DNA from: an uncultured Tidjanibacter sp.
GTDB taxonomy: Bacteria > Bacteroidota > Bacteroidia > Bacteroidales > Rikenellaceae
Direction of reading: 5' to 3'
Assembly (NCBI GenBank): GCA_947852905.1
Contig: CANTVF010000002.1
Location: 1 to 64,000 of the forward strand
DNA: 64,000 nucleotides
The position numbers were made by a program, and so were the translations under genes. The number at the start of each line of letters is the position of its first letter. Positions within the stretch are counted from its first letter, which is position 1. Positions 1 through 64,000 of this stretch are shown piece by piece. The notes under the pieces were generated by a model. That model was not told the DNA's origin, ran no database searches, and saw only the letters and a list, made by a program, of their open reading frames with translations.

Positions 1-281
1 TGAAGCCGGAATAACGACAAGCACCGAGCAACGACCGGACAAGCAGCTACGACACGGCATACAACTATGACAGAAACGGCGCCGAAACAGAAAATAATAA
101 AACGCGACAGCGGCAACGGATGACAGTAAGTAACACCGCCGACAGAAACAAAGATGAAGCCGGAATAACGACAAGCACCGAGCAACGACCGGACAAGCAG
201 CTACGACACCGGCATACAGCTATGACAGAAACGGTGCCGAAACAGAAAATAATAAAACGCGACAGCGGCAACGGACGACAG
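1..281. repeat. Two direct copies of a 126-bp intergenic repeat, period 154
   Basis: A block starting at 1 recurs from 155 with only a few differences: one extra C near 210, and A/G or C/T changes near 229 and 237. The two copies are separated by about 28 bp of unrelated sequence. Neither copy contains a credible reading frame. The repeat lies upstream of murC, in what should be the gap after the preceding cell-wall gene (outside the window). It looks like a local duplication of non-coding DNA; a function is not evident. Confidence 0.8.
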
Positions 282-433
282 CAGGTAACAATATGACAGC
301 CCCGTATCGCCCGCCACGATAAAGCAACGTATTTTGCCCGAACATCGGCCTATGTACGACGGTCGGACAAGCATTGATTGAAAAAGATAACGGACGGAAA
401 TACGACGCCAGCCGTCACGTCCGTTCAAACCAT

Positions 434-1831
434 ATGAACGATATGAACGCCGAAACAAAAAACGTCTATTTCCTCGGTATCGGAGGCATAGGCATGAGCG
501 CCATAGCCCGCTACTATCTTCTGAGCGGAGCACGTGTCGGAGGATACGACAGGACGGAAACAGCCCTAACGCGCTCCCTCGCGGCCGAAGGCGCTGAAAT
601 ACATTACGACGACGATCCCGCAGCCATTGGCGCAGCATTCCGCAATCCGGACGATACGCTCGTCGTCTACACTCCCGCCTTGCCCCACGACCACGCAGAA
701 CTGGCATGGTTCCGCGCCGGCGGTTTCCGCGTCGTCAAACGCTCGCAGATTCTCGGCATACTGACCGAAGGCAAATACGTAATGGCCGTAGCAGGTACGC
801 ACGGCAAAACGACGACCACTACCCTCGTGGCATGGCTCAACCATGTAGCCGGAGACGGCGGCAGCGCATTCCTCGGCGGCATATCGAAGAACTTCGACAA
901 CAATTTCGTCCACGGCCCCGGCAAACGTATGGCCGTAGAAGCCGACGAATTCGACCGTTCGTTCCTGCAACTGTACCCCGACGTGGCGGTAATCACCTCC
1001 ACCGACGCCGACCACCTCGACATATACGGCACACACGAACAGCTGCGCAAAACCTTCGCACTGTTCGCGTCCCAGATAAAGCCCGGAGGGGCGCTGATAA
1101 TAAAGAAAGGCGTCGCGCTCGAAGAGTACCCGCAACACGCGACGACATATACCTACGACTATCTCGGCGACGCCGACTTCCACGCCTGCAACGTATCGGT
1201 AGACGAAGACGGCACATACCGTTTCGACATAGTATGCCCCGACCGCACTATAACCGGCTGCCACCTCGGAATACCCGGCAAGGTGAACGTTGAAAATGCC
1301 GTAGCGGCCACGGCCATGATGTGGGTCGCCGGATTCGACGAACGCAGACTCAAGGAGGGACTCGAAACGTTCCGCGGCGTGCGACGCCGTTTCGACTTCC
1401 ATATCAATACGCCACGGCTCATATACATGGACGACTACGCCCACCACCCGGCGGAACTCAGGGCAGCCATAACGTCCGTCCGCGAAATGTTTCCGCACAG
1501 ACGTATCACGGCCATATTCCAGCCCCACCTGTACACGCGCACGCGCGATTTTTACCGCGAATTCGCACAGGCGCTGTCGCTGGCGGACGAAGTGCTTTTA
1601 GTTCCGATATATCCGGCACGGGAGGAACCCATAGAGGGTGTGTCGTCGCAAATGATCGCCGATCTGGTAACGGTACCCCACCGTCTCGTGCCGCTGGAAC
1701 GCATAGCGAGGGAACTCGAAGGGGCGCGGCTCGACGTGGTGATCAGTTTCGGCGCCGGCAATATAGAAAACCACACCGGCGAAATAGCCGCCCGGCTGCG
1801 AGACAAATCGAAAACGAAACAGCCCGAATAA
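434..1831 (+). CDS. murC: UDP-N-acetylmuramate--L-alanine ligase MurC
   Basis: Cytoplasmic Mur ligase that adds L-alanine to UDP-MurNAc, the first amino acid of the peptidoglycan stem peptide. The N-terminal Rossmann motif GIGGIGMSA and the ATP-binding loop GTHGKTTTT are both visible. They are followed by the Mur ligase central domain and a C-terminal domain with the DDYAHHP segment typical of MurC. I chose the ATG at 434; another lies 9 nt further on, and a longer in-frame start at 374 adds residues that do not look like MurC. Length of about 465 residues fits the family. It heads a run with ftsQ, ftsA and ftsZ in the same orientation, the usual Bacteroidota division and cell-wall order. Confidence 0.97.
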   Translation: MNDMNAETKNVYFLGIGGIGMSAIARYYLLSGARVGGYDRTETALTRSLAAEGAEIHYDDDPAAIGAAFRNPDDTLVVYTPALPHDHAELAWFRAGGFRVVKRSQILGILTEGKYVMAVAGTHGKTTTTTLVAWLNHVAGDGGSAFLGGISKNFDNNFVHGPGKRMAVEADEFDRSFLQLYPDVAVITSTDADHLDIYGTHEQLRKTFALFASQIKPGGALIIKKGVALEEYPQHATTYTYDYLGDADFHACNVSVDEDGTYRFDIVCPDRTITGCHLGIPGKVNVENAVAATAMMWVAGFDERRLKEGLETFRGVRRRFDFHINTPRLIYMDDYAHHPAELRAAITSVREMFPHRRITAIFQPHLYTRTRDFYREFAQALSLADEVLLVPIYPAREEPIEGVSSQMIADLVTVPHRLVPLERIARELEGARLDVVISFGAGNIENHTGEIAARLRDKSKTKQPE

Positions 1832-2051
1832 CAGCCGGTAGAAACGACCGTGCGACGCTAATGACGATACGATACCGTACCGCAGGTCTTACTACAGACC
1901 TGCCGGCAACAGCAAACGGAAAGATGTCATACGAATGCGGCACGAAAAATGCCTTGTGGAAAACCCGCATCGACTACGCGACGAAACAGCCGAAAAACGA
2001 ACACGACCTACATAACATCATCAAACACCCGACACGCTCCGCACACAGCAT

Positions 2052-2897
2052 ATGAAGAAATGGCTCAACATACTGCTTTCGGCCCTCGTATGGGGCGTCA
2101 TACTGTTCTATCTGATATGGGCAGGCAACCTCGGACGTAAGAAACGTGCCGAAGCGGCGGTGAACGCACTCAGCGTCACCGTAGCCGACAGTGCGAGCGT
2201 AGGCATAGTCCGTTCCGCAGAGGTAGCACGCTGGATAACGGCGGCGGGTCTCGATCCGCGCGGAAAACAAATAGATTCGGTAGACCTCAACGCAATCACC
2301 GCGGAAGTGGCTTCACACGATTTCGTGCGCGACGTAACGAGTTCGGTAGGACTCGGCGGCACCGTACAGGTCACCGTCACGCAACGCCACCCCGTACTGC
2401 GCGTATCCACCGCCGACGGACACGACTTCTACTACACTGCGGACGGTTACATAGTACCGGCAGGACGCAACTCGGCACATTACGTACCCATCATAACCGG
2501 ACAACTCTCCGTCCCGTTCGACAAATCGTTCAGCGGCAGACTCCCGTCGCCGGAGGAAATAGCAGAAAAAAAGTTATCCGGAAATTATATATTTCTATAC
2601 AAACTCATTAATTTTGTAGAATACATCGAAGGTAACGATTTCTGGAATTCCCAGATCGTACAAATCAACATTCCGGGGAGCGTCAACCTGACCTCCGACT
2701 GGAACAGAGAGCCTGAGATAGAATTGATTCCGCGTGTAGGCGACCACGTGGTGATGTTGGGTTGCATAGACGGATACGAACGCAAGTTGGACAAACTGCT
2801 GACGTTTTACCGCCGCGCGCTCCCGACAGAAGGCTGGGATAAATGGAGCTATATAGACCTGCGTTTCGACGGACAGGTGGTATGCAGCAACCGTTGA
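2052..2897 (+). CDS. ftsQ: Cell division protein FtsQ
   Basis: Bitopic inner-membrane divisome protein that links cytoplasmic FtsA/FtsZ to the periplasmic wall-synthesis machinery. A short cytoplasmic start (MKKW) is followed by one transmembrane helix at about residues 5-24. A periplasmic region comes next with the POTRA-like part (about 40-115) and the FtsQ beta domain, including a QRHPVLRV segment typical of FtsQ/DivIB. Assignment rests on that architecture plus position between murC and ftsA; sequence conservation in this family is low. About 220 bp separate it from murC, and about 80 bp from ftsA. Confidence 0.9.
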   Translation: MKKWLNILLSALVWGVILFYLIWAGNLGRKKRAEAAVNALSVTVADSASVGIVRSAEVARWITAAGLDPRGKQIDSVDLNAITAEVASHDFVRDVTSSVGLGGTVQVTVTQRHPVLRVSTADGHDFYYTADGYIVPAGRNSAHYVPIITGQLSVPFDKSFSGRLPSPEEIAEKKLSGNYIFLYKLINFVEYIEGNDFWNSQIVQINIPGSVNLTSDWNREPEIELIPRVGDHVVMLGCIDGYERKLDKLLTFYRRALPTEGWDKWSYIDLRFDGQVVCSNR

Positions 2898-2980
2898 TCC
2901 CCTTTTACGCATATACCGACCGGATAACGACGCGGCATCCGGCACATAACCGACCGAAAAACAAATAAGGAGACATAACA

Positions 2981-4453
2981 GTGAAAAACAATAACAGCAT
3001 AGTCGCGATCGACCTGGGCTCGAGCAGTGTGACTGTAGCCGCCGCAAACAAGACTGCGGACGGCAGGCTGAACATCATAGACCTCGTTTCGAAGCCGCTC
3101 GAAGGTATGTCGGCCGGCGAAATCACCAATATCGAACAGGTCACCACCGCCATACGGCAGGCTGTATCGGAACTCGAAGAGCATACCGGTCTCGACGTGC
3201 GCGAGGCCTATACGGGCATTTCCGGCAGGGAGATAAAATGCGCAGACAGTTCCTATTTCGTATATGTCAGCGGTGAAGACCACGAGATATGCAAAGAGGA
3301 CGTGCAGAAACTCCACGAAAGCATGAACAGCCTGCAACCGCCCGAAGGCATCTGCATACTCGATCGCATACCCCAGAAATATGTCATAGACTCCCGCGAG
3401 GAGACCATGCAGCCGGTAGGACGTTTCGGCCAGCAACTCGAAGCCACGTTCAACTTCATACTCGGCAGCCGTTCGAGCCTCGACCGCATGTGCAAGGCGT
3501 TCTCGCGACTGGGAATCGCCCAACGCAGAATCTTCACCAATGCGCAGGCAAGCGCTGCCGCCACTCTGACCGACGACGAGAAGGAACTCGGCGCTGCGGT
3601 TATAGACATAGGCGCCGACTGTACGGACATATGCGTCTGGAAAGACAACATCATGCGTTATGCCGCCGTCCTGCCGATAGGATCTGGAGCCATAAACAAC
3701 GACATTCGTTCGATAGCCATACCCGAAAGATATATCGAAAAGCTCAAGACCACGCACGGATACGCTACTCCCGCATGTATACCCGAAGAGCTCAAACCCC
3801 AGAGCATCAAGTTCAGAGGCAAGAACTCGCAGGAAAACAAGGTGTCGTTCGTAAATCTCGCCAAGATCATCGAAGCGCGTATGCTGGATATAGTCGAGAA
3901 CGTAGTGGAGGAACTCAAGGATTCCGGCTACGGCGACAAGCTCGGCGCAGGACTGGTACTCACCGGCGGAGGTTCGATGCTCAAAGGCACAGATGCGCTA
4001 TTCCGTGAAAGGACCAAATACGACGTCCGTATCGGCAGTGCCGACGTATCGTTGCTCAGCGAACAATCTTCCGAAGCTGCCGCAGACATGCGCAACGTAT
4101 CGGTAATCGGTCTTTTGCTGCTCGGAATGGAGGATTCCGGCATAGTCCCGACGACGGAGACCGCGCAGAGCGAAAAGCCTGCGAACAGAAAAGACGGCAA
4201 CGCCCGCTCCGAAGAAGAAAACAAAAGCCGTCAGACGGATAACCAGGAGCGCGACAACGACGAAAACGATACCGACGAGAAAGAACGTGTCGCCAATGAC
4301 ACTTCCGATAACGACGTCCCGTCGGGCGACGACCGCAAACCGCATAAAGAGAAACAGCCTAAGGACAAACCGAAAAAAGGAGGTTTTCTCGGCAAGATCA
4401 AAGGAATATTCACGGATATTTTCGACGTAGTCGACGACGACGAAATACAGTAA
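2981..4453 (+). CDS. ftsA: Cell division protein FtsA
   Basis: Actin-like ATPase that tethers FtsZ filaments to the membrane. The phosphate-1 motif AIDLGSSSVTV lies near residue 9, a second actin-fold motif AVIDIGADCTDI near 205, and the adenosine-binding LTGGGSMLKG near 327. Beyond about residue 390 comes a charged, low-complexity linker of roughly 70 residues rich in D, E, K and N. It ends in a basic-hydrophobic helix (GGFLGKIKGIFTDIFD) suited to membrane binding. The start is GTG, preceded 8 nt upstream by AAGGAG, a clear Shine-Dalgarno sequence and unusual for this phylum. ftsZ begins 13 nt after the stop, so the two are probably translated from one message. Confidence 0.97.
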   Translation: MKNNNSIVAIDLGSSSVTVAAANKTADGRLNIIDLVSKPLEGMSAGEITNIEQVTTAIRQAVSELEEHTGLDVREAYTGISGREIKCADSSYFVYVSGEDHEICKEDVQKLHESMNSLQPPEGICILDRIPQKYVIDSREETMQPVGRFGQQLEATFNFILGSRSSLDRMCKAFSRLGIAQRRIFTNAQASAAATLTDDEKELGAAVIDIGADCTDICVWKDNIMRYAAVLPIGSGAINNDIRSIAIPERYIEKLKTTHGYATPACIPEELKPQSIKFRGKNSQENKVSFVNLAKIIEARMLDIVENVVEELKDSGYGDKLGAGLVLTGGGSMLKGTDALFRERTKYDVRIGSADVSLLSEQSSEAAADMRNVSVIGLLLLGMEDSGIVPTTETAQSEKPANRKDGNARSEEENKSRQTDNQERDNDENDTDEKERVANDTSDNDVPSGDDRKPHKEKQPKDKPKKGGFLGKIKGIFTDIFDVVDDDEIQ

Positions 4454-4466
4454 CCGCACCACGACA

Positions 4467-5738
4467 ATGACAGACGAAAACGAAGTAATCGTAGGCATTG
4501 ACCTGCCAAAGAAAAACCCGTCCATAATCATGGTACTGGGTGTCGGCGGCGCGGGCGGAAACGCCGTCAACCACATGTACGACCTCGGCATAGCCGACGT
4601 TACGTTCATGGTCTGCAACACCGACAGACAGGCGCTCAACGCCAGTCCCGTTCCAATAAAGGTACAGTTGGGCGAAGGGCTCGGCGCAGGCAACGACCCC
4701 GCCAAGGGACGTGCCGCGGCAATAGAGAGCCTTGACGACATAGTGCTGCGTTTCGAACAGGAAGGCACCAAAATGGTATTCGTCACGGCCGGCATGGGCG
4801 GCGGTACGGGTACCGGAGCCGCACCGGTCATAGCCAAGGCGGCACGCGACCGCGGCATCCTGACGGTAGGGATAGTCACCCTGCCGTTCAATGCGGAAGG
4901 TCGCAAACGCGTGGATCAGGCCAACCGCGGTCTCGACGAACTGAAACACAACGTCGATTCGCTCGTGGTGATCCATAACGACAACATAGCCAAGATATAC
5001 GGTTCACTTCCGCTGGAAGAGGCCTTCGGCAAGGCAGACGACGTGCTGGCTACCGCAGCCAAAGGCATATCGGAGCTTATCACCAAGGGCAGCAAAATCA
5101 ACGTGGACTTCGCGGACGTAAAAGCCGTCATGAGCAACGGCGGCATGGCGCTCATGGGGTCGGCGCGGGCGAGCGGCGAGGACAAGGTAACCAAAGTTAC
5201 GGAGGCCGCTCTCGAATCGCCTCTGCTCAACCATCAGGACATCAAGGGAGCCAAGAACATCCTATACAACCTGCTTTACGGTGCCAAGCAACTCACCATG
5301 GACGAGACGCACGCAGTGTTGGACATCATACAGCGCAAGGCGAGCCGCGGCATAGGCGACACCAATGCCGCCAATATCATATGGGGTTCGCGTGTCGATC
5401 CGTCGCTCGAAGACGACGAGGTAATGCTTACCATAGTAGCGACCGGTTTCGAGAGTCTCAACCCGCTGAACAACGCCCAAACACAGCAAAGCGCAGCAGA
5501 CAAGCAAGGCGGCATATTCCCTGCCGGAGCGCGCAAGCAACAGGTAAACGTCATAAACGTCCGCACGAGACCACGCGTGGACGACATCGAGAAACTGTTG
5601 GCCACGCCCGCATATATCCGTCGCAGCGTCAGGTTATCCAATACGGCGACCAATTCCAAATCCGCCAACGTTTCCATGAAGGACGAGGAGGAAAAACCGC
5701 AACCTAAGCAACCGTCCGAAGGCAATCTGTTCGGTTAG
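4467..5738 (+). CDS. ftsZ: Cell division GTPase FtsZ
   Basis: Tubulin-like GTPase that forms the Z ring. The N-terminal GVGGAGGNAVNHM loop and the tubulin signature GGGTGTGAAP (about residues 111-120) are present, followed by the T7-loop region. Past about residue 325 there is a spacer and then the Bacteroidota-type C-terminal region (TPAYIRR, about residues 377-383). It ends in an acidic/basic tail finishing GNLFG. Length of 423 is slightly longer than the minimal family size because of this tail. Directly downstream of ftsA (13-nt gap). No clear hairpin terminator was seen after the stop. Confidence 0.98.
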   Translation: MTDENEVIVGIDLPKKNPSIIMVLGVGGAGGNAVNHMYDLGIADVTFMVCNTDRQALNASPVPIKVQLGEGLGAGNDPAKGRAAAIESLDDIVLRFEQEGTKMVFVTAGMGGGTGTGAAPVIAKAARDRGILTVGIVTLPFNAEGRKRVDQANRGLDELKHNVDSLVVIHNDNIAKIYGSLPLEEAFGKADDVLATAAKGISELITKGSKINVDFADVKAVMSNGGMALMGSARASGEDKVTKVTEAALESPLLNHQDIKGAKNILYNLLYGAKQLTMDETHAVLDIIQRKASRGIGDTNAANIIWGSRVDPSLEDDEVMLTIVATGFESLNPLNNAQTQQSAADKQGGIFPAGARKQQVNVINVRTRPRVDDIEKLLATPAYIRRSVRLSNTATNSKSANVSMKDEEEKPQPKQPSEGNLFG

Positions 5739-6176
5739 GCCAAACCTATCCGGAACCATCGGCTGACGGCTAAGGTACACTCCGTACTACATAGGATTTT
5801 CCGCAACGACTTCGCTCTGCAAACAGGCTTTCCGAAACCGGAAACGGCAACCGAAGTGGAAACAAACGACATACCTGATCCGGCCTCCGGGCGGCGAAAC
5901 GAAACGAAAAAACGGACGACGAACAACCGGATTCCGGCGACGCCGTGAAAATGGAAATGTCACAAGAAAATGTACGCTTAATATATACAACGGCGGCCGA
6001 AAAAGGAAATATACAAACAAAGATACCGGGTTTCGACCGAAAGACAGGAAGACGACAGGCCGAAAACCGACAGAAAACAGAATAGGTATTTTTAACCGAG
6101 CCATAACACACAAACTACGACACGGCCGTCACCGGCCGTAACTTCCGACAGACAGGCGACCAAACCTTGAACTATT
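5739..6176. other. 438-bp intergenic gap, no gene seen
   Basis: Between ftsZ and the CBS membrane protein. Minus-strand frames of about 110 codons are open here but are arginine/phenylalanine-rich, overlap one another in different frames and have no recognisable domain, so I do not call them. No complete promoter or terminator was recognised. Confidence 0.5.
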
Positions 6177-7493
6177 TTGATACATTATTGCAGCATACTG
6201 GTTTATAAGGGATTCGACCCCATACTCATCGTAAGCCTGATTATACTATTGTTGTTGATCTGCGTATCGGCGTTTGCATCCGGATCGGAAACGGCGCTTT
6301 TCTCGTTGTCTCCGTCCGACATACATACCGTAAAATGTCGGGGCACGAAGAGCGACAGGGCTATTCTTAATCTTCTCTCATCGGAAGACTACATGCTGGC
6401 CACGATTCTGATTCTCAACAATCTGGTCAACATCATCATCGTAATCCTCTCCAACAACATCATCGACTCCATAGTGGAATTCACCTCGCCGGGCTGGAAC
6501 TTTACGGTCAAGACCGTTCTGGTGACATTCATACTTCTGTTGTTCGGCGAGATAATCCCCAAAGTCACGGCGACGCATTTTCCTCTGGCATTTTCGAGTA
6601 TCATAGCCCTGCCCCTGTCCGGACTGCGCAAAGCGTTCAAGCCGTTCTCGTGGATATTGGTCAAAATGGGCGAGAGCTTCAACCGCAGAGCTGCCCGAAA
6701 CCACACTAACATCTCCATGGACGAACTATCCGACGCTCTCGAAATGACGCAGGACCAGAGCGTGGAAGAAAAAAAGATGCTGAGCGGAATAGTGGATTTC
6801 GTCAATACGTCTGTAGAAGACATCATGCGTCCGCGGCTCGACATCACGGCGATCAACATAGAAAGCGGATTCGACGAGGTAAAACATACCATAGTAGAGT
6901 CGGGGTTCTCGCGCATACCAGCCTATCGGGACAGTATAGACAACATAGAAGGTATTCTGTACGTCAAGGACATGTTGCAGTTCATAGGCCAGCCCGACGG
7001 CTTCGAATGGCGCCAACACCTGCGCCCGGCCTACTACATTCCGGAACACAAGAAAATCAACGACCTGCTCGAAGAGTTTCAAGCCAACAAGGTGCATATG
7101 GCAATCGTCGTGGACGAGTACGGATCGACGCAAGGGCTGTTGTCACTCGAAGACATACTCGAAGAGATCGTCGGAGAGATCACCGACGAAAGCGACAAGG
7201 AGGAGAATTTCTACCGCCGGTTGGGAGAACGGACATTCCTGTTCGACGGCAAAACCCATATCAACGACTTGTTAAGCGTACTCGATGCGGACGGTGCCCT
7301 GTTCGACAACGAAAAAGGCCAGGCGGAAACCGTAGCCGGACTGATGCTCGAAATAAAGCACGACTTTCTCAAAAAGGGAGATTCGATCACGTCGCACGGC
7401 ATCAAATTCACAGTGGATTCGGTCGAGGGACACCGCATCGACAAAGTGCTGGTAGAGCTGTCGTCCGATACGGCCGTGACTTCCGCCAGCTAA
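6177..7493 (+). CDS. GldE-like CNNM/CorC-family membrane protein with CBS pair
   Basis: Inner-membrane protein of the HlyC/CorC (CNNM) family, to which gliding-associated GldE belongs. An N-terminal DUF21 domain has hydrophobic segments at about residues 15-35, 80-100, 115-130 and 140-155. A cytosolic CBS pair follows (about 205-325, with DIMRPRLDI and HMAIVVDEYGSTQGL) and then a C-terminal CorC_HlyC domain (about 345-430). In Bacteroidota this type is often annotated GldE; the same family includes magnesium/cobalt efflux proteins, so the substrate is not settled. The start is a TTG at 6177, the only option before the first helix, hence uncertain. It is followed after 185 bp by a phosphopantetheinyl transferase, possibly co-transcribed. 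Confidence 0.88.
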   Translation: MIHYCSILVYKGFDPILIVSLIILLLLICVSAFASGSETALFSLSPSDIHTVKCRGTKSDRAILNLLSSEDYMLATILILNNLVNIIIVILSNNIIDSIVEFTSPGWNFTVKTVLVTFILLLFGEIIPKVTATHFPLAFSSIIALPLSGLRKAFKPFSWILVKMGESFNRRAARNHTNISMDELSDALEMTQDQSVEEKKMLSGIVDFVNTSVEDIMRPRLDITAINIESGFDEVKHTIVESGFSRIPAYRDSIDNIEGILYVKDMLQFIGQPDGFEWRQHLRPAYYIPEHKKINDLLEEFQANKVHMAIVVDEYGSTQGLLSLEDILEEIVGEITDESDKEENFYRRLGERTFLFDGKTHINDLLSVLDADGALFDNEKGQAETVAGLMLEIKHDFLKKGDSITSHGIKFTVDSVEGHRIDKVLVELSSDTAVTSAS

Positions 7494-7678
7494 CGGTACT
7501 ACGGACAGAATGCCATTTCCCGCTGCAACTACATATCCGGCATAATGACTACCGTCCCGCATTGTACTTGCGACGCTGCATAATAGTACCGTCAATACTA
7601 TCTCCTTAGAATACCTACACGATACTATAGGTCTCCTCATCGAAACGAAGACGGACGATTACAGCCCTACGCACAATT

Positions 7679-8374
7679 ATGGATTCGCATACGACATACG
7701 ACGCCTCGACAACACATTCATGCGCTACACTGAAAGACGCGGAGATCGTTTCCGTTCCGGACGCGACCATACTGATTATCCCCATATCGTCAGCATATGA
7801 AAATACGTCTCTCATCACCGACGACGACCGCACATATGCGGACAAATTCCTGACCTCCTCAAAAAGACGTGCGGAATTTTTTTCTTGGCGTGCCCTGTTG
7901 CGCAGCCATTGCGGACAGATTAAAATATGCTACGACCTTCTCGGCGCGCCGTATATTCCGGACAGCGACCTTCACATAAGCGTATCGCACACCTCTACTC
8001 ACGCCGCTGCGATAGTGTCGCAAGAACGTTGCGCGATAGACATGGAGTCGTGCCGGCGCGACTTTTCCCGTGCCGCGAGCCGATTCCTCCACCCGCAGGA
8101 AAAAACGCTACCGCAAAACGGACACCGCAATTTCCTGCCTGCCCTCTGGTGCGCCAAGGAGACCATGTACAAAATAGCGGGACGTCAGGGGCTCGACTTC
8201 GCTGCCGACCTTCGCGTAACATCCATCGACATCGACGAAAGAACTATCACAGGAACGATAAGACACGCCGACGACTCCTACCTGTCATGCGACATGCATA
8301 TATACATGTACGGCAACGACACAATGATTGTTTGGACAGCGGCGGAGCCTATACCGCTCGCCAAGACACGATAG
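7679..8374 (+). CDS. 4'-phosphopantetheinyl transferase superfamily protein
   Basis: Transfers the phosphopantetheine arm of CoA to carrier proteins such as acyl carrier protein. The family metal-binding motifs are present: CAIDMES with D121 and E123, and WCAKETMYK with K160 and E161. A SVSHT segment at about residues 101-105 matches the conserved (S)xSH motif. Length of 231 is that of the Sfp/AcpT-like group rather than the short AcpS type. It lies downstream of the GldE-like gene in the same direction. The physiological carrier (fatty-acid ACP or another) cannot be told from the sequence. Confidence 0.88.
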   Translation: MDSHTTYDASTTHSCATLKDAEIVSVPDATILIIPISSAYENTSLITDDDRTYADKFLTSSKRRAEFFSWRALLRSHCGQIKICYDLLGAPYIPDSDLHISVSHTSTHAAAIVSQERCAIDMESCRRDFSRAASRFLHPQEKTLPQNGHRNFLPALWCAKETMYKIAGRQGLDFAADLRVTSIDIDERTITGTIRHADDSYLSCDMHIYMYGNDTMIVWTAAEPIPLAKTR

Positions 8375-9433
8375 ACATTTGCCGACGGCTACGCAATACC
8401 TCGACAGGCTACGCCAATCATACCCCGAAGCCGAACTGCCCCGAAATACAAAAACAGGCCGAACAAAGCCGAAGCCGCAGCAGCTTGCCGAAACTCGATA
8501 AACATTTGCAGGTAACGCCTAACCACCATGCCCTGTCCTACTCGGTAAACCACTTCCCTAAACCGAAATACGAAACATGCAAGACCTGGTTATGGAAAAA
8601 CCGTTACCGTTTATTAAATACGACAAACACTGCCGACGGTAAACGCACACCCGACCTAAGTACATTGCCTCCTAACCTACACCGGTATATAAAAACGGAT
8701 TACAGCACCATTGCAGTTCCGCAGTTACAGACGCCCCGACAAGTACGGCATATATATACCCGACATCTCGAACGAGGAAAGTACGATAATCCGGATATCG
8801 GCCACCATATCCGACAGCTTCCTTGTAAAACACAGCGCCGGTTTTCCATATATTAGACGTAGCGCACACAATGACACGGCAATATAAACGAATAACCGTT
8901 TCCCTACAGGACTTTTCACAATCGCAACCCCGGACTTAAAAACAACCGGCTTACGTCCTCCTCGATTCCTTCGTACTGTTACGACAGCGCCACCAGACCG
9001 TAGGAACAACCGTCAAACGGAACGATGCAAATCGAGCTCCCGCAATAAGCATCGGCATTGCATCATGAACAAACGAAACTATCGCCAACGCCTACATACC
9101 CACTACACCTCTCGCCGCATACGGCAATCGGAGCAAACTTCAAGTCCGACACTACCTGACATACATAAATCACGTCAACACGGCCTTACGAACTTTTTAC
9201 ATTTCCGCCCATGTCCCCATATCACAGGCAACGATAAGCCTACTGTCATCATATTCCAGAAGTCTTTATGCAGCCTGCAATCGTCTACATGCTGTCCACA
9301 CGACGCCGACAAACAGCCTACCGACGCCCTCCTAAAAAACCTCGTCCATAAAAACAATTCAGTCGGCACATATCTACGATACATACCGACTGAATAGAAT
9401 AAAACGGCTTAACGATCAAAATACGTCAGCACC
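8375..9433. other. About 1.06 kb without a supported gene
   Basis: The stretch between the phosphopantetheinyl transferase and ung has no frame that looks like a protein. The longest frames are rich in T, N, R and P, lack domains and have no plausible start context. The DNA is somewhat AT-richer than the flanking genes. Only the ung-side hairpin at 9357-9395 stands out. It may be decayed coding DNA or a long spacer; I see no direct sign of either. Confidence 0.5.
9350..9395 (-). terminator. Terminator downstream of ung
   Basis: Ten-base-pair stem (9357-9366 with 9386-9395), read on the minus strand, followed by TGTTTTTATGG. It lies 39 nt past the ung stop codon. Confidence 0.7.
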
Positions 9434-10096
9434 CTACCACACTACAGGCTCCTTGCCTTGAGCTACGAGATAATCGTTGGCCTGCGAAAAGTGGCGGCAA
9501 CCGAAGAAACCGCTCGCAGCCGAAAACGGCGACGGATGCGGACATTTCAACACGAGATTGGAAGTCGGATTCACTATCGCTCCCTTACGCTGTGCATAAC
9601 TGCCCCACAACATGTAAACTATCCCCTGCTTACGCTCGGCTATGGCTCTGACTACCGCATCGGTAAACTGTTCCCAACCACGTCCGGCATGCGACGCCGC
9701 CTCGTGCGCCCGCACCGTCAATACCGCGTTGAGCAACAGCACTCCCTGTTCAGCCCAACGGTCGAGATTGCCGCTGTCGGGAATCCGTGCACCGGTATCG
9801 GAAGCGACCTCCGTAAAAATATTACGCAAGGACGGCGGGAAAGGCACTCCGTCGTTGACCGAGAAACACAAACCGTTGGCCTGCCCTTCGCCGTGATACG
9901 GGTCCTGTCCTATTATAATCACTTTCAACTTGTCGAACGGACACTTGTCGAACGCCCTGAAAATATTACTGCCGCGAGGGAATATTCGTCGCGAGGCATA
10001 CTCCGCCTTAACGAAAGATATGAGTTCCTGAAAATAAGGTTCTTCGAATTCAGGTTGCAGGATTTTTTTCCAATCCTCGGCTATCTTAACATCCAT
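9434..10096 (-). CDS. ung: Uracil-DNA glycosylase, family 1
   Basis: Base-excision repair enzyme that removes uracil from DNA. The water-activating motif GQDPYHGEGQANGLCFSV lies at about residues 63-80. The LLLNAVLTVRAHEAASH segment (about 120-136) and the minor-groove loop HPSPFSAASGFFGCRHF near 187-203 complete the family signature. Length of 220 residues is exactly family-like. It is monocistronic by appearance: about 200 bp separate it from the next upstream minus-strand gene and a hairpin terminator follows. Confidence 0.98.
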   Translation of the reverse strand: MDVKIAEDWKKILQPEFEEPYFQELISFVKAEYASRRIFPRGSNIFRAFDKCPFDKLKVIIIGQDPYHGEGQANGLCFSVNDGVPFPPSLRNIFTEVASDTGARIPDSGNLDRWAEQGVLLLNAVLTVRAHEAASHAGRGWEQFTDAVVRAIAERKQGIVYMLWGSYAQRKGAIVNPTSNLVLKCPHPSPFSAASGFFGCRHFSQANDYLVAQGKEPVVW

Positions 10097-10246
10097 AAAT
10101 TATACTGATTTCCGTGAGACGACGGCACACAGCGCCGATCGCATTAAGTTTCCGAAAGATACGAAATTTTCATCCGAACTCTTCGCACTAAAGTAAATAT
10201 CCTTCCGAACGTATCGTTTTCTCGACATAACAAATCCGCCGGCCCC

Positions 10247-10279
10247 GAAAAATACAGGCGGGACTTCGCTGCCCCGCCC
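10247..10279 (-). terminator. Terminator after the 10301-10990 gene
   Basis: On the minus strand a GGCGGG/CCCGCC stem (10257-10262 with 10273-10278) is followed by TGTATTTTTCGG, 22 nt past the stop codon. Confidence 0.6.
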
Positions 10280-10300
10280 GTAATATCTCTTGCGCCCGCA

Positions 10301-10990
10301 TCAGATCTCGTCGCAGTCGAACTCGTATCCGAGCCTCTTGCCCATCTGCAGTTTCGACAACTCGGTACGCGAATTGAACTGATCCACGCTAACGAGTTTG
10401 GAGGTATCGTACGGCGGCACGAACAGGTCGAAATCCAGAGCGTAACACATCGAAGCCTCGAGTATCTCCACCAAAGCCTGACGGTCTATCTCTCTCGTTC
10501 CGAAATTGGCGCATCTCTGGCGGCAGCGCCCTTTGCCTTCTACGAAATACTGCATCTGGTGATTGACGAATATACGGCCTATAAGATACCCCTCGTCGGC
10601 ACCGCGATTGTACTTGAACGAATCGGCCAGAAAGTTGTAGATGCTTATCATGCCGCAGTACGCATTGTCGTTGTCTCGGCAGACATAATGGTTTTTCCAT
10701 ACGTCGTGTTCGTGCGGAAAGCGGAACACGTCCGTATGCATTGCGAAAATAAGTATATCCTCGGCCACCTGTATCTGGGCCTCGAATTTACCGCGGTCGC
10801 GATACTCTATCCGGATACGTTTGTCTATCTGCCCCTCCGACTGCTCGTCGAGTTCCGCGGCGATCTCGTGCAGCGCATCCTTCAATTCATTGAACACTTT
10901 GAGCGTATTGTCAGAAACACGCTGTTTCACGGACGCCTTATGCGTCAGCTTATCCAAAATCTGTTCTCTAAGTTCCCCGTCAGGATCCAT
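10301..10990 (-). CDS. Conserved hypothetical protein, 229 aa
   Basis: I do not recognise a named domain. The protein has an N-terminal predicted helical part (about residues 1-55, charged, QR/KV-rich) and a mixed alpha/beta body with several Cys and Trp/His residues (DVWKNHYVCRDND). No signal peptide or membrane segment is seen, so it should be cytoplasmic. The composition and codon use match its neighbours and the frame is well bounded, so it is a real gene. The next upstream gene is the glucosaminidase, 76 nt away on the same strand, so the two may share a transcript. Confidence 0.85.
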   Translation of the reverse strand: MDPDGELREQILDKLTHKASVKQRVSDNTLKVFNELKDALHEIAAELDEQSEGQIDKRIRIEYRDRGKFEAQIQVAEDILIFAMHTDVFRFPHEHDVWKNHYVCRDNDNAYCGMISIYNFLADSFKYNRGADEGYLIGRIFVNHQMQYFVEGKGRCRQRCANFGTREIDRQALVEILEASMCYALDFDLFVPPYDTSKLVSVDQFNSRTELSKLQMGKRLGYEFDCDEI

Positions 10991-11066
10991 TTTCGTTTTA
11001 ATATTGTTTGTAATAATATTTTCTACATCATACCGCCTTAACGCTGCGAAACCTCAAGTCTGCAAC

Positions 11067-11900
11067 TCAGGCCTTGCGAGGTTTTTCGATATAAATAACG
11101 TCTCCCGCCCTTACCGCTTCACGGCCCTTGTTACGGCGGTTGAAACGTTCCAGACGCTTCCTCGAAATACCGAGATCGGCGGCTATCGTCTCATACGAAT
11201 CGCCTTCGGCAGCCTTGACGTAACGGTTGCCGTTTTCCTCGAATACGCCTCGTCCACCCACGAAATTAACCGCTACGATATAATTGTCCACGTCTATCGG
11301 TTCGACCGGATAATAGTCGGTCACTATGTCCGGAACTATGGACAACGGTTTCACATCGGCCAGATAAGCGGGATACTCCCCGTCGTCCAACAGATAGAGT
11401 TCGTAATCCTCTATGTATTTTATCAGCGAATTGGCATAATGCGACGCCGTCGCATAACCGCATTCCTTCAGACCGCGCGCCCATCCCTTGTAATCCTTGG
11501 GATTGAGGCGGAACAGACGCTCGTAACGCGGACTGTTCTTAAGAAATTCCGAATGGTCGCGGTACGACTCCTCTATCGTCGCATACCTGCGGAAACACTC
11601 CTGTAAGGCATCGTCGTCGTAACGTACCGTATCGCCTATCCAGTCCTTCTTGCACTTTATGCCGAAATGGTTGTTCGACCGGCGCGACAACTCGCTGTTG
11701 CCGTAACGGGACTCGATGATTCCCTGCGCCATAGTTATGCTGGCCGGTATTCCGTATTTCCGCATCTGCTCTATGGCTATCGGCGCATAGGTAGCGATAT
11801 ACTCCTCGCATGTTATCTGTCTCTCCTGAGCCGAGAGTTCCGGAGCCGTTACCATTATAAACGCAGCCGCAAGTAAAAATATGATATTCTTCGGTGACAT
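11067..11900 (-). CDS. Secreted glucosaminidase with C-terminal LysM domain
   Basis: Peptidoglycan hydrolase of the FlgJ/LytG glucosaminidase family (Glucosaminidase, PF01832). A signal peptide occupies about residues 1-25 (hydrophobic core, then ELSAQ). The catalytic domain runs from about 35 to 170 and shows the expected QGIIESRYGNSELSRRSNN segment with the catalytic glutamate, and GIKCKKDW. The last ~50 residues (GDSYETIAADLGISRKRLERFN) are a LysM peptidoglycan-binding domain. It acts in the periplasm or at the cell surface, cleaving glycan strands. Its minus-strand upstream region has only an imperfect −7 box (CATCTTTG near 11960). Confidence 0.93.
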   Translation of the reverse strand: MSPKNIIFLLAAAFIMVTAPELSAQERQITCEEYIATYAPIAIEQMRKYGIPASITMAQGIIESRYGNSELSRRSNNHFGIKCKKDWIGDTVRYDDDALQECFRRYATIEESYRDHSEFLKNSPRYERLFRLNPKDYKGWARGLKECGYATASHYANSLIKYIEDYELYLLDDGEYPAYLADVKPLSIVPDIVTDYYPVEPIDVDNYIVAVNFVGGRGVFEENGNRYVKAAEGDSYETIAADLGISRKRLERFNRRNKGREAVRAGDVIYIEKPRKA

Positions 11901-12101
11901 ATCGTCGGTCGATTACAAAAAACACATTAAGATACCCGGCGCAAAGATGCCGTACTTCCGATTCGTGCTTATGCACACCAATCGGAGTTTACAAAAATAT
12001 GCATAAATGCCGATATTATGAAATCCGAATCCGTTATTCATCGCCACGCCTGCGAAAGCACCCGTTTAATGTCCAGGATAGCATTAGCATTCAATACGTC
12101 A

Positions 12102-12142
12102 ACATTAAAACGCCACTCATTGTATGAGTGGCGTTTTAATGT
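12102..12142. terminator. Bidirectional hairpin terminator
   Basis: Perfect 19-bp stem (12102-12120 with 12124-12142) with a 3-nt loop and AT-rich ends that give a U tract on either strand. It lies 22 nt past the stop of the minus-strand Omp28-like gene. Confidence 0.85.
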
Positions 12143-12163
12143 CAATCCGCAAGCAAAGATACA

Positions 12164-13717
12164 CTACATATACTCGAAATCGAAAATATCCGCAGCCGGC
12201 GCCTTAACTACATTGTCCACTACAGGATATCCCTCCTCTTCGTAGAGAGTATACACTACCAGATGCAGGTTAGACAGGTTCCAATATGACTCGACAGGAA
12301 TGACGAAATCGACACTGCGCATCTCTCCCGCTTCCATATGCTCCAGTTTATCCCCGAAAATATCGGTTTCAAGGTTTCGGGCGACATTTGTATGATCGTA
12401 TGCCTGTCCTCCGCCATTCTGTTCGGCCACTATGTGGTCTTCGGTAACGAAAACGGCAAGGGAATAATCTCCCGTCTTACCGGCTCCGACAGTGACTTCG
12501 ACCGACAAGTCGTTACCTGACACGGACGAAACCACTCTTATACCTGTCCTCGCATCAATACCGGCACAATAACCGTAAACTTCGCGCACGTCGTCTTCCG
12601 AAGGCATGTACATGTCGGGCATAACATTACGACGCCAGTCCGCAATGGATGTCGGATAAGAGGTTATGCTAAAACGCCCATCCTCCTCGAGACGCGACAA
12701 AATATCTGCCAATACAGAATTACCACCTATCGCATCATCGCGAGCAGTATGAATATTGACCTGAACGACGCTATCATCATAATCATCAACCAAACTATGC
12801 ATCATCGTCTTGAATGCATGACACGGATTGCACCACGTTGCGGTCCACGTAAAAAACGCCACATTCTTCTTTATCGTCTTCGATACATCGAAATCATCCA
12901 ACGAAGCGATTGCCTTAGCGGTCTGCACTTCCGTCTCAAGAATTTTCCCTGCGTACGCATATTCCGCACTAAATCCGTATTCACCCGGAGTTCCGGTAAC
13001 GAATATATTGGAGTCCATAGGCATTCCGTCCACAGATACAACGGCATCGGCCGTTACATCCTCCCCACCGAACGTTACCGTAAACGTTATCTTGTCCTTT
13101 CCGTCCGAAAATATGGTCCTGCGATCCATATTCATCGACAATACCGGAAACTCCTTGACAACTATTTCAACTTCATCGCTCTCCAACGTTTTGCCTCCGT
13201 CGACATACGAAGCCTTGAAATGATAGCGTCCAGCTTTGGTACTCTTGAAAACAGGCTGTGCCAGACACATTCCGGCGGTATTGCAGACACCTGCAGAAGC
13301 GGTCACATCTTCATTACCGAAAGTCACGGTAAAATTAACTTGGTCTACGCCGTCATCATATATTTCGTATTTGTCGGCCGTGAGTACCAAAGATTTTTCA
13401 GGCGCCTGTTCGGCTGTCACTGCGACTACATTGCTTTCGTACCCGTCGTATAGGGCATGGAACCGGTACGTCCCGGGAACGCTCGTCATAAAAGACGGAG
13501 CAGACAACTCCCCGTATTCGTCCTGCACTATAACCGAACGATCGGTAACGGTCTCATCGCCGACACGTACCGTAAAAACGACGGCGTCGCTGCCGTCGGC
13601 GACGATCTTGGTCTTATCAATCTCCAATATCACGCCCGGCGAAGTCCGTTCCGGCTCGCAAGCAATGAAAAAGACGGCGAGCAACGTCGCCGCCACAACT
13701 GGCAAAACCCTTTTCAT
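12164..13717 (-). CDS. Omp28-like lipoprotein with Ig-like repeats and thioredoxin-like CxxC
   Basis: Exported lipoprotein: the signal peptide ends in a lipobox FIAC with the lipidated cysteine at residue 20, counting from the ATG at 13717 (an in-frame ATG 24 nt upstream gives a poorer signal peptide). Three related Ig-like repeats follow (about 24-104, 110-187, 191-265), each with a KYEIYDDGVDQVNFTV-type strand. From about 280 comes a thioredoxin-fold region with TATWCNPCHAF (C296 and C299), the hallmark of Omp28-related proteins. The C-terminal part (about 400-517) matches Omp28 too. A surface redox or protein-binding role is inference. A −7 box TATATTTG sits on the minus strand at 13761-13768. 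Confidence 0.85.
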   Translation of the reverse strand: MKRVLPVVAATLLAVFFIACEPERTSPGVILEIDKTKIVADGSDAVVFTVRVGDETVTDRSVIVQDEYGELSAPSFMTSVPGTYRFHALYDGYESNVVAVTAEQAPEKSLVLTADKYEIYDDGVDQVNFTVTFGNEDVTASAGVCNTAGMCLAQPVFKSTKAGRYHFKASYVDGGKTLESDEVEIVVKEFPVLSMNMDRRTIFSDGKDKITFTVTFGGEDVTADAVVSVDGMPMDSNIFVTGTPGEYGFSAEYAYAGKILETEVQTAKAIASLDDFDVSKTIKKNVAFFTWTATWCNPCHAFKTMMHSLVDDYDDSVVQVNIHTARDDAIGGNSVLADILSRLEEDGRFSITSYPTSIADWRRNVMPDMYMPSEDDVREVYGYCAGIDARTGIRVVSSVSGNDLSVEVTVGAGKTGDYSLAVFVTEDHIVAEQNGGGQAYDHTNVARNLETDIFGDKLEHMEAGEMRSVDFVIPVESYWNLSNLHLVVYTLYEEEGYPVVDNVVKAPAADIFDFEYM

Positions 13718-13760
13718 AGAATCAAAACATTTAGTTAGCAACAGGTTGTGAATTAGTTTC

Positions 13761-13768
13761 CAAATATA
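13761..13768 (-). promoter_or_regulatory. −7 promoter element for the Omp28-like gene
   Basis: TATATTTG on the minus strand, matching the Bacteroidota TAnnTTTG −7 box, 44 nt before the ATG. A TTTA at about 13787-13790 sits roughly where the −33 box belongs. Confidence 0.5.
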
Positions 13769-13828
13769 ATAATAATTTCACGACTATAAATACCATATCA
13801 TGTACAATTACACGCCCACAACTGCCGT

Positions 13829-13860
13829 TTTGTAATTGACTGCGAAAAATCGTAATTTTG
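13829..13860 (+). promoter_or_regulatory. Promoter for the GT9 glycosyltransferase gene
   Basis: TTTG (13829-13832), 20 nt, TAATTTTG (13853-13860): both boxes of the Bacteroidota promoter consensus at the right spacing, about 110 nt before the start codon. Confidence 0.65.
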
Positions 13861-13972
13861 TATCATGTCTTGCGACTGCGACAGTCGCTGACACTACACC
13901 GGAACGACCTTTCGACGCATCCTGATCCGTCAGTCGGAAAACAAATATTCAATCTATCCAAAAGTTGCCGCA

Positions 13973-15040
13973 ATGCACAAAAAATCCATAAATCATCTGT
14001 TGCTGATACGCATCTCCTCATTGGGCGATGTCGTCATGACGGTACCGGTGGTCGCCGCATTGCGCAGAGCCTATCCGTCGTTGCGCATAAGCATCCTGAC
14101 ACGTCCGGGTTACCGACGTTTCTTCCGCGAAATAGCCGACATAGAATTCGTGTGCTACGATCCGGAGATGCGTCACAAAGGCTTGGGCGGATGTTTCCGT
14201 CTTGCCGGCGACATAAGGAGCGTCGGCGCCGACGCAGTAGCCGATCTTCAGGACAACCTCATGACAGGAACACTATGCGCCATACTGAGGGCGAAAGGGC
14301 TCCGCATATCGACGATAGATTCCGGTCGTGCGGAGCAGAAAGCCATGACGCGACGCGCTCGCAAGGTACTGACGCCGCTCGCCCCCATGACCGAACGTTA
14401 CCGGGACGCCATAGTACGGTTGGGACTGGAATTTTCCATGCCGTGCGAAGAAGACGTCAAGGTACGCGCCGTACCCGAAACGATCACGGCAGCGGCCGGA
14501 ATCAAAAACGGCATATGGATAGGCATAGCCCCGTTCGCCAAACACAAGGCTAAAATCTACCCCATACCCTCAGCCGATACTCTTATCGGTATTCTCGCCG
14601 CAAGTTACGGCAAGGTATTCATTCTCGGCGGCGGCACCCATGAGAAAAGTTTCGCCGAAGGCATGGAGAAACGGCACAAAAATGTGGTTTCTGTCATCGG
14701 ACGTCTGACGGTAGACGAAGAACTGGACCTGATCGGCAACCTCGACGTCGTCGTCACCATGGACTCGGCCTCCATGCATATAGCCTCGTCCGTACACGTT
14801 CCCGTCGTCTCGGTCTGGGGCGCCACGCATCCGTTCTCCGGATTTTACGGCTACGGCCAAAATCCAGCAGACGCCATACAGGCCGATCTGCCATGCCGTC
14901 CGTGTTCCGTACACGGTAACAAGCCGTGCATATTCGGCAATTATCGCTGCCTCTCGTCAATCGAGCCGCAGACCATAGCCGACGCGGTAGCCCGCGTTTT
15001 GGAACGTACAGGCAAAATCTCACGTACCGGCGAATACTAA
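13973..15040 (+). CDS. Glycosyltransferase family 9 (heptosyltransferase-type)
   Basis: GT-B fold transferase of the LPS heptosyltransferase family (GT9). The family N-terminus LLIRISSLGDVVMTVPVV is clear. The C-terminal half has the donor-binding FILGGGTHEKSF stretch, then VTMDSASMHIASSVHVPVVSVWGATHPFSGF, the most diagnostic segment, at about residues 263-293. The C-terminal cysteine-rich region (PCRPCSVHGNKPC) is also typical. It should act at the inner face of the inner membrane on lipid-A core sugars; the sugar itself cannot be told. It has its own promoter and appears monocistronic. Confidence 0.93.
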   Translation: MHKKSINHLLLIRISSLGDVVMTVPVVAALRRAYPSLRISILTRPGYRRFFREIADIEFVCYDPEMRHKGLGGCFRLAGDIRSVGADAVADLQDNLMTGTLCAILRAKGLRISTIDSGRAEQKAMTRRARKVLTPLAPMTERYRDAIVRLGLEFSMPCEEDVKVRAVPETITAAAGIKNGIWIGIAPFAKHKAKIYPIPSADTLIGILAASYGKVFILGGGTHEKSFAEGMEKRHKNVVSVIGRLTVDEELDLIGNLDVVVTMDSASMHIASSVHVPVVSVWGATHPFSGFYGYGQNPADAIQADLPCRPCSVHGNKPCIFGNYRCLSSIEPQTIADAVARVLERTGKISRTGEY

Positions 15041-15130
15041 AAATAACAGCATCGCATGCCGTGCCGCGACTTGCCCGGTACATCCGCAGTTGCATAAATG
15101 CACTTCAACGTTATTTAATTCACAATAAGT

Positions 15131-15161
15131 TTTGCACGAACGAAAATAACGCTTATCTTTG
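15131..15161 (+). promoter_or_regulatory. Promoter for gcvH
   Basis: TTTG (15131-15134), 19 nt, TATCTTTG (15154-15161). A perfect match to the Bacteroidota consensus, about 110 nt upstream of the gcvH start. Confidence 0.8.
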
Positions 15162-15271
15162 ACAGAGTTTAGTCCGCCGGTCGGCGTCGGATCGCGACAA
15201 TCCTCCGGACACGGGCCCTCAAAACGAGAATTTACACACAAAACACTAATAATCAATTCATTCAAAAAGCA

Positions 15272-15649
15272 ATGAACATACCTGCAAATCTCAAGTATTC
15301 CAACGACCACGAATGGGTCAGGGTTGAAGGCAACGAAGCCTACGTAGGCATCACCGATTTCGCACAGGGCCAGCTCGGCGACATCGTATTCGTAGACGTT
15401 CCCACCGTAGGCGAAACTCTCGCCCAGAACGAGGTATTCGGTTCCATCGAGGCCGTAAAGACGGTTTCGGACGCGTTCCTTCCTGTAGGCGGTGAAATCC
15501 TCGAATTCAACGAGGCTCTCGAAGGCGATCCGGCACTCGTAAACAAGGATCCGTACGGAGAAGGTTGGATCATCAAGATGACCGTAGCCGACAGCGCCGA
15601 ACTCGACACGCTTCTTTCGGCCGACGACTACGCGAAACTCATCGGATAA
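15272..15649 (+). CDS. gcvH: Glycine cleavage system H protein
   Basis: Lipoyl carrier that shuttles the aminomethyl intermediate of glycine between the P, T and L proteins. The protein is 125 residues, normal for the family. The lipoylated lysine is K63 in [11 protein letters not shown], and the flanking [18 protein letters not shown] and GEGWIIKM segments are typical. None of the other glycine-cleavage genes is adjacent, so it is a stand-alone gene here with its own promoter and a following hairpin. Confidence 0.97.
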
Positions 15650-15667
15650 TCACCATTCGGAACAATA

Positions 15668-15708
15668 CCGAACTACCCTGTCCCGGTCTTGCGGTCAGGG
15701 TAGTTCGG
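15668..15708 (+). terminator. Hairpin after gcvH
   Basis: Thirteen-base-pair stem (15668-15680 with 15696-15708) 18 nt past the gcvH stop. There is no strong U run after it, so termination is likely but less certain than at other sites. Confidence 0.55.
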
Positions 15709-16068
15709 CATTCGGACAGACCGGGAACAGAATATTTCGTCGTAGAGACACAATAAAAATCGTCCGGCGACGTAATAACAGCTGACGGAAGCGCAAAGAT
15801 TTGCGGCCTCGCGAAGGCAGCCGACAGTTACGGTCACCGGTCGTCATCGGTCTCGCACCACAAAGGGTAACCGTTACCCGAAGTTAAGGACGGAACCGTA
15901 CGCTAACGCTCCCACCGCGGGCAAGGCATCCCTGCCGGACTTCGGCGTTATACCTAATATCCAAGCAAAGCAATACCGACGCAGGAGGCTACCTGCAACG
16001 CTGCACAAGACGCTGCGGCGACAGATTATGCAATACGACGTCGGATTAACAAATAAAACGTATCAACT
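15709..16068. other. 360-bp gap before mdh
   Basis: No reading frame or tRNA-like fold was recognised. It holds a near-palindrome at about 15867-15881. The mdh promoter must lie here but I could not find a clean two-box match. Confidence 0.45.
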
Positions 16069-17010
16069 ATGTCAAAAGTAACTGTTGTCGGCGCGGGCAA
16101 TGTCGGCGCGACTTGTTTCAACAATCTGGCCATCAAACAGGTGGCGGGCGAACTCGTACTCATAGATATCAAAGAAGGTCTGGCCGAGGGCAAAGTACTC
16201 GACATGTACCAGACCTCCACCCTCATGGGCTTCGGCTGCACCCTCACGGGCGTAACCAACGACTACAGCCGTACTGCCGGGTCGGACGTGGTGGTCATCA
16301 CTTCCGGTATGCCCCGCAAACCGGGCATGACCCGCGAAGAGCTCATCGGCGTTAACGCAGGCATCGTGAAAGAGGTCGTTGCCAACGTACTCAAATATTC
16401 GCCGAACGCGATACTTCTCATTGTCAGCAACCCAATGGATACGATGACTTACCTCGCATCCAAGATCAGCGGTCTTCCCTCGAACCGTGTATTCGGTATG
16501 GGCGGCGCACTCGACAGCGCACGTTTCAAAGGTTATCTTGCCAAGGCACTCGGCGCCAACTCCAACGACGTAGACGGCATGGTAATCGGCGGCCACGGCG
16601 ACACCACCATGATTCCGCTCACGAGCAAGGCTTCCTATAAAGGCATTCCCGTTAGCCAGTTCCTCGACGAGGCTACTCTCAAACAGATCGCAGCCGACAC
16701 CATGGTAGGCGGCGCAACCCTTACCAAAATGCTCGGCACATCGGCATGGTATGCTCCCGGAGCAGCTGCCGCAATGGTAGTCGAAAGCATCATCAACGAT
16801 ACCAAGAAAGTATTCCCCTCCTGCGTACATCTTGACGGCGAGTACGGCCAGAAGGATATTTATATCGGCGCACCTGCCGTCATCGGCCGCAACGGTATCG
16901 AGAAAGTCATCGAACTCAAACTGAACGATGAAGAAAAACAGGCATTCGAAAAGAGCGCCGAAGCTGTCCGCAAAACCAACGCCGTTCTCAAGGAGATAGG
17001 CGCCCTCTAA
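16069..17010 (+). CDS. mdh: Malate dehydrogenase (LDH-like type)
   Basis: NAD-dependent interconversion of malate and oxaloacetate in the cytoplasm. The dinucleotide loop GAGNVG is at residues 8-13. The substrate-binding arginines in GMPRKPGM (R83) and near R152 are present, as is the catalytic histidine H176 in GGHGDTTMIP. The length of 313 and the LDH-like sequence match bacterial [LDH-like] malate dehydrogenases. Single gene followed by a very strong terminator. Confidence 0.97.
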   Translation: MSKVTVVGAGNVGATCFNNLAIKQVAGELVLIDIKEGLAEGKVLDMYQTSTLMGFGCTLTGVTNDYSRTAGSDVVVITSGMPRKPGMTREELIGVNAGIVKEVVANVLKYSPNAILLIVSNPMDTMTYLASKISGLPSNRVFGMGGALDSARFKGYLAKALGANSNDVDGMVIGGHGDTTMIPLTSKASYKGIPVSQFLDEATLKQIAADTMVGGATLTKMLGTSAWYAPGAAAAMVVESIINDTKKVFPSCVHLDGEYGQKDIYIGAPAVIGRNGIEKVIELKLNDEEKQAFEKSAEAVRKTNAVLKEIGAL

Positions 17011-17071
17011 CGGACCCATAATACGGCACCGCCGCTGCATATGCAGTAACGGATGCCGCCTCACAAACAAG

Positions 17072-17107
17072 GCCGGAACTGCCAATGTTGGCAGTTCCGG
17101 CTTTTTT
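17072..17107 (+). terminator. Strong terminator after mdh
   Basis: Perfect 13-bp stem (17072-17084 with 17089-17101), 4-nt loop, followed by a run of six Ts. Confidence 0.92.
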
Positions 17108-17156
17108 AATATCCATACGGGATATCTCATACACTCCGGCCGCAATCCATCCGGCG

Positions 17157-17440
17157 CTATAATACGCTTCATACGAGAACTATACGAATACAAAGTATCC
17201 GCCGGACATTCCAGTTCGCTACTATCCGACGGCAGGATCGAGAGATTTAGAATACGGCTACTAATTCCCGATATAACGAAACTGCATTACAGCCGAAACA
17301 TCAGATTAACAGTTTAATAAATTCAAGTAACTAACGGAATGAGTGTTTATTTTACTTAGTTTTGAATAATGAAAATCAGATGCAATAAGTTTTCCCTAAA
17401 ATAAATTTTATTCAACTATTAATCTATCGAATCTTATCAT
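17157..17440 (+). repeat. Upstream copy of a duplicated promoter/5′ region
   Basis: This stretch is a second, imperfect copy of 17456-17795, the region that drives the BACON lipoprotein gene at 17794. About 78 bp from 17168 are identical to those from 17466, and similarity continues to the codon before the start. This copy lacks about 57 nt that include the −33 TTTG box, keeps the TAGTTTTG −7 box (17357-17364), and ends where the ATG should be (ATCAT then AAATC). So its coding sequence is gone and its promoter is damaged. Confidence 0.85.
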
Positions 17441-17455
17441 AAATCAGTCAAGTGC

Positions 17456-17795
17456 CATAATATGCTTCATACGAGAACTATACGAATACAAAGTATCCGC
17501 CGGACATTCCAGTTCGCTACTATCCGACGGCAGGATCGAGAGGCGTAGAATCGGCTACTAATTTCCGATATAACAAAACTGCATTACGGCCGAAATATCA
17601 TATTAATAGTTTAACAAACTCAAGCAACTAACGGAATAAGCGTTCATTATACACAATTTCACACTCACAACATTTCATATAACAAATTTGCATATAAAAT
17701 AAATTTAACTTAGTTTTGAATAATGAAAATCAGATACAACAAGTTTTTTCCTAAAATAAATTTTGTTTAACTATTAATCTATCGAATCTTATCAT
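17456..17795 (+). repeat. Downstream, intact copy of the duplicated promoter/5′ region
   Basis: Direct-repeat partner of 17157-17440, offset 298 at its start and 355 at its end because of the extra 57 nt. It carries the complete promoter and runs into the start codon of the lipoprotein gene. Confidence 0.85.
17687..17718 (+). promoter_or_regulatory. Promoter for the BACON/propeller lipoprotein
   Basis: TTTG (17687-17690), 20 nt, TAGTTTTG (17711-17718). The predicted 5′ untranslated region is about 70 nt and AT-rich, as seen upstream of other surface-protein genes in this phylum. Confidence 0.75.
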
Positions 17796-19248
17796 GAGAA
17801 GTGTTTACAAACTCGCAGCCCTTTTACCGGCATCGCTGATGTTGTTGGCCGGCTGTGCGAAAACAGACGAAAACATCCAGTTCGTCCGCCTTAAAGAGAC
17901 CACCTACTCTTTTCTGTACAAGGACAACGAGCCACAGACCGTCGCAATAGAGGCTTCGGGCCAGTGGCAGGCCGAGGCATCCGTATCGTGGATCGAGATC
18001 GTCGAGCAAACCGCCGACGGCGTGGTCATCAACGTGCAGGACAATATCGATGCTACAGAAGTACGCGAAGGCCTTCTGACGATTACATGCGGACAGGCCG
18101 TCGAGACAGTATACGTCTACCAGTTCGGCAATTCATACAGCCAATGGACCTACCGCTACCCCAACCAATTCGATATGGGTGCCGTAGTATCTCCCAACGG
18201 CCGTTACATAGCAGGACAGATTCCGTATTTGCTCGAGGACGAATCATGGGCGACCAAGGTTATTTTCATAGATACCGAAACCGGCGAATGGAATGAAATC
18301 GCCGAAGTTCCAAAAACATTGTTCGCGATACAGAAACCGTATGCGATTACGGATCAGGGAGTAGCGTTTTTCAGTGACGCCAACGGCGGCGGTTGCGCCA
18401 TGGTCGATATCGATGGCAATATAGGTAAGGTCGAGGTAGTCGACGGCTTTGAATTAGGCGGAGAAGTACAATGCGTATCGGCCGACGGTCGTCTGTGGGC
18501 AGGCTGGATGTTGGACAAATCTCTGGCATTGGGCGGTAGATATACGCCTACATTGTGGACTGACGGTGTACCGGAAGTATTGCCGATCCCCGAACTGAAC
18601 TATCGCAACGAGCCCTACAAAAGCGGTGTCATGGTACGCGGCATGAGCCATGACGGCTCCGTCCTCTACGGTTCCACATGGTGCGACAACGACCAAGGCA
18701 TGGTATATTGGAAAAAAGACGCTTCGGGCAAATATCAGGTAGATTACGTCGCAAGGGACAGGATAGAGGAGGTTGAAGAGACTGTCAACGGCATGACGAT
18801 TAAAACTGTACAGGTGGATGGAATGACCGTAACCGCCCAACTTACCAACATAAGTCCCAACGGAAAATACATAGCCGGTACATACAGGGAAGAAAACGGC
18901 TCCGGCAACTGGAAACAATACCCCGGTTTCTTCAACACGGAGACAGGCGAACTGACGACGTTTCCCGATCACGAAGGCGGGGGCGCCACGGCCACTGACG
19001 ACGGCATAGGCTTCGTCACGAACGGAACTTTCCTGCCTACTTCCGGTTCCGTCGTGGACATCGAGAACGGCGTCATGCTCGGCAGCGTCAACGACTGGGT
19101 ACTGGAGAACTACGGTATGCAGATAAATTACGGCTACATCACATATGTCTGCCCGAACGGGACGCTCAAAGCCATGTCCATAGAAGCGAATGCAGCCACT
19201 CCCCGCACCGTAACTTGGGTAATTTCGCCGGCACCGGCCAACGATTGA
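17794..19248 (+). CDS. BACON-domain / beta-propeller surface lipoprotein (family member 1)
   Basis: Lipoprotein with signal peptide and lipobox LAGC (Cys at residue 21). A BACON-like beta-sandwich domain follows (about 30-115, with GQWQAEASVSWIEI). The rest (about 120-484) has spaced SPNGRYIAG, SADGRLWAG, SHDGSVLYGS and SPNGKYIAG segments, a pattern of HAF/WD-like propeller blades. BACON domains are often found on Bacteroidota carbohydrate- or mucin-binding proteins; a binding role is inference. It is a paralogue of the three tandem genes at 57201-62507. A BACON lipoprotein gene follows after 136 nt, perhaps in the same transcript. Confidence 0.85.
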   Translation: MRSVYKLAALLPASLMLLAGCAKTDENIQFVRLKETTYSFLYKDNEPQTVAIEASGQWQAEASVSWIEIVEQTADGVVINVQDNIDATEVREGLLTITCGQAVETVYVYQFGNSYSQWTYRYPNQFDMGAVVSPNGRYIAGQIPYLLEDESWATKVIFIDTETGEWNEIAEVPKTLFAIQKPYAITDQGVAFFSDANGGGCAMVDIDGNIGKVEVVDGFELGGEVQCVSADGRLWAGWMLDKSLALGGRYTPTLWTDGVPEVLPIPELNYRNEPYKSGVMVRGMSHDGSVLYGSTWCDNDQGMVYWKKDASGKYQVDYVARDRIEEVEETVNGMTIKTVQVDGMTVTAQLTNISPNGKYIAGTYREENGSGNWKQYPGFFNTETGELTTFPDHEGGGATATDDGIGFVTNGTFLPTSGSVVDIENGVMLGSVNDWVLENYGMQINYGYITYVCPNGTLKAMSIEANAATPRTVTWVISPAPAND

Positions 19249-19251
19249 TTC

Positions 19252-19359
19252 TGAAAATACCTATACTCCGCATGCGACTGTGGTTAATGGTTATATAGAG
19301 TAGATTAGGTTGATATTGCCGGTAAACGATATGGCAAAACGGCATGCGGAGTATTTTCA
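19252..19359. repeat. Inverted repeat spanning the gap between two lipoprotein genes
   Basis: The arm at 19252-19275 is complementary to 19342-19359 over 18 bp with a 6-nt bulge, leaving a 66-nt loop. It fills most of the gap between the two BACON lipoprotein genes. It could fold in RNA as a processing or partial termination signal. Confidence 0.55.
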
Positions 19360-19384
19360 CAAACCTTAAACACTAATATTGAAA

Positions 19385-20878
19385 ATGAAAAAGAATTTTA
19401 TTCTGCTCCTTATGGCTGCCATGCTCGCCGTAGGGTGTGAAACAGATAAACCGGAGACGGCTGCGTCTTTGACCATAGAGCCGTCGGAACTGGTCTTGGA
19501 AGCCTCCGGAGGTGCGGTGCAGACCGTAACGGTAAAGGCCGTGAATGTGGAATGGGACTACTCGCTCGCTCCGGGCGTTGAGGAATGGCTGACCGTCTCG
19601 CGCGACGGGGAGACACTTTCCGTTTCGGCGAAAGAAAACCTCAAAGGCGAAAGCCGCAACGCGATGATAACCGTAAAACCCACCGACAACGCCGATGTCA
19701 AGGAACGCACCGTTACCGTCATGCAGAAAGCATCGGACAATCCCGTAGAGTACACCATGACGCTCAAGCCGCTGCGGCTCGATTTCGTCGGCGAGGGAGC
19801 CGCTGCGCAGGAAGTGACAGTGACCATAACGGGCGATTTCACATGGGAAGCCGCAGCCGCGGCCGACTGGATAACAGTCACTCCCGGCGAGGGTAAGTTC
19901 ACTGTCACCGTATCCGACAATCCCGACACCAAGTCGCGCGAAGGCGAAATAACCGTTACTCCGAACGACAAATCGGTGAAAGCCGAGACCGTTCTCGTAG
20001 TGCAGGAGGGCAAGATACTCCCGCCCGAATTCGAGGTGGATACCGAAAAAATCGAATTCCATTTCAATAGCAATATGGGCAGCAGTTCCGTAAGAGTGAC
20101 GGTCGATGCGGTCAACGTCGCATGGGAAGCGGCACTGGAAGCGGACAAAGAGGGTGAAAATACGAACTGGTTGCGATGCACCGTTCAGGACGACAAGAAA
20201 AGCGTACTTATCTCGCTGCTCGAATCCAACCCCCTGTACGAAGAGCGTCGCGCATGGCTCGTACTTACGACCGACTGGGCTGAGAAACCCGAAGTGCGCA
20301 TACCGATAGTTCAGGCCGCATACGAAGATCATCTCTCGACACTAACCTCGGACATAGACATTTCCTCCAAGACTATGACATGCACGGCACTGACCTATCC
20401 GTGGGACCCGTCGGACAACGATGAGAGCATCAACCCCAACGTCGTGAACAGCGACTGGGAAATAACGATGAAAGAAACGGTAGACGGCACGAAATACAAC
20501 AAGATAAAATTCACTCTCACAGTTCAACGTATAGAGGAAAACGATGCGAATGAATACAGTATCGAGGAGAAAGTCTATTCCATAGTGGAACCATATGCCA
20601 TAGGAGCAAAAAAACAGCAGGGCTGCATAGAGGCCGGAAGTGCTGCAAAGTCGTCGCGTGCTTTATATCCCGGATTCTATTACCTCGAATACGAGGACGA
20701 CGGCGACGAATGGAACGACAACATGCAACCGACCCTCAACTCGGCACCTATGGTAGAGGGTACCGTGGAGGTCAAACATAACGGAGGCAACAACTACACC
20801 TTTATTTTCGATACCAAGGACGACCTCGGCAACGCCCTCAAGGGGACATGGACGGGCGATGTCGAAATAAAGGCATAG
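19385..20878 (+). CDS. Lipoprotein with tandem BACON domains
   Basis: Signal peptide with lipobox AVGC (Cys at about residue 17 from the ATG at 19385; a TTG two codons upstream is less likely). Three BACON-like repeats can be traced: about 26-115 (VEWDYSLAPGVEEWLTVS), about 122-205 (FTWEAAAAADWITVTPG) and about 212-310 (VNVAWEAALEAD). The remaining ~190 residues form a unique C-terminal domain rich in aromatic and acidic residues. No enzyme motif is visible. Expected on the outer membrane surface; ligand unknown. It is followed by its own terminator. Confidence 0.85.
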   Translation: MKKNFILLLMAAMLAVGCETDKPETAASLTIEPSELVLEASGGAVQTVTVKAVNVEWDYSLAPGVEEWLTVSRDGETLSVSAKENLKGESRNAMITVKPTDNADVKERTVTVMQKASDNPVEYTMTLKPLRLDFVGEGAAAQEVTVTITGDFTWEAAAAADWITVTPGEGKFTVTVSDNPDTKSREGEITVTPNDKSVKAETVLVVQEGKILPPEFEVDTEKIEFHFNSNMGSSSVRVTVDAVNVAWEAALEADKEGENTNWLRCTVQDDKKSVLISLLESNPLYEERRAWLVLTTDWAEKPEVRIPIVQAAYEDHLSTLTSDIDISSKTMTCTALTYPWDPSDNDESINPNVVNSDWEITMKETVDGTKYNKIKFTLTVQRIEENDANEYSIEEKVYSIVEPYAIGAKKQQGCIEAGSAAKSSRALYPGFYYLEYEDDGDEWNDNMQPTLNSAPMVEGTVEVKHNGGNNYTFIFDTKDDLGNALKGTWTGDVEIKA

Positions 20879-20911
20879 ACGCTCTCGGATATCAGTAACT
20901 CATATACAAGT

Positions 20912-20950
20912 CGGCAGGAGGTATTCGCATCTTCCTGCCGATTGTTTTTC
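20912..20950 (+). terminator. Terminator after the tandem-BACON gene
   Basis: Stem 20912-20920 with 20931-20940 (one bulge) followed by ATTGTTTTT. Confidence 0.7.
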
Positions 20951-21014
20951 CGATAATTCGGCCGTTATACCGGTAGTAAGTTACAGACAGCAAATGACCG
21001 ACAGCCCAGAAACG

Positions 21015-21053
21015 ATACCGGGCGGAACGAAATTGTTCCGCCCGGTATATTTT
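21015..21053. terminator. Hairpin between convergent genes, serving cls
   Basis: Perfect 14-bp stem (21015-21028 with 21035-21048) with a 6-nt loop. It lies 91 nt past the cls stop on the minus strand and could also back up the plus-strand unit (TATTTTC follows). Confidence 0.7.
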
Positions 21054-21138
21054 CGTTGTCACCGAAGTCTACAGCACTCCATTGTCGTCGTCGAAAACGC
21101 CTGCCGTAAGAGATACGCCAACTGAAAGACTCGTCCGT

Positions 21139-22611
21139 TTACAACAGCGGACTCATCAGGCGTGCGACGGATTCGTACATGGCATGCAGCCGCGACCGGG
21201 CATGCCATGCCTGCGGCGAAACGATAGCACTGTTGTCTATGTCCTGCATGAAATATCCGGTAAGCTCTTCGGCCAGTTTCGGATCGTACATTATGGCGGA
21301 CACTTCGAAATTGTCCTCGAAACTGCGAATATCCATATTAGCCGAGCCGACAGAACAGAAATTGTCGTCTATGATCATCACCTTCGAGTGGTTGAAACCC
21401 TTGCAGAAAAAATAGACCTTTATCCCGGCATCGAGCATCTCGCCTATATACGACCGCGTAGCCCAATAAACCACCTTGCTGTCGGAACGATGCGGCAGGA
21501 TTATCCTCACGTCTATGCCGCTGAGGGCGGCCACCTTCAACGCCGTCAGTATAGCCTGATTCGGAAGGAAATACGGAGTGGATATGTATATTGACTTCTC
21601 GGCCTTGTTGATCGCCGCGAAGAAAGCCTGCATTATGGAAGCCCAGTCCGAATCGGGACCCGACGCGGCTATCTGCATAGGCGAACGGGTACGTATACGG
21701 CTGCGCGGAAAATACTTGTCATCGGCCAATAGCTCCTTGCCGCTCACGAAATACCAGTCCGTAATGAAAATAGCTTGAAGCATGTTTACCGCATCGCCTT
21801 CTATCTTCAGATGCGTATCACGCCACGGACCGAACTTGGTGCCCTTCAAATACCGTTCGGCGATATTGATACCGCCTGTAAATCCTATCTTACCGTCTAT
21901 GACCGCTATCTTACGGTGGTTGCGGTTGTTGAGCTTGCTCGTCAGCCACGGGAACACGACAGGCATGAAACTGCAAACCTTTATCCCCTGAGCGCGCATG
22001 TGACGCGCGTGCCGCCTCTTTATCCCCCAACTGCCCACGTCGTCGTATATCAGACGCACCTCAACGCCCTCCGCGGCCTTACGGGCGAGCAGGTCGACCA
22101 GCTGTTTGCCTATACGGTCGTTATCGAAAATATAATATTCGAGATGTATGGACGAGGTAGCCGCCTCTATCGCCGCGAACAGTTCGGAAAACTTGGCCTT
22201 GCCGTTATTCAGAATTCTGACCTTGTTGCGCACGGTCAGCAAAGACTTGCTGTTATTCAGTAATAACGTTATTATATCCTTGTTGGCCTCTATCGGCTCG
22301 ATATGCTGTATTTCCGGATCGACCAGCTCGCGCAACTGCTGGCTGCACAGACGGCTGATCTGTTTGAGGTCTTCGAGCTCCTTACGGTTGAAAATCTTCT
22401 CTTTCCGGTAGTTACGGCCGAACACCACATAGAACACGAGTCCCGCTACCGGCAGCAACGTCACCACCAGTATCCACGAAAGCGCCTTTACCGGATCGCG
22501 CCTGTCGCGTACGATCACGATCACTGTTATCAGGATAATAAGGTAATAAAACGCCAGAGCCGTCATTCTCAACCACGGCGCCAATACCAACGTAAAAAGC
22601 TGATGCGACAT
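21139..22611 (-). CDS. cls: Cardiolipin synthase (phospholipase D family)
   Basis: Membrane enzyme that joins two phosphatidylglycerols, or PG and PE, into cardiolipin. Two N-terminal transmembrane helices occupy about residues 15-33 and 42-62 (PLDNuc_N-type). Two HKD motifs follow: NHRKIAVIDGKIGFTGG (about 230-246) and FNHSKVMIIDDNFCSVGSAN (about 410-429). The ATG at 22611 gives the standard 490-residue form; an upstream in-frame start at 22683 would add 24 residues unlike the family. A minus-strand TATATTTG box lies at 22643-22650. Confidence 0.95.
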   Translation of the reverse strand: MSHQLFTLVLAPWLRMTALAFYYLIILITVIVIVRDRRDPVKALSWILVVTLLPVAGLVFYVVFGRNYRKEKIFNRKELEDLKQISRLCSQQLRELVDPEIQHIEPIEANKDIITLLLNNSKSLLTVRNKVRILNNGKAKFSELFAAIEAATSSIHLEYYIFDNDRIGKQLVDLLARKAAEGVEVRLIYDDVGSWGIKRRHARHMRAQGIKVCSFMPVVFPWLTSKLNNRNHRKIAVIDGKIGFTGGINIAERYLKGTKFGPWRDTHLKIEGDAVNMLQAIFITDWYFVSGKELLADDKYFPRSRIRTRSPMQIAASGPDSDWASIMQAFFAAINKAEKSIYISTPYFLPNQAILTALKVAALSGIDVRIILPHRSDSKVVYWATRSYIGEMLDAGIKVYFFCKGFNHSKVMIIDDNFCSVGSANMDIRSFEDNFEVSAIMYDPKLAEELTGYFMQDIDNSAIVSPQAWHARSRLHAMYESVARLMSPLL

Positions 22612-22642
22612 AATTCCCTTGCTACGCTTTTGCGAAGCCTCA

Positions 22643-22650
22643 CAAATATA
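22643..22650 (-). promoter_or_regulatory. −7 promoter element for cls
   Basis: TATATTTG on the minus strand, 32 nt before the chosen cls start; this supports the start at 22611, because the longer frame would begin upstream of the transcript. Confidence 0.5.
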
Positions 22651-22736
22651 ACAAATTCCGTCTAACAATATCCGTCGGACCATGAACCGTCACGACGCAC
22701 GGCCAGCCCGTATACATGCAATTTTAAAGCCGCAGA

Positions 22737-22767
22737 TTTGTTTTTTCGGTTTTAATACCTACCTTTG
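22737..22767 (+). promoter_or_regulatory. Strong promoter upstream of a non-coding stretch and greA
   Basis: TTTG (22737-22740), 19 nt, TACCTTTG (22760-22767). Both boxes match the consensus exactly, but the next gene (greA) starts 385 nt further on. Confidence 0.8.
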
Positions 22768-22773
22768 CAATGT

Positions 22774-23053
22774 ATCAGCACAGGCATTGTATGAAGAGGG
22801 TTCCGCTCGCGGGATTCTTTTTTTACATATATGGCCGGCAACGAAACTTCTGCTGCAGGGCTACCCGACCGACATCGGGCAAGCGCATTGCAGTATCGGA
22901 GGGAGACGAATGGCACGCTTCGTGCGGACTGAAAACGAATTTTCCACGTATACGAAAGGCGGGACCGAAATGCTCCCCGCAACGTTACGACACACACTTG
23001 TTCACAACTCGTAGGAATAAATTCCGGCATACGCATGCCGGGATTGCTGTTTT
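22774..23053 (+). ncRNA. Candidate structured RNA (6S-like size and fold), upstream of greA
   Basis: A perfect promoter (22737-22767) precedes about 280 nt with no credible protein, ending in a hairpin (23024-23041) and a weak U tract. Near its 5′ end GCATT and GGTTCCGC can pair with GCGGGACC and AATGC around 22955-22976. This closes a roughly 190-nt rod with a central hairpin (CCCGA/TCGGG). Size, long closing stem and large internal loops recall 6S RNA, but I see no sequence signature that proves it. RNase P, tmRNA and SRP signatures were looked for and not found. The alternative is a long greA leader. Confidence 0.35.
23024..23053 (+). terminator. Hairpin ending the candidate RNA
   Basis: Seven-base-pair GC-rich stem (23024-23030 with 23035-23041), tetraloop ACGC, then GATTGCTGTTTT. 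Confidence 0.5.
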
Positions 23054-23152
23054 ACTGAAAATACACGCCGTCGATTTCCGGACACCGTTTCGGAAACGAC
23101 ATGTTACAATAAACTTTTTAAACGGGATCGGTAAGTCACACCGGTAAAAGTT

Positions 23153-23626
23153 ATGGCAGATATCACTTATATGACCCGCGACGGGTACAACAAACTGAAA
23201 GCAGAACTGGAACACATGCGTTCCATAGAACGTCCGGCCGCCGCGGCCGCAATAGCCGAAGCACGCGACAAGGGCGACCTTTCCGAGAACGCAGAATACG
23301 ACGCCGCAAAGGAGGCGCAGGCCATGCTCGAAATGCGCATAGCCAACATGGAAGCCACCCTCGCAGGCGCACGCATACTCGACGAATCCAACGTCAATAC
23401 GGATAAGATACAGATACTCAGCCGTATCAGACTAATGAACCACACTACCGGCAAAGAGGTGGAGTATACCCTCGTATCGGAAAAGGAAGCCAACCTGAAA
23501 CTCGGCAAACTGTCCATAGGAACGCCCATAGCGCAAGCATTGCTCGGTCACAAGAAAGGCGACACCATAGACGTACAGGTACCGGCCGGCACCATGCGCT
23601 TCGAGGTACTCGACATTTCGATATAA
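23153..23626 (+). CDS. greA: Transcription elongation factor GreA
   Basis: Binds RNA polymerase and stimulates cleavage of backtracked transcripts. The N-terminal coiled coil (about 1-75) includes the functional tip region DKGDLSENAEYDAAK with the acidic residues that act in the secondary channel. The C-terminal FKBP-like domain (about 80-157) has the GTPIAQALLGHKKGD segment. Length of 157 is normal. It may be expressed from the promoter at 22737 by read-through of the hairpin at 23024-23041, or from an unseen nearer promoter. A terminator follows. Confidence 0.97.
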   Translation: MADITYMTRDGYNKLKAELEHMRSIERPAAAAAIAEARDKGDLSENAEYDAAKEAQAMLEMRIANMEATLAGARILDESNVNTDKIQILSRIRLMNHTTGKEVEYTLVSEKEANLKLGKLSIGTPIAQALLGHKKGDTIDVQVPAGTMRFEVLDISI

Positions 23627-23747
23627 CGAATTACCGCAATATGCGCCGCGCATACAGAGCCGGAGCATAACGTTCGTACCGCACGGTTATCCTCAAAGCC
23701 GGAACACTTTTCCGAACGATACGGATAACTCAGGCAATATTATAAAC

Positions 23748-23791
23748 GGAACGGCAGACGACACATGCAGATGACGTTTGCCGTTCCTTTA
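23748..23791 (+). terminator. Terminator after greA
   Basis: Stem 23748-23756 with 23779-23787, followed by TTTATATAT. It lies about 120 nt past the stop. Confidence 0.7.
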
Positions 23792-23937
23792 TATATATAA
23801 AATCCGCCACACTTCCCGATCCGTCCGTTATAACCGCAGTTTCGCATTAAGCCCCCCAATTCGACCGTCGACTGGCATATATTTTGCTTGAATTATTAAC
23901 TATAGATTTTCTTATTATCCGACTTAAATTTACTATT

Positions 23938-24102
23938 ATGCAACCGAACGAAAATTCCAGACAACCATATCGGAAACCTGTAATCGAACAAATCTCGGTC
24001 GTTCCTGAAAAAGGCATGGCCATATCGAACCCGCGCGGCTCGATGAACGACACCATAGACGAAACCGATTTCGGATCGGATTCATCGAGTTTCTGGGGAT
24101 AA
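23938..24102 (+). CDS. Small peptide with YxxPxI segment, candidate precursor peptide
   Basis: A 54-residue product beginning at the ATG at 23938, after an AT-rich leader; a longer in-frame start at 23884 adds a hydrophobic stretch with poor context. The N-terminal half has PYRKPVIEQISVVPEKGMAI and the C-terminal half is acidic and Ser/Gly-rich, ending in FGSDSSSFWG. YxxPx(I/L) near the N-terminus resembles both the leader motif bound by PqqD-like domains in lasso-peptide systems and a broad class of short unexplained Bacteroidota peptides. It is 23 nt upstream of a lipoprotein gene and heads the locus that contains a PqqD protein and an exporter. Precursor status is inference. Confidence 0.65.
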   Translation: MQPNENSRQPYRKPVIEQISVVPEKGMAISNPRGSMNDTIDETDFGSDSSSFWG

Positions 24103-24125
24103 ACACAATTTAAAATCACTGAAAC

Positions 24126-25052
24126 ATGAAATCAATTCTTACGGCAGCGGCATTCTCGCTGGCATGTCTGGCAATGGCATCGTGCGGTCGTCCGACCACG
24201 ACGCCGCCAGAACCGGAAACCTTGACACTGCACGCATCCATAGAGCAACCTGCACAGATAGCAGCATCGGCCACTCTGTTCGGTCGTACAGACGACAATA
24301 CACGTACCGTCATAGAGCAGGAAACGATTCCTCACCCTATCTTGTGGCAGGCCAACGACGACATAGTCGTTCGCTTCGATACCGATCCGATAAGCGTATC
24401 GAGATATTTCCACCTGGAAAGCGGAGCAGGTACAGGCAATGCAGTATTCGCATACTCAGGATTCGGAGTATCCTACGACCAGTCTGTCGAAGTTCCCGAA
24501 GAACTTCCTTCATCGTATGCCTCGATCATATCGGGCTATCCCGGAATGTTCACCACGATCCGCAGCGACAATTCCGAAATAATACTCGAAGCGCCGCGCG
24601 AAATCTTCCAAGGGCTGGAGAACATAGCCGATTTTCCCATGCACGGTATAGCCGGTGCCGACGGCAACATAGTATTTCATTGTCCGTTCGGAATAATACA
24701 TTTCCCCGTCACCGGCAACGTCGCTATCACCTCGATAACCATAGACACCTCCGAACAGGCGAAAGAGGTGTCAGGCAGATTCCTGATAGATCAGGACAGC
24801 CATACCACGGCTTTCCATGAGGCGAGCGTAGGCAGTCAGTTCTCGATATCGTGGGCAGGTAAAAGCGCTCTTCAGCTGACTTCCGATCCGGTATCGTTCT
24901 ACGCCGTACTACCGGCCGGCACCTATGCCGTAGGCACCACCTTCCAGTTCAAGCAAACCAACGGAACGGTCATAGAGAAGAAGACACTCGAAGAGTTCAC
25001 CGTCAACCGCGCCCAGATACTCAATCTCCCGACGGTATACGTCGCTCAGTAA
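24126..25052 (+). CDS. Fimbrillin-like lipoprotein, 308 aa
   Basis: Signal peptide with lipobox MASC (Cys at residue 20) followed by a proline/threonine linker. The body is beta-rich, with an N-terminal domain carrying ILWQANDDIVVRF, as seen in the fimbrillin (Mfa/FimA-like) superfamily where a strand reads W..GD.I.V. The second half (about 185-308) ends in a FTVNRAQILNLPTVYV strand resembling fimbrillin C-termini. Likely outer-membrane surface. It is probably co-transcribed with the 54-residue peptide just upstream. A link between it and the peptide/export genes is by position only. Confidence 0.75.
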   Translation: MKSILTAAAFSLACLAMASCGRPTTTPPEPETLTLHASIEQPAQIAASATLFGRTDDNTRTVIEQETIPHPILWQANDDIVVRFDTDPISVSRYFHLESGAGTGNAVFAYSGFGVSYDQSVEVPEELPSSYASIISGYPGMFTTIRSDNSEIILEAPREIFQGLENIADFPMHGIAGADGNIVFHCPFGIIHFPVTGNVAITSITIDTSEQAKEVSGRFLIDQDSHTTAFHEASVGSQFSISWAGKSALQLTSDPVSFYAVLPAGTYAVGTTFQFKQTNGTVIEKKTLEEFTVNRAQILNLPTVYVAQ

Positions 25053-25081
25053 CCGTTACGATACAAATGCGACAAGCACTA

Positions 25082-25113
25082 TTTGGACGAACTGCCGTTA
25101 TTTCGTATATTTG
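25082..25113 (+). promoter_or_regulatory. Promoter abutting a hairpin, upstream of the ABC exporter
   Basis: TTTG (25082-25085), 20 nt, TATATTTG (25106-25113). Transcription should start within a few bases of the hairpin that begins at 25117. Confidence 0.75.
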
Positions 25114-25116
25114 CAT

Positions 25117-25164
25117 AAACGGCCGGCCAGCCTCAAGAACAACCGACGGGCTGGTCGGCCGTTT
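25117..25164 (+). terminator. Very stable hairpin at the start of the exporter transcript
   Basis: Sixteen-base-pair stem (25117-25132 with 25149-25164, one G·T pair), followed by GTTTTA. It could end the upstream peptide/lipoprotein message, and for the promoter at 25082 it would form at the very 5′ end of the RNA, as an attenuator or a stabilising cap. Confidence 0.7.
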
Positions 25165-25240
25165 GTTTTACGGCGAGGCCGTACCACTATATTGCCGGCC
25201 GCTCCGGAAATAACACCGGACTACACCTTATACAACACGC

Positions 25241-26974
25241 TTGAAAACGACAGAAAACAATACGCCGAGAGCAGTTTCGATCAGGCAGGTCGTATCGCTC
25301 ATACCTCCGGACAAACGACATGGTGCGATCGGTGTTGTAGCAGGATCCGTAGCGCTGGCTCTTCTCGATTTCATAGGCATCGCCGTGCTCGTCCCGGTAT
25401 TGCTGCTCGTCCTCAACGAATCGGCGATTTCCTCCAATCCGCTACTGCAACGGTTATATGATGCATTCGGTTTCAGTTCGTTCAACTCATTCGTCATAGC
25501 CGTATGCGGTGCTGTACTGGCCGTCATCATAATAAAAAGCGCTGCGTCGTTATGGCTTACCGACCGACGCAACCGTTACCTCCTGTCGCTATACCGTTAT
25601 TTCTCCACGCGCATGTTCGACATATACCTTTCAAAAGGTCTGCTGTTCATTCGTGCCCATAACACCTCCCAACTTATAAACGACATCAACGGCGTATGCC
25701 TCCGTTTCACTGAGGGAATACTCGGCCAACTGTTTGCCATAATAACCGAAGCCATACTTTTGTGCCTCGTGGCAGCAACCCTTCTGTGGTACGATCCGGA
25801 GCTGGTACTCATAGCCATAGCAGTATTCCTGCCCTTGATGCTCGTATACTCTCTGGTATTCAAACGCAAAATGAACCGCAACGGGCGCATGGAGAACAAA
25901 CTTCTCGTCAGTCAGAACAAGACGCTTTACGAAACACTGCGCGGATATTCCGACATAGAGATCAATAATGCCGAACGATGGGTATCGAAAAGATTCCGGG
26001 ATGGTCTCCACAGTCTTACCGACTGCCGACGCAAAGCCCTGTTGGTCAAATCGTCGGCAGGCCGCATGGCCGAATTTTCACTTATTCTCGGTGTCATAGT
26101 CATGATAATCATAGGACTCGCCTCAGGCAATTCCATGTCTTCGCTCAAAGTGTCGCTCGGAATATTCGCCGTAGCCGCCTACAAAATAGTCCCGTCCGTC
26201 AGCCGCATAGTCAACAATTGGGTGGAATACAAACGCAACTCGTTCGCAGCCGAAAAGATAACCGAAACGTTCGCCGGACAACCCGCCATACGATTCGAAA
26301 GACACGACGACACGGCAATGCCGTTCCAGCATGAAATACGTTTCGAACACATCGGCTTCGGTTACGGCGACCGGACGGTTCTTAAAGATTTTTCACTGAC
26401 TATCCGAAAGGGGGAACGCATAGGAATAAGAGGATATTCAGGTGCCGGCAAAACCACCCTTTTCAATCTGCTGTGCGGTTTCTTCCCGCCTGATACCGGC
26501 CATATATCCATAGACGGCACGGTACTTTCGCCGGACAACGTACGCTCATGGCAGAACAACCTCGCCTACGTATCGCAGGACGTCTTCTTGCCCGACATTT
26601 CCATTGCCGAAAACATTGCGTTCGGCCACCCGCGCGACGAGATTTCACCTACGCGCCTTGCGGCGGCCATACGTGCAGCCTCGCTCGAAGAGCTTGTCGC
26701 CGGACTGCCGGACGGAGCAGATACCGTAGCCGGGGAAGCCGGTTGCCGCCTGTCGGGAGGGCAACGCCAGAGAATAGGCATAGCACGAGCACTATACAAG
26801 GACGCATCGGTACTGCTGTTCGACGAGGCCACCTCATCGCTCGATGCCAAAACCGAACGCGAAATAGTCGAGGCTATCGAAAGCCTGTCGTCCCGGCACA
26901 AAGAACTGACCATACTTATGATCTCCCACAGGGACAATACGCTCGCTTTCTGCGACCGTATAATAGACCTTTGA
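25241..26974 (+). CDS. ABC exporter, fused membrane and ATPase domains
   Basis: Type-I exporter half-transporter of the MsbA/peptide-export kind. The membrane domain spans about residues 25-320 with six hydrophobic segments. The ATPase domain (about 345-577) shows Walker A GYSGAGKTT, a Q-loop, signature LSGGQRQR, Walker B VLLFDEATSSLD and the H-loop ISHR. No C39 peptidase domain is fused, so leader removal, if any, would need another protease. The start appears to be TTG at 25241; there is no ATG before the first helices. The signal-peptidase gene starts 3 nt after the stop, so they are co-transcribed. Substrate unknown; peptide is the best guess from context. Confidence 0.92.
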   Translation: MKTTENNTPRAVSIRQVVSLIPPDKRHGAIGVVAGSVALALLDFIGIAVLVPVLLLVLNESAISSNPLLQRLYDAFGFSSFNSFVIAVCGAVLAVIIIKSAASLWLTDRRNRYLLSLYRYFSTRMFDIYLSKGLLFIRAHNTSQLINDINGVCLRFTEGILGQLFAIITEAILLCLVAATLLWYDPELVLIAIAVFLPLMLVYSLVFKRKMNRNGRMENKLLVSQNKTLYETLRGYSDIEINNAERWVSKRFRDGLHSLTDCRRKALLVKSSAGRMAEFSLILGVIVMIIIGLASGNSMSSLKVSLGIFAVAAYKIVPSVSRIVNNWVEYKRNSFAAEKITETFAGQPAIRFERHDDTAMPFQHEIRFEHIGFGYGDRTVLKDFSLTIRKGERIGIRGYSGAGKTTLFNLLCGFFPPDTGHISIDGTVLSPDNVRSWQNNLAYVSQDVFLPDISIAENIAFGHPRDEISPTRLAAAIRAASLEELVAGLPDGADTVAGEAGCRLSGGQRQRIGIARALYKDASVLLFDEATSSLDAKTEREIVEAIESLSSRHKELTILMISHRDNTLAFCDRIIDL

Positions 26975-26976
26975 AG

Positions 26977-27444
26977 ATGAACAACGTAAAACTGAAAGAC
27001 AACGCCGCGCTGTTCGCCGACATAGAAGACATCATTTCGTCCGGAGGACGCATACAGCTACGCGTCAAGGGTTACAGCATGCGTCCCATGTTGCGTAACG
27101 ACCGCGATCTGGCATGTCTCGCCCCCATACCGGCCGACGGTCTGCGACGCGGCATGATAGTGTTGTTCCGTTATCGCGGCAAACACGTGTTGCACCGCAT
27201 ACGCCGCATCGAAGGCGACACGCTCGTAATGAAAGGCGACGGAAACTACCGTCAACGGGAAACGGTAGAGAAAAGTGCCGTCGTAGCCTATGCCGAAGCC
27301 ATAGAACGGGACGGTGTGCGCATCGAATACCGATCGGCGACATGGCAAAGGCTCTCCGCCGCAAGTCTGATGCGAAAACACGCCAGAACGTTATATATGG
27401 ATTGCCGAAATGCGCTTAAGCGTATCGTTGGCCACACAGCCTGA
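26977..27444 (+). CDS. S26 (SipW-like) signal peptidase-type protein
   Basis: Short S24/S26-fold peptidase of 155 residues. The serine box GYSMRPML gives S34 as nucleophile. The second box reads KHVLHRI, with H73 where bacterial leader peptidases have lysine, as in SipW/archaeal-type (Ser-His) enzymes. KGDGN (about 86-90) is the next conserved element. No clear transmembrane helix is seen, although the C-terminal part is basic. It is 3 nt after the ABC exporter, so it could trim the exported peptide. The same kind of small S26 protein sits beside PqqD and HPr-kinase-like genes in other Bacteroidota loci (general family knowledge). Confidence 0.85.
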   Translation: MNNVKLKDNAALFADIEDIISSGGRIQLRVKGYSMRPMLRNDRDLACLAPIPADGLRRGMIVLFRYRGKHVLHRIRRIEGDTLVMKGDGNYRQRETVEKSAVVAYAEAIERDGVRIEYRSATWQRLSAASLMRKHARTLYMDCRNALKRIVGHTA

Positions 27445-27471
27445 CTCCACTGCGTAGCCCAATCACAAGAC

Positions 27472-27502
27472 TTTGCAGGACAGGGATTTTTTTCTATCTT
27501 TG
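27472..27502 (+). promoter_or_regulatory. Promoter for the PqqD-like gene
   Basis: TTTG (27472-27475), 19 nt, TATCTTTG (27495-27502). A perfect consensus match 68 nt before the PqqD start, so the second half of the locus can be expressed separately. Confidence 0.8.
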
Positions 27503-27570
27503 TTTATCGTCACGGAAAGCCCGGAAACAATTCCGGCCGCACGGCGGAAACATAACGCGAATCGGACAAT

Positions 27571-27840
27571 ATGAGAATCAAGAAAGGCTACAAAATAAGA
27601 GAAATAGCAGGCGAAAGCGTAATAGTCTCCATAGGCTCGCTCAACGTCGATCTGACCAAAATAATATCGCTCAACCCCACTTCCGTATGGCTTTGGGAGC
27701 GTCTCACCGACGAAGAGTTCGACGCCGAAAAGGTGGCCGACCTGTTGACCGGCAATTACGAGGTAGACCGTGCCAAAGCCCTGACCGACGCAGAGGCATG
27801 GATCGGACAGCTTCGCAAGGCGGGGTTGGTCGAAGAGTGA
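27571..27840 (+). CDS. PqqD-like peptide-recognition (RRE) protein
   Basis: Small (89-residue) stand-alone PqqD-family protein. The fold pattern is clear: N-terminal strands (KIREIAGESVIV), NVDLTKIISLNPTSVWLWERL, the hallmark of this family, and three helices ending in a basic/acidic tail (LRKAGLVEE). PqqD-like domains are the recognition element that binds precursor leaders in many ribosomal-peptide pathways. Stand-alone PqqD proteins also occur in Bacteroidota loci of unknown role. It has its own promoter and stands between the S26 peptidase and a membrane-anchored protein of unknown function. Confidence 0.9.
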   Translation: MRIKKGYKIREIAGESVIVSIGSLNVDLTKIISLNPTSVWLWERLTDEEFDAEKVADLLTGNYEVDRAKALTDAEAWIGQLRKAGLVEE

Positions 27841-28019
27841 TCGCCGCTTATGCCCCAGCATGACAAAACGGCGACTCGTGAAACTCTACGGCCACCGGTC
27901 ACACATGCACAGTAGCAGCCTTCGCAATGCAATAGTCCGCACTGTTCTTACCGTCCTATGACAAACAGAAGCGGCCGTTTACGGGCACGACATCGCATAA
28001 CGGACACAGACAATTTCGC

Positions 28020-28760
28020 ATGAAACTATTCAAGGACAAAACATGGTGGGATAACATGTCCGCCAATTTCGTCGGAGCTTTTCTCGGCATCGTCATCACA
28101 TTCGGCACGACGGCTCTGATAGACGACATTGCACGCCACCGCATGGCTAAAAAAGCCGCCCTGATAACGATAGCGCAGCTCGACAACGAAATCATGCAAA
28201 TGGAATACACTGTTGAGGAAATGCGGCACAAGGACAGCATACTGTCCTATGTAGCCAGTCGCTACCCTGACAAAATAGACGACATCAGCGCCGATACCAT
28301 CAGAATGTTCTGGCAATACGTCAAGATGCCGCCGGTCTATCTGCACGACCATTCGGCCGAAAATATCTTCACCGGCAGCATAGAAATGTGGAAAGATTTC
28401 GACGACCTCGAACTGTTGAACTCCATAAACGAATGTTTTGCCGCGAAAAATCATGTTCTGGAATTTTTCTACGACATCAACGATTATCAAAGAGAGACCT
28501 TCAATAAATTCAGTTCCGCCAAACGGACGACCGAATACGGCGACATGTGGAAGCTCACTGAAGCGTGCATAGCCCATCCGGCCGTATACGACTTCATCGG
28601 CACGCATCGTTTATACTCCACATGGCTACCGATATTCGTGCAGCTTATCAAAGATGCCAACCAGGACAACAAACAGATGGCCGACGTGTCCGACGAAGAA
28701 CTTTACTCCATGTTTCCGAGCATTTACGAAGACGATGACGAGACGGAAGACATCGAATGA
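28020..28760 (+). CDS. Unknown protein with one N-terminal membrane segment
   Basis: I do not recognise this family. Residues about 14-34 form a single hydrophobic segment (NFVGAFLGIVITFGTTALI). A basic patch and a long helical cytoplasmic or periplasmic region (about 40-210) with coiled-coil character (AQLDNEIMQMEYTVEEMR) follow. The end is very acidic (YEDDDETEDIE). The stop overlaps the start of the HPr-kinase-like gene by 4 nt (ATGA), which signals translational coupling and a shared task. It may be a scaffold for the maturation complex; that is only inference. Confidence 0.8.
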   Translation: MKLFKDKTWWDNMSANFVGAFLGIVITFGTTALIDDIARHRMAKKAALITIAQLDNEIMQMEYTVEEMRHKDSILSYVASRYPDKIDDISADTIRMFWQYVKMPPVYLHDHSAENIFTGSIEMWKDFDDLELLNSINECFAAKNHVLEFFYDINDYQRETFNKFSSAKRTTEYGDMWKLTEACIAHPAVYDFIGTHRLYSTWLPIFVQLIKDANQDNKQMADVSDEELYSMFPSIYEDDDETEDIE

Positions 28761-29686
28761 TACATACGACAATGTACACAGCAAACACGATATACCTAAA
28801 GGTTGCCGAACACGTTTTCGCCATACGCACGGACAAGCATGATGCCATGCTCCGCCGCATGGAAAGGAACTACTCGCCGTTCATCATACCCGACGGCGGC
28901 GGGCGCCTTCTCTTTTCCATAGACATAGACCGACGCACGACATTCCCTGCCGGCGATCCTGTAAAGACATTCCGGTACATGCTCGCATCGGACAATGCCG
29001 AATTGCGGATATACCCCGACAGATACCTTCTTTCAATACTGAACGTGCGTAGCGGACGCACATTTTCGGCAGTCTGCCCTATGGAGACCGACTGTAACGG
29101 CCAATATCGTTTTCACTCCGACCTGACCATACAGGGCATCGCCCCTCCCTCACACATACTGGATCATCTGCTGATATTCGCATTTTCGGTAGCCTCCGTC
29201 TCCTACGACACTCTGCTCATACATGCCTCCACTATAGTACACGGCGGCAAGGCCGTCATGTTCCTCGGAGAATCCGGAACAGGCAAATCCACCCACTCGC
29301 GCATGTGGCTGGAAAACATACCGGGCACATCTTTGCTGAACGACGACGCACCAGCCGTGCGGGCATACGGCGACGGCCGTGTCACGGCATTCGGTACCCC
29401 GTGGAGCGGCAAAACGCCGTGTTACAAAAACGAATCGTATCCGCTCGCGGCGCTCGTCAGAATCAAACGTGCCCCATACAACGAACTGTCCCGACAATCG
29501 TCCCTACACGCATTCAGTGCGGTACTGCCCTCCTCGCTACCGACCATGCAACAGGACGAACGTCTGCTCGACGCAACTTGTGCGGCGATATCTACGGTGC
29601 TGTCCTCTACGCCTGTATACGTTATGGAATGCCTGCCCGATGCGGACGCCGCCCGCACGGCACACAAAGGATTATTCCGTTCATAG
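28757..29686 (+). CDS. HPr-kinase-like ATPase
   Basis: HPr kinase/phosphorylase-fold protein. The P-loop GESGTGKST (residues 171-179) is preceded by LLIHASTIVHGGKAVMFL and followed by the LLNDDAPAV motif that coordinates metal and phosphate, and by FGTPWSGKTPCYKN. The N-terminal ~130 residues are a separate beta-rich domain of unknown role. True HPrK phosphorylates HPr, but this stand-alone form beside PqqD is a different group. In some lasso-peptide clusters a related kinase phosphorylates the precursor's C-terminal serine. Coupled by overlap to the gene before it. Confidence 0.9.
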   Translation: MIHTTMYTANTIYLKVAEHVFAIRTDKHDAMLRRMERNYSPFIIPDGGGRLLFSIDIDRRTTFPAGDPVKTFRYMLASDNAELRIYPDRYLLSILNVRSGRTFSAVCPMETDCNGQYRFHSDLTIQGIAPPSHILDHLLIFAFSVASVSYDTLLIHASTIVHGGKAVMFLGESGTGKSTHSRMWLENIPGTSLLNDDAPAVRAYGDGRVTAFGTPWSGKTPCYKNESYPLAALVRIKRAPYNELSRQSSLHAFSAVLPSSLPTMQQDERLLDATCAAISTVLSSTPVYVMECLPDADAARTAHKGLFRS

Positions 29687-30245
29687 ACCATAACCCAAGA
29701 CGACGAAAAAACGCTGTCCGAACACGCGCCCGACCTGTGTCCGCAGCCCCGACATGAATAACGGGTATAAAACGGGCTTCCCCCCGGTGCTACCCCACAT
29801 TACGTTACGGCATGCCGTGCGAACGAGCAGTCATAAACGCCCTACAGCGCTCCCTCCCGAAGTCATACGCCCCGACGACATACCGACCTGCAAAACGCGG
29901 ATCCGGCCGGAAAAAACATATCGAGACAATAAGGTTAACGACATTTCCTCCTTGTCGTCAATAAATTGAAAGCCTTTCCCTTACGACACCAACATTATCC
30001 CACTACAACCGTCGCACGCCGCATACCGAACTATCGGCAGATCAACCGAGAGCAAACATTTTCAGCCAACCTCCGGAAAATCACCGACATGGCAATAAAC
30101 TACCCCACTCCTTACTTATCCCCCAACTCCCGACGCAGAAACCACACGCAGCCAGACTGATAATCACTATTATCCGCCCTCTGTATTTATCCCGAAAATC
30201 CACTCGTATTCCCTCCGTAGCATCGTCCGACATCCCGGAAAACTC
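29687..30245. other. About 560 bp with no gene seen
   Basis: Lies between the HPr-kinase-like gene and the terminator of the pth operon. No plausible frame, RNA or promoter was recognised; open frames are short, proline/arginine-rich and lack family features. Confidence 0.45.
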
Positions 30246-30285
30246 TCAAAAAAAACAAGGTATCGGACAAATCCGCCCGATACCT
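30246..30285 (-). terminator. Terminator of the rplY-pth operon
   Basis: Nine-base-pair stem (30258-30266 with 30277-30285); on the minus strand it is followed by TTGTTTTTTTT. It is 165 nt past the pth stop. Confidence 0.85.
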
Positions 30286-30450
30286 CTGACATATATCTTA
30301 TTATCGTCCCGCTACAGTACGCCACCCCTGACTGCCGCATCTACGCGCAGCCGTGGCAGGCCTCGCGCCATGAGCTAACAGGGAAAGCGTATTCAAAAAC
30401 GCAGGACTGCGGCAGACCAGCCTTTCTACCCCGCACAAACCGTCTCCCGG

Positions 30451-31038
30451 CTATTTTGCAGGAGCGGCACCTTCGCCTTTCTTGTTGAACGTATTCATGG
30501 TGCGTTCCACGCCTATGGTCCCGAACGATAATACGGCCTCCACCGCCGTATCTATCTGCGCTTTCAACAGAGGTTTTTCCTCGTCAGACCAACCGCCGAG
30601 GACATAGTCCACCTGACGCCCCTGTGCGAAATTATGCCCTATGCCGCATCTCAGGCGCGGGTAGTTGTTCGTACCTATGCAGGAATCTATGCTCTTCAAA
30701 CCGTTATGCCCGCCGTCGCTACCTTTGCCACGCATGCGCAACGCCCCGGTAGGCAAAGCCAGATCGTCCACGACAACCAGCATGTCGGCCGGTTCGATCT
30801 TCTCTTTCTGCAACCAATACCTAACGGCATTGCCGCTCAGATTCATATATGTGGACGGTTTCAACAACACGAACGTGCGTCCCTTGTAACGCATCTCCGC
30901 GACGTCGCCGTAACGATCCGTCCTAAAAACAGTGTTGGATACCGCAGCAAGGGCATCCAACACTTTAAAACCTATATTGTGCCGGGTTTCGGCATACTCG
31001 TTACCTATATTTCCGAGCCCGACGATAAGATATTTCAA
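30451..31038 (-). CDS. pth: Peptidyl-tRNA hydrolase
   Basis: Recycles peptidyl-tRNA released from stalled ribosomes. Family motifs are all visible: LIVGLGNIGNEYAETRHNIGF at the N-terminus (catalytic His20), KPSTYMNLSG near residue 60, DDLALPTGALRMRGKGSDGGHNGLKSI near 90-115. Length of 195 is typical. It is 24 nt downstream of rplY on the same strand, the usual Bacteroidota pairing of these two translation genes. Confidence 0.97.
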   Translation of the reverse strand: MKYLIVGLGNIGNEYAETRHNIGFKVLDALAAVSNTVFRTDRYGDVAEMRYKGRTFVLLKPSTYMNLSGNAVRYWLQKEKIEPADMLVVVDDLALPTGALRMRGKGSDGGHNGLKSIDSCIGTNNYPRLRCGIGHNFAQGRQVDYVLGGWSDEEKPLLKAQIDTAVEAVLSFGTIGVERTMNTFNKKGEGAAPAK

Positions 31039-31062
31039 CTCTTATCTTCTTTTAAAATCCTA

Positions 31063-31641
31063 CTACTTGGCAGCGGCAGCCGCAGCGCCACGGGCTGCAC
31101 GGGTCATAATAACCGCACATACGGAAGTGGTCGCCGGGTTGAGCAAGGTCAGATTGTCATATTTGAGGTCGCCCACGAAGATCGACTTACCGATATTGAG
31201 GTCGGTAATATCTATTTCGAGATAGTCGGGCAGATACTCCACGAGACCGCTTACACGCAGTTTGCGTTTCTGAACGGTGAGCTTACCGCCGAGTTTCACA
31301 CCTTCGGAGTTACCTACGATCCTGATCGGCACGTCGATAGCGACCGGACGACCGGGAATAACGCGGAAAAAGTCCATATGCATGGGGTAATCCTTCACCG
31401 GATGATACTGCACGTCACGCAGAACGGCAGTTTCCTTTTTACCATCTATGTCGAACTCCACTATATACGAATTGGGAGTGAACAGAAGCTGCTTGATGTC
31501 TTTCTCGTTGACTGCGAAATGAATTTCCGCATCGTGTCCGCCGTAAAGCACAGCGGGAACAAGGCCTTCGCGACGTACGTCTTTAGTACCTTTCTTTCCG
31601 AACTCGGTGCGTTTAACACCTTTGATCTGAATTGTCTGCAT
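31063..31641 (-). CDS. rplY: Ribosomal protein bL25, long form (Ctc-like)
   Basis: 5S-rRNA-binding ribosomal protein of the general-stress-protein Ctc type. The L25 domain (about 1-92) has the REGLVPAVLYGG and FRVIPGRPV segments. The C-terminal TL5-like beta domain (about 93-185) includes LEYLPDYLEIDI-type residues. It ends in an alanine-rich tail. The 192-residue length is the two-domain form common in Bacteroidota. It is the first gene of the operon with pth. Confidence 0.95.
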   Translation of the reverse strand: MQTIQIKGVKRTEFGKKGTKDVRREGLVPAVLYGGHDAEIHFAVNEKDIKQLLFTPNSYIVEFDIDGKKETAVLRDVQYHPVKDYPMHMDFFRVIPGRPVAIDVPIRIVGNSEGVKLGGKLTVQKRKLRVSGLVEYLPDYLEIDITDLNIGKSIFVGDLKYDNLTLLNPATTSVCAVIMTRAARGAAAAAAK

Positions 31642-31762
31642 TTTGATTGTCTTTTTATCGTTACACTTGGGCGGTACTCAGCTACCCCTTCGGAGACACT
31701 TCAAGCGACACTGTCGCCCTCCGTATCTTGCCTACGGCATATCCCCATTCCGCCTGCGGGCG

Positions 31763-31794
31763 CAAAGATAATACTTTTCCGCCATACGCACAAC
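31763..31794 (-). promoter_or_regulatory. Promoter for rplY-pth
   Basis: Minus-strand TATCTTTG (31763-31770) with a GTTG −33-like box 20 nt upstream (31791-31794), one base off the consensus. It lies about 120 nt before the rplY start. Confidence 0.6.
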
Positions 31795-31920
31795 ACCCCC
31801 GACGCAAATACACCGTTTCAACGATACGGGAAATGCGCCCCGTTCCGAATCGTGATTTCCCCCGCGACCGGCCGGAAATAAGGAAAAGTCAAAAAAAATC
31901 TAATTTTTCAGGCGCGGATT

Positions 31921-31951
31921 TTTGCATATTCAAAAAATAGCCCTACATTTG
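31921..31951 (+). promoter_or_regulatory. Promoter for tRNA-Leu
   Basis: TTTG (31921-31924), 19 nt, TACATTTG (31944-31951). A perfect match about 75 nt before the tRNA. Confidence 0.8.
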
Positions 31952-32025
31952 CACACCTTTTCGGAGGTAAGTTCTTCAGAACATACTGATAGAGGCACGG
32001 GCAACATGATGTTGCCGTGCGTAAT

Positions 32026-32110
32026 GCCCAGATGGTGGAATTGGTAGACACGCTACTTTGAGGGGGTAGTGCCGGTTTACGGCGTGTGAGTTCGAGTCTC
32101 GTTCTGGGCA
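32026..32110 (+). tRNA. tRNA-Leu, anticodon GAG
   Basis: 85 nt, class II. The acceptor stem GCCCAGA pairs with TCTGGGC. The anticodon stem CTACT/GGTAG holds the loop TTGAGGG with anticodon GAG, so it reads CTC and CTT. A long variable arm follows and the T loop is GTTCGAGTC. The 3′ CCA is not encoded. Confidence 0.95.
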
Positions 32111-32119
32111 CTGATAACG

Positions 32120-32153
32120 AAAGCCGCTGAATATTCAGCGGCTTTATCTTTTC
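32120..32153 (+). terminator. Terminator after tRNA-Leu
   Basis: Perfect hairpin, 32120-32145 (11-bp stem, 4-nt loop), followed by ATCTTTTC. It is 10 nt past the tRNA. Confidence 0.9.
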
Positions 32154-32353
32154 TTAAAATTAGTCCTCTAATTTTCCGCAACGTTTCCTCTTATTGGCCG
32201 AATCGATCATAAGCACCTCTCTGCAACGACATTCCGCCCGCCCATACCCATTGCCGTGCAACTCGTGACAGCAACTATCATGTAAGAACAACCGCCGGAG
32301 CGAAGATTCTTTCCTACGAACCATTACTTTAAATCATTTCACAGTAATGCGGA

Positions 32354-32383
32354 TAAAAAAACGGAGTACCGACCGCACCCCGT
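32354..32383 (-). terminator. Terminator after the 32401-32838 lipoprotein gene
   Basis: Stem 32361-32367 with 32377-32383 (one G·T), followed on the minus strand by a run of seven Ts. It is 18 nt past the stop. Confidence 0.75.
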
Positions 32384-32400
32384 TCTGAAATCATTTCGAT

Positions 32401-32838
32401 TTATTTACCCGACTCTATTTCTGCAAAGAAATCATCGGTGAACACAAACAGATAATGTCTTTCGTATTTTTCATCAAAAATCACCGTATAAATATCCAAA
32501 TTATATAAATTGTCTTCTATCGGCATAGTGGGGTGTAGATATTCTGCACTAATTTCGGTATTGTCTATAACTATTTTATAATATTCCCAAAAAGGAAGAG
32601 CAAAACCTCCTCGTCCATAATGCATGTCCACATATTCTTCACCCGGCTCTATGAGAATCGAAATAGTTTTATAGATTTCGGGAGTAATAGCTTCATAGCA
32701 GGTTATTGTTACAGGCAACTCAGTGTCATTCTGGAAAATATACTTTGTAATACATTCGTGCGGCTCTTCCTTTTTGCAGCCGGTCAGCAACAACCCCAGA
32801 AGACAACTTGCAAAAATCAGTGAAACAAACTTTCTCAT
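32401..32838 (-). CDS. Small lipoprotein of unknown function (pair member A)
   Basis: Signal peptide with lipobox LTGC (from the ATG at 32838), then a 120-residue beta-rich domain with no known family. It opens with a YIFQNDTELPVTITCY segment and ends in LFVFTDDFFAEIESGK. The protein at 33136 shares both ends (YFQNDTKNEIIIQCF and LYVFTDDFF), so the two are diverged paralogues. The DNA is clearly AT-richer than the flanking genes. Outer-membrane location is inferred from the lipobox. Confidence 0.85.
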   Translation of the reverse strand: MRKFVSLIFASCLLGLLLTGCKKEEPHECITKYIFQNDTELPVTITCYEAITPEIYKTISILIEPGEEYVDMHYGRGGFALPFWEYYKIVIDNTEISAEYLHPTMPIEDNLYNLDIYTVIFDEKYERHYLFVFTDDFFAEIESGK

Positions 32839-33135
32839 ATCCGTCATATTATTAATTATGATAATAAACCGCCCCTACTTTGTACCATAGATGCAAAAGC
32901 GTTCGCGTTAGTTTTTGTTACATCGGTATGAAAGCAAATTTAGAAGTCTCGATAATACAAGATATTTAGATGATTGAAATATCCTTGTCACTTAGTGACA
33001 AACAGGCCGAAAAAACGAGTACACATTTTGATACGAGTGACAAAAGCCAGCTGAATTACACTTCGTCTCACATTTGAAATTAAATCAATGGCACTAGTAA
33101 AAGCTCCTTATCATCATTTGTCCTAATTAATTGTA

Positions 33136-33573
33136 TCATTTTTCCAAAGGCTCTCCGTCTTTGAAAAAGTCATCGGTAAAAACATATAAATATGTTTGAT
33201 AACTATCCTCATTCTTTATCTGAGTATAATTGCCTGCATCAAATAATCTTACACCTTTATCGGTATTATCAATATCTCTATATTGAATAACCTGATTTAT
33301 ATTATTACTGATAACTACTTTTCCATAAGTACAAAATGGAAAATCCGGGACTTTAGCGAAACTATAAAAAGTAATATGATTTTCACCATTTGCAGGGATA
33401 GCAATACTCTCTCCTGCTTTTTCGTCATTGCATCCGTAGAAACATTGTATAATTATTTCGTTTTTTGTGTCATTCTGAAAGTAACAGATCAGATCATATG
33501 ATTTATCGACATTGCAACTCGTTATTGAGGCAATACATATAATAACACTGAGTGTTGTAAAAAGTCGTTTCAT
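33136..33573 (-). CDS. Small lipoprotein of unknown function (pair member B)
   Basis: 145 residues with a signal peptide and lipobox ITSC (Cys at 20). It is a paralogue of the preceding lipoprotein: both have an FQNDT strand near the start of the mature domain and end in YVFTDDFF. It is even AT-richer in codon use than its partner and the two are separated by 300 bp of AT-rich DNA. Either recent acquisition or relaxed selection could explain this. No function can be given. Confidence 0.85.
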   Translation of the reverse strand: MKRLFTTLSVIICIASITSCNVDKSYDLICYFQNDTKNEIIIQCFYGCNDEKAGESIAIPANGENHITFYSFAKVPDFPFCTYGKVVISNNINQVIQYRDIDNTDKGVRLFDAGNYTQIKNEDSYQTYLYVFTDDFFKDGEPLEK

Positions 33574-34092
33574 AGTTCTAAAGTTTTTAGGTTTTCGAAT
33601 CCGGTTATCTCTTTCTTCTCAGATGCAGCAAGCCCCGTTTTCGTTGCATCGGCCTGAAAACAAATTTAGAAATACTTCCGGTCTACAACTGCCTCAACAC
33701 TTTATTTTTATGTCCGTAATCAAAAAAAGCGGTGACCGCAAGGTTTCGCTTCCTCACAACCACCGTTTCGCTTTTCGGCCGTCACAGATATTGACTTTAA
33801 TCTCATTACGACACGCCTCTATATTCCGACACACGCCATTCCGCCGCAACACCCCCTCATCAACCGCGTAAGATATCAACAACACTTTGCGCAACGACGA
33901 AATCCGCATAATCAATCGCAAGGCATAATGCCGACAGCTTCCGCATGAGCCGACGCCGACAACAATAAGCAATGCACCGTAAATCCCTCAATAATTTCAG
34001 ACAACGACGAATCACGTCATACGGCCGCAGACAGTTTCTGTCGCATAATCAACTCAACCCGGAAACAGCTCCAACCATAGTAAGGAAAATGA
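33574..34092. other. About 520-bp gap, no gene seen
   Basis: Region between the small lipoprotein and the DUF2023 terminator. Composition shifts back from AT-rich to the typical level across it. No plausible frame was recognised. Confidence 0.45.
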
Positions 34093-34132
34093 CGGGGCGC
34101 AGGCCTCATAATTAATATAAGCCTGCGCCCCG
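34093..34132 (-). terminator. Terminator of the flavodoxin-DUF2023 operon
   Basis: Perfect 12-bp GC-rich stem (34093-34104 with 34121-34132), 42 nt past the stop; TCATTTTCC follows on the minus strand. Confidence 0.75.
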
Positions 34133-34174
34133 ACACGCACCGGAAATACCATACTCATTTCCGGCATAAAATCC

Positions 34175-34594
34175 CTAACAACACACTTTGCCCGTCTCTA
34201 AACCTACCGACTGCAATCTGGCCTTACGGTCGCAGAATCTACGGCACTGCTGAGTTATATCGTAACCGAGCATCGCCCCCAGCATGAAATCTTCCTCGGG
34301 TGTCAGGCGATTCAGCGGTTTGCCTATAAATTCAGACACCGCATCCAGACAAGCCCGTTCTCCGAAAAACAGGTTCACATTGCGATTACCCAACTCACGG
34401 GTAAGGTATTCTATCCCCAGTTCGTCGAGCCGTTCTTTGATAATCGCCGCACAAGTGGGACATAACGTACACAAAACCAGACTGCGCACCCCTTTCTGAA
34501 ATTCGTAGATCAGATGCAAGGCCGTCTGCATCTTGCCCAAACGGACATAATCCAGCGGCGCCATGGTCACGAATTTTTGATAGTCTGTACCCAC
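34175..34594 (-). CDS. DUF2023 family protein
   Basis: 139-residue protein of the DUF2023 family: an N-terminal helical part, LCTLCPTCAAIIKERL with two closely spaced cysteines (about residues 42-48), the NLFFGERACLDAVSEFIGKPLNRLTPEEDFMLGAMLGYD core, and a Cys-rich end. The family is known from Helicobacter and Bacteroidota, typically beside flavodoxin. Here it overlaps the flavodoxin gene by 28 nt, so it is translationally coupled and probably works with it. A redox or flavodoxin-specific role is inference. Confidence 0.88.
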   Translation of the reverse strand: MGTDYQKFVTMAPLDYVRLGKMQTALHLIYEFQKGVRSLVLCTLCPTCAAIIKERLDELGIEYLTRELGNRNVNLFFGERACLDAVSEFIGKPLNRLTPEEDFMLGAMLGYDITQQCRRFCDRKARLQSVGLETGKVCC

Positions 34595-35058
34595 GCTTCG
34601 GTACGTTCTTCGGTCTTGTCCGGCTCGTCGTCGTCAGCCAGCAATCCGATAACGTTGCCTCCGTCGAAAGCCCTCGAATCCGTCACCGGATATCCAGATG
34701 CATCCATATTACCTATAAAAGTACATCCCGTACCTGAAAGTTCGTCGCGGATAATTCCGAGCGCATCGCAAAAAGTATCGGGAAACGACCCGCTGTTTCC
34801 GCAACCGAAAAAACCGACTTTCTTACCGGATAGATTCTCTTTCGCGAGTTTTCCCACGAACGACTCCCAATCGTCCTGCAAATCGCCGACACCCCATGTC
34901 GAAGAGCCGAGCAACAACGTATCGTAAGCGGCGACGGCATCAGCCGATGCACTGCCGACATTATAAACGTCGGACGGAGCCACGCCGAGTCTGGCTGCGA
35001 TTTCGTTGGCGAGCGATTCGGTATTACCAGTAGAGCTGCCATAAAAAATTCCTATCAT
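34567..35058 (-). CDS. Flavodoxin (long chain)
   Basis: FMN-binding electron carrier of 163 residues. The phosphate-binding loop GSSTGNTE is at about residues 8-15. The W and aromatic FMN-flanking segment SSTWGVGDLQDDWE sits at about 52-65, and the FGCGNSGSFPDTFCDALG loop near 84-101. It can replace ferredoxin as electron donor, for example for pyruvate oxidoreductase, under iron limitation (family knowledge). It forms an operon with the DUF2023 gene (28-nt overlap). Confidence 0.95.
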   Translation of the reverse strand: MIGIFYGSSTGNTESLANEIAARLGVAPSDVYNVGSASADAVAAYDTLLLGSSTWGVGDLQDDWESFVGKLAKENLSGKKVGFFGCGNSGSFPDTFCDALGIIRDELSGTGCTFIGNMDASGYPVTDSRAFDGGNVIGLLADDDEPDKTEERTEAWVQTIKNS

Positions 35059-35091
35059 GATCCTGTATTTTTTTAATTATAATAATGTGAG

Positions 35092-35418
35092 CTACTTTTT
35101 CTTCTTTTTGGGATTCTCCGGAAACCACCCTTTGCGCACCCGCTCGCGCTGCTGGAACATCTCCAGAATACTCCAGAACGACGAAAACGCCACCACACCC
35201 AACAACATCGAAACAAACATGCCGTCCACGGTCACCGATCCAGCGGCTGCAGCAAGGCCGGCAACGAGGAATACCCACCATGACCGCACACCCCAATGAT
35301 ATTCGGCCTTGATGACAATGGGGTGAAAAAGCCCTATGACCAAAAAGGTACACAATCCGACACACAGTCCTGTCAGATTATTCGCATCTATATAAGAAAG
35401 TATATCCTGCATGTCCAA
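35092..35418 (-). CDS. DUF4491 family membrane protein
   Basis: 108-residue inner-membrane protein of the DUF4491 family. Three hydrophobic segments lie at about residues 16-33, 45-62 and 66-84. The motif NLTGLCVGLCTFLVIGLFHPIVIKAEYHWG is the family core. It ends QQRERVRKGWFPENP followed by five lysines, which is typical of the family. Function unknown. The flavodoxin gene begins 33 nt downstream, so the three genes may form one operon. A −7-like box TATTTTTG lies on the minus strand at 35549-35556. Confidence 0.9.
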   Translation of the reverse strand: MDMQDILSYIDANNLTGLCVGLCTFLVIGLFHPIVIKAEYHWGVRSWWVFLVAGLAAAAGSVTVDGMFVSMLLGVVAFSSFWSILEMFQQRERVRKGWFPENPKKKKK

Positions 35419-35958
35419 TCCATCGTTTCCTGTCTCCGCACCGAATGTCCCCGCAAGGCTTTACGGTGAACATACTACAATCGCCGCATTATCATGCCGA
35501 ACAGCGGAAGCCATGTACGGCCCCACATCCGTCATATTCACTGCAACAAAAATACCCCCGCCAATGACGCAAGTCAATCCCCATATTTAGGGAAATCGCA
35601 TACCCCAGTTCCCGCAGTACGCACAAACGGTCACCTATAATGCTAAAAATACCTAAGCCTTGCTACCGCAATGCCCTCTATACCGATAATGCGGATTCTT
35701 ACCGCCCTATCCCACCTCCTCGGTTTGTCCCTAATATACGCCTCCGCCGCACCACCATGCCCTATAATGACCACCGTACCTATTAGTCATGAGACGGACA
35801 AAAAGCTGTTACCAGACCGCAGTCGGATTACATCAATTAAGAACCTTACGGCAATTCGTAATTCAGAGCCACACCCATAGCGACATATTACGCCACCACA
35901 ATGCAACATCAATCCTTTTTCGTTATATCGTACACTACAAACCGTCAGCCGACAACAG
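35419..35958. other. About 540-bp gap, no gene seen
   Basis: Upstream of DUF4491 and of the DUF6794-like gene. Nothing recognisable apart from the minus-strand −7 box at 35549-35556. Confidence 0.45.
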
Positions 35959-36071
35959 AATAAAAAAAGATCCGTTTTTATAACGGCAATCCTCTTCTCG
36001 GCCTTTAGGCCGATACGCAGGATAGGCGGGATTATCCGCCGAACGATATACCCGTAAGCATATCCGACGCA

Positions 36072-36734
36072 TTGCAATACCTCGATGACAAATGGTCTGA
36101 AGCGGACAAGGTGTCTTTCACGTCACAAGAAGAAAACGACACCGTCACGGAACTGCATGAAGGAACCGGAATGGGAATAAGAAATTACTGGGGGTTTTGG
36201 AAAACCAAGAAAAACCGGCTCGTCCGGGAACTCGAACGTTACGGCTTCGTACATCCCGACGACAAATCCAGCACCATACTGTCTCTGTTCTACAGGAAAC
36301 TTACCGACCCGGATTTCGATCTGCAAACGGAACTCGACGAATATAAGTCGATAAACAAGAATCTAAAAAAGCAGGACATAGCTTTCCGAAAATATCTGCG
36401 TAAAACATCTGTGTCCATATCGGTCGGCTATACGGTACAAATACCGCTCTCGGTCTACGGAAGCCATTATGCGACGATAAGCGACTTTTCACCCGATGAT
36501 TTCGACTACATAATAACCGGTACCGTCGTAAAGAAACGCGGCGGCAGAATGCTCCGCATGATAATCGAAACCGATGAAGCGTCATGCGGGAGACAAAACC
36601 GGCCGTATGAAAAATCCAAATACACAAAAGGATACAGATTCGATTTTCCTATGGCTATTTTTAAAATAATAATCGACGGGCAACCGACCCACGCCCACCC
36701 TATGACACGCAAATATAAAAATGATACCGATTGA
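36072..36734 (+). pseudogene. DUF6794-like protein, apparently lacking its start and signal peptide
   Basis: The body matches the DUF6794 type: a YLDDKWSEAD start, then GMGIRNYWGFW and GFVHPDDKSSTILSLFY, with an unannotated C-terminal part. In-frame sequence that fits the family (DIPVSISDAL) continues upstream of the only available start, a TTG at 36072, but no ATG, GTG or other start precedes it before a stop. A hydrophobic, signal-like stretch (KKRSVFITAILFSAF) can be read from about 35962 in a different frame and without an ATG. This suggests loss of the 5′ end by mutation and frameshift. It might still be expressed from the TTG as a cytoplasmic protein. Confidence 0.6.
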
Positions 36735-36901
36735 AACGGCAAACATCAGTTCTACGACCGAAGATATGGTACTGCCTGCGATAAAAGTTTGCAAAGATAA
36801 AGCCGCGCAACGCTACACAAATGACAGTAGTCATGAGTCCCGTTGACGGATGCAGCACATGATACCGGAAATAGCACACGACTACAATAAACCGCAAATA
36901 A

Positions 36902-36927
36902 AAAAGGCAGTCTGTAGACTGCCTTTT
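36902..36927 (-). terminator. Terminator after tRNA-Asp
   Basis: Perfect 11-bp stem (36902-36912 with 36917-36927) with a 4-nt loop and a T-rich end on the minus strand. Confidence 0.88.
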
Positions 36928-36941
36928 CCCAAACGACTTTG

Positions 36942-37015
36942 CGGTATGGACGGGACTCGAACCCGCGACCCCCTGCGTGACAGGCAGGTATTCTAACCAG
37001 CTGAACTACCACACC
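36942..37015 (-). tRNA. tRNA-Asp, anticodon GTC
   Basis: 74 nt on the minus strand. The acceptor stem GGTGTGG pairs with CCATACC (one G·U), the D arm is normal, the anticodon stem CCTGC/GCAGG holds CTGTCAC with anticodon GTC, and the T loop is GTTCGAGTC. The 3′ CCA is not encoded. Confidence 0.95.
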
Positions 37016-37032
37016 GTTCCGTTTTGCGAGTG

Positions 37033-37063
37033 CAAATATACGACGCTTTTTCGATTCCGCAAA
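37033..37063 (-). promoter_or_regulatory. Promoter for tRNA-Asp
   Basis: Minus strand TTTG (37060-37063), 19 nt, TATATTTG (37033-37040); perfect consensus 18 nt before the tRNA. Confidence 0.85.
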
Positions 37064-37209
37064 CTTTTCGCCTCTTTTTTTCGATTTTATTTTCGGTTAA
37101 GCCCGTGCTACGACAGTAAACGCCCCACACTGCCCCCAACAGACACTGCCCTTCATTGCCGAAAGACAATTCCGGCAAGCATGCCCCCGGCACCGTACCG
37201 ACAGCCGCG

Positions 37210-37797
37210 TCAATATCTCGATGTCCGTTTCCGGTACTCGGAATATTCGGCACCGAACCGCTTCTCCAGATATTCCTCTTCGCTCAATATCTGTCTATGA
37301 AACATGACTGCGGCCGCAACGCCCAACACGATTATCGTCCAATCCGGGTAAATCGACGCAAAACCCGCATACATGAGGTCGAATCCTACGAATGCAGGAT
37401 TGCGGCTAAACAGGTATATGCCGTCCGTAACGAGGCGCGTATTCTGCGACGCATCTATTCCCGCACGCCAGTTATCGCGCATGGCCATTACAGACGCGAC
37501 GAAATAGCATACGCCGACCGTTCCAGCTACCGTCCCGAAAACGGCGAGAGGCACACAGCCTCGTGTTATAGGCCACGGCGAACGCCCGGCTATCACCGTA
37601 CCGAACTGTATCAATGCCAACGCTACCGTCAACCCTGCCAACAACCGTTCCTGCCGCCGGACAGTAACGGGCTTGTCGCCCTTGCCCAACCGTACCGTAT
37701 CCAGTCCGCGACGCCGCAAAACGATCCGTTTCACGAAATACGTACCGTAAAACATCACTATAATCCCGGCAGCCGCCCATCTGTACCACTCCGTCAT
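37210..37797 (-). CDS. ICMT/PEMT-type membrane methyltransferase
   Basis: Integral membrane protein of the isoprenylcysteine carboxyl methyltransferase / phospholipid methyltransferase fold. From the ATG at 37797, about five hydrophobic segments occur. The family-specific C-terminal motif is clear: LVTDGIYLFSRNPAFVGFD, then a last hydrophobic segment and ILSEEEYLEKRFGAEYSEYRKR, where R-N-P and E-E bind SAM. The substrate (a lipid or small molecule) is unknown. A longer upstream start (37860) adds a basic unstructured stretch and is less likely. Confidence 0.87.
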   Translation of the reverse strand: MTEWYRWAAAGIIVMFYGTYFVKRIVLRRRGLDTVRLGKGDKPVTVRRQERLLAGLTVALALIQFGTVIAGRSPWPITRGCVPLAVFGTVAGTVGVCYFVASVMAMRDNWRAGIDASQNTRLVTDGIYLFSRNPAFVGFDLMYAGFASIYPDWTIIVLGVAAAVMFHRQILSEEEYLEKRFGAEYSEYRKRTSRY

Positions 37798-37962
37798 TTC
37801 GCACTTTCGATTATTACCTTCCACCCCACGGCCTCGCCTACACGCCGCAGTACTCCGCATGCTTTATACATAACCCACACCGCGAAAACCGCACCCGGCA
37901 AATCCCGGCCGTCTCTCAGCACGCAATATTAACGGCCTCCAAGCCACAAAGTTTCAAGGCTT

Positions 37963-38511
37963 CTATTCTCCTGTCTCACGCTCGGCGAATATCGAGAACT
38001 GCACACTTCCGTAACTTCTCGTCTGCAACAGACGAGGATGCCCCTCGAACGAACGACCTTTGGAATGTTCAAAGACGAGCAGACCGCCTTCCTTCAGAAG
38101 TCCGCGTCCGAAGACGAGTTCTACGACCTGTTCCGATCCTTCGAGATCGTACGGAGCATCGGAAAATATTATATCGAAACGTTTCGGCGTACTTTTCAGA
38201 TAGAGAAACGCATTCGCATGTACCGCATACAGATTATCCATTCCGAAAGTACGCGCCGTCTGCCTGATGAAATTATAATGTACGGAATTTACCTCCACCG
38301 AAGTAACGCTCTCGGCGCCGCGCGACACGAATTCATAGCTTATAGATCCCGTACCGGCAAACAGGTCGAGTACGTCGCACTCTTCGAAATCGACCATATT
38401 GCCCAGAACATTGAACAGATTCTCCTTGGCGAAATCGGTCGTCGGCCGCGCCCGAAGATTGCGCGGCGGATTTATCACCCTACCCCTGAATTTTCCTCCA
38501 ACTATCCTCAT
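37963..38511 (-). CDS. rsmD: 16S rRNA (guanine966-N2)-methyltransferase RsmD
   Basis: Rossmann-fold methyltransferase acting on 16S rRNA G966. From the ATG at 38511 it begins MRIVGGKFRGR, the family signature. The RPTTDFAKENLFNVL and VLDLFAGTGSISYEFVSRGA (SAM loop) segments follow. The catalytic box, usually DPPY, reads DAPYDL here (about residues 118-123). Length of 182 is normal. Upstream in-frame starts at 38541 and 38574 would add unrelated residues. It is 84 nt downstream of the DUF3822 gene, a pairing seen across Bacteroidota. Confidence 0.94.
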   Translation of the reverse strand: MRIVGGKFRGRVINPPRNLRARPTTDFAKENLFNVLGNMVDFEECDVLDLFAGTGSISYEFVSRGAESVTSVEVNSVHYNFIRQTARTFGMDNLYAVHANAFLYLKSTPKRFDIIFSDAPYDLEGSEQVVELVFGRGLLKEGGLLVFEHSKGRSFEGHPRLLQTRSYGSVQFSIFAERETGE

Positions 38512-38595
38512 ATGTTTCAGCTTATGATTCCATATCCGCATTCCGTTTCGGCATACACAACGCCACCCAAACAATAACCGTACAGACGATACATG

Positions 38596-39345
38596 CTACG
38601 CTCTGTCCCGCCTGCCCACGACCGACACCTTGCGAAAATACCGTCTGACGACACTCCTATACGCACCCGCATGAGCCCCGTACAGATATATCTTCACACG
38701 GCCACCCTTTCCGCCGCCTATCATGCCTTCCGCCAGTTTCGACAGATAATACACCATATCCGCCTCTCCCGACAGGGGATAAACCTCCAGCAGGGACAAT
38801 TTCCCGTCGATACCGTAACCGGCCACATATACATTTTCTTCCGTCGGATAAACCGCCAGCGCACCGCCTTCTACGCCCGCTTCGCGACAGGCGCCGAGCA
38901 GACAAAATGCGGGAGAGACGACCGCCAGTTTCCCGGCAAAGCGTGCCTCCATATACTCCATGATACGTGCATCGGCGTACGCCACGGCACATATTCCGCC
39001 ATACGTACCGGTCGTCACGTCACGCATACCGATCGCCGCACCCACACCGGCATGGGACAAGAACTCTTCCGCGTTCAGTCCGGCGACTAGTTCCTCCGGA
39101 ACGAATGCGGCCGCAGCCGTATCGAGCGACAGTTCCACACGGTCGTAATCGCCGCCCGTGCGTGCATCGGCCACGATCAACGCCCGTTCCAGATCAGCCA
39201 CCGAATCGCCGCCGGGCGTAAATTGCGACTGAAACTCCGTATCGCGACTATGCGGCGACACATAATAAAAATAAAGTCCACTCCGCGTAAGCCGAATGGA
39301 CAATATTTTTTTTTCGCGGTTGAGACTATTCCCAGTTACCTGCAT
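38596..39345 (-). CDS. DUF3822 family protein
   Basis: Cytoplasmic protein of the DUF3822 family, 249 residues, typically encoded beside rsmD in Bacteroidota. The fold looks actin/ASKHA-like: an N-terminal LSIRLTRSGLYFYYVS strand, a VELSLDTAAAAFVPEEL segment at about 70-86 and a C-terminal VKIYLYGAHAGAYRSVVRRYF. The exact function is not known. The start overlaps the stop of the upstream gene by 20 nt, so the two are coupled. Confidence 0.88.
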   Translation of the reverse strand: MQVTGNSLNREKKILSIRLTRSGLYFYYVSPHSRDTEFQSQFTPGGDSVADLERALIVADARTGGDYDRVELSLDTAAAAFVPEELVAGLNAEEFLSHAGVGAAIGMRDVTTGTYGGICAVAYADARIMEYMEARFAGKLAVVSPAFCLLGACREAGVEGGALAVYPTEENVYVAGYGIDGKLSLLEVYPLSGEADMVYYLSKLAEGMIGGGKGGRVKIYLYGAHAGAYRSVVRRYFRKVSVVGRRDRA

Positions 39346-39943
39346 CGTTGGTAGCGCTTGTCATCGAACCTACTTTTATGCCGGGATAATCGTTATACGT
39401 ATTCTCCCTTTCGTCGATCAGGTTTATAAGTTCCTGCCTGTTCAGGTCGCTCAGGAACATTTTGTACGGAGCCCGGCATTCGAACACCTGCACCGTCGTT
39501 TCGGCCACGTTCAGCGAACCGGCTTCGAGAATATACTCCTGACCGTTGCTATACGGCACATAACGGAGACTGTCGGCCATTGCGGGGGTGAATTTCTTGG
39601 CTCCGAAAATAGTATCTATAACGGCCACCTTATAGGTTTCGCGTTTCACGAGGCCGCGCGCTACGGCCACCGAGTCGTCGGCAGAGCCGAACGCCCTCTC
39701 GAAAGTCATCGAATCGCGCAGTATGAAATTTATCAGCGTATCCATACTGCCCGTATATACTTTATTAGCCTGTTTGTATGCCCTCTCCGCAGTACGTATG
39801 TCTTTGATACGGTCGATTACGGCGGCAGACCTGTGTTCTACTTCCTTGTTAAATTCCAGCGGGATCGAAATCTGTCGGTACACCACATATGCGAGGCCGA
39901 CGATTGCAACGGCAAGAATGACCTGAACAATTTTTTTCATCAC
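39326..39943 (-). CDS. Conserved membrane-anchored hypothetical protein
   Basis: 205 residues with one N-terminal membrane helix (about 5-22) followed by an extracytoplasmic domain of about 180 residues. The motif RIKDIRTAERAYKQANKVYTGSMDTLINFI at about 45-74 recalls pilin-like or T2SS-like helical starts, and the family is common in Bacteroidota without a known role. The gene overlaps the DUF3822 gene by 20 nt, giving the operon this gene, DUF3822, rsmD. Confidence 0.85.
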   Translation of the reverse strand: MMKKIVQVILAVAIVGLAYVVYRQISIPLEFNKEVEHRSAAVIDRIKDIRTAERAYKQANKVYTGSMDTLINFILRDSMTFERAFGSADDSVAVARGLVKRETYKVAVIDTIFGAKKFTPAMADSLRYVPYSNGQEYILEAGSLNVAETTVQVFECRAPYKMFLSDLNRQELINLIDERENTYNDYPGIKVGSMTSATNDAGNWE

Positions 39944-40008
39944 TATTTTTAATTTAAGTTTGTATCATCGACTGACGCCGCGAAACGACGCCGCAAATAT
40001 ATCCTCTT

Positions 40009-41424
40009 ATGCTGAACGAACATATTGCGTCCCAAATTTACGCGAATTTTGCATTCGAGCCAACAACAGGCCAAAAAAAAATAATAGAATCGCTCGCCGA
40101 CTGGCTCTCGGATGCCGACGAAAATGCCGTTTTCATTCTGAACGGTTATGCGGGAACCGGCAAAACGACGCTCATAGCCGCATTCGTCGCCACTCTACGT
40201 CAGCTAAGAATCAAACCCGTGCTGCTCGCCCCTACCGGCCGTGCGGCTAAAGTGCTGTCGCAACACGCCGGAACGGCGGCATCGACCATCCACAAGAAAA
40301 TATACCGCCAGAAAAGTTCGGCAGATCCGGAGCCGGGCTTCTCGCTCGACTACAACCGCGAAAAGGACGCCTGCTTCATAATCGACGAAGCATCCATGCT
40401 GTCCGAATACTCCGATGCGTCGTCTCCGTTCGGAAGCGGCTCGCTTCTCGAAGACCTCTTCGCCTACGTCCGTCGCGGTACGCGATGCCGCATAATGTTC
40501 GTGGGCGACGATGCACAGCTTCCCCCGGTCGGGGCAGACCGCAGTCCCGCGCTCGACCCCGACTTCATGTCGGCATACGGAGAAGTGGTTTACGGCACTC
40601 TCGACGAAGTGATGCGCCAGAATGTCGAATCTGGTATCATGTTCAACGCGACCATGGTACGCTGCATGCTCGAAGCCGGGATAACGGAACCGCCGCTTTT
40701 CGAGATGTCGTATCCGGATTTCAAGGCCATCGACGGCGGAGAATTTCTCGAAAAGGTGGAAGAGTGCTATTCCCGATACGGCCGCGAGGAGACCATAGTC
40801 ATCACGCGGTCCAACAAACGCGCCAACCGTTTCAACGAAGGAATACGCCGTCACGTGCTGTTCGCCGAAGAGGAGATAGAATCGGGAGACATGCTTATGG
40901 TGGTAAAGAACAATTACCACTTCACCGAAAAGGAGGAACAGCCGCGCATGGACTTCATTGCCAACGGCGACACGGCTCGCCTCGTCCGCCTGCGCCGTTT
41001 CGAGGATTACTACGGCTTTCATTTCGCCGAAGCGCGTCTGAGTTTTCCTGACTACGACGACTACGAACTCGACTGCAAGATTCTTCTCGACACGCTATCG
41101 TCCGAAGCTCCGGCACTCACGCGCGAGCAAAGCAATACGCTGTTCTACGCCGTCAGCGAAGATTACGCAGAAATAAAGAGCAAAGCCAAACGCTACAAGG
41201 AAGTGCGCGAAAACGCCCACTTCAACGCCCTGCAGATAAAGTTCGCCTATGCGGTGACGGCGCACAAGGCGCAGGGCGGAGAATGGCAGGCCGTCTTCAT
41301 CGACAGGATGCTGTTCGGCGACGAGCCCATGAGCCGCGACCTGATGCGCTGGCTCTACACGGCAATCACTCGTGCCCGGTCGCAGGTCTATCTGGTCAAT
41401 TTCGACGAACGTTTCATCGGGTGA
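40009..41424 (+). CDS. RecD/Dda-type superfamily 1 DNA helicase
   Basis: 471-residue SF1B-like helicase. Walker A is GYAGTGKTT (about 46-54), with GQKKII as Q motif just before it. Motif Ia is APTGRAAKV, motif II CFIIDEASMLSE, motif III FVGDDAQLPPVG, and the C-terminal domain has the UvrD-C2-like motifs AYAVTAHKAQGGEW and LYTAITRARSQVYLV. It lacks the RecBCD-specific parts, so it is a stand-alone 5′-3′ helicase, probably acting in replication restart or repair. It is transcribed divergently from the rsmD operon. Confidence 0.93.
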   Translation: MLNEHIASQIYANFAFEPTTGQKKIIESLADWLSDADENAVFILNGYAGTGKTTLIAAFVATLRQLRIKPVLLAPTGRAAKVLSQHAGTAASTIHKKIYRQKSSADPEPGFSLDYNREKDACFIIDEASMLSEYSDASSPFGSGSLLEDLFAYVRRGTRCRIMFVGDDAQLPPVGADRSPALDPDFMSAYGEVVYGTLDEVMRQNVESGIMFNATMVRCMLEAGITEPPLFEMSYPDFKAIDGGEFLEKVEECYSRYGREETIVITRSNKRANRFNEGIRRHVLFAEEEIESGDMLMVVKNNYHFTEKEEQPRMDFIANGDTARLVRLRRFEDYYGFHFAEARLSFPDYDDYELDCKILLDTLSSEAPALTREQSNTLFYAVSEDYAEIKSKAKRYKEVRENAHFNALQIKFAYAVTAHKAQGGEWQAVFIDRMLFGDEPMSRDLMRWLYTAITRARSQVYLVNFDERFIG

Positions 41425-42145
41425 CACAGGCCTTTCGACACAACCCGACACCGGCCGAACTCTCCGCCGAAAGCACATCCGCAACCATTGCGAACATAAC
41501 ACTTGTGAAAAACATCGCACCGGGAGCAAACAAACAGTTAATTTAATTCACTCTCCCCCGCACCGACACCGACCGACTCTCGCGGCCGAAACCCCTCACG
41601 CAACACACTGATTACAAACACACTATCCAGCAAAAATACAAATACATGCTACTGCAGCATCACACTCTGCCCTGCATACACAGCTACGGGAAAGACATAC
41701 CTGCTCAATTTTACGACCTCAAAATGTTTATTTTCAAAAACAATAATCTTATATTTGCATCATACATGCAATACACACGATAAAACGGTAACCGGAAGAA
41801 GCCGTCGCCAAGGCTAACGACGGAACACGCGGAACGACTGATACGGTTCAGACGGTAAGCGCAAGATTATGTGCCCTACCGATTGGGGACGGCACAAAAG
41901 ACTGAAAATACGTGTAGAGGCAACGACTCCGGCAAGGAAAAGAATTACGCACGAAAACGGACTCTATCGCAAGAGAACCGATACGATAAATAAAAAAAAC
42001 GGCACAGAATGCCGTCGGATTTATTCGGGAGAGGAAATACTCACCACTGGAAACGCTTGAATCGGGGGATCATATGTTTTCAGGATTCCTCTCCCTTCTT
42101 TTTGTGCAGTCAGTGCAGCTATCCGCCACAATAGGAACAACGGCG
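41425..42145. other. 720-bp gap with a promoter-like and a terminator-like site, no gene seen
   Basis: The helicase and the S24-type regulator are convergent. A TATATTTG box at 41750-41757 (with TTTA 19 nt upstream, at 41727-41730) could start a plus-strand transcript. An inverted repeat (about 42028-42037 with 42086-42095, then TTCTTTTTG) could end it about 340 nt later. A 63-codon frame at 41869-42060 is not convincing as a protein. See findings. Confidence 0.45.
42028..42102 (+). terminator. Possible terminator with a long loop
   Basis: A 10-bp GGGAGAGGAA/TTCCTCTCCC pair with a loop of about 48 nt, followed by TTCTTTTTG on the plus strand. The wide loop makes it less certain. Confidence 0.4.
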
Positions 42146-42925
42146 TCAATTACCGGAACCGTTGTGTATGGTACGTTTCAAAGCCTCCATATCGTTTTCG
42201 AGTTCTCGAAGACGTCTGAACAACGTTTCGGTATCGTATGCATCCGGAGAAGTTATGTTCAGTTTCACCTCCCACAGTCCGGTTATTCTGCCGGCTTCCA
42301 TTTCGATATCGGGGAAACGCACCTTATCTGAATTATCCGCAGAAAGGACGATAATTTTTTTATCTTTTTTTATTTCCGACGGACGCCGGAAGACAGTTTT
42401 CATATCCGCGACGGCTATAGCATAGGGTTTCAACGGATCGAGTCTGCGCCAGTCGCAATCCACAACACGTTTACATATCACGTAGTCGCCCTGCCGGAAC
42501 GAAGGCTTCATGGCATCGTCCGCCACACGGAAAGCCACGTATTCGCCCGCATCGAGCATACGTTCAGGAACGGTTATGGTTTCGGCGACAACACCGCTTG
42601 CGGTCTGCGCGACACTATCGCCGCCCAACACACCTGCCACGGGTATTATCTTGTTGCTCAGAACGGGCACTTCATACGACGCCATATTGTCGCTCGCCAC
42701 ATGACCGCCGCAACCGGCTTTCGGATAACCGTAAGAACTGCCGCAAACGAGCCAGTTGAAATCCACGCCGGCACACTTCTCGAATACCAGATCGTAATCT
42801 ATCGAATTACGGCTGTACCAGTTCGATACCGTCTGCGCACTTACGCCGAGAAACTCGGCAAGCCTCGTCTTGTTCTTGAGTCCGTAGTATGCGATTATCC
42901 TGTCTAATATTTCAGCTTTATGCAT
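42146..42925 (-). CDS. LexA/CI-like regulator with degenerate S24 domain
   Basis: Helix-turn-helix plus S24 peptidase-like domain, as in phage CI and LexA. From the ATG at 42925, the N-terminal HTH covers about residues 2-60 (LAEFLGVSAQTVSNW). The C-terminal domain (about 95-215) has VADDAMKPSFRQGDYVI, where the nucleophile position (normally S in GDSM) is A138. The stretch that normally carries the catalytic lysine reads MKTVFRRP, without a clear match. The protein should therefore bind DNA and dimerise but not self-cleave. It ends in a leucine-rich helix (LFRRLRELENDMEALKRTI). A likely operator lies at 42967-42981. Confidence 0.88.
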   Translation of the reverse strand: MHKAEILDRIIAYYGLKNKTRLAEFLGVSAQTVSNWYSRNSIDYDLVFEKCAGVDFNWLVCGSSYGYPKAGCGGHVASDNMASYEVPVLSNKIIPVAGVLGGDSVAQTASGVVAETITVPERMLDAGEYVAFRVADDAMKPSFRQGDYVICKRVVDCDWRRLDPLKPYAIAVADMKTVFRRPSEIKKDKKIIVLSADNSDKVRFPDIEMEAGRITGLWEVKLNITSPDAYDTETLFRRLRELENDMEALKRTIHNGSGN

Positions 42926-42966
42926 GGCAAACAATGCGTGTATTTATTCTCAACAAAATTCAACAA

Positions 42967-42981
42967 TTCACAATCCGTGAA
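42967..42981. promoter_or_regulatory. Inverted repeat, candidate operator of the S24-type regulator
   Basis: TTCAC, 5 nt, GTGAA: a perfect palindrome 42 nt before the regulator start and downstream of a minus-strand TATTTTTG box at 43005-43012, so a bound protein could block its own transcription. Confidence 0.5.
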
Positions 42982-43004
42982 CGCAAATAAATTTCATTAC
43001 ACTC

Positions 43005-43012
43005 CAAAAATA
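43005..43012 (-). promoter_or_regulatory. −7 promoter element of the S24-type regulator
   Basis: TATTTTTG on the minus strand, fitting TAnnTTTG, 80 nt before the start codon. No perfect −33 box was seen. Confidence 0.4.
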
Positions 43013-43568
43013 CACAAATTTTTCATTTCACAAAGTTCCTACGCCTCTTCCGTAATATAGCTTGCCGATGCACACAACCGTTTTCAAAGCCACCATTTCG
43101 CCGCAATACGCCAAAGAACCGTACACCCGAAGCCAATCCAACAACACACCGTATGACACAGCACGCTCTCTATCCGGGCGGAATCATATATAAAACGTAA
43201 CTACCGCAGAAAAATGTACACACCCACCAGTCCGCCGTCAACCTACCTGCACAGCACACGCGCCTCAATAGATCCAGACATGTATTACGACAGCGCATGC
43301 AGCCATACCATACCGGCAAATTGTACAGCGGAAAAACTTCAAACTTTCCGTATTGCAGACGACACGACAATTTCACACCAATTAAAAGTCCTTCGAACGA
43401 TATTTTTACCTATTTTTGTTCATATCCGTGTTTGCTTCTACACATCGGACAATTACGGAACGTTTTTTGAGCGTATACATGACCATGACATAACCGCCGA
43501 CCTGCATGTAGGGCAACTATGAATACCGCCTTAAAACGGAATTTAAATCACCAATAAATAAATCTTTT
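43013..43568. other. About 560-bp gap, no gene seen
   Basis: Region between the two divergent genes. A TATTTTTG box on the plus strand at 43411-43418 may belong to the downstream membrane protein gene. No frame is convincing. Confidence 0.45.
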
Positions 43569-44171
43569 ATGGAACAAAACGTACGCAACTGGTCGCACTC
43601 GACCTCCAACATTTTCAAGGCCGTCCTCATGTTTTCGCTGGGCGGTATCGCAGCAGGCATAATCAGTTCTATTCTCAACTTCATCGTACCGGGCCTGTTC
43701 ACCAACATAATAGTATGGCTCGTGGGAATAGTCGTAATCGCCGGTTACGTTCTCTATATCATAAACCTCGGCAATCTGCGCGACACCGTGGGCATGAAAG
43801 AGGGGGCGGCAATCGGTCAGGTACGCACCGCCGCAATACTCAGTATCGTAGCAGCAATTCTGACCATGCTCAATACGGTTCTGTGGCTTGCCTCGCTGTT
43901 CAACATAGCCGCCGCCGTTATCATGCTCGTAGGATTCAACACCCTCAAGAAATCCGAATCTCTGCCGTCGCAGGCCAGAGACGGTTTCTCGCAGCTATTC
44001 ACCGCTATGCTTCTTTCGACGATATCGTGGGGAATTTCGGTAATTCTCGGCTGGATACCGGTAGTCAACATAGTGATAGGAATCATCGCCGCCATACTCG
44101 GAATCATCAGCTTCATACTCGTGATAATGGGCTGGAACAACGTGAAGAACTCTCCGGCACCGACACTCTGA
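43569..44171 (+). CDS. Multi-pass membrane protein of unknown function
   Basis: 200 residues with about five hydrophobic segments (about 17-40, 44-65, 82-104, 107-122, 145-190) and a hydrophilic N-terminus (MEQNVRNWSHSTSN). It has a small-residue, isoleucine-rich helix pattern without a recognised family; it resembles small four- or five-helix membrane proteins. Start is supported by the AT-rich leader just before the ATG. It ends with the shared hairpin at 44225-44260. Confidence 0.8.
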   Translation: MEQNVRNWSHSTSNIFKAVLMFSLGGIAAGIISSILNFIVPGLFTNIIVWLVGIVVIAGYVLYIINLGNLRDTVGMKEGAAIGQVRTAAILSIVAAILTMLNTVLWLASLFNIAAAVIMLVGFNTLKKSESLPSQARDGFSQLFTAMLLSTISWGISVILGWIPVVNIVIGIIAAILGIISFILVIMGWNNVKNSPAPTL

Positions 44172-44224
44172 CGTCCGAGTTTTCCGCATAACGCAGTATA
44201 GGCGCATGTGTAATCTCAAGCGAA

Positions 44225-44260
44225 AAAAGTCCCCGTACATCAAAATGTACGGGGACTTTT
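44225..44260. terminator. Bidirectional terminator between convergent genes
   Basis: Perfect 16-bp stem (44225-44240 with 44245-44260), 4-nt loop, with A/T tracts at both ends. It serves the membrane protein gene on the plus strand and the acyltransferase gene on the minus strand. Confidence 0.9.
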
Positions 44261-44336
44261 ACAATCGCTATCAAACCCGACTCTCCGACTTTCGGATACA
44301 GTACATAACTACGGAAACCGACCTAAGCGTCTACTG

Positions 44337-45479
44337 TCAAGCCTCGCCCTCCACAGCCAATTTATTGGCTACCGGATTGGCATATATATCCAGCAGAATA
44401 TCCTTCAACTCGAGTACGTCGCCTTCCACTCCGCGGGCCTGACGGTCCATATACTCTTCGAAACGCACCCTGTCAGCTTGCGAATAACGTTCACCGGCAA
44501 ATACAGCCGTACCGCCGCGCATGTCATAGGCCATGTAGTTGGTAGCAAAAAGCCTGTACCCCCTGTGTATACGACGGTCTATTACCGCCGCCACCCCGCG
44601 CATCATGTCGTTGCAGCATTCGTCGGCAAACGCACCGATCTCCTGCGGCGTCACAGGTGGACACACCTCTATATGGATAGCCCCCTTATACTGCTTGACA
44701 CCTGTCACGATGCTTTTCATATCCTCTCCGGGAGCCTTCTCGTAACGTCCACGGCGACGGGCATAAATCTCTCTCGCCTTCAGCGCATCGCAACTCTCGT
44801 ACTCGTAAGATATCGCGAACGGAACGATATTGAGCCTTTCCAACGCTTCCTGAGGCGACCGGTCGCTCATGGCCAGCATTTTCACAAGTCCCTGATCGGT
44901 ACGGTCATCGCCATCCTTGGTGCGCCCGTCCCGCTGCGAAATCCATACGCTGCGACCGTCATCCACTACTTCGCGTATATGTTCCGAAAGAATATGCGAA
45001 TTGCGAACGAGGTCACGGCCTGTACCTCCGCGCAGGATCTTGTACATCTTGTTGGAGCGTCCGAAATCCTCGACGAAACGCGAACTCACAAGATTGCTGC
45101 CGAAAGTTATCTCAGAGGTAGGCAGCCCCGAATAGATCAGCACGAGCTGGAGCAAGGCGCCGTCAAGCACTATGTCCCTATGGTCGGAAATGAACAGATG
45201 TCCCTGAGCCGACGAAATATTCCCTTCTCCGGAATAGGTGAATCCCGACGAAGTGGCCTTTATTATATTTTCGAGAAGCGGTTGCACGAATGCACGCTGA
45301 AAATCATCCGCGGTACGCACCGCACGCAACTTCTCACGCACGCTCTCCAGAGGTACCCCCGGACATGCGTATCCCACCATCTGAGCCAACGTCGCGTCAC
45401 CGGCCATTCGCTCCATAGCTGCCGGGATTTCATCATCGCGATAAGGCCGCAGGTCGTCCAAATCTATCTCATTCATCAT
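44337..45479 (-). CDS. PlsB/PlsC-type glycerolipid acyltransferase
   Basis: A 380-residue acyltransferase. The HxxxxD catalytic motif is HRDIVLD in ISDHRDIVLDGALL (about residues 98-112). A second conserved segment, TFGSNLVSSRFVEDFGRSNKMYKILRGG, follows. It matches the large, soluble-looking acyltransferases that Bacteroidota carry as a glycerol-3-phosphate or 1-acyl-glycerol-3-phosphate acyltransferase. The exact acceptor is not settled. The start at 45479 or the adjacent ATG 3 nt on is preferred over 45503. A minus-strand TATATTTG box lies at 45581-45588. Confidence 0.8.
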   Translation of the reverse strand: MMNEIDLDDLRPYRDDEIPAAMERMAGDATLAQMVGYACPGVPLESVREKLRAVRTADDFQRAFVQPLLENIIKATSSGFTYSGEGNISSAQGHLFISDHRDIVLDGALLQLVLIYSGLPTSEITFGSNLVSSRFVEDFGRSNKMYKILRGGTGRDLVRNSHILSEHIREVVDDGRSVWISQRDGRTKDGDDRTDQGLVKMLAMSDRSPQEALERLNIVPFAISYEYESCDALKAREIYARRRGRYEKAPGEDMKSIVTGVKQYKGAIHIEVCPPVTPQEIGAFADECCNDMMRGVAAVIDRRIHRGYRLFATNYMAYDMRGGTAVFAGERYSQADRVRFEEYMDRQARGVEGDVLELKDILLDIYANPVANKLAVEGEA

Positions 45480-45580
45480 CGTTTCATATTTACCGTCACA
45501 CAAAATCCGCCGCGCGAATACGGCAACTCCACAAAACAGGCGTCACGACGCATTGTGCCGCAACCGTCTTCCGGATAATA

Positions 45581-45588
45581 CAAATATA
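45581..45588 (-). promoter_or_regulatory. −7 promoter element for the acyltransferase gene
   Basis: TATATTTG on the minus strand, about 100 nt before the start. Confidence 0.45.
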
Positions 45589-45881
45589 TCGCTTTTAGCG
45601 TATAACGAACAAAGATCGTATTATTTTGTCAATAATCCTTACTCTTAAACCCAGCAAAACCGATGCCGGAAAAGGGCGAACCAGCCATATAAGTAGCCCG
45701 GCTACCGTTCGACCGTCCTCATAGCACCGCATCCCGCCGCCGATCTGTCCGACCGACATCAGCCCGAAACTACCCGCCACAAAGCGACAGACACCTGCCC
45801 GAAGTTTGCTCGACATCCGAAAAATCCGATAGCAATAGACAGACGCATTCCGGTCTATTATTTCCGCCTGCACAATAAACG
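45589..45881. other. About 290-bp gap, no gene seen
   Basis: Between the acyltransferase promoter and the carboxylase terminator. Nothing recognised. Confidence 0.4.
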
Positions 45882-45916
45882 ATGCGTCCCAAAGCATGTC
45901 ATGCTCCGGGACGCAT
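45882..45916 (-). terminator. Terminator region after the biotin carboxylase gene
   Basis: Nine-base-pair stem (45882-45890 with 45908-45916) with a second inner 5-bp stem; on the minus strand it is followed by CGTTTATT. It is about 95 nt past the stop. Confidence 0.6.
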
Positions 45917-46009
45917 TCTGATTATTATATTCCGCCGAATCATGAAAGAGGCATCGCTTCCGACATGCGACTCATACCTCCGGACATGAAACGATCCGGT
46001 CAACAGACT

Positions 46010-48160
46010 CTATCCTATCTCTACGAGTACGGCATTCTCGGCTACGGTATCGCCTACATTGACCTTTATGCTGCGGACAGTACCTTCGAAATCCGAGGAG
46101 ATGCTGTTCTCCATCTTCATGGCCTCCAATACCACTACATCCTGTCCGACGGACACTTTGTCGCCTACCTTGACCATTATATCCATAACCCTACCGGGAA
46201 GCGGTGCCAAGACGCCGTTCACCGGACCAGCCTGCTGTTCCGCAACCGGTGCCGACGGAGCTGCAGGGATCGTCTGTGCAACGGGCGACTGCGCACCGGA
46301 GACCCGACTTCCGTTATCCACCTCGATGAGCGGAGCGCTTTCAGCCACCGTATCTCCCTCGGCTACGAATACCCGTCTTACACGACCGGCCACATCGCTC
46401 GGAATGCTGTTCTCCATCTTCATGGCCTCTATGACGACAACCTCCTGTCCTTTGGCTATCGTATCGCCCTCCTTGACCATAAGTTTGAACACACGCCCCG
46501 GAAGCGGAGACGCTATGACAATGCCGCTCGGAGCCTCTGCCGGAACTTCCGTTTTGACAGCCGACTTGGTCTCCTCCTTCGGCTTGTCGGCCTCCCAGCG
46601 AGCTTTTTTCGTCTTGGTAAGATAATCCTTAGCCACCATCGGGAACAGTTCGAGCAACAGCACCTCTTTTTCGTTCTCTGCAAGGCGCACACCGCCGTAT
46701 TCCTCAAGTATGGGATTGGGCTGCATTTTGTACTTGGAAGTATCGTAAGGCACCTCCTCGCGCGTTCCTGCTATCTTGAGACGGAACTCCGGATCGACAG
46801 GCACAGGAGTCTTGCCGTATTCGCCCTTCACGAGGCTCACGAACTGGTTGGATACCGTCGTATATTTCGGTTTCCCCTTCTTCATATCCAGCGCGCAGTT
46901 CACCGCCTGAGCGCCTACGATCTGACTCGTAGGAGTAACCAACGGAGGCAGACCTGCCGCCAGACGCACTTCCGGAATCAGTTCCATAGCCTTTTCGAGC
47001 AGATCTTCGCTCTTGAACTGCTTGAGCTGTGCGACCATGTTGGTATACATACCGCCCGGGATCTCCGCCCTCTTGACGAGTTCGTTCGGCTTCGGAAAAC
47101 CGAAATAAGCCTCTATGGCATGGCATGCGGCGATAAGTTCCTCTTCGTTATTGGCTTCGGCCGCACGTATGGCCTTGTCGAACTGGGCGTCGATATCGGC
47201 CGGAAGCTGATCCTTCAACGGATCGAACGGCTTCGGGAACGCCTTCACAGCATCGAAATCGGCCAGTTCCTGACGAATGGCATACAGTTCCTTGTTGATC
47301 TTGCCTATGGCTTCGAAATCCAAATCGAGTTCTATGCCCATCTTCTTGCAGAAGACATATACCAGTTCGATAGCCGGAGCCGCAGGGCCTCCAGCGAAAT
47401 TCCATATGTTGGTGTCCACTATATCTGCACCGGCCACTATGGCCGCGATAACGGAAGCCAGACCGTAACCCGGCGTACAATGAGTATGGAAATCTATCGG
47501 CACATTGATACCTTCGCTTTTCATCTTGCGGATCAGACCGGCAACCCTCTTGGGCGGAATAAGACCGCTCATGTCCTTAATGGTTATCATATCGGCACCG
47601 AGAGCCACCATCTGGCGAGCTTTATCCACAAAATATTCGTCCGTAAATACCGGTTTCGGATTCTTCTTGCCACGCAGACGGTCCATAAGGCTTAACGGAG
47701 GATACTTGGGATCCACCGTATAACATACCGCACAATCGGCTATACCTCCGTACTGCTTTACATATTTGATAGTGGACTTGACATTGTCAACATCGTTCAG
47801 AGCGTCGAATATACGCATTATATCGAGGCCGGACTCTATCGCATTGCGGCAGAATCCGTCTATAATCTCGTCGGTATAAGGCGCATATCCGAACAGGTTG
47901 CGGCCGCGCGAAAGAGCCGTCAGTTTGGAAACGTCACCTACGGCCGCCTTGATCTTTTCAAGACGCGTCCACGGATTTTCGCCGAGATAACGCATAACGG
48001 AATCCGGTACAGCGCCGCCCCACACTTCCATTGCATAAAATTTCGCGTCTTTGTAGTATGGCAGCACACGATCGATCTGAGACTGGTTCATGCGCGTTGC
48101 GAAAGCGGATTGCTGCCCGTCACGTAGGGTCAGGTCCCTGATCTTTAATTTCCTTGTCAT
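46010..48160 (-). CDS. Biotin-dependent carboxyltransferase, OadA/PycB-like, with two biotinyl domains
   Basis: Combines an HMGL-like carboxyltransferase domain (about residues 1-300; RDGQQSAFATR near 14, FDALNDVDN near 118) with the PYC_OADA conserved domain (about 300-470). After a linker come two tandem biotinyl domains, with EAMKMEN biotinylation motifs at K581 and K682. These enzymes move CO2 between oxaloacetate/pyruvate and biotin, as pyruvate carboxylase subunit B or as the alpha subunit of oxaloacetate decarboxylase. No carboxylase ATP-grasp or membrane subunit gene is adjacent, so the partner is elsewhere. 716 residues is about 100 more than the usual single-biotinyl form. The minus-strand −7 box is at 48227-48234. 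Confidence 0.92.
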   Translation of the reverse strand: MTRKLKIRDLTLRDGQQSAFATRMNQSQIDRVLPYYKDAKFYAMEVWGGAVPDSVMRYLGENPWTRLEKIKAAVGDVSKLTALSRGRNLFGYAPYTDEIIDGFCRNAIESGLDIMRIFDALNDVDNVKSTIKYVKQYGGIADCAVCYTVDPKYPPLSLMDRLRGKKNPKPVFTDEYFVDKARQMVALGADMITIKDMSGLIPPKRVAGLIRKMKSEGINVPIDFHTHCTPGYGLASVIAAIVAGADIVDTNIWNFAGGPAAPAIELVYVFCKKMGIELDLDFEAIGKINKELYAIRQELADFDAVKAFPKPFDPLKDQLPADIDAQFDKAIRAAEANNEEELIAACHAIEAYFGFPKPNELVKRAEIPGGMYTNMVAQLKQFKSEDLLEKAMELIPEVRLAAGLPPLVTPTSQIVGAQAVNCALDMKKGKPKYTTVSNQFVSLVKGEYGKTPVPVDPEFRLKIAGTREEVPYDTSKYKMQPNPILEEYGGVRLAENEKEVLLLELFPMVAKDYLTKTKKARWEADKPKEETKSAVKTEVPAEAPSGIVIASPLPGRVFKLMVKEGDTIAKGQEVVVIEAMKMENSIPSDVAGRVRRVFVAEGDTVAESAPLIEVDNGSRVSGAQSPVAQTIPAAPSAPVAEQQAGPVNGVLAPLPGRVMDIMVKVGDKVSVGQDVVVLEAMKMENSISSDFEGTVRSIKVNVGDTVAENAVLVEIG

Positions 48161-48226
48161 AATTAAGCAATATTTAGAAGTTTACGAATCGGCGGGCTGT
48201 AACACCTGCTTATGTTATTCGACTAA

Positions 48227-48234
48227 CAAATATA
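48227..48234 (-). promoter_or_regulatory. −7 promoter element for the carboxylase gene
   Basis: TATATTTG on the minus strand, about 67 nt before the start codon. Confidence 0.5.
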
Positions 48235-48656
48235 ATCCATTTTCCGAAATATTATCCATAAAGCCCCGGAAAATTGCCCGTTACATAAAATTATTTCAGC
48301 CGTTCGGCGACAGCCCGCATCGAACCGACCGCCCCCAACCGGAGGACATTCCCGACACGCCCCGCCGCGGATCATGCAAAATACTGGAAAACATAAAATT
48401 ATTTTCAGCATCTTACGACATGTTCCTCCCTACCGACGATACGCATACCGACCACACCATGCGAATCACGAAAACCGCGTCAAAAGCATTACAAACCGTG
48501 TTTTCGCTATGAGATCACAAAACATATACCACAGCAATATTAATAAATTATTTTAATATATACAGGGTATTTACTAAATTGCGCACATTTAAAAGCCGAA
48601 TAGAATGCCAATTACTAAAAAACATTAAAAACAAAGAGATTTATTTTGCGATGATA
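48235..48656. other. About 420-bp gap, AT-rich toward its end
   Basis: No gene recognised. From about 48520 to 48690 the DNA is markedly AT-rich, leading into a strong plus-strand promoter. Confidence 0.45.
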
Positions 48657-48688
48657 TTTGGAATTAATAAATTTTCTGTTTAGTTTTG
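48657..48688 (+). promoter_or_regulatory. Promoter with a leader hairpin, driving a small frame
   Basis: TTTG (48657-48660), 20 nt, TAGTTTTG (48681-48688), the same boxes and spacing as before the lipoprotein at 17794. An 8-bp hairpin (about 48701-48721) lies just downstream in the leader. Confidence 0.75.
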
Positions 48689-48743
48689 TTACGATGTTTT
48701 TTCGGAAGAAGATCTTCCGAACCTCATTAACCTAACTAACCTA

Positions 48744-48890
48744 ATGAAATGGGGCAGACGTGAGTCTTCCCTATTTTTTTCCTCTACGCTCTCCTCCGGC
48801 AGTTTCAAACGGCTGCCGGAGGAGGTGCCGGAGCTTCCTTCAATCTTCCCGGGAAACGGCATACCTCCACACACCATACGCCGGTCGTAA
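48744..48890 (+). CDS. Small frame of 48 codons behind a strong promoter
   Basis: The ATG follows an AACCTAACTAACCTA leader like those ahead of surface-lipoprotein starts in this window. The product is 48 residues, Ser/Pro-rich (MKWGRRESSL...), with no known family. It may be a real small protein or the leftover 5′ end of a deleted gene. It contains an internal hairpin (about 48788-48818). It is convergent with the terminase gene. Confidence 0.4.
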   Translation: MKWGRRESSLFFSSTLSSGSFKRLPEEVPELPSIFPGNGIPPHTIRRS

Positions 48891-48947
48891 AGCAAAAGGG
48901 ACATTGCCATGACTGTATCCTGACAATGCCACCTCTTTCATTCACAA

Positions 48948-50393
48948 TCACCGCGCAAAACTCAGCGCTCGGATTTTCTTTTGCAGCAACGAGAACACCT
49001 CACGTTCCACGATTCCGGTGAGAACGTCCGGAGCGTCGTGCCAGCGGTTGGTTCTGAAAACACGCCGATAGGTAATCAGATGATGCGCGAACTCCGGCCA
49101 GCGCCGTTTCCAATCCTCCGGCATGGCCACATTGCGCAATACGGCCGACGAATTGGACAGTATCCGCGCCTCCTTGTTCGCACTCTGACAAAACCACCCG
49201 ACCGGCAACGCAGGGCATGCGCGCGACAAGGCCCGCGCGAATCCGCGACCTCCATTGTTGCTTTCCACCAGTACGTCGCAACTGCCAGCCCCCTGCAGCA
49301 TCTGTGCAACGAGCTGTTCGGTAATCTCCATTCCCTCACGCGAATAGACCGTATCGGTCACGTATATGCGTCCCGCCGAATCGACGGCATAACATACCGA
49401 ACACAGATAATCGTCGCCCGTATCGGCCGTATCGGTGTAATTGCCGCAACGCACGATATCTTTCGGAAGAACATCGTAAGTAGCGAAACGGTCGCCGTAC
49501 AATAGTCCGCATGCGGCGGAAGGACGCCCCTGATACATACACTCGAAACGCAACGGGTCGAGGCTGCGCTTCTCTTCGAGCAAAGAGGCGCTGTGGCGCT
49601 GCGGCCACAAAGGTTCGCCTTCGAGACGCGGATCTATCTCCGTGGCGGGCGACCGTTTCACCGCCTCGAAATTGAGCGACAGCCACCCCTCCTCCACCGG
49701 CCGCTCCAACTGCTCCCACCTCTCCAACCGTACATACCCCTCGCGTTTCATGAGCGTACCAATGAGATCCTCCTCATGCCAACGGGTGAATACTATCAGT
49801 TCGCGCGAGGCATTGTGCATGCGCGTCCGCACCACCGACGTATACCACTCCCAGCAATTCTCCCTTATGACCGGAGAATTGGCCTCCATGGCATCCTTGT
49901 AAAGGTCGTCGAGTATGAACACATCCACGCGGTTACCGGTCAGCGAGCCGCCTCGTCCGACCGACATCAATTCGCCGGCATGTCCTACGACCTCGACCCT
50001 GTCGGCCGTCCGGACGTAGTCCGAACGGGCTCCGGCACGTTTTATCGACGTCTCCGGAAAACGGACACAATATTCCGGAGAATCCATTATACGCTGCACA
50101 CGTTTATTGAAACGGTTGGCGAGCGATGCGCTGTAGGAGGCCACCGCGATACGCAGATCGGGATCGCGGCCCAACATATATGCCGGCAGCAGCGTAGAGG
50201 CGCCGAGCGACTTGCCGTGTTGCGGCGGCACGGTAACTATCAGACGCCGGATGCGCCCGTCGGCGAAAGCCTCCAATACACGGTAATAAGCCGCATGAAA
50301 TCTCCCGATGTCCAGTTCCGGAAATACAGCGGCCGCAAAACCGGTAAAATCCCCACCGCCGTCACCACCGCACAAACAGTCCGATTCATTCAT
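48948..50393 (-). CDS. Phage terminase large subunit
   Basis: ATP-dependent DNA-packaging motor with nuclease domain. From the ATG at 50393: Walker A VPPQHGKS (about 55-62) and Walker B VFILDDLYKD (about 155-164) in the ATPase part, with FTRWHEEDLIGTL as the coupling segment. A RNase-H-like nuclease follows with AVDSAGRIYVTD and VESNNGGRGFARAL. The 481-residue length is family-like and all key motifs look intact. No portal, capsid or small-terminase gene is adjacent, so it is an orphan here. A longer in-frame start (50573) adds an implausible extension. Confidence 0.92.
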   Translation of the reverse strand: MNESDCLCGGDGGGDFTGFAAAVFPELDIGRFHAAYYRVLEAFADGRIRRLIVTVPPQHGKSLGASTLLPAYMLGRDPDLRIAVASYSASLANRFNKRVQRIMDSPEYCVRFPETSIKRAGARSDYVRTADRVEVVGHAGELMSVGRGGSLTGNRVDVFILDDLYKDAMEANSPVIRENCWEWYTSVVRTRMHNASRELIVFTRWHEEDLIGTLMKREGYVRLERWEQLERPVEEGWLSLNFEAVKRSPATEIDPRLEGEPLWPQRHSASLLEEKRSLDPLRFECMYQGRPSAACGLLYGDRFATYDVLPKDIVRCGNYTDTADTGDDYLCSVCYAVDSAGRIYVTDTVYSREGMEITEQLVAQMLQGAGSCDVLVESNNGGRGFARALSRACPALPVGWFCQSANKEARILSNSSAVLRNVAMPEDWKRRWPEFAHHLITYRRVFRTNRWHDAPDVLTGIVEREVFSLLQKKIRALSFAR

Positions 50394-50580
50394 AATCTCT
50401 TCTTCATTGCACACGATAAATTCTCCTTTCAACAATATTCCATACGCAACCCGAATACGCACCAACAAAGGCAGCGCGGGGCATGACACCCCGCGCAACC
50501 GACTATCAAAATTTTCTGTCCGACAAACGGATGCTACGCCACCGGCATGCCGGCTCCGCATGACACCGGACATGCCTTGC

Positions 50581-50958
50581 CTATACGACCTCCGGAATAA
50601 ACCGGCGCAACTCGCCGAAACTGAAATCGTTCAGAGTTTCGCCTGCCTCAGGCAATACGGTGGTAAACTCCCACCACACCGGCACCATGTCCGAAATGCG
50701 TTCGCATACGCCCTCAGGCGTTCTAACCGCTTCACGATAAACTATGGCCGAAACGGTCAGCGTGGAGTAAAATTCGGGGGTATCCACACTGACGCTGCCG
50801 CTGAAAAATCCGCTCTCCCCGACAGCCTCCACCAATCTGGAGGCTACCGCCATATAGGTCTGTACGTCTATCTCCACGTACCGAGCGTCATCGCTTTCAA
50901 AAATAACATCATCACCACCGGAAACGGTTTCCACAAAATCGAAATCAAATTCTTTCAT
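50581..50958 (-). CDS. Hypothetical protein upstream of the terminase
   Basis: 125 residues, acidic, with a mixed alpha/beta pattern and no recognised domain (MKEFDFDFVETVSGGDD start; WWEFTTVLPEAGETLNDFSF near the end). It is on the same strand as the terminase, about 190 nt upstream of its chosen start, and could be transcribed with it. It might be a small phage protein. A minus-strand TATATTTG box at 51170-51177 would serve it, back-to-back with the repressor's promoter. Confidence 0.65.
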   Translation of the reverse strand: MKEFDFDFVETVSGGDDVIFESDDARYVEIDVQTYMAVASRLVEAVGESGFFSGSVSVDTPEFYSTLTVSAIVYREAVRTPEGVCERISDMVPVWWEFTTVLPEAGETLNDFSFGELRRFIPEVV

Positions 50959-51132
50959 ATCTTATCTCTACCTTAAAAAGTACATCCTTATATTTTTCCA
51001 TGCCGTAATCCGATCCCGTCCGCATTGCCGAAAGCCGTTTTCCGCATGTGCGCGCAACATGCGGAAAAAGACCGGAACCCACAGATATACAACTCCCGAC
51101 ACACCGCCAGCTAAACCCGAATACAAGACGAA

Positions 51133-51164
51133 TTTGGATTATAAAATTAAAATGTTTACTTTTG
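51133..51164 (+). promoter_or_regulatory. Promoter of the S24 repressor
   Basis: TTTG (51133-51136), 20 nt, TACTTTTG (51157-51164). Perfect consensus, about 60 nt before the repressor start. Confidence 0.8.
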
Positions 51165-51169
51165 CAATA

Positions 51170-51177
51170 CAAATATA
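51170..51177 (-). promoter_or_regulatory. Divergent −7 element for the hypothetical/terminase side
   Basis: TATATTTG on the minus strand, six bases from the plus-strand −7 box and directly beside the inverted repeat at 51179, so one repressor could control both directions. Confidence 0.5.
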
Positions 51178-51178
51178 C

Positions 51179-51193
51179 GTTCATTTTTTGAAC
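51179..51193. promoter_or_regulatory. Operator-like inverted repeat between divergent promoters
   Basis: GTTCA, 5 T bases, TGAAC, a perfect palindrome at the expected transcript start of the repressor and the −7/−33 gap of the opposite promoter. It is a good candidate binding site for the S24 repressor itself. Confidence 0.6.
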
Positions 51194-51225
51194 TTGGCAA
51201 CAATAAACCGGAAAAATTACGCCGT

Positions 51226-51918
51226 ATGAACAACAATGTCCTTATCGGTAAGCGCGTCAAGGAAATACGCAAGGAACTACAAATGAAGCAGGAGCAAATG
51301 TCTGCCGTCCTCGGAATAGGCAAAAGTGCGCTTTCCATGATCGAAACGGGCAGAGCCGCCCTATCGGAACGCAACAAGAACATAATGGTTCAGGAATTGA
51401 ATGTAAATCCGGAATGGATCGAAAGCGGCAACGGCGCAATGTTCAACTGTCCGAAAGAAGAGTTCATACCCTTCACACGCCGCACCGACCGCACCATTCC
51501 GCTCCAAAGCGTACCGTTGTACAATATAGAAGGCACGGCAGGGCTCGTACCTCTTTTCACCGGACAAAATCCCGTTAAACCCATAGACTATATACACATT
51601 CCCAACCTGCCGAAATGCGACGGGGCGATATACATAGTCGGCGACAGCATGTACCCGCTGCTCAAAAGCGGCGATATAGTGCTGTACAAACAGATGAACA
51701 GCATCGAGGATATATTCTGGGGCGACATGTACCTGCTCTCGATAGACATAGACGGCGAAGAGTACATAACGGTCAAATACATACAGAAGTCCGACCGCCC
51801 GGACTGCATAAAACTCGTCAGCCAGAACCCTCACCACGCCGACAAGGATATAAGCATAGACCGCGTCAAGGCTCTGGCATTCATCAAGGCGAGCATCCGC
51901 ATGAACTCGATAAAATGA
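51226..51918 (+). CDS. XRE-HTH / S24 repressor, catalytically intact
   Basis: 230-residue LexA/CI-type repressor. The N-terminal XRE helix-turn-helix covers about residues 6-65 (RKELQMKQEQMSAVLGIGKSALSMIE). The S24 domain (about 115-225) has the nucleophile S141 in VGDSMYPLLKSGDIVLY and K184 in ITVKYI, so RecA-stimulated self-cleavage is possible. It is transcribed divergently from the terminase side. It is likely a phage repressor that governs that side through the inverted repeat at 51179. Confidence 0.92.
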   Translation: MNNNVLIGKRVKEIRKELQMKQEQMSAVLGIGKSALSMIETGRAALSERNKNIMVQELNVNPEWIESGNGAMFNCPKEEFIPFTRRTDRTIPLQSVPLYNIEGTAGLVPLFTGQNPVKPIDYIHIPNLPKCDGAIYIVGDSMYPLLKSGDIVLYKQMNSIEDIFWGDMYLLSIDIDGEEYITVKYIQKSDRPDCIKLVSQNPHHADKDISIDRVKALAFIKASIRMNSIK

Positions 51919-52490
51919 TTCCGCACCCATACGCCGACGGTATTCTTCATTTCTGTCCCTACTTCCGTTTCCGACGACCGTTATCGGAGACTATGGCGAC
52001 AGCCGTCATCCATACGCACTCTATGCCGGCGACCCTAACCCGGCAACATGGCTGTAGACCGATGCACGCACAGCGCCACTTACCGCATAAGCGCACACAC
52101 AGACCTCATCGGAAACCCGTCGCAATGTCATAACGTATTTCCGAAGCGACCGTTCGCATCCATTCGTATGCTCAGGCTGCACGGGGATAACTACGACAGG
52201 CTGCGGCCTTTTTTCGCACCAGCCGGGAAACCACACAACCGGGGCATAATCGGTAAAGAGAATATGACATGCAGACGCATAGCGCCATTTACCTCGATAC
52301 CCACAATCGCCATTCACCCGACCGGGCACGCCCATACCGCAAAAAGCCGGAGCATGCTGTCGCGTTCCGAACGGTCGCATAATTCCTACATTTCTCAACG
52401 TCTCTAAGTCCGCCCGAAAAGTCAGGAAAGGCTTAAATCCGAAATCGCAATCGTAACCAGAATAGGCCACAGCGATACTAACGATAAAAA
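51919..52490. other. About 570-bp gap after the repressor, no gene seen
   Basis: No credible frame. Only the minus-strand terminator at its right end stands out. Confidence 0.4.
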
Positions 52491-52521
52491 ACACCCCGGA
52501 GAGATTCACGCCTCTCCGGGG
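52485..52521 (-). terminator. Terminator after the fimbrillin-like gene
   Basis: Perfect 10-bp GC-rich stem (52494-52503 with 52512-52521); on the minus strand it is followed by TGTTTTTTATCG. It is about 43 nt past the stop. Confidence 0.88.
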
Positions 52522-52564
52522 CATTCCCCAATTACTAACCTAAAAAAGCACCAAACCAACTTAT

Positions 52565-54256
52565 TTAAAAGGCCAATACGCAACGCACGTAGTTGGCGCC
52601 TTTTTTACTATACAACGCATTGTTTATTATCTCTTCGCTATAAAAGTAGAAACAACGCGCATTATCGGCAGATACCTGCGAAGACGACCAATATCCGTCC
52701 CAGATATTAAACAACGTCTTCTCATCATCCGGGATTTTACTCAGAGATGCATTCAGAGACGCAAACAATCCGGTACGCCCAATCCAGCGGAAATCGCCAT
52801 CGCCTATACTTTCGAAACCGTCGCCCGTATCGAGCGTCACGTTTCCCAATCCCCTGAATATGTCGTGCCACTGACCGACAGACGGCATATACCATGTGGT
52901 CGTATTCACGCTCGAGCCGGACACGTTGACCTCATTGCCGAAATCGAAAGCCGCCTGAAAAGCCGGATACAACCCCGTCGCGACATCGTTCTCGCGACGA
53001 ATGCGTATCACTTCACTATAAAAATAACCGTCTATATCGGCATCGCAAAGCTCATAACATTTAATATAATCCGTATCGAATATATATGGCAAAACCATCC
53101 CCGGGAAAGCCGGATCCTCCTCGCCTTCATCACGCGTCCAGTCGTCCTGCGATTTACAATACCAAAACAGCAATTCCGGATCGGCGACTTTCGCAGCCAC
53201 GACCAACGCGTGCACCTCTCCGAGAAATTCCTTTTCGGCCAGCGATATACGGTCGATATCGGTCTGGAATACCACTCCGGCCACTCCCGGCATAGCTCCG
53301 CCGTCAGGCAATTCCGCAGCGACCTCGACCGGCAGAATCGAGCCGTCGCAATAGAACAGGTCTCCGATCCGTATGTCGCGCGTACCGCCGTCTTGACGTC
53401 CGCCGCCTATGACGGTATTGGCAACCGTTCCGCGTTTTCCGGAAAGCGGTATGGAAAATTCATGCGTCTCCCCTCCGGCAGTATAACTTACGTCAATGGA
53501 AGCCACCGACGCAGGATTATAAATGAAACACGGCATCCCGTTAAAAGTACCCGGCGTCACAGCGCCGGAATTCATAGTATATGCGAAACCGCTCACATCA
53601 GAAGGAGCGCTGTACCTGAATCCGTCGGAAGTGGTATATCTGGTACCGCCCGGCAATTCCCACACCGCCAATGCAAGTATGTGTTCCATATCGGCCGTCA
53701 GATTCAGGACTCCCTCCGCTTCTTCGGATACAGTCGCGGTAGCTATCATCATATCGGCGGCCACTACGGAACCGGCAAAATCGCTCTGATCCGACGAAGG
53801 TTGCCAAACGTCAGTCAGCGGAGCGAAAAATCCGTCGGCATCGGCAGCCGTCGCATCGACCTTGTCGACCACGACCGCATCCTCCTGATAAGGCATATAT
53901 ACATGACAAACCATACCTTCTTCCCATACGATCTCGTCTCCGTTCCATTTAGATCCGTCATACGTAAGCGGCATGTTCGGTTCCACGACACTGCCGTCTT
54001 TCACAATAAACATCCCGGCCTTGTCGCCATCTACAAAACTTTTCCTCAGAAAAACAGGAGTCCCACTACCCTCGGCATAAACAAATCCACCGTCGGTAAA
54101 ATCGCCGACGATTTTCACCGGTACAACCTCTTCGGCAGGAGGCACCTTATCCGGTTTCTTATCGGGATCGGGATCAGGAGTCACAGGTTTAGGATCGTCG
54201 CCGCACCCGACTAAAGCCGCCATTGCCAAACACGCGAAAAACAACATCTTTTTCAT
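52565..54256 (-). CDS. Fimbrillin-like surface lipoprotein, 563 aa
   Basis: Signal peptide and lipobox LVGC (Cys at about residue 18 from the ATG at 54256), then a repeat-rich Pro/Asp/Lys linker (PDPDPDKKPDK). The N-terminal part (about 45-300) has fimbrillin-like features (PLTYDGSKWNGDEIVWEEG; YTMNSGAVTP). The C-terminal ~150 residues (TWYMPSVGQWHDIFRG … WSSSQ … YVRCVLAF) look like the DUF1566/Lcl-type ends common on Bacteroidota surface proteins. No pilus partners are adjacent. Likely an adhesive or accessory pilus protein. Confidence 0.75.
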   Translation of the reverse strand: MKKMLFFACLAMAALVGCGDDPKPVTPDPDPDKKPDKVPPAEEVVPVKIVGDFTDGGFVYAEGSGTPVFLRKSFVDGDKAGMFIVKDGSVVEPNMPLTYDGSKWNGDEIVWEEGMVCHVYMPYQEDAVVVDKVDATAADADGFFAPLTDVWQPSSDQSDFAGSVVAADMMIATATVSEEAEGVLNLTADMEHILALAVWELPGGTRYTTSDGFRYSAPSDVSGFAYTMNSGAVTPGTFNGMPCFIYNPASVASIDVSYTAGGETHEFSIPLSGKRGTVANTVIGGGRQDGGTRDIRIGDLFYCDGSILPVEVAAELPDGGAMPGVAGVVFQTDIDRISLAEKEFLGEVHALVVAAKVADPELLFWYCKSQDDWTRDEGEEDPAFPGMVLPYIFDTDYIKCYELCDADIDGYFYSEVIRIRRENDVATGLYPAFQAAFDFGNEVNVSGSSVNTTTWYMPSVGQWHDIFRGLGNVTLDTGDGFESIGDGDFRWIGRTGLFASLNASLSKIPDDEKTLFNIWDGYWSSSQVSADNARCFYFYSEEIINNALYSKKGANYVRCVLAF

Positions 54257-54801
54257 AAGCCACAAAATTTAATTGGTTGAACATGTATTAAAAAACTTAT
54301 AGCCAATCATTCTATTCATACAAAGCGACTTTTACCCTATGCCCAGTCTTTCCGGACACTATACGAAACAAATCGAAATTCGAATCGCCATGTCATAAGG
54401 ACAAATATTCTCCGAGACCTTTTTTACCAAGATTCTCATCAACGAAAATCACAGAGCGATTTCCCTCAACATGAAAACACGCGAATGCATATTCTATCAA
54501 TCCATACAATCAAATTCACAACAATCTAAAACAGCCCGATCCCACACAGGACACAATCAAAACGTGTCGCCGTCAGCATCGATACATATATAACAAATAT
54601 AGCCAACAATACATAAAAATTTATCCAATATGAATATCCTTGAAGAATAATCAACCGTAAATCTCTATCCAGACACCAACTGTATGACAACTATATTACC
54701 ACATAAATACCCACCCACCACACCGCTGTAATACCCATAAACATCCGGCATCCCCAAGCAACTACACGCACCCTGCCGCGCAACATCACAGCTATAAATA
54801 C
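54257..54801. other. About 545-bp AT-rich gap, no gene seen
   Basis: Upstream region of the fimbrillin-like gene. AT-rich, without a reading frame that resembles a protein. It probably contains that gene's promoter but I found no perfect two-box match. Confidence 0.4.
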
Positions 54802-54836
54802 AAAAAAGCCGGCCGGAGAATCGATCTCCGGCCGGC
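54802..54836 (-). terminator. Terminator after dnaK
   Basis: Perfect 12-bp GC-rich stem (54808-54819 with 54825-54836), with six Ts following on the minus strand. It lies 87 nt past the dnaK stop. Confidence 0.9.
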
Positions 54837-54922
54837 TCGGTCTAATCTTAATCTATCTAACTAAAGCGGTTTATCGCTACCTCCGAAAAGGCAACCGAAA
54901 ACCGTCGGTAATAATACCCGCT

Positions 54923-56839
54923 CTACTTAACCTCCTCGAACTCCACGTCGGTCACACCGCCGTCGTTCGACTGTCCGTTACCGTTTCCGGCTCCGGTATT
55001 CTGCTGGCCTGCGCCCGCATTGCCGCCGGCCTGCTGTTGCTGCTGCGCCGAATACATATCCTGCGATGCAGCCTGCCATGCGTCATTGAGTTTCGCAGTG
55101 GCAGCGTCTATGTCGGAAACATTGGCTGCCGCATGAGCCGCTTTCAGTTCGGCCAATGCGCTCTCGATAGAAGCCTTCTTGTCGGCAGGTATCTTGTCGC
55201 CGTACTCCTTGAGCTGTTTCTCGGTCGAGAATATCATGGTGTCGGCAGCATTGACCTTGTCCACCTTCTCACGCTCCTCACGGTCTTTGGCCTCGTTTGC
55301 CTTGGCCTCGTCACGCATGCGCTGTATTTCCTGATCGGTAAGTCCCGACGATGCCTCGATCCTGATATTCTGCTCCTTGCCGGTACCTTTATCCTTAGCC
55401 GACACATTCAGTATACCGTTGGCGTCTATATCGAACGTAACCTCGATCTGGGGTACTCCACGCGGTGCGGCGGGTATGCCGTCCAAGTGGAAACGACCGA
55501 TGGTCTTGTTGTCACGCGCCATGGGACGCTCGCCCTGCAAGACGTGTATCTCTACCGAAGGCTGGTTGTCGGCCGCCGTCGAGAATACCTCGCTCTTGCG
55601 GGTAGGTATGGTCGTATTGGCGTCGATCAACCTCGTGAACACGCCGCCCAAAGTCTCGATACCGAGCGACAGCGGCGTAACGTCGAGCAACAGTACGTCC
55701 TTGACTTCACCGGTAAGCACACCGCCCTGTATGGATGCGCCGATAGCCACGACTTCGTCCGGGTTGACATTCTTCGAGGGAGCTTTTCCGAAGAAATCCT
55801 GCACGATCTTCTGTATAGCCGGGATACGGGTCGATCCTCCGACGAGAATCACTTCGTCTATATCGCTCGCCTTCAGACCGGCGTCTTTCAACGCCTGACG
55901 GCAAGGCTCTATGGTCGCCTGAATCAGACGATCGCTGAGCTGCTCGAATTTGGCACGGGTCAGAGTCACCACCAAGTGCTGCGGAATACCGTCCACCGGC
56001 ATGATATAAGGCAGGTTGATCTCCGTCGAAGTCGAACTCGACAACTCGATCTTGGCCTTTTCGGCAGCCTCTTTCAGACGCTGCAACGCCATAGGATCCT
56101 TACGAAGGTCTATGTTATGATTCTTCATGAACTCTTCGGCCAGCCAATCGATGATCACATGGTCGAAATCGTCGCCGCCGAGGTGGGTATCGCCGTTGGT
56201 CGATTTAACCTCGAACACGCCGTCGCCCAACTCCAGAATCGAAATATCGAACGTACCGCCACCAAGGTCGTACACTGCGATCTTCATATCCTTGTTGGCC
56301 TTGTCCAGACCGTAAGCCAATGCGGCAGCCGTCGGCTCGTTTATGATACGCCGCACTTTCAGACCTGCGATCTCGCCGGCCTCCTTGGTGGCCTGACGCT
56401 GCGAATCGGAGAAATACGCCGGTACGGTAATAACGGCCTCGTCAACCGTAGTTCCGAGATAATCCTCGGCAGTCTTCTTCATCTTCTGAAGTATGATCGC
56501 CGAAATCTCCTGCGGGGTATATTTACGTCCGTTGATATCCACGCGCGGCATGTTGTTTTCGCACACCATAGTGTACGGTACCCTTTCCATGTCGCTCTTC
56601 ACCTGAGCGCATGTCTCGCCCATGAACCTCTTGATCGAGAACACCGTATTCTTAGGGTTGGTGATAGCCTGCCTTTTGGCCGGGTCGCCGACTTTACGTT
56701 CGCCGCTTTCGGTGAAAGCCACGATAGAAGGAGTCGTGCGATGTCCTTCGCTGTTGGGGATTACGACGGGTTCGTTACCTTCCATCACTGCAACGCAGGA
56801 GTTCGTCGTTCCCAAGTCTATTCCGATAATCTTTGCCAT
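54923..56839 (-). CDS. dnaK: Molecular chaperone DnaK (Hsp70)
   Basis: 638 residues from the ATG at 56839 ([15 protein letters not shown]), the standard start; the longer frame at 56899 adds unrelated residues. The ATPase domain has the phosphate-1 loop, [14 protein letters not shown] and [11 protein letters not shown]. The substrate-binding domain and helical lid follow, then a Q/G/N-rich stretch ([16 protein letters not shown]) and the end [11 protein letters not shown]. No grpE or dnaJ is adjacent and no CIRCE element was seen in its upstream region. Confidence 0.98.
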
Positions 56840-57073
56840 AAGTAATATGTTTTTAGTTATTATTCTTTTTTGATTCGTGAACGTACAGCAAATGAACAAT
56901 CTTTATGCCAACCGTGCCGTAGATGCCGAAACTGACAAGATTACGTTCCGTTACCTGCAATATTGTCACGCACTGACATACGCATGCGTCCCGCTGTCAG
57001 CCAACCGCACCACGCGCCGTCATATCCACGTGCCGTCAAGACGCATTCTCCGGCAAACCGCTATGACCGGTAC
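56840..57073. other. Gap upstream of dnaK
   Basis: About 230 bp before the terminator of the next minus-strand gene. No gene, no CIRCE inverted repeat and no clean promoter were recognised. Confidence 0.4.
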
Positions 57074-57105
57074 AAAAAAACAGGCCGGCTTCACAGCGGG
57101 CCTGT
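57074..57105 (-). terminator. Terminator after BACON/propeller lipoprotein 2
   Basis: Stem 57080-57086 with 57099-57105; on the minus strand seven Ts follow. It is about 95 nt past the stop. Confidence 0.75.
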
Positions 57106-57200
57106 CACAAGAAACGCATTTTAAAGTAATACCCTATAGTCGGATACGACTTTCAGTCTTCGACCATTTTATATTTATAAAGAAGAAGGTCGTATAGCCG

Positions 57201-58661
57201 TTATTTTTGGGGTCTGGGTGCTACATACCAATGGGTAGTCTTCGCCCCCATTGCACTCGACGCAAGATAGAGACTCAGGAATCTTTGTCCGTCAGGCGTC
57301 ATATACACTATGCTGCCAGGACTGGTGGCTATGCCGTAATTCTCCTGAATCCACGTCCTGTTACTGGTACTTATTACGGTACCGTTTTCGATGTCTATAA
57401 CGTCGCCGTCATTCACCATTAACCCGCCTATCGTAAAGCCGAGGCCCTCATTGGTCGCATGACGACCGCCGCCGGGACGATCTTCGAACAGATAAGCACG
57501 GTTGGTCTCCAGATTGATGAACGCCGGAAACCGCGTCTCGCTGTACGAGCCTTCATAACTCTCTCTTGCCCACGTAACCCCAAGCCATTTGCCATTCGGA
57601 CTAATATTGGTACGTTCCGCGGAAAGCTTCGGTCCGGAAAGCTGCACCACTTCGATCAATTCGCCTGAAGCATTGGTAGTCTCTACCACCTGATAATCGC
57701 GGTCTGGTGCGCCAGCCCACTGGAATTCATAACCGTTGCCGTTGTCTCGCCAGAAACATGCGCTGTTCTCCATATTGTCCCAAGAACTGCCGTAGATAAC
57801 CTTACCGTCATGACTGCAACCGCGAGCCATGAAACCAGTCGAAAGCGGCGTTCCGTGAGCTGTGGTATCAGGGATCGGCAATACTTCCGGCTCCCCGTTT
57901 ACCCACCTGATCGGATAATACATACCGGCATCGCCGTTGGCACTGCGGCAATAGCCCACCCAGATGCTTCCGTCAGCGGAAGAGCCCTGTACATTAGGTT
58001 CATTCTTGAAACCTTCGGGTTTCTTAGGTATTATTACGTTACCGTCGATGTCTATACCCTTCGTACCGCCGTCATTTGAATCGCTGATAAAAATAAGTCC
58101 CTGATCGGTAATGCATTGGGGCTGCTGTAATCCATACATATTTTCCGAAAATTCGGCGACCACGCGCGACTCGTCGGTATCCAGATCGAAAATCCAGATC
58201 TGCCAGTTGAACGTTTCGTCATCCTGAAGTACCTGATCCTCCCCGCCGACATACTTACCGCTGGGAGACATCACCAATCCAAGATCCAGATTCGACGGAT
58301 AACGATACAAATACCCGCCGGTAGCCATAGGAAGCTGATTGACGGGAATCTCCTCCGTAACACCTCCCATAGTGAAGACTATGGTAGCCTCGCGTTCGTT
58401 TTCCTGATCGTTGTCCGCTACGGTAACGGTAACACTGTCATCATTCTTTTCTCCGATAGTGATCCACGATGCCGAAGGTTCTGCTTCCCATGCGCCGGTA
58501 GCCGATACCTTTACCGTCGCCGGAGCATTACCGTCTCCGAGAAACGACAGGTTTGCAACGTCTAATCTGAGATACTCGTACTTGGTCTCCTCGGTCTGAC
58601 AACCCGACAAGACGGCTGCCGCAAGCAGGCCGATGCCCGCAATAGCACAAAACTTTTTCAT
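57201..58661 (-). CDS. BACON / beta-propeller surface lipoprotein (family member 2)
   Basis: 486 residues. Signal peptide and lipobox LSGC (Cys at 21), then a BACON-like domain (about 30-110; ATGAWEAEPSASWITIGEK), then a propeller of repeated units (SPSGKYVGG, SSADGSIWVG, CSHDGKVIYGSSW, SPNGKWLGV). Very close in sequence to the next gene (59148-60617) and clearly related to those at 61044 and 17794. Each copy has its own terminator and an AT-rich leader ending AACCTAAATCAGAC before the ATG. A minus-strand TAAATTTG box at 58791-58798 with GTTG 20 nt upstream is a likely promoter. Ligand unknown. Confidence 0.87.
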   Translation of the reverse strand: MKKFCAIAGIGLLAAAVLSGCQTEETKYEYLRLDVANLSFLGDGNAPATVKVSATGAWEAEPSASWITIGEKNDDSVTVTVADNDQENEREATIVFTMGGVTEEIPVNQLPMATGGYLYRYPSNLDLGLVMSPSGKYVGGEDQVLQDDETFNWQIWIFDLDTDESRVVAEFSENMYGLQQPQCITDQGLIFISDSNDGGTKGIDIDGNVIIPKKPEGFKNEPNVQGSSADGSIWVGYCRSANGDAGMYYPIRWVNGEPEVLPIPDTTAHGTPLSTGFMARGCSHDGKVIYGSSWDNMENSACFWRDNGNGYEFQWAGAPDRDYQVVETTNASGELIEVVQLSGPKLSAERTNISPNGKWLGVTWARESYEGSYSETRFPAFINLETNRAYLFEDRPGGGRHATNEGLGFTIGGLMVNDGDVIDIENGTVISTSNRTWIQENYGIATSPGSIVYMTPDGQRFLSLYLASSAMGAKTTHWYVAPRPQK

Positions 58662-59021
58662 GTCTGATTTAGGTTAATATAAGTTTATAAAAAGGTTGAT
58701 AGGTCTTAAGTCCGTCTACAATTCCCAACAGCCGACACTATGGCTGCCATAAAAGAATCCCGTAAACGTTTTTTGAAAAACAAGTGTAATCAAATTTACA
58801 AACAATTCCGTTTCTTAGCAACTATTATCGCAAATTTATTTCGCAAAAATCAATTTTCATTCAACAATGTCACTGTACACAACCATACAACACACCTCGT
58901 AGGAAACTATCTCTGCTTGTTCGGGCGACAATTTCCGTACAAAAGACATCCTTTACCGACGGCAACAGTAACAATAATATATGTCGATAAGAAAGTGTAC
59001 ACCAATGCATCGAATAAAAAA
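58662..59021. other. 360-bp gap between tandem paralogues
   Basis: Holds the leader and promoter of the gene at 57201 (minus-strand TAAATTTG at 58791-58798). No other gene seen. Confidence 0.5.
58791..58822 (-). promoter_or_regulatory. Promoter of BACON/propeller lipoprotein 2
   Basis: Minus-strand TAAATTTG (58791-58798) and GTTG (58819-58822) spaced by 20 nt; the −33 box differs from consensus by one base. Confidence 0.5.
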
Positions 59022-59050
59022 ACAGGGAGGCTCCATAAAGCCACCCTGCC
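59022..59050 (-). terminator. Terminator after BACON/propeller lipoprotein 3
   Basis: GC-rich stem with one internal mismatch, followed by six Ts on the minus strand, about 100 nt past the stop. Confidence 0.7.
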
Positions 59051-59147
59051 TCAAACACATTCCGAAAAAACTATTCCGCAAGCCTAAAGACTTTCTGATT
59101 TTCGGTGTATTTCATAAAAAGTCACCAAACATATAGCCGCATAACGA

Positions 59148-60617
59148 TCATTCCTGCGGTCTGGGAGCTACGTACCAATGCGTCGTCCTCGCGCCCGTAG
59201 CCACATCATCGGCAAGACATAGACTGATAAATCGCTGCATATCGGGAGTCATGTAAACTATACTACCCGGACTGGTAGCTATGCCGTAATTATCCTTAAT
59301 CCAGTCGTACATGTTACCTAGAACAGCACCTGTCTCTATCTCTACGACCTTACCGCTGTTGGTCATAAGACCGTCGATAGTAAAGCCCAATCCATCATTG
59401 GTCGCATGCCTTGCGCCTGCACCTATACCGAGATCTTCGTACAAATAGGCCTTGTTCGTCTCCAGATTGATGAATGCAGGAAACCTCGTCTCTGCATAAC
59501 CTCCGTCACCTTCATACTTCTCCCTGCACCATGTAACTGCCAACCATTTTCCGTTCGGACTGATATTGGTACGCTCAGCAGAGAGCTTCGGTCCGGAAAG
59601 CTGCCTTACCTTTACCTGTTCTCCAGAAGCATTGACATAATCGAGTTCCTGTAAGTCGCGGTCGGGAGCACCCGCCCACTGGAATTCATAACCGTTGCCG
59701 TTGTTCCTCCAGAAACATGCGCTATTCTCCATATTGTCCCAAGAGCTACCATAGATAACCTTTCCGTCATGGCTACACCCACGCGCCATTACACCTGTAG
59801 TTTGGGGCGTCCCGTGTGCAGTGGTATCAGGAATAGGCAATACCTCCGGCTTTCCGTTTACCCACAAAATTGGATAGTACATACCGGCATCGCCGTTGGC
59901 GCTGCGACAATATCCTACCCATATGCTGCCGTCGGCAGATGATCCCTGCACGCTTGGCTCATTTTGAAAACCATCGGGCTTCTCGGGAACTATAACATTC
60001 CCGTCAAGGTCGATACCCTTGGTGCCGCCGTCATTTGAATCACTGATAAAAATAAGTCCCTGATCGGTAATGCATTGGGGTTGCTGCAATCCGTACATAT
60101 TCTCCGAAAATTCGGCGACCATGCGCGACTCGTCGGTATCCAGATCGAAAATCCAGATCTGCCAGTTGAATGTTTGATCGTCCTGAAGCACCTGATCTTC
60201 TCCACCGACATACTTACCGTTGGGAGACATGACCAATCCCAAATCCAAAGTAGCAGGGTAACGGTACATATATCCGCCCATCTCCATAGGAAGCTGGTTA
60301 ACGGGAATCTCCTCGACAGCATCACCCATAGTGAACACTATAGAGGACTGACGTTCGTTTTCCTGATCGTTGTCAGAAACAGTAACTGTAACACTGTCAT
60401 CGCTCTTTTCGCTGATAGTAATCCACGACGCCGAAGGTTCTGCTTCCCATGCACCGGTAGCCGATACCTTTATCGTCGCCGGAGCATTACCGTCTCCGAG
60501 AAACGACAGATTTGCAACATCGAATTTGAGATACTCGTACTTGGTCTCCTCGGTCTGACAACCCGACAAGACGACTGCCACAAACAGGCCGATGCCTGCA
60601 GCGAAAAACTTTTTCAT
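59148..60617 (-). CDS. BACON / beta-propeller surface lipoprotein (family member 3)
   Basis: 489 residues, same layout as its neighbour at 57201: lipobox LSGC, a BACON-like domain (about 28-108) and a propeller with SPNGKYVGG, SSADGSIWVG, SHDGKVIYGSSW, SPNGKWLAVTW. Identity with the neighbour is very high across the whole length. Differences cluster near about 235-330 and in the last 80 residues (EIETGAVLGNMYDWIKDNYG). A minus-strand TAATTTTG box lies at 60730-60737. Confidence 0.87.
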   Translation of the reverse strand: MKKFFAAGIGLFVAVVLSGCQTEETKYEYLKFDVANLSFLGDGNAPATIKVSATGAWEAEPSASWITISEKSDDSVTVTVSDNDQENERQSSIVFTMGDAVEEIPVNQLPMEMGGYMYRYPATLDLGLVMSPNGKYVGGEDQVLQDDQTFNWQIWIFDLDTDESRMVAEFSENMYGLQQPQCITDQGLIFISDSNDGGTKGIDLDGNVIVPEKPDGFQNEPSVQGSSADGSIWVGYCRSANGDAGMYYPILWVNGKPEVLPIPDTTAHGTPQTTGVMARGCSHDGKVIYGSSWDNMENSACFWRNNGNGYEFQWAGAPDRDLQELDYVNASGEQVKVRQLSGPKLSAERTNISPNGKWLAVTWCREKYEGDGGYAETRFPAFINLETNKAYLYEDLGIGAGARHATNDGLGFTIDGLMTNSGKVVEIETGAVLGNMYDWIKDNYGIATSPGSIVYMTPDMQRFISLCLADDVATGARTTHWYVAPRPQE

Positions 60618-60940
60618 GTCTGATTTAGGTTAAAATAAGGTTGACAACACTTGCTTATACGCATCAATCTTCCGCCACGCCGCCCGTATCGATCATCGAA
60701 CAGTCGTGGTTTCTAAAATCCGCATAAAACAAAATTAAAAACAAATACATTCTCAAACAATAGTCTGCGCCACCTTATTCAATATTCAATTGAAACAGAT
60801 TTTGCTATAAACAACAATATAAATATACCATATACCGACATACGGAATATGTCGTGAATCATTTACAGTCCCCTGTCTTCATTTTTATGTCCGCCTGTAG
60901 TAGACCCATCACATGACATACCGCCACAACATTGCCATCG
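60618..60940. other. About 320-bp gap between tandem paralogues
   Basis: Leader and promoter region of the gene at 59148. Nothing else seen. Confidence 0.45.
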
Positions 60941-60974
60941 AAAAAACGACTGGGCGGTTTGAAACCGCCCAGTC
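60941..60974 (-). terminator. Terminator after BACON/propeller lipoprotein 4
   Basis: Stem of at least 11 bp (60948-60958 with 60964-60974); on the minus strand it is followed by six Ts. It is about 70 nt past the stop. Confidence 0.88.
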
Positions 60975-61043
60975 ACAATTATCCTATACACATCCAATTG
61001 CTCGGAAATCGTACAATAGTAGCAGAATATTCGTACGCACACG

Positions 61044-62507
61044 TCACCTTCCCGGTCTGGGAGCTACGTACCAATGCGTCGTCCGGAAACCTGTCATCAC
61101 GCTCGGCGCATAATATAAACTCAGAAATTCTTGCGAATCCGGAGCCACATACACGATACAACCCGGACCGGTAACGATTCCGTAATTATCCGATATCCAA
61201 TCCGCTACACTGCTTATGATAATCGAATCGTCCACACTTACAACCCGACCGCTATTGGCAAGAAAACCGTCCGTCGTAAAACCCGTTCCATCATCCGTTA
61301 CATGACAGGCACCTCCCGGCAACTCCTCGAACATATACACCTTGTCCGTCTCCAGATCTATGAATGCCGGACATTCTATTTCCTGATAAGAGTTCAACGT
61401 ATATTGTTCTCGGCACCACGTCACCGCAAGCCACCGTCCGTCGGGACTTATATTAGTCGCCGTCTCCTCGATCTTGGGCCCCGCCAGCTGCGGTACCGTT
61501 ATCAACTCATCCATAGAGTTCATGGTCTCTACCATTTGCAAGTCACGAGCGCCCGCAGCAGCCCAGTGGAATTCGTCGTTCTTCCAATAACATGCACTAT
61601 ACTCACGGTTGTCCCTCGAACTTCCGTATATTACCGAGCCGTCATGACTGCATCCGTAGGCCATGACACCGCCGAGTACGTCGTCTACGAAAGGTTTGCC
61701 GTGCGCATTATTCTCAGGTGTAGGCAAAACTTCCGGAACTCCGTCCACCCATTTTACAGGATAATACCGACCGTCGAAACCGGTACCGTCGCGCTGCCAA
61801 CCGACCCAAACACGTCCGTCGGCCGAAGTACCCTGCACATTGGGTGCTCCTGCGAAACCCTCGATCCCGGCAGGTACTATAAAATTACCGTCGGGATTCA
61901 CACCGATTGTACCTCCGCTATGATAATCGCGGACGAATACGACTCCGTCATTGGTTATGCAACGCGGCTCCTGAAATCCGTAAATCGCATTGGGAATTTC
62001 GGCGACCATACGCGACTCGTCCCTCTCCAGATCGAATACCCATATTTGATAATTGAACGACTCGTCCTCCTGCAGCGCCTGCTCCACGCCTCCGACATAT
62101 TTGCCGTCGGGAGACATGACCAGTCCAAGATCCAGATGTCCCGGATAACGATACACGTACTCGCTTCCGACGACACCGAGCTGGTTGACGGGTATCTCCT
62201 CGACAACCTCCCCCATAGTGAACACAATCTTTGCCTCGCGTTCCGATCCGTTGTCATTCATATCCGCCGCGACGGTAACGCTCCCCGAAGTCTTGTCGGT
62301 AACGACAAGCCATGAAGCGGAAGGCTCCGCATTCCACTCTCCCGTAGCCGTAACCTTTACCGTGACCGGCACACCGCCATCGCCAGCGAATGAAATATTG
62401 GCCATATCGAACACGATATATTCATACCGCGTATCTACCTCCTTACATCCCGTCATCGAAGCCGCAGCCAACAACAACAGGCTCGCAATAGTCGAAATCT
62501 TTTTCAT
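61044..62507 (-). CDS. BACON / beta-propeller surface lipoprotein (family member 4)
   Basis: 487 residues from the ATG at 62507 (MKKISTIASLLLLAAASMTGC, Cys at 21). A longer start at 62582 is not supported. The BACON-like domain (about 28-110, ATGEWNAEPSASWLVVTDK) is followed by propeller repeats with SPDGKYVGG, SADGRVWVG, SHDGSVIYGSS and SPDGRWLAVTW. It has diverged from the other two tandem copies. It is the most upstream of the three on the minus strand. Confidence 0.87.
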   Translation of the reverse strand: MKKISTIASLLLLAAASMTGCKEVDTRYEYIVFDMANISFAGDGGVPVTVKVTATGEWNAEPSASWLVVTDKTSGSVTVAADMNDNGSEREAKIVFTMGEVVEEIPVNQLGVVGSEYVYRYPGHLDLGLVMSPDGKYVGGVEQALQEDESFNYQIWVFDLERDESRMVAEIPNAIYGFQEPRCITNDGVVFVRDYHSGGTIGVNPDGNFIVPAGIEGFAGAPNVQGTSADGRVWVGWQRDGTGFDGRYYPVKWVDGVPEVLPTPENNAHGKPFVDDVLGGVMAYGCSHDGSVIYGSSRDNREYSACYWKNDEFHWAAAGARDLQMVETMNSMDELITVPQLAGPKIEETATNISPDGRWLAVTWCREQYTLNSYQEIECPAFIDLETDKVYMFEELPGGACHVTDDGTGFTTDGFLANSGRVVSVDDSIIISSVADWISDNYGIVTGPGCIVYVAPDSQEFLSLYYAPSVMTGFRTTHWYVAPRPGR

Positions 62508-62902
62508 AATATGAAGGTTATTTAGGTTAAATAAGGTCAACGCAAGCAACGGCCGCAGGCAAAACCGCTTCCAATACGCCATACGGCAAATACGGTATAC
62601 GAGATACGCTATTCTTTATCACAATATACTAAAAATTTCATAGCATAGCAAAATAATATGCCCTCCAATTATATACACTATATAAACACGTCGTGCCATA
62701 ACACACATCGGTTCCCGATGCCATATTCGCTCCGCGACCTTCCGGAAACATTGTACACAACGCTCGTACAGACAATACCCAAATACAAACAAAGGAAAAT
62801 AGATCTCGTAACCCAAATATCCGCCTATGCCGCCCGCCTCTCCGCCACATTTTCCTGACGCGAACAATCCGATTTTACACAATCACGGAAAACGCCAAAC
62901 CA
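62508..62902. other. About 395-bp gap upstream of lipoprotein 4
   Basis: AT-rich leader just before the ATG (AACCTAAATAACCTTC), otherwise nothing recognised. Confidence 0.45.
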
Positions 62903-62934
62903 AATGTGCCGACGCTGTTTAGCGTCGGCACATT
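62903..62934 (-). terminator. Terminator after cdaA
   Basis: Perfect 14-bp stem (62903-62916 with 62921-62934) with a 4-nt loop. It is about 40 nt past the cdaA stop. Confidence 0.85.
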
Positions 62935-62972
62935 AACATTATCAGAAATTACGGCAACGACCGCAACTATAA

Positions 62973-63785
62973 TCAATTCACAGCGCTTTTGACATGCACC
63001 TTCTCTTCCGGAGCGCTCAACCTCATAAGTTCGGCTTTCAACTCCGTGGAAGACAAACCGACATTGATCTTACCGTTATGGGCTACGGAAATATTGCCTG
63101 TCTCCTCGGAAACGACCACCACTATGGCGTCAGTAGTCTCGCTGGCACCGAGAGCCGCACGATGCCTCATCCCGAACGACAGAGGCACCTCCGACCTCGT
63201 CGACGGCAGCACGCATTTGGCTGCCACGATGCGTCCGTCGGAAATGACCATGGCACCGTCATGCAACGGAGAGTTTTTGAAGAATATATTCTTGACAAGC
63301 GACGGCGATATTATGGCATCCACCATAACGCCGGAATCTATGATCTCCTGCAACGATCCTTCCCTTTTGATAAGGATCAGCGCCCCCGTCTTGGATGCCG
63401 ACATATCTCCGCACGCGCTGACTATAGGGTTTATATATTCCACGTTTATCGCCGTTTTGTTACCTTTCAGATCGAATATGCGGCTGATAAAAGATTTCTG
63501 TTTGTCGAGGGACTGGGTACCGAACACCTGTAAAAAGCGTCGTATCTCCGGCTGAAATATAACCACGAGAGCTATGAGACCGACACTCGTAAGATTTTTT
63601 ATGATCGTCGTAAGAAGCTCCATGTTGAGGGCACTCACCACGATATAGATGACATACAGCAACAGAATACCGAAAAGTATGCCCATGGCATGAGTGCCGC
63701 GCAATACTTTATAGAGGTAATAGATTATCATCGCAACGAGTACTATGTCGATGATATCTATAAATGTGATCCGTATGAAATCCAT
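62973..63785 (-). CDS. cdaA: Diadenylate cyclase CdaA (c-di-AMP synthase)
   Basis: Converts two ATP to cyclic di-AMP. Three membrane helices lie at about residues 10-25, 33-51 and 55-72 from the ATG at 63785. A DAC domain follows with PLHDGAMVI and MRHRAALG, the DGA and RHR motifs that bind ATP and metal. The longer frame at 63839 adds residues outside the usual start. CdaA is the standard c-di-AMP synthase of Bacteroidota; folP usually sits upstream and would lie beyond the window edge. Confidence 0.95.
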   Translation of the reverse strand: MDFIRITFIDIIDIVLVAMIIYYLYKVLRGTHAMGILFGILLLYVIYIVVSALNMELLTTIIKNLTSVGLIALVVIFQPEIRRFLQVFGTQSLDKQKSFISRIFDLKGNKTAINVEYINPIVSACGDMSASKTGALILIKREGSLQEIIDSGVMVDAIISPSLVKNIFFKNSPLHDGAMVISDGRIVAAKCVLPSTRSEVPLSFGMRHRAALGASETTDAIVVVVSEETGNISVAHNGKINVGLSSTELKAELMRLSAPEEKVHVKSAVN

Positions 63786-64000
63786 TTCCGCCAATTTATT
63801 TACCGCAAAACTAAACAAAAAAAAGAGAACGGTCAACACCCGAATGTACTAAAAACACCTTAGTCCGACCGTCGCATATGGCCCGATGCGTCTCTGCCGC
63901 ACTACCTCTCCAAGCCATACTTGTCACACCACATAACAGTACCGTCATCCGCCCACCATAAGACTAACCGACCGACACAGCCATTCGATCCCGCACCCCG
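63786..64000. other. Right-hand edge, upstream of cdaA
   Basis: About 215 bp before the cdaA start. No gene could be recognised, so a neighbouring gene probably lies beyond the edge. Confidence 0.4.

Follow-up and report, generated by a model that had tools for sequence, protein, structure and literature searches.

Organization of the locus

The window, that is, the whole analysed stretch of 64,000 nucleotides, contains seven genes at positions 23938-29686, and their frames were confirmed, each on the forward strand, as the earlier note on this DNA had stated. The genes and associated features are as follows.

23938..24102, +: candidate precursor peptide (LppA-like), 54 aa, with Y11..P14..E24-x-G26-M27-A28-x-S30 and a core ending in FWG
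23968..24021, +: predicted RRE-binding/leader motif, Y11-A28, with predicted cleavage after G-M-A (by analogy with LppA, PMC13381572)
24025..24027, +: Ser30, predicted phospho-acceptor, from the alignment
24126..25052, +: putative partner lipoprotein; in relatives a homologue immediately follows the FWx-type peptide
25082..25113, +: Bacteroidetes-type promoter pattern upstream of the exporter gene (pattern scan)
25115..25166, +: strong hairpin between the lipoprotein and exporter genes, terminator-like or a 5'-UTR structure
25241..26974, +: MsbA-like ABC exporter (LppD-like), TTG start
26977..27444, +: S24/S26 peptidase, SipW/Sec11-like (LppS-like), without predicted anchor; Ser34, His73 and Asp88 invariant
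27472..27502, +: Bacteroidetes-type promoter pattern upstream of pqqD (pattern scan)
27571..27840, +: discrete PqqD-type RRE (LppB-like)
28020..28760, +: membrane protein with one hydrophobic stretch, accessory; found in 3/21 neighbourhoods (window, G019, G065)
28757..29686, +: HprK-like kinase (LppK-like), with GESGTGKSTH and LNDD motifs

The exporter and peptidase genes are separated by 2 nt and not, as claimed earlier, by 3 nt, while the 4-nt overlap between the genes for the membrane protein (then called unknown) and the kinase was given correctly. Two consensus promoters had also been proposed. A scan of positions 23600-30500 for sigma-70-type promoters found 7, with 7.0 expected, which is the chance level. 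The Bacteroidetes-type promoter has the consensus TTTG-N18-22-TAnnTTTG. This pattern occurs 15 times in the whole window against 0.63 expected; one match (25733) falls within the exporter gene, and two lie before the exporter and pqqD genes. The hairpin (19 pairs, -36.8 kcal/mol, z -6.5) may terminate the first transcript or be a structure within the 5' end of the following one. From the two promoter patterns and the hairpin, the genes therefore probably form three transcription units: peptide-lipoprotein, ABC-S26 and PqqD-membrane protein-HprK. A single operon was rejected on the basis of the hairpin, the internal promoter patterns and the separable modules in relatives.

The machinery proteins were compared with those of Linear Polyphosphorylated Peptides (LPPs), a kind of RiPP reported in 2026 and confined, according to that report, to Bacillota (PMC13381572). 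An MsbA-like exporter, as in LPP clusters, is present, with TIGR02203 as the top match (4.7e-77, below the cut-off of that model). The peptidase matched TIGR02228 (2.9e-07, below cut-off) and SEC11A (4.8e-04), and a SipW-like Ser-His-Asp triad, as in the LPP leader peptidase, is invariant (S34, H73, D88) in 31 alignment rows; in a fold search with the modeled peptidase LexA ranked first and signal peptidases lower. The PqqD protein is a discrete RRE of the kind found in LPP clusters (PF05402, 1.9e-14; TfuB1, 1.7e-05), and also matched the lasso RRE model NF033530 at 4.8e-07, below cut-off. The kinase, HprK-like as in LPP clusters, has invariant GKSTH and DD motifs; among the fold matches listed, 49 of 50 were PEPCK or HPr kinase, with TM-scores by query length of 0.24-0.46. 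Its NCBIfam match (1.2e-04) was below cut-off, and no Pfam family scored above its own cut-off.

An NTP transferase gene, which would belong inside an LPP-type cluster, is absent from the window locus, and two copies lie elsewhere in the genome. Of 14 genomes, 12 have an NTP_transf_5 match above cut-off; in the present genome it lies in trans. The gene lies inside the cluster in G013 and G002, and its group was found in 13 of 79 kinase loci (all that were distinct within the best 80 of at least 553 confirmed relatives), 3 of the 13 being Pfam-checked.

A peptide family with a common leader and a variable core

The 54-residue peptide is a real gene, as had been proposed, with homologues in other genomes. 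A model built from eight peptides far from any machinery recovers it with an E-value of 1e-20 and gives no matches in reversed proteins. No Pfam or NCBIfam model matches the family, whose members share the leader Y-x-x-P-x-[V/I]-E...E-x-G-[F/I/M]-A-x-[S/T] followed by a variable core. In the aligned peptides Y and P are conserved in 49/49, E in 48/48 and S/T in 45/46, the conservation of Y and P being partly built in, as both residues were part of the motif and the model used to gather the peptides. With the same reservation, the peptides have the YxxPxV leader with a conserved Ser behind it that characterizes LPPs; the consensus of the 49 peptides differs from the full LPP leader consensus given in the LPP description, HQxIxFETxxS. 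The notion of one dedicated peptide was not borne out, with three peptide-family matches in this genome.

A first, stricter regular expression gave no matches, and a loosened one gave 30 in the scanned loci and the window, several of them plainly due to chance, against 3 in reversed sequence. Of the 21 rows in peptide model A4, 13 came from kinase neighbourhoods: the window, L061 and 11 loci among the 79. When the remaining eight rows were used alone, the resulting model found 15 peptides in 13 of these 79 loci (distinct among the best 80 of at least 553 relatives) as well as the window peptide, and none in reversed proteins; the count of 15 includes one L144 peptide missed by A4 and is without L114.

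A lipoprotein gene adjoins the peptide gene in 34 of 49 cases, or 34 of 41 among peptides with a downstream ORF, lipoproteins being flagged by a home-made pattern whose control took only ORFs having a downstream ORF. Similarity between cores follows the lipoprotein family, to a degree reached in 0 of 5000 permutations, whereas similarity between leaders does not (3389 of 5000). The permutation test dropped two motif-less pairs (L165 and an N-masked copy in L093), contained one peptide-lipoprotein pair twice (L093, L149) and defined lipoprotein families as single-linkage groups. The adjoining lipoprotein is probably the partner of that peptide's core.

Conservation, co-occurrence and linkage

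The ABC-S26-PqqD-HprK machinery recurs across Bacteroidales. At the 79 kinase loci kept from the best 80 of at least 553 relatives, the S26 gene is nearby in 71, PqqD in 47, an exporter of the window type in 39 and of either type in 54. Gene content was read by homology, since longest-ORF calling failed in GC-rich loci. All four genes are present in G053 and G059, in an operon split by ~50 kb. The membrane protein, listed earlier as a core part, adjoins the kinase in the window and two relatives among 21 machinery neighbourhoods (window included) and is accessory.

In all five congeners with a peptide match in a single-sequence search, the peptide and the kinase are encoded at different places. 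The peptide-lipoprotein pair of these congeners is at a distance from the machinery, and the seven genes are therefore not one fixed cluster, contrary to the earlier note. That note had named occurrence of the machinery without the peptide, or the reverse, as grounds for abandoning the link; these congeners separate the two in adjacency, but not in presence in the genome. Rikenellaceae peptides found with the window query likewise lie away from the machinery. On the other hand, some distant Bacteroidales have peptides inside or beside the machinery operon. Peptide, lipoprotein and machinery follow in a row on one strand in loci L093, L112, L135, L151 and L175, and in L114 and L121 the peptide directly precedes the kinase with no lipoprotein between. 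In the sequence taken, the frames of three L112 genes (lipoprotein, exporter, kinase) and of one L093 exporter are interrupted.

Among 150 Rikenellaceae genomes, 77 have peptide and kinase, 2 the kinase only, 3 the peptide only and 68 neither (Fisher p 3e-36), and the five discordant genomes are all <90% complete (54-89%). Counted by genus (n=22), 7 have both, 1 the kinase only and 14 neither. Neither is found in G088 and G022, two genomes whose genera nevertheless include many members with both. Across the order the kinase is present in 8 of 10 peptide-positive genomes versus 38 of 295 overall (p 1.4e-06; p 3e-04 without the three Rikenellaceae). The co-occurrence is partly due to shared ancestry, which was handled by the genus and order counts alone. 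No peptide was detected in 30 of the 38 kinase-positive genomes of the order, many of these kinase matches being weak, or in 22 of the 76 genomes of the best kinase loci, and G314 (99% complete) has a peptide match and no kinase at E<=0.01.

These 76 genomes, from 27 loci chosen partly because they hold peptides (L095 left out) and 50 more, gave 311 peptide matches. Fifteen of the 311 peptides, assigned by hand from coordinates, lie in kinase loci against 1.9 expected (p 3e-09). L149 was left out of the linkage set, its genome G451 being already in, and the count spans all 76 genomes; a third peptide of G446 and one of G456, at most 1 kb outside the locus sequence taken, are uncounted. Seven of the 15 are encoded on the other strand from the kinase and therefore lie near it, outside its operon. 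The idea that the peptide is unrelated to the machinery, raised by non-adjacency in congeners, was dropped given the genome co-occurrence and the operons in distant genera.

Interpretation and comparison with known systems

It is very likely that the PqqD/HprK/S26/ABC set acts on the peptide family, as was first proposed, in view of the genome-wide co-occurrence, the distant-genus operons and the published LPP gene set (PMC13381572). We consider it likely that the system is a Bacteroidales form of the LPP machinery. The PqqD protein (RRE) would grip small precursors by their Y-x-x-P-x-[V/I]-E leader, and the kinase, judged by homology, would phosphorylate the conserved Ser that closely follows this leader. 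The leader would be removed by the SipW-like peptidase, probably after G-x-A as homology suggests, and the exporter would move the linear phosphopeptide core out. A single machinery would handle several precursors in trans, and many of these are encoded immediately before a lipoprotein gene.

Alternatively, the small ORF could be a structural or regulatory partner, or an upstream ORF, of the lipoprotein, with the machinery having another target and co-occurring by shared ancestry only. Lipoprotein adjacency (34/49) is indeed more constant than machinery adjacency, the core tracks the lipoprotein, and the G314 peptide match comes without a kinase. We nevertheless regard this as unlikely, given the near-perfect match in presence and absence to the kinase in 150 genomes, which holds also outside the family and by genus, the lack of both in G088 and G022, the loci L114 and L121, where the peptide immediately precedes the kinase, and a leader that holds an RRE-type motif and is kept across unrelated lipoprotein partners. 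Contiguity in the window would favour a dedicated seven-gene locus, membrane protein included, acting on one peptide. That is highly improbable, as the modules are separable in congeners, which already contradicts a conserved unit, the transcription units are probably three, the membrane protein rarely adjoins the kinase and the genome holds three peptides.

There is equally little to recommend a genuine lasso-peptide pathway, intact or decayed, with cyclase and leader peptidase elsewhere. The PqqD protein does resemble lasso RREs (NF033530, below cut-off; TfuB1) and the leader is of YxxP type, but the lasso B2 transglutaminase-like leader peptidase (Transglut_core3, PF13471) was found in none of 14 genomes, this one included, whereas 2 of 14 control genomes matched, and a SipW-like peptidase is the LPP leader peptidase (PMC13381572). 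The proposal of phosphorylation plus proteolysis, with no lasso leader-peptidase domain found in these 14 genomes, is supported.

The RiPP logic of the earlier interpretation holds for the preferred LPP-type reading; the unit it drew and the term 'unclassified' do not, since a RiPP class with this gene set, the LPPs, has already been described (PMC13381572). Such a reading would carry a class called Bacillota-restricted by its discoverers (PMC13381572) into a major gut bacterial group, connect a precursor family outside the Pfam and NCBIfam models with a machinery and bring to light an unusual arrangement of scattered precursors, many lipoprotein-paired; it makes the role of LPPs testable in Bacteroides and Phocaeicola. 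More tentatively, and with rather less than even confidence, we suggest a Bacteroidales-wide phosphopeptide system of one machinery to many precursors, in which every mature core is dedicated to the adjoining lipoprotein as its partner (for example ligand, cap or assembly factor). If true, a single kinase/peptidase set would license an entire repertoire of surface proteins.

No such system was recognised for Bacteroidota in the open-access collection searched, which has no preprints and few subscription papers. One paper mentions PqqD, HPr kinase and nucleotidyltransferase in connection with rumen lasso clusters (PMC7533575). Paeninodin-type phosphorylated lasso peptides share the HprK-like kinase, NTP transferase, discrete RRE and aromatic-xxP leader (PMC13381572), but no B2 leader-peptidase domain was found in the 14 genomes here, the present system having an S26-type peptidase instead. 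The latter has the same beta fold as SipW/Sec11 (S26B) signal peptidases and LexA (S24), with Ser and His at signal-peptidase-type places, and has no predicted membrane anchor; its His-Asp spacing is 15, versus 25 in LppS (PMC13381572).

The closest counterpart is the lpp cluster of Paenibacillus alginolyticus, which belongs to another phylum and shares the discrete RRE, HprK-like kinase, SipW-like leader peptidase and MsbA-like exporter (PMC13381572). An NTP transferase is common to both, here LppN-like, in trans and outside the window locus; the LPP enzyme co-occurs with the cluster, yet its deletion was without effect in the test host (PMC13381572). LPP precursors likewise have a YxxP leader, a conserved Ser shortly behind it and a variable C terminus, but the leader here lacks the LPP signature HQxIxFET and carries E-x-G-[FIM]-A-x-S, and the Y-to-S spacing is 18 in LPPs and 19 here. 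Unlike those of the LPP cluster as described (PMC13381572), the Bacteroidales precursors are dispersed, often several per genome, and many are paired with a lipoprotein.

Gene identities and layout of the locus

All seven forward-strand frames reported in the earlier note are present in the window:

23938-24102, +, YxxP-leader peptide (54 residues)
24126-25052, +, lipoprotein
25241-26974, +, ABC exporter
26977-27444, +, S24/S26 peptidase
27571-27840, +, PqqD protein
28020-28760, +, membrane protein
28757-29686, +, HprK-like kinase

Profile searches showed an MsbA-like exporter, a PqqD domain (1.9e-14) and an S24/S26-group peptidase, for which the top NCBIfam model (archaeal-type signal peptidase I) scored below cut-off. 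The kinase gave only a weak HprK-related match, and the peptide, lipoprotein and membrane protein matched no family above cut-off. A structure search with the predicted kinase model (pLDDT 94.9) strengthened the putative HprK-like assignment, since PEP carboxykinases or HPr kinases made up 49 of the 50 matches listed; TM-scores normalised by query length were modest (0.24-0.46). The predicted peptidase structure (pLDDT 93.5) adopts the fold shared by S24 and S26 proteins; LexA headed its fold search with signal peptidases including SEC11A ranking below, and SEC11A was the best solved match by sequence. Ser34, His73 and Asp88 of the peptidase are invariant in 31 rows, and a scan of this protein for hydrophobic stretches gave no strong one.

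A 19-pair hairpin (25115-25166) separates the lipoprotein and exporter genes, and Bacteroidetes-type promoter patterns lie upstream of the exporter (25082-25113) and of pqqD (27472-27502), an arrangement suggesting one unit for the peptide and lipoprotein, a second for the exporter and peptidase, and a third for PqqD, the membrane protein and the kinase. Since the hairpin begins right after the first promoter pattern, it may be either a terminator or a 5'-UTR structure. In two congeners (G053 and G059) the exporter-peptidase and PqqD-kinase units lie about 50 kb apart, separated at the boundary where these units adjoin in the window, and all four machinery genes are retained. Across the whole window this promoter pattern, TTTG-N18-22-TAnnTTTG, was found 15 times versus 0.63 expected, once within the exporter gene.

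Distribution of the peptide family and the machinery

The earlier note tied the peptide to the machinery by adjacency, and judged in this way the link fails: peptide and kinase form two modules at separate sites in all five congeners with the peptide (G019, G037, G053, G059, G065; single-sequence search). There the FWx-type peptide, the kind found in the window, directly precedes a homologue of the window lipoprotein. The membrane protein adjoins the kinase in only three of 21 neighbourhoods (window, G019, G065).

The link was supported, however, by genome-wide co-occurrence. Among 150 Rikenellaceae genomes the peptide family was detected in 80 (profile A4, built from 21 peptides) and the kinase in 79, with both in 77, neither in 68, kinase only in two and peptide only in three (Fisher p 3e-36, shared ancestry not fully corrected). 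Completeness is 54-89% for the five discordant genomes; in the subset of 99 that reach 90% or more, 59 were peptide-positive and 59 kinase-positive. By genus the tally was seven with both, one with kinase only and 14 with neither. Two Rikenellaceae entries with the same counts and places, probably one genome (G148/G517), held 22 peptide matches, the largest repertoire seen. Among 295 Bacteroidales genomes the peptide occurred in 10, the kinase in 38 and both in eight (p 1.4e-06, or 3e-04 with the three Rikenellaceae removed, shared ancestry not fully corrected). Counting against the link, the peptide was undetected in 30 of these 38 kinase-positive genomes, the kinase match was weak in one of the eight with both (G187), and another genome (G314) carries the peptide but gave no match to the kinase at E<=0.01.

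The 79 kinase loci from the best 80 of at least 553 relatives had nearby genes for S26 (71), PqqD (47), the window-type exporter (39), a second exporter type (15) and an NTP_transf_5 group (13). Peptides occurred in 54 of 76 genomes bearing these loci (311 in 187 Mb), and 15, from 13 genomes, lay within the loci versus 1.9 expected, eight on the kinase strand and seven opposite. A model built from eight machinery-distant peptides still recovered 15 peptides, spread over 13 of the 79 loci, and had no hits among reversed proteins, so the linkage is not merely a seed artefact. Peptide, lipoprotein and machinery form a one-strand row in five loci, namely L093 (Bacteroides oleiciplenus), L112 (P. 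sartorii, with interruptions in some of its frames), L135, L151 and L175, whose peptide match is weak (2e-03). In L114 and L121 the peptide is immediately upstream of the kinase. Two of the three peptides detected in B. oleiciplenus are within the analysed locus and the third is <1 kb outside. The L093 locus holds two tandem peptide-lipoprotein-(Wzz-domain)-ABC-HprK modules in 20 kb, the Wzz domain being confirmed for the first.

Peptide anatomy and lipoprotein pairing

The YxxP Tyr and Pro, both also part of the search motif, are invariant among 49 distinct peptides. The leader further carries Glu (48/48), Gly (45/46) and Ala (40/46), and Ser/Thr stands two positions past this Ala in 45/46. 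Under the signal-peptidase -3/-1 rule, G-x-A then x-Ser fits a predicted signal-peptidase-type cut with Ser as core residue 2. The 21 rows of A4 matched no Pfam or NCBIfam model.

A lipoprotein-type gene lies <=450 nt downstream of 34 of the 49 peptides, versus 171 of 1430 control ORFs having a downstream ORF. In 33 peptide-lipoprotein pairs the cores resembled each other more when their lipoproteins belonged to one family (2.09 vs 1.10; 0/5000 permutations), a result to which related species add, whereas the leaders, as internal control, showed no such increase (2.14 vs 2.20; 3389/5000). Ten lipoproteins searched against Pfam had mixed domains (fimbrillin-like/PCMD, DUF4465), six being without any. 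By eye, the window's ORF list also contains three tandem similar lipoproteins of 486-512 aa (57201-62582, - strand) and one resembling them (17794-19248, +).

Proposed pathway and relation to known peptide classes

An LPP-type (linear polyphosphorylated peptide) linkage of precursor to machinery is probable. By homology to LPPs and from the present data, the RRE (PqqD) would grip the precursor leader, the HprK-like kinase would phosphorylate the conserved Ser, the S26 peptidase would cut the leader off and the exporter would carry the core outside. Gene pairing hints that the core is received or displayed by the lipoprotein, a partnership that we put forward only tentatively.

The lasso leader-peptidase domain was found in none of 14 genomes. 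LPPs, as described in the main text of Popov et al. 2026 (PMC13381572), have a precursor leader YxxPxVLxHQxIxFETxxS, an HprK-like kinase phosphorylating core Ser3, an RRE, a SipW-like leader peptidase that depends on this RRE, an MsbA-like exporter and an NTP transferase. They are termed restricted to Bacillota there, yet their peptidase cluster is 'predominantly' Bacillota, and 'Bacteroid' is absent from that main text. Compared with this description, the peptide family lacks the full leader consensus and the window locus lacks an in-cluster transferase. Two NTP_transf_5 (LppN-like) genes, both adjoining polysaccharide or glycosyltransferase genes, are encoded elsewhere in the same genome:

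contig C1, locus L193, 7156-8238, NTP_transf_5 (LppN-like)
contig C5, locus L194, 7232-8347, NTP_transf_5 (LppN-like)

The window gene set matches every other LPP component in that description, and it is classed here as an LPP-type system, a new variant with predicted product chemistry.
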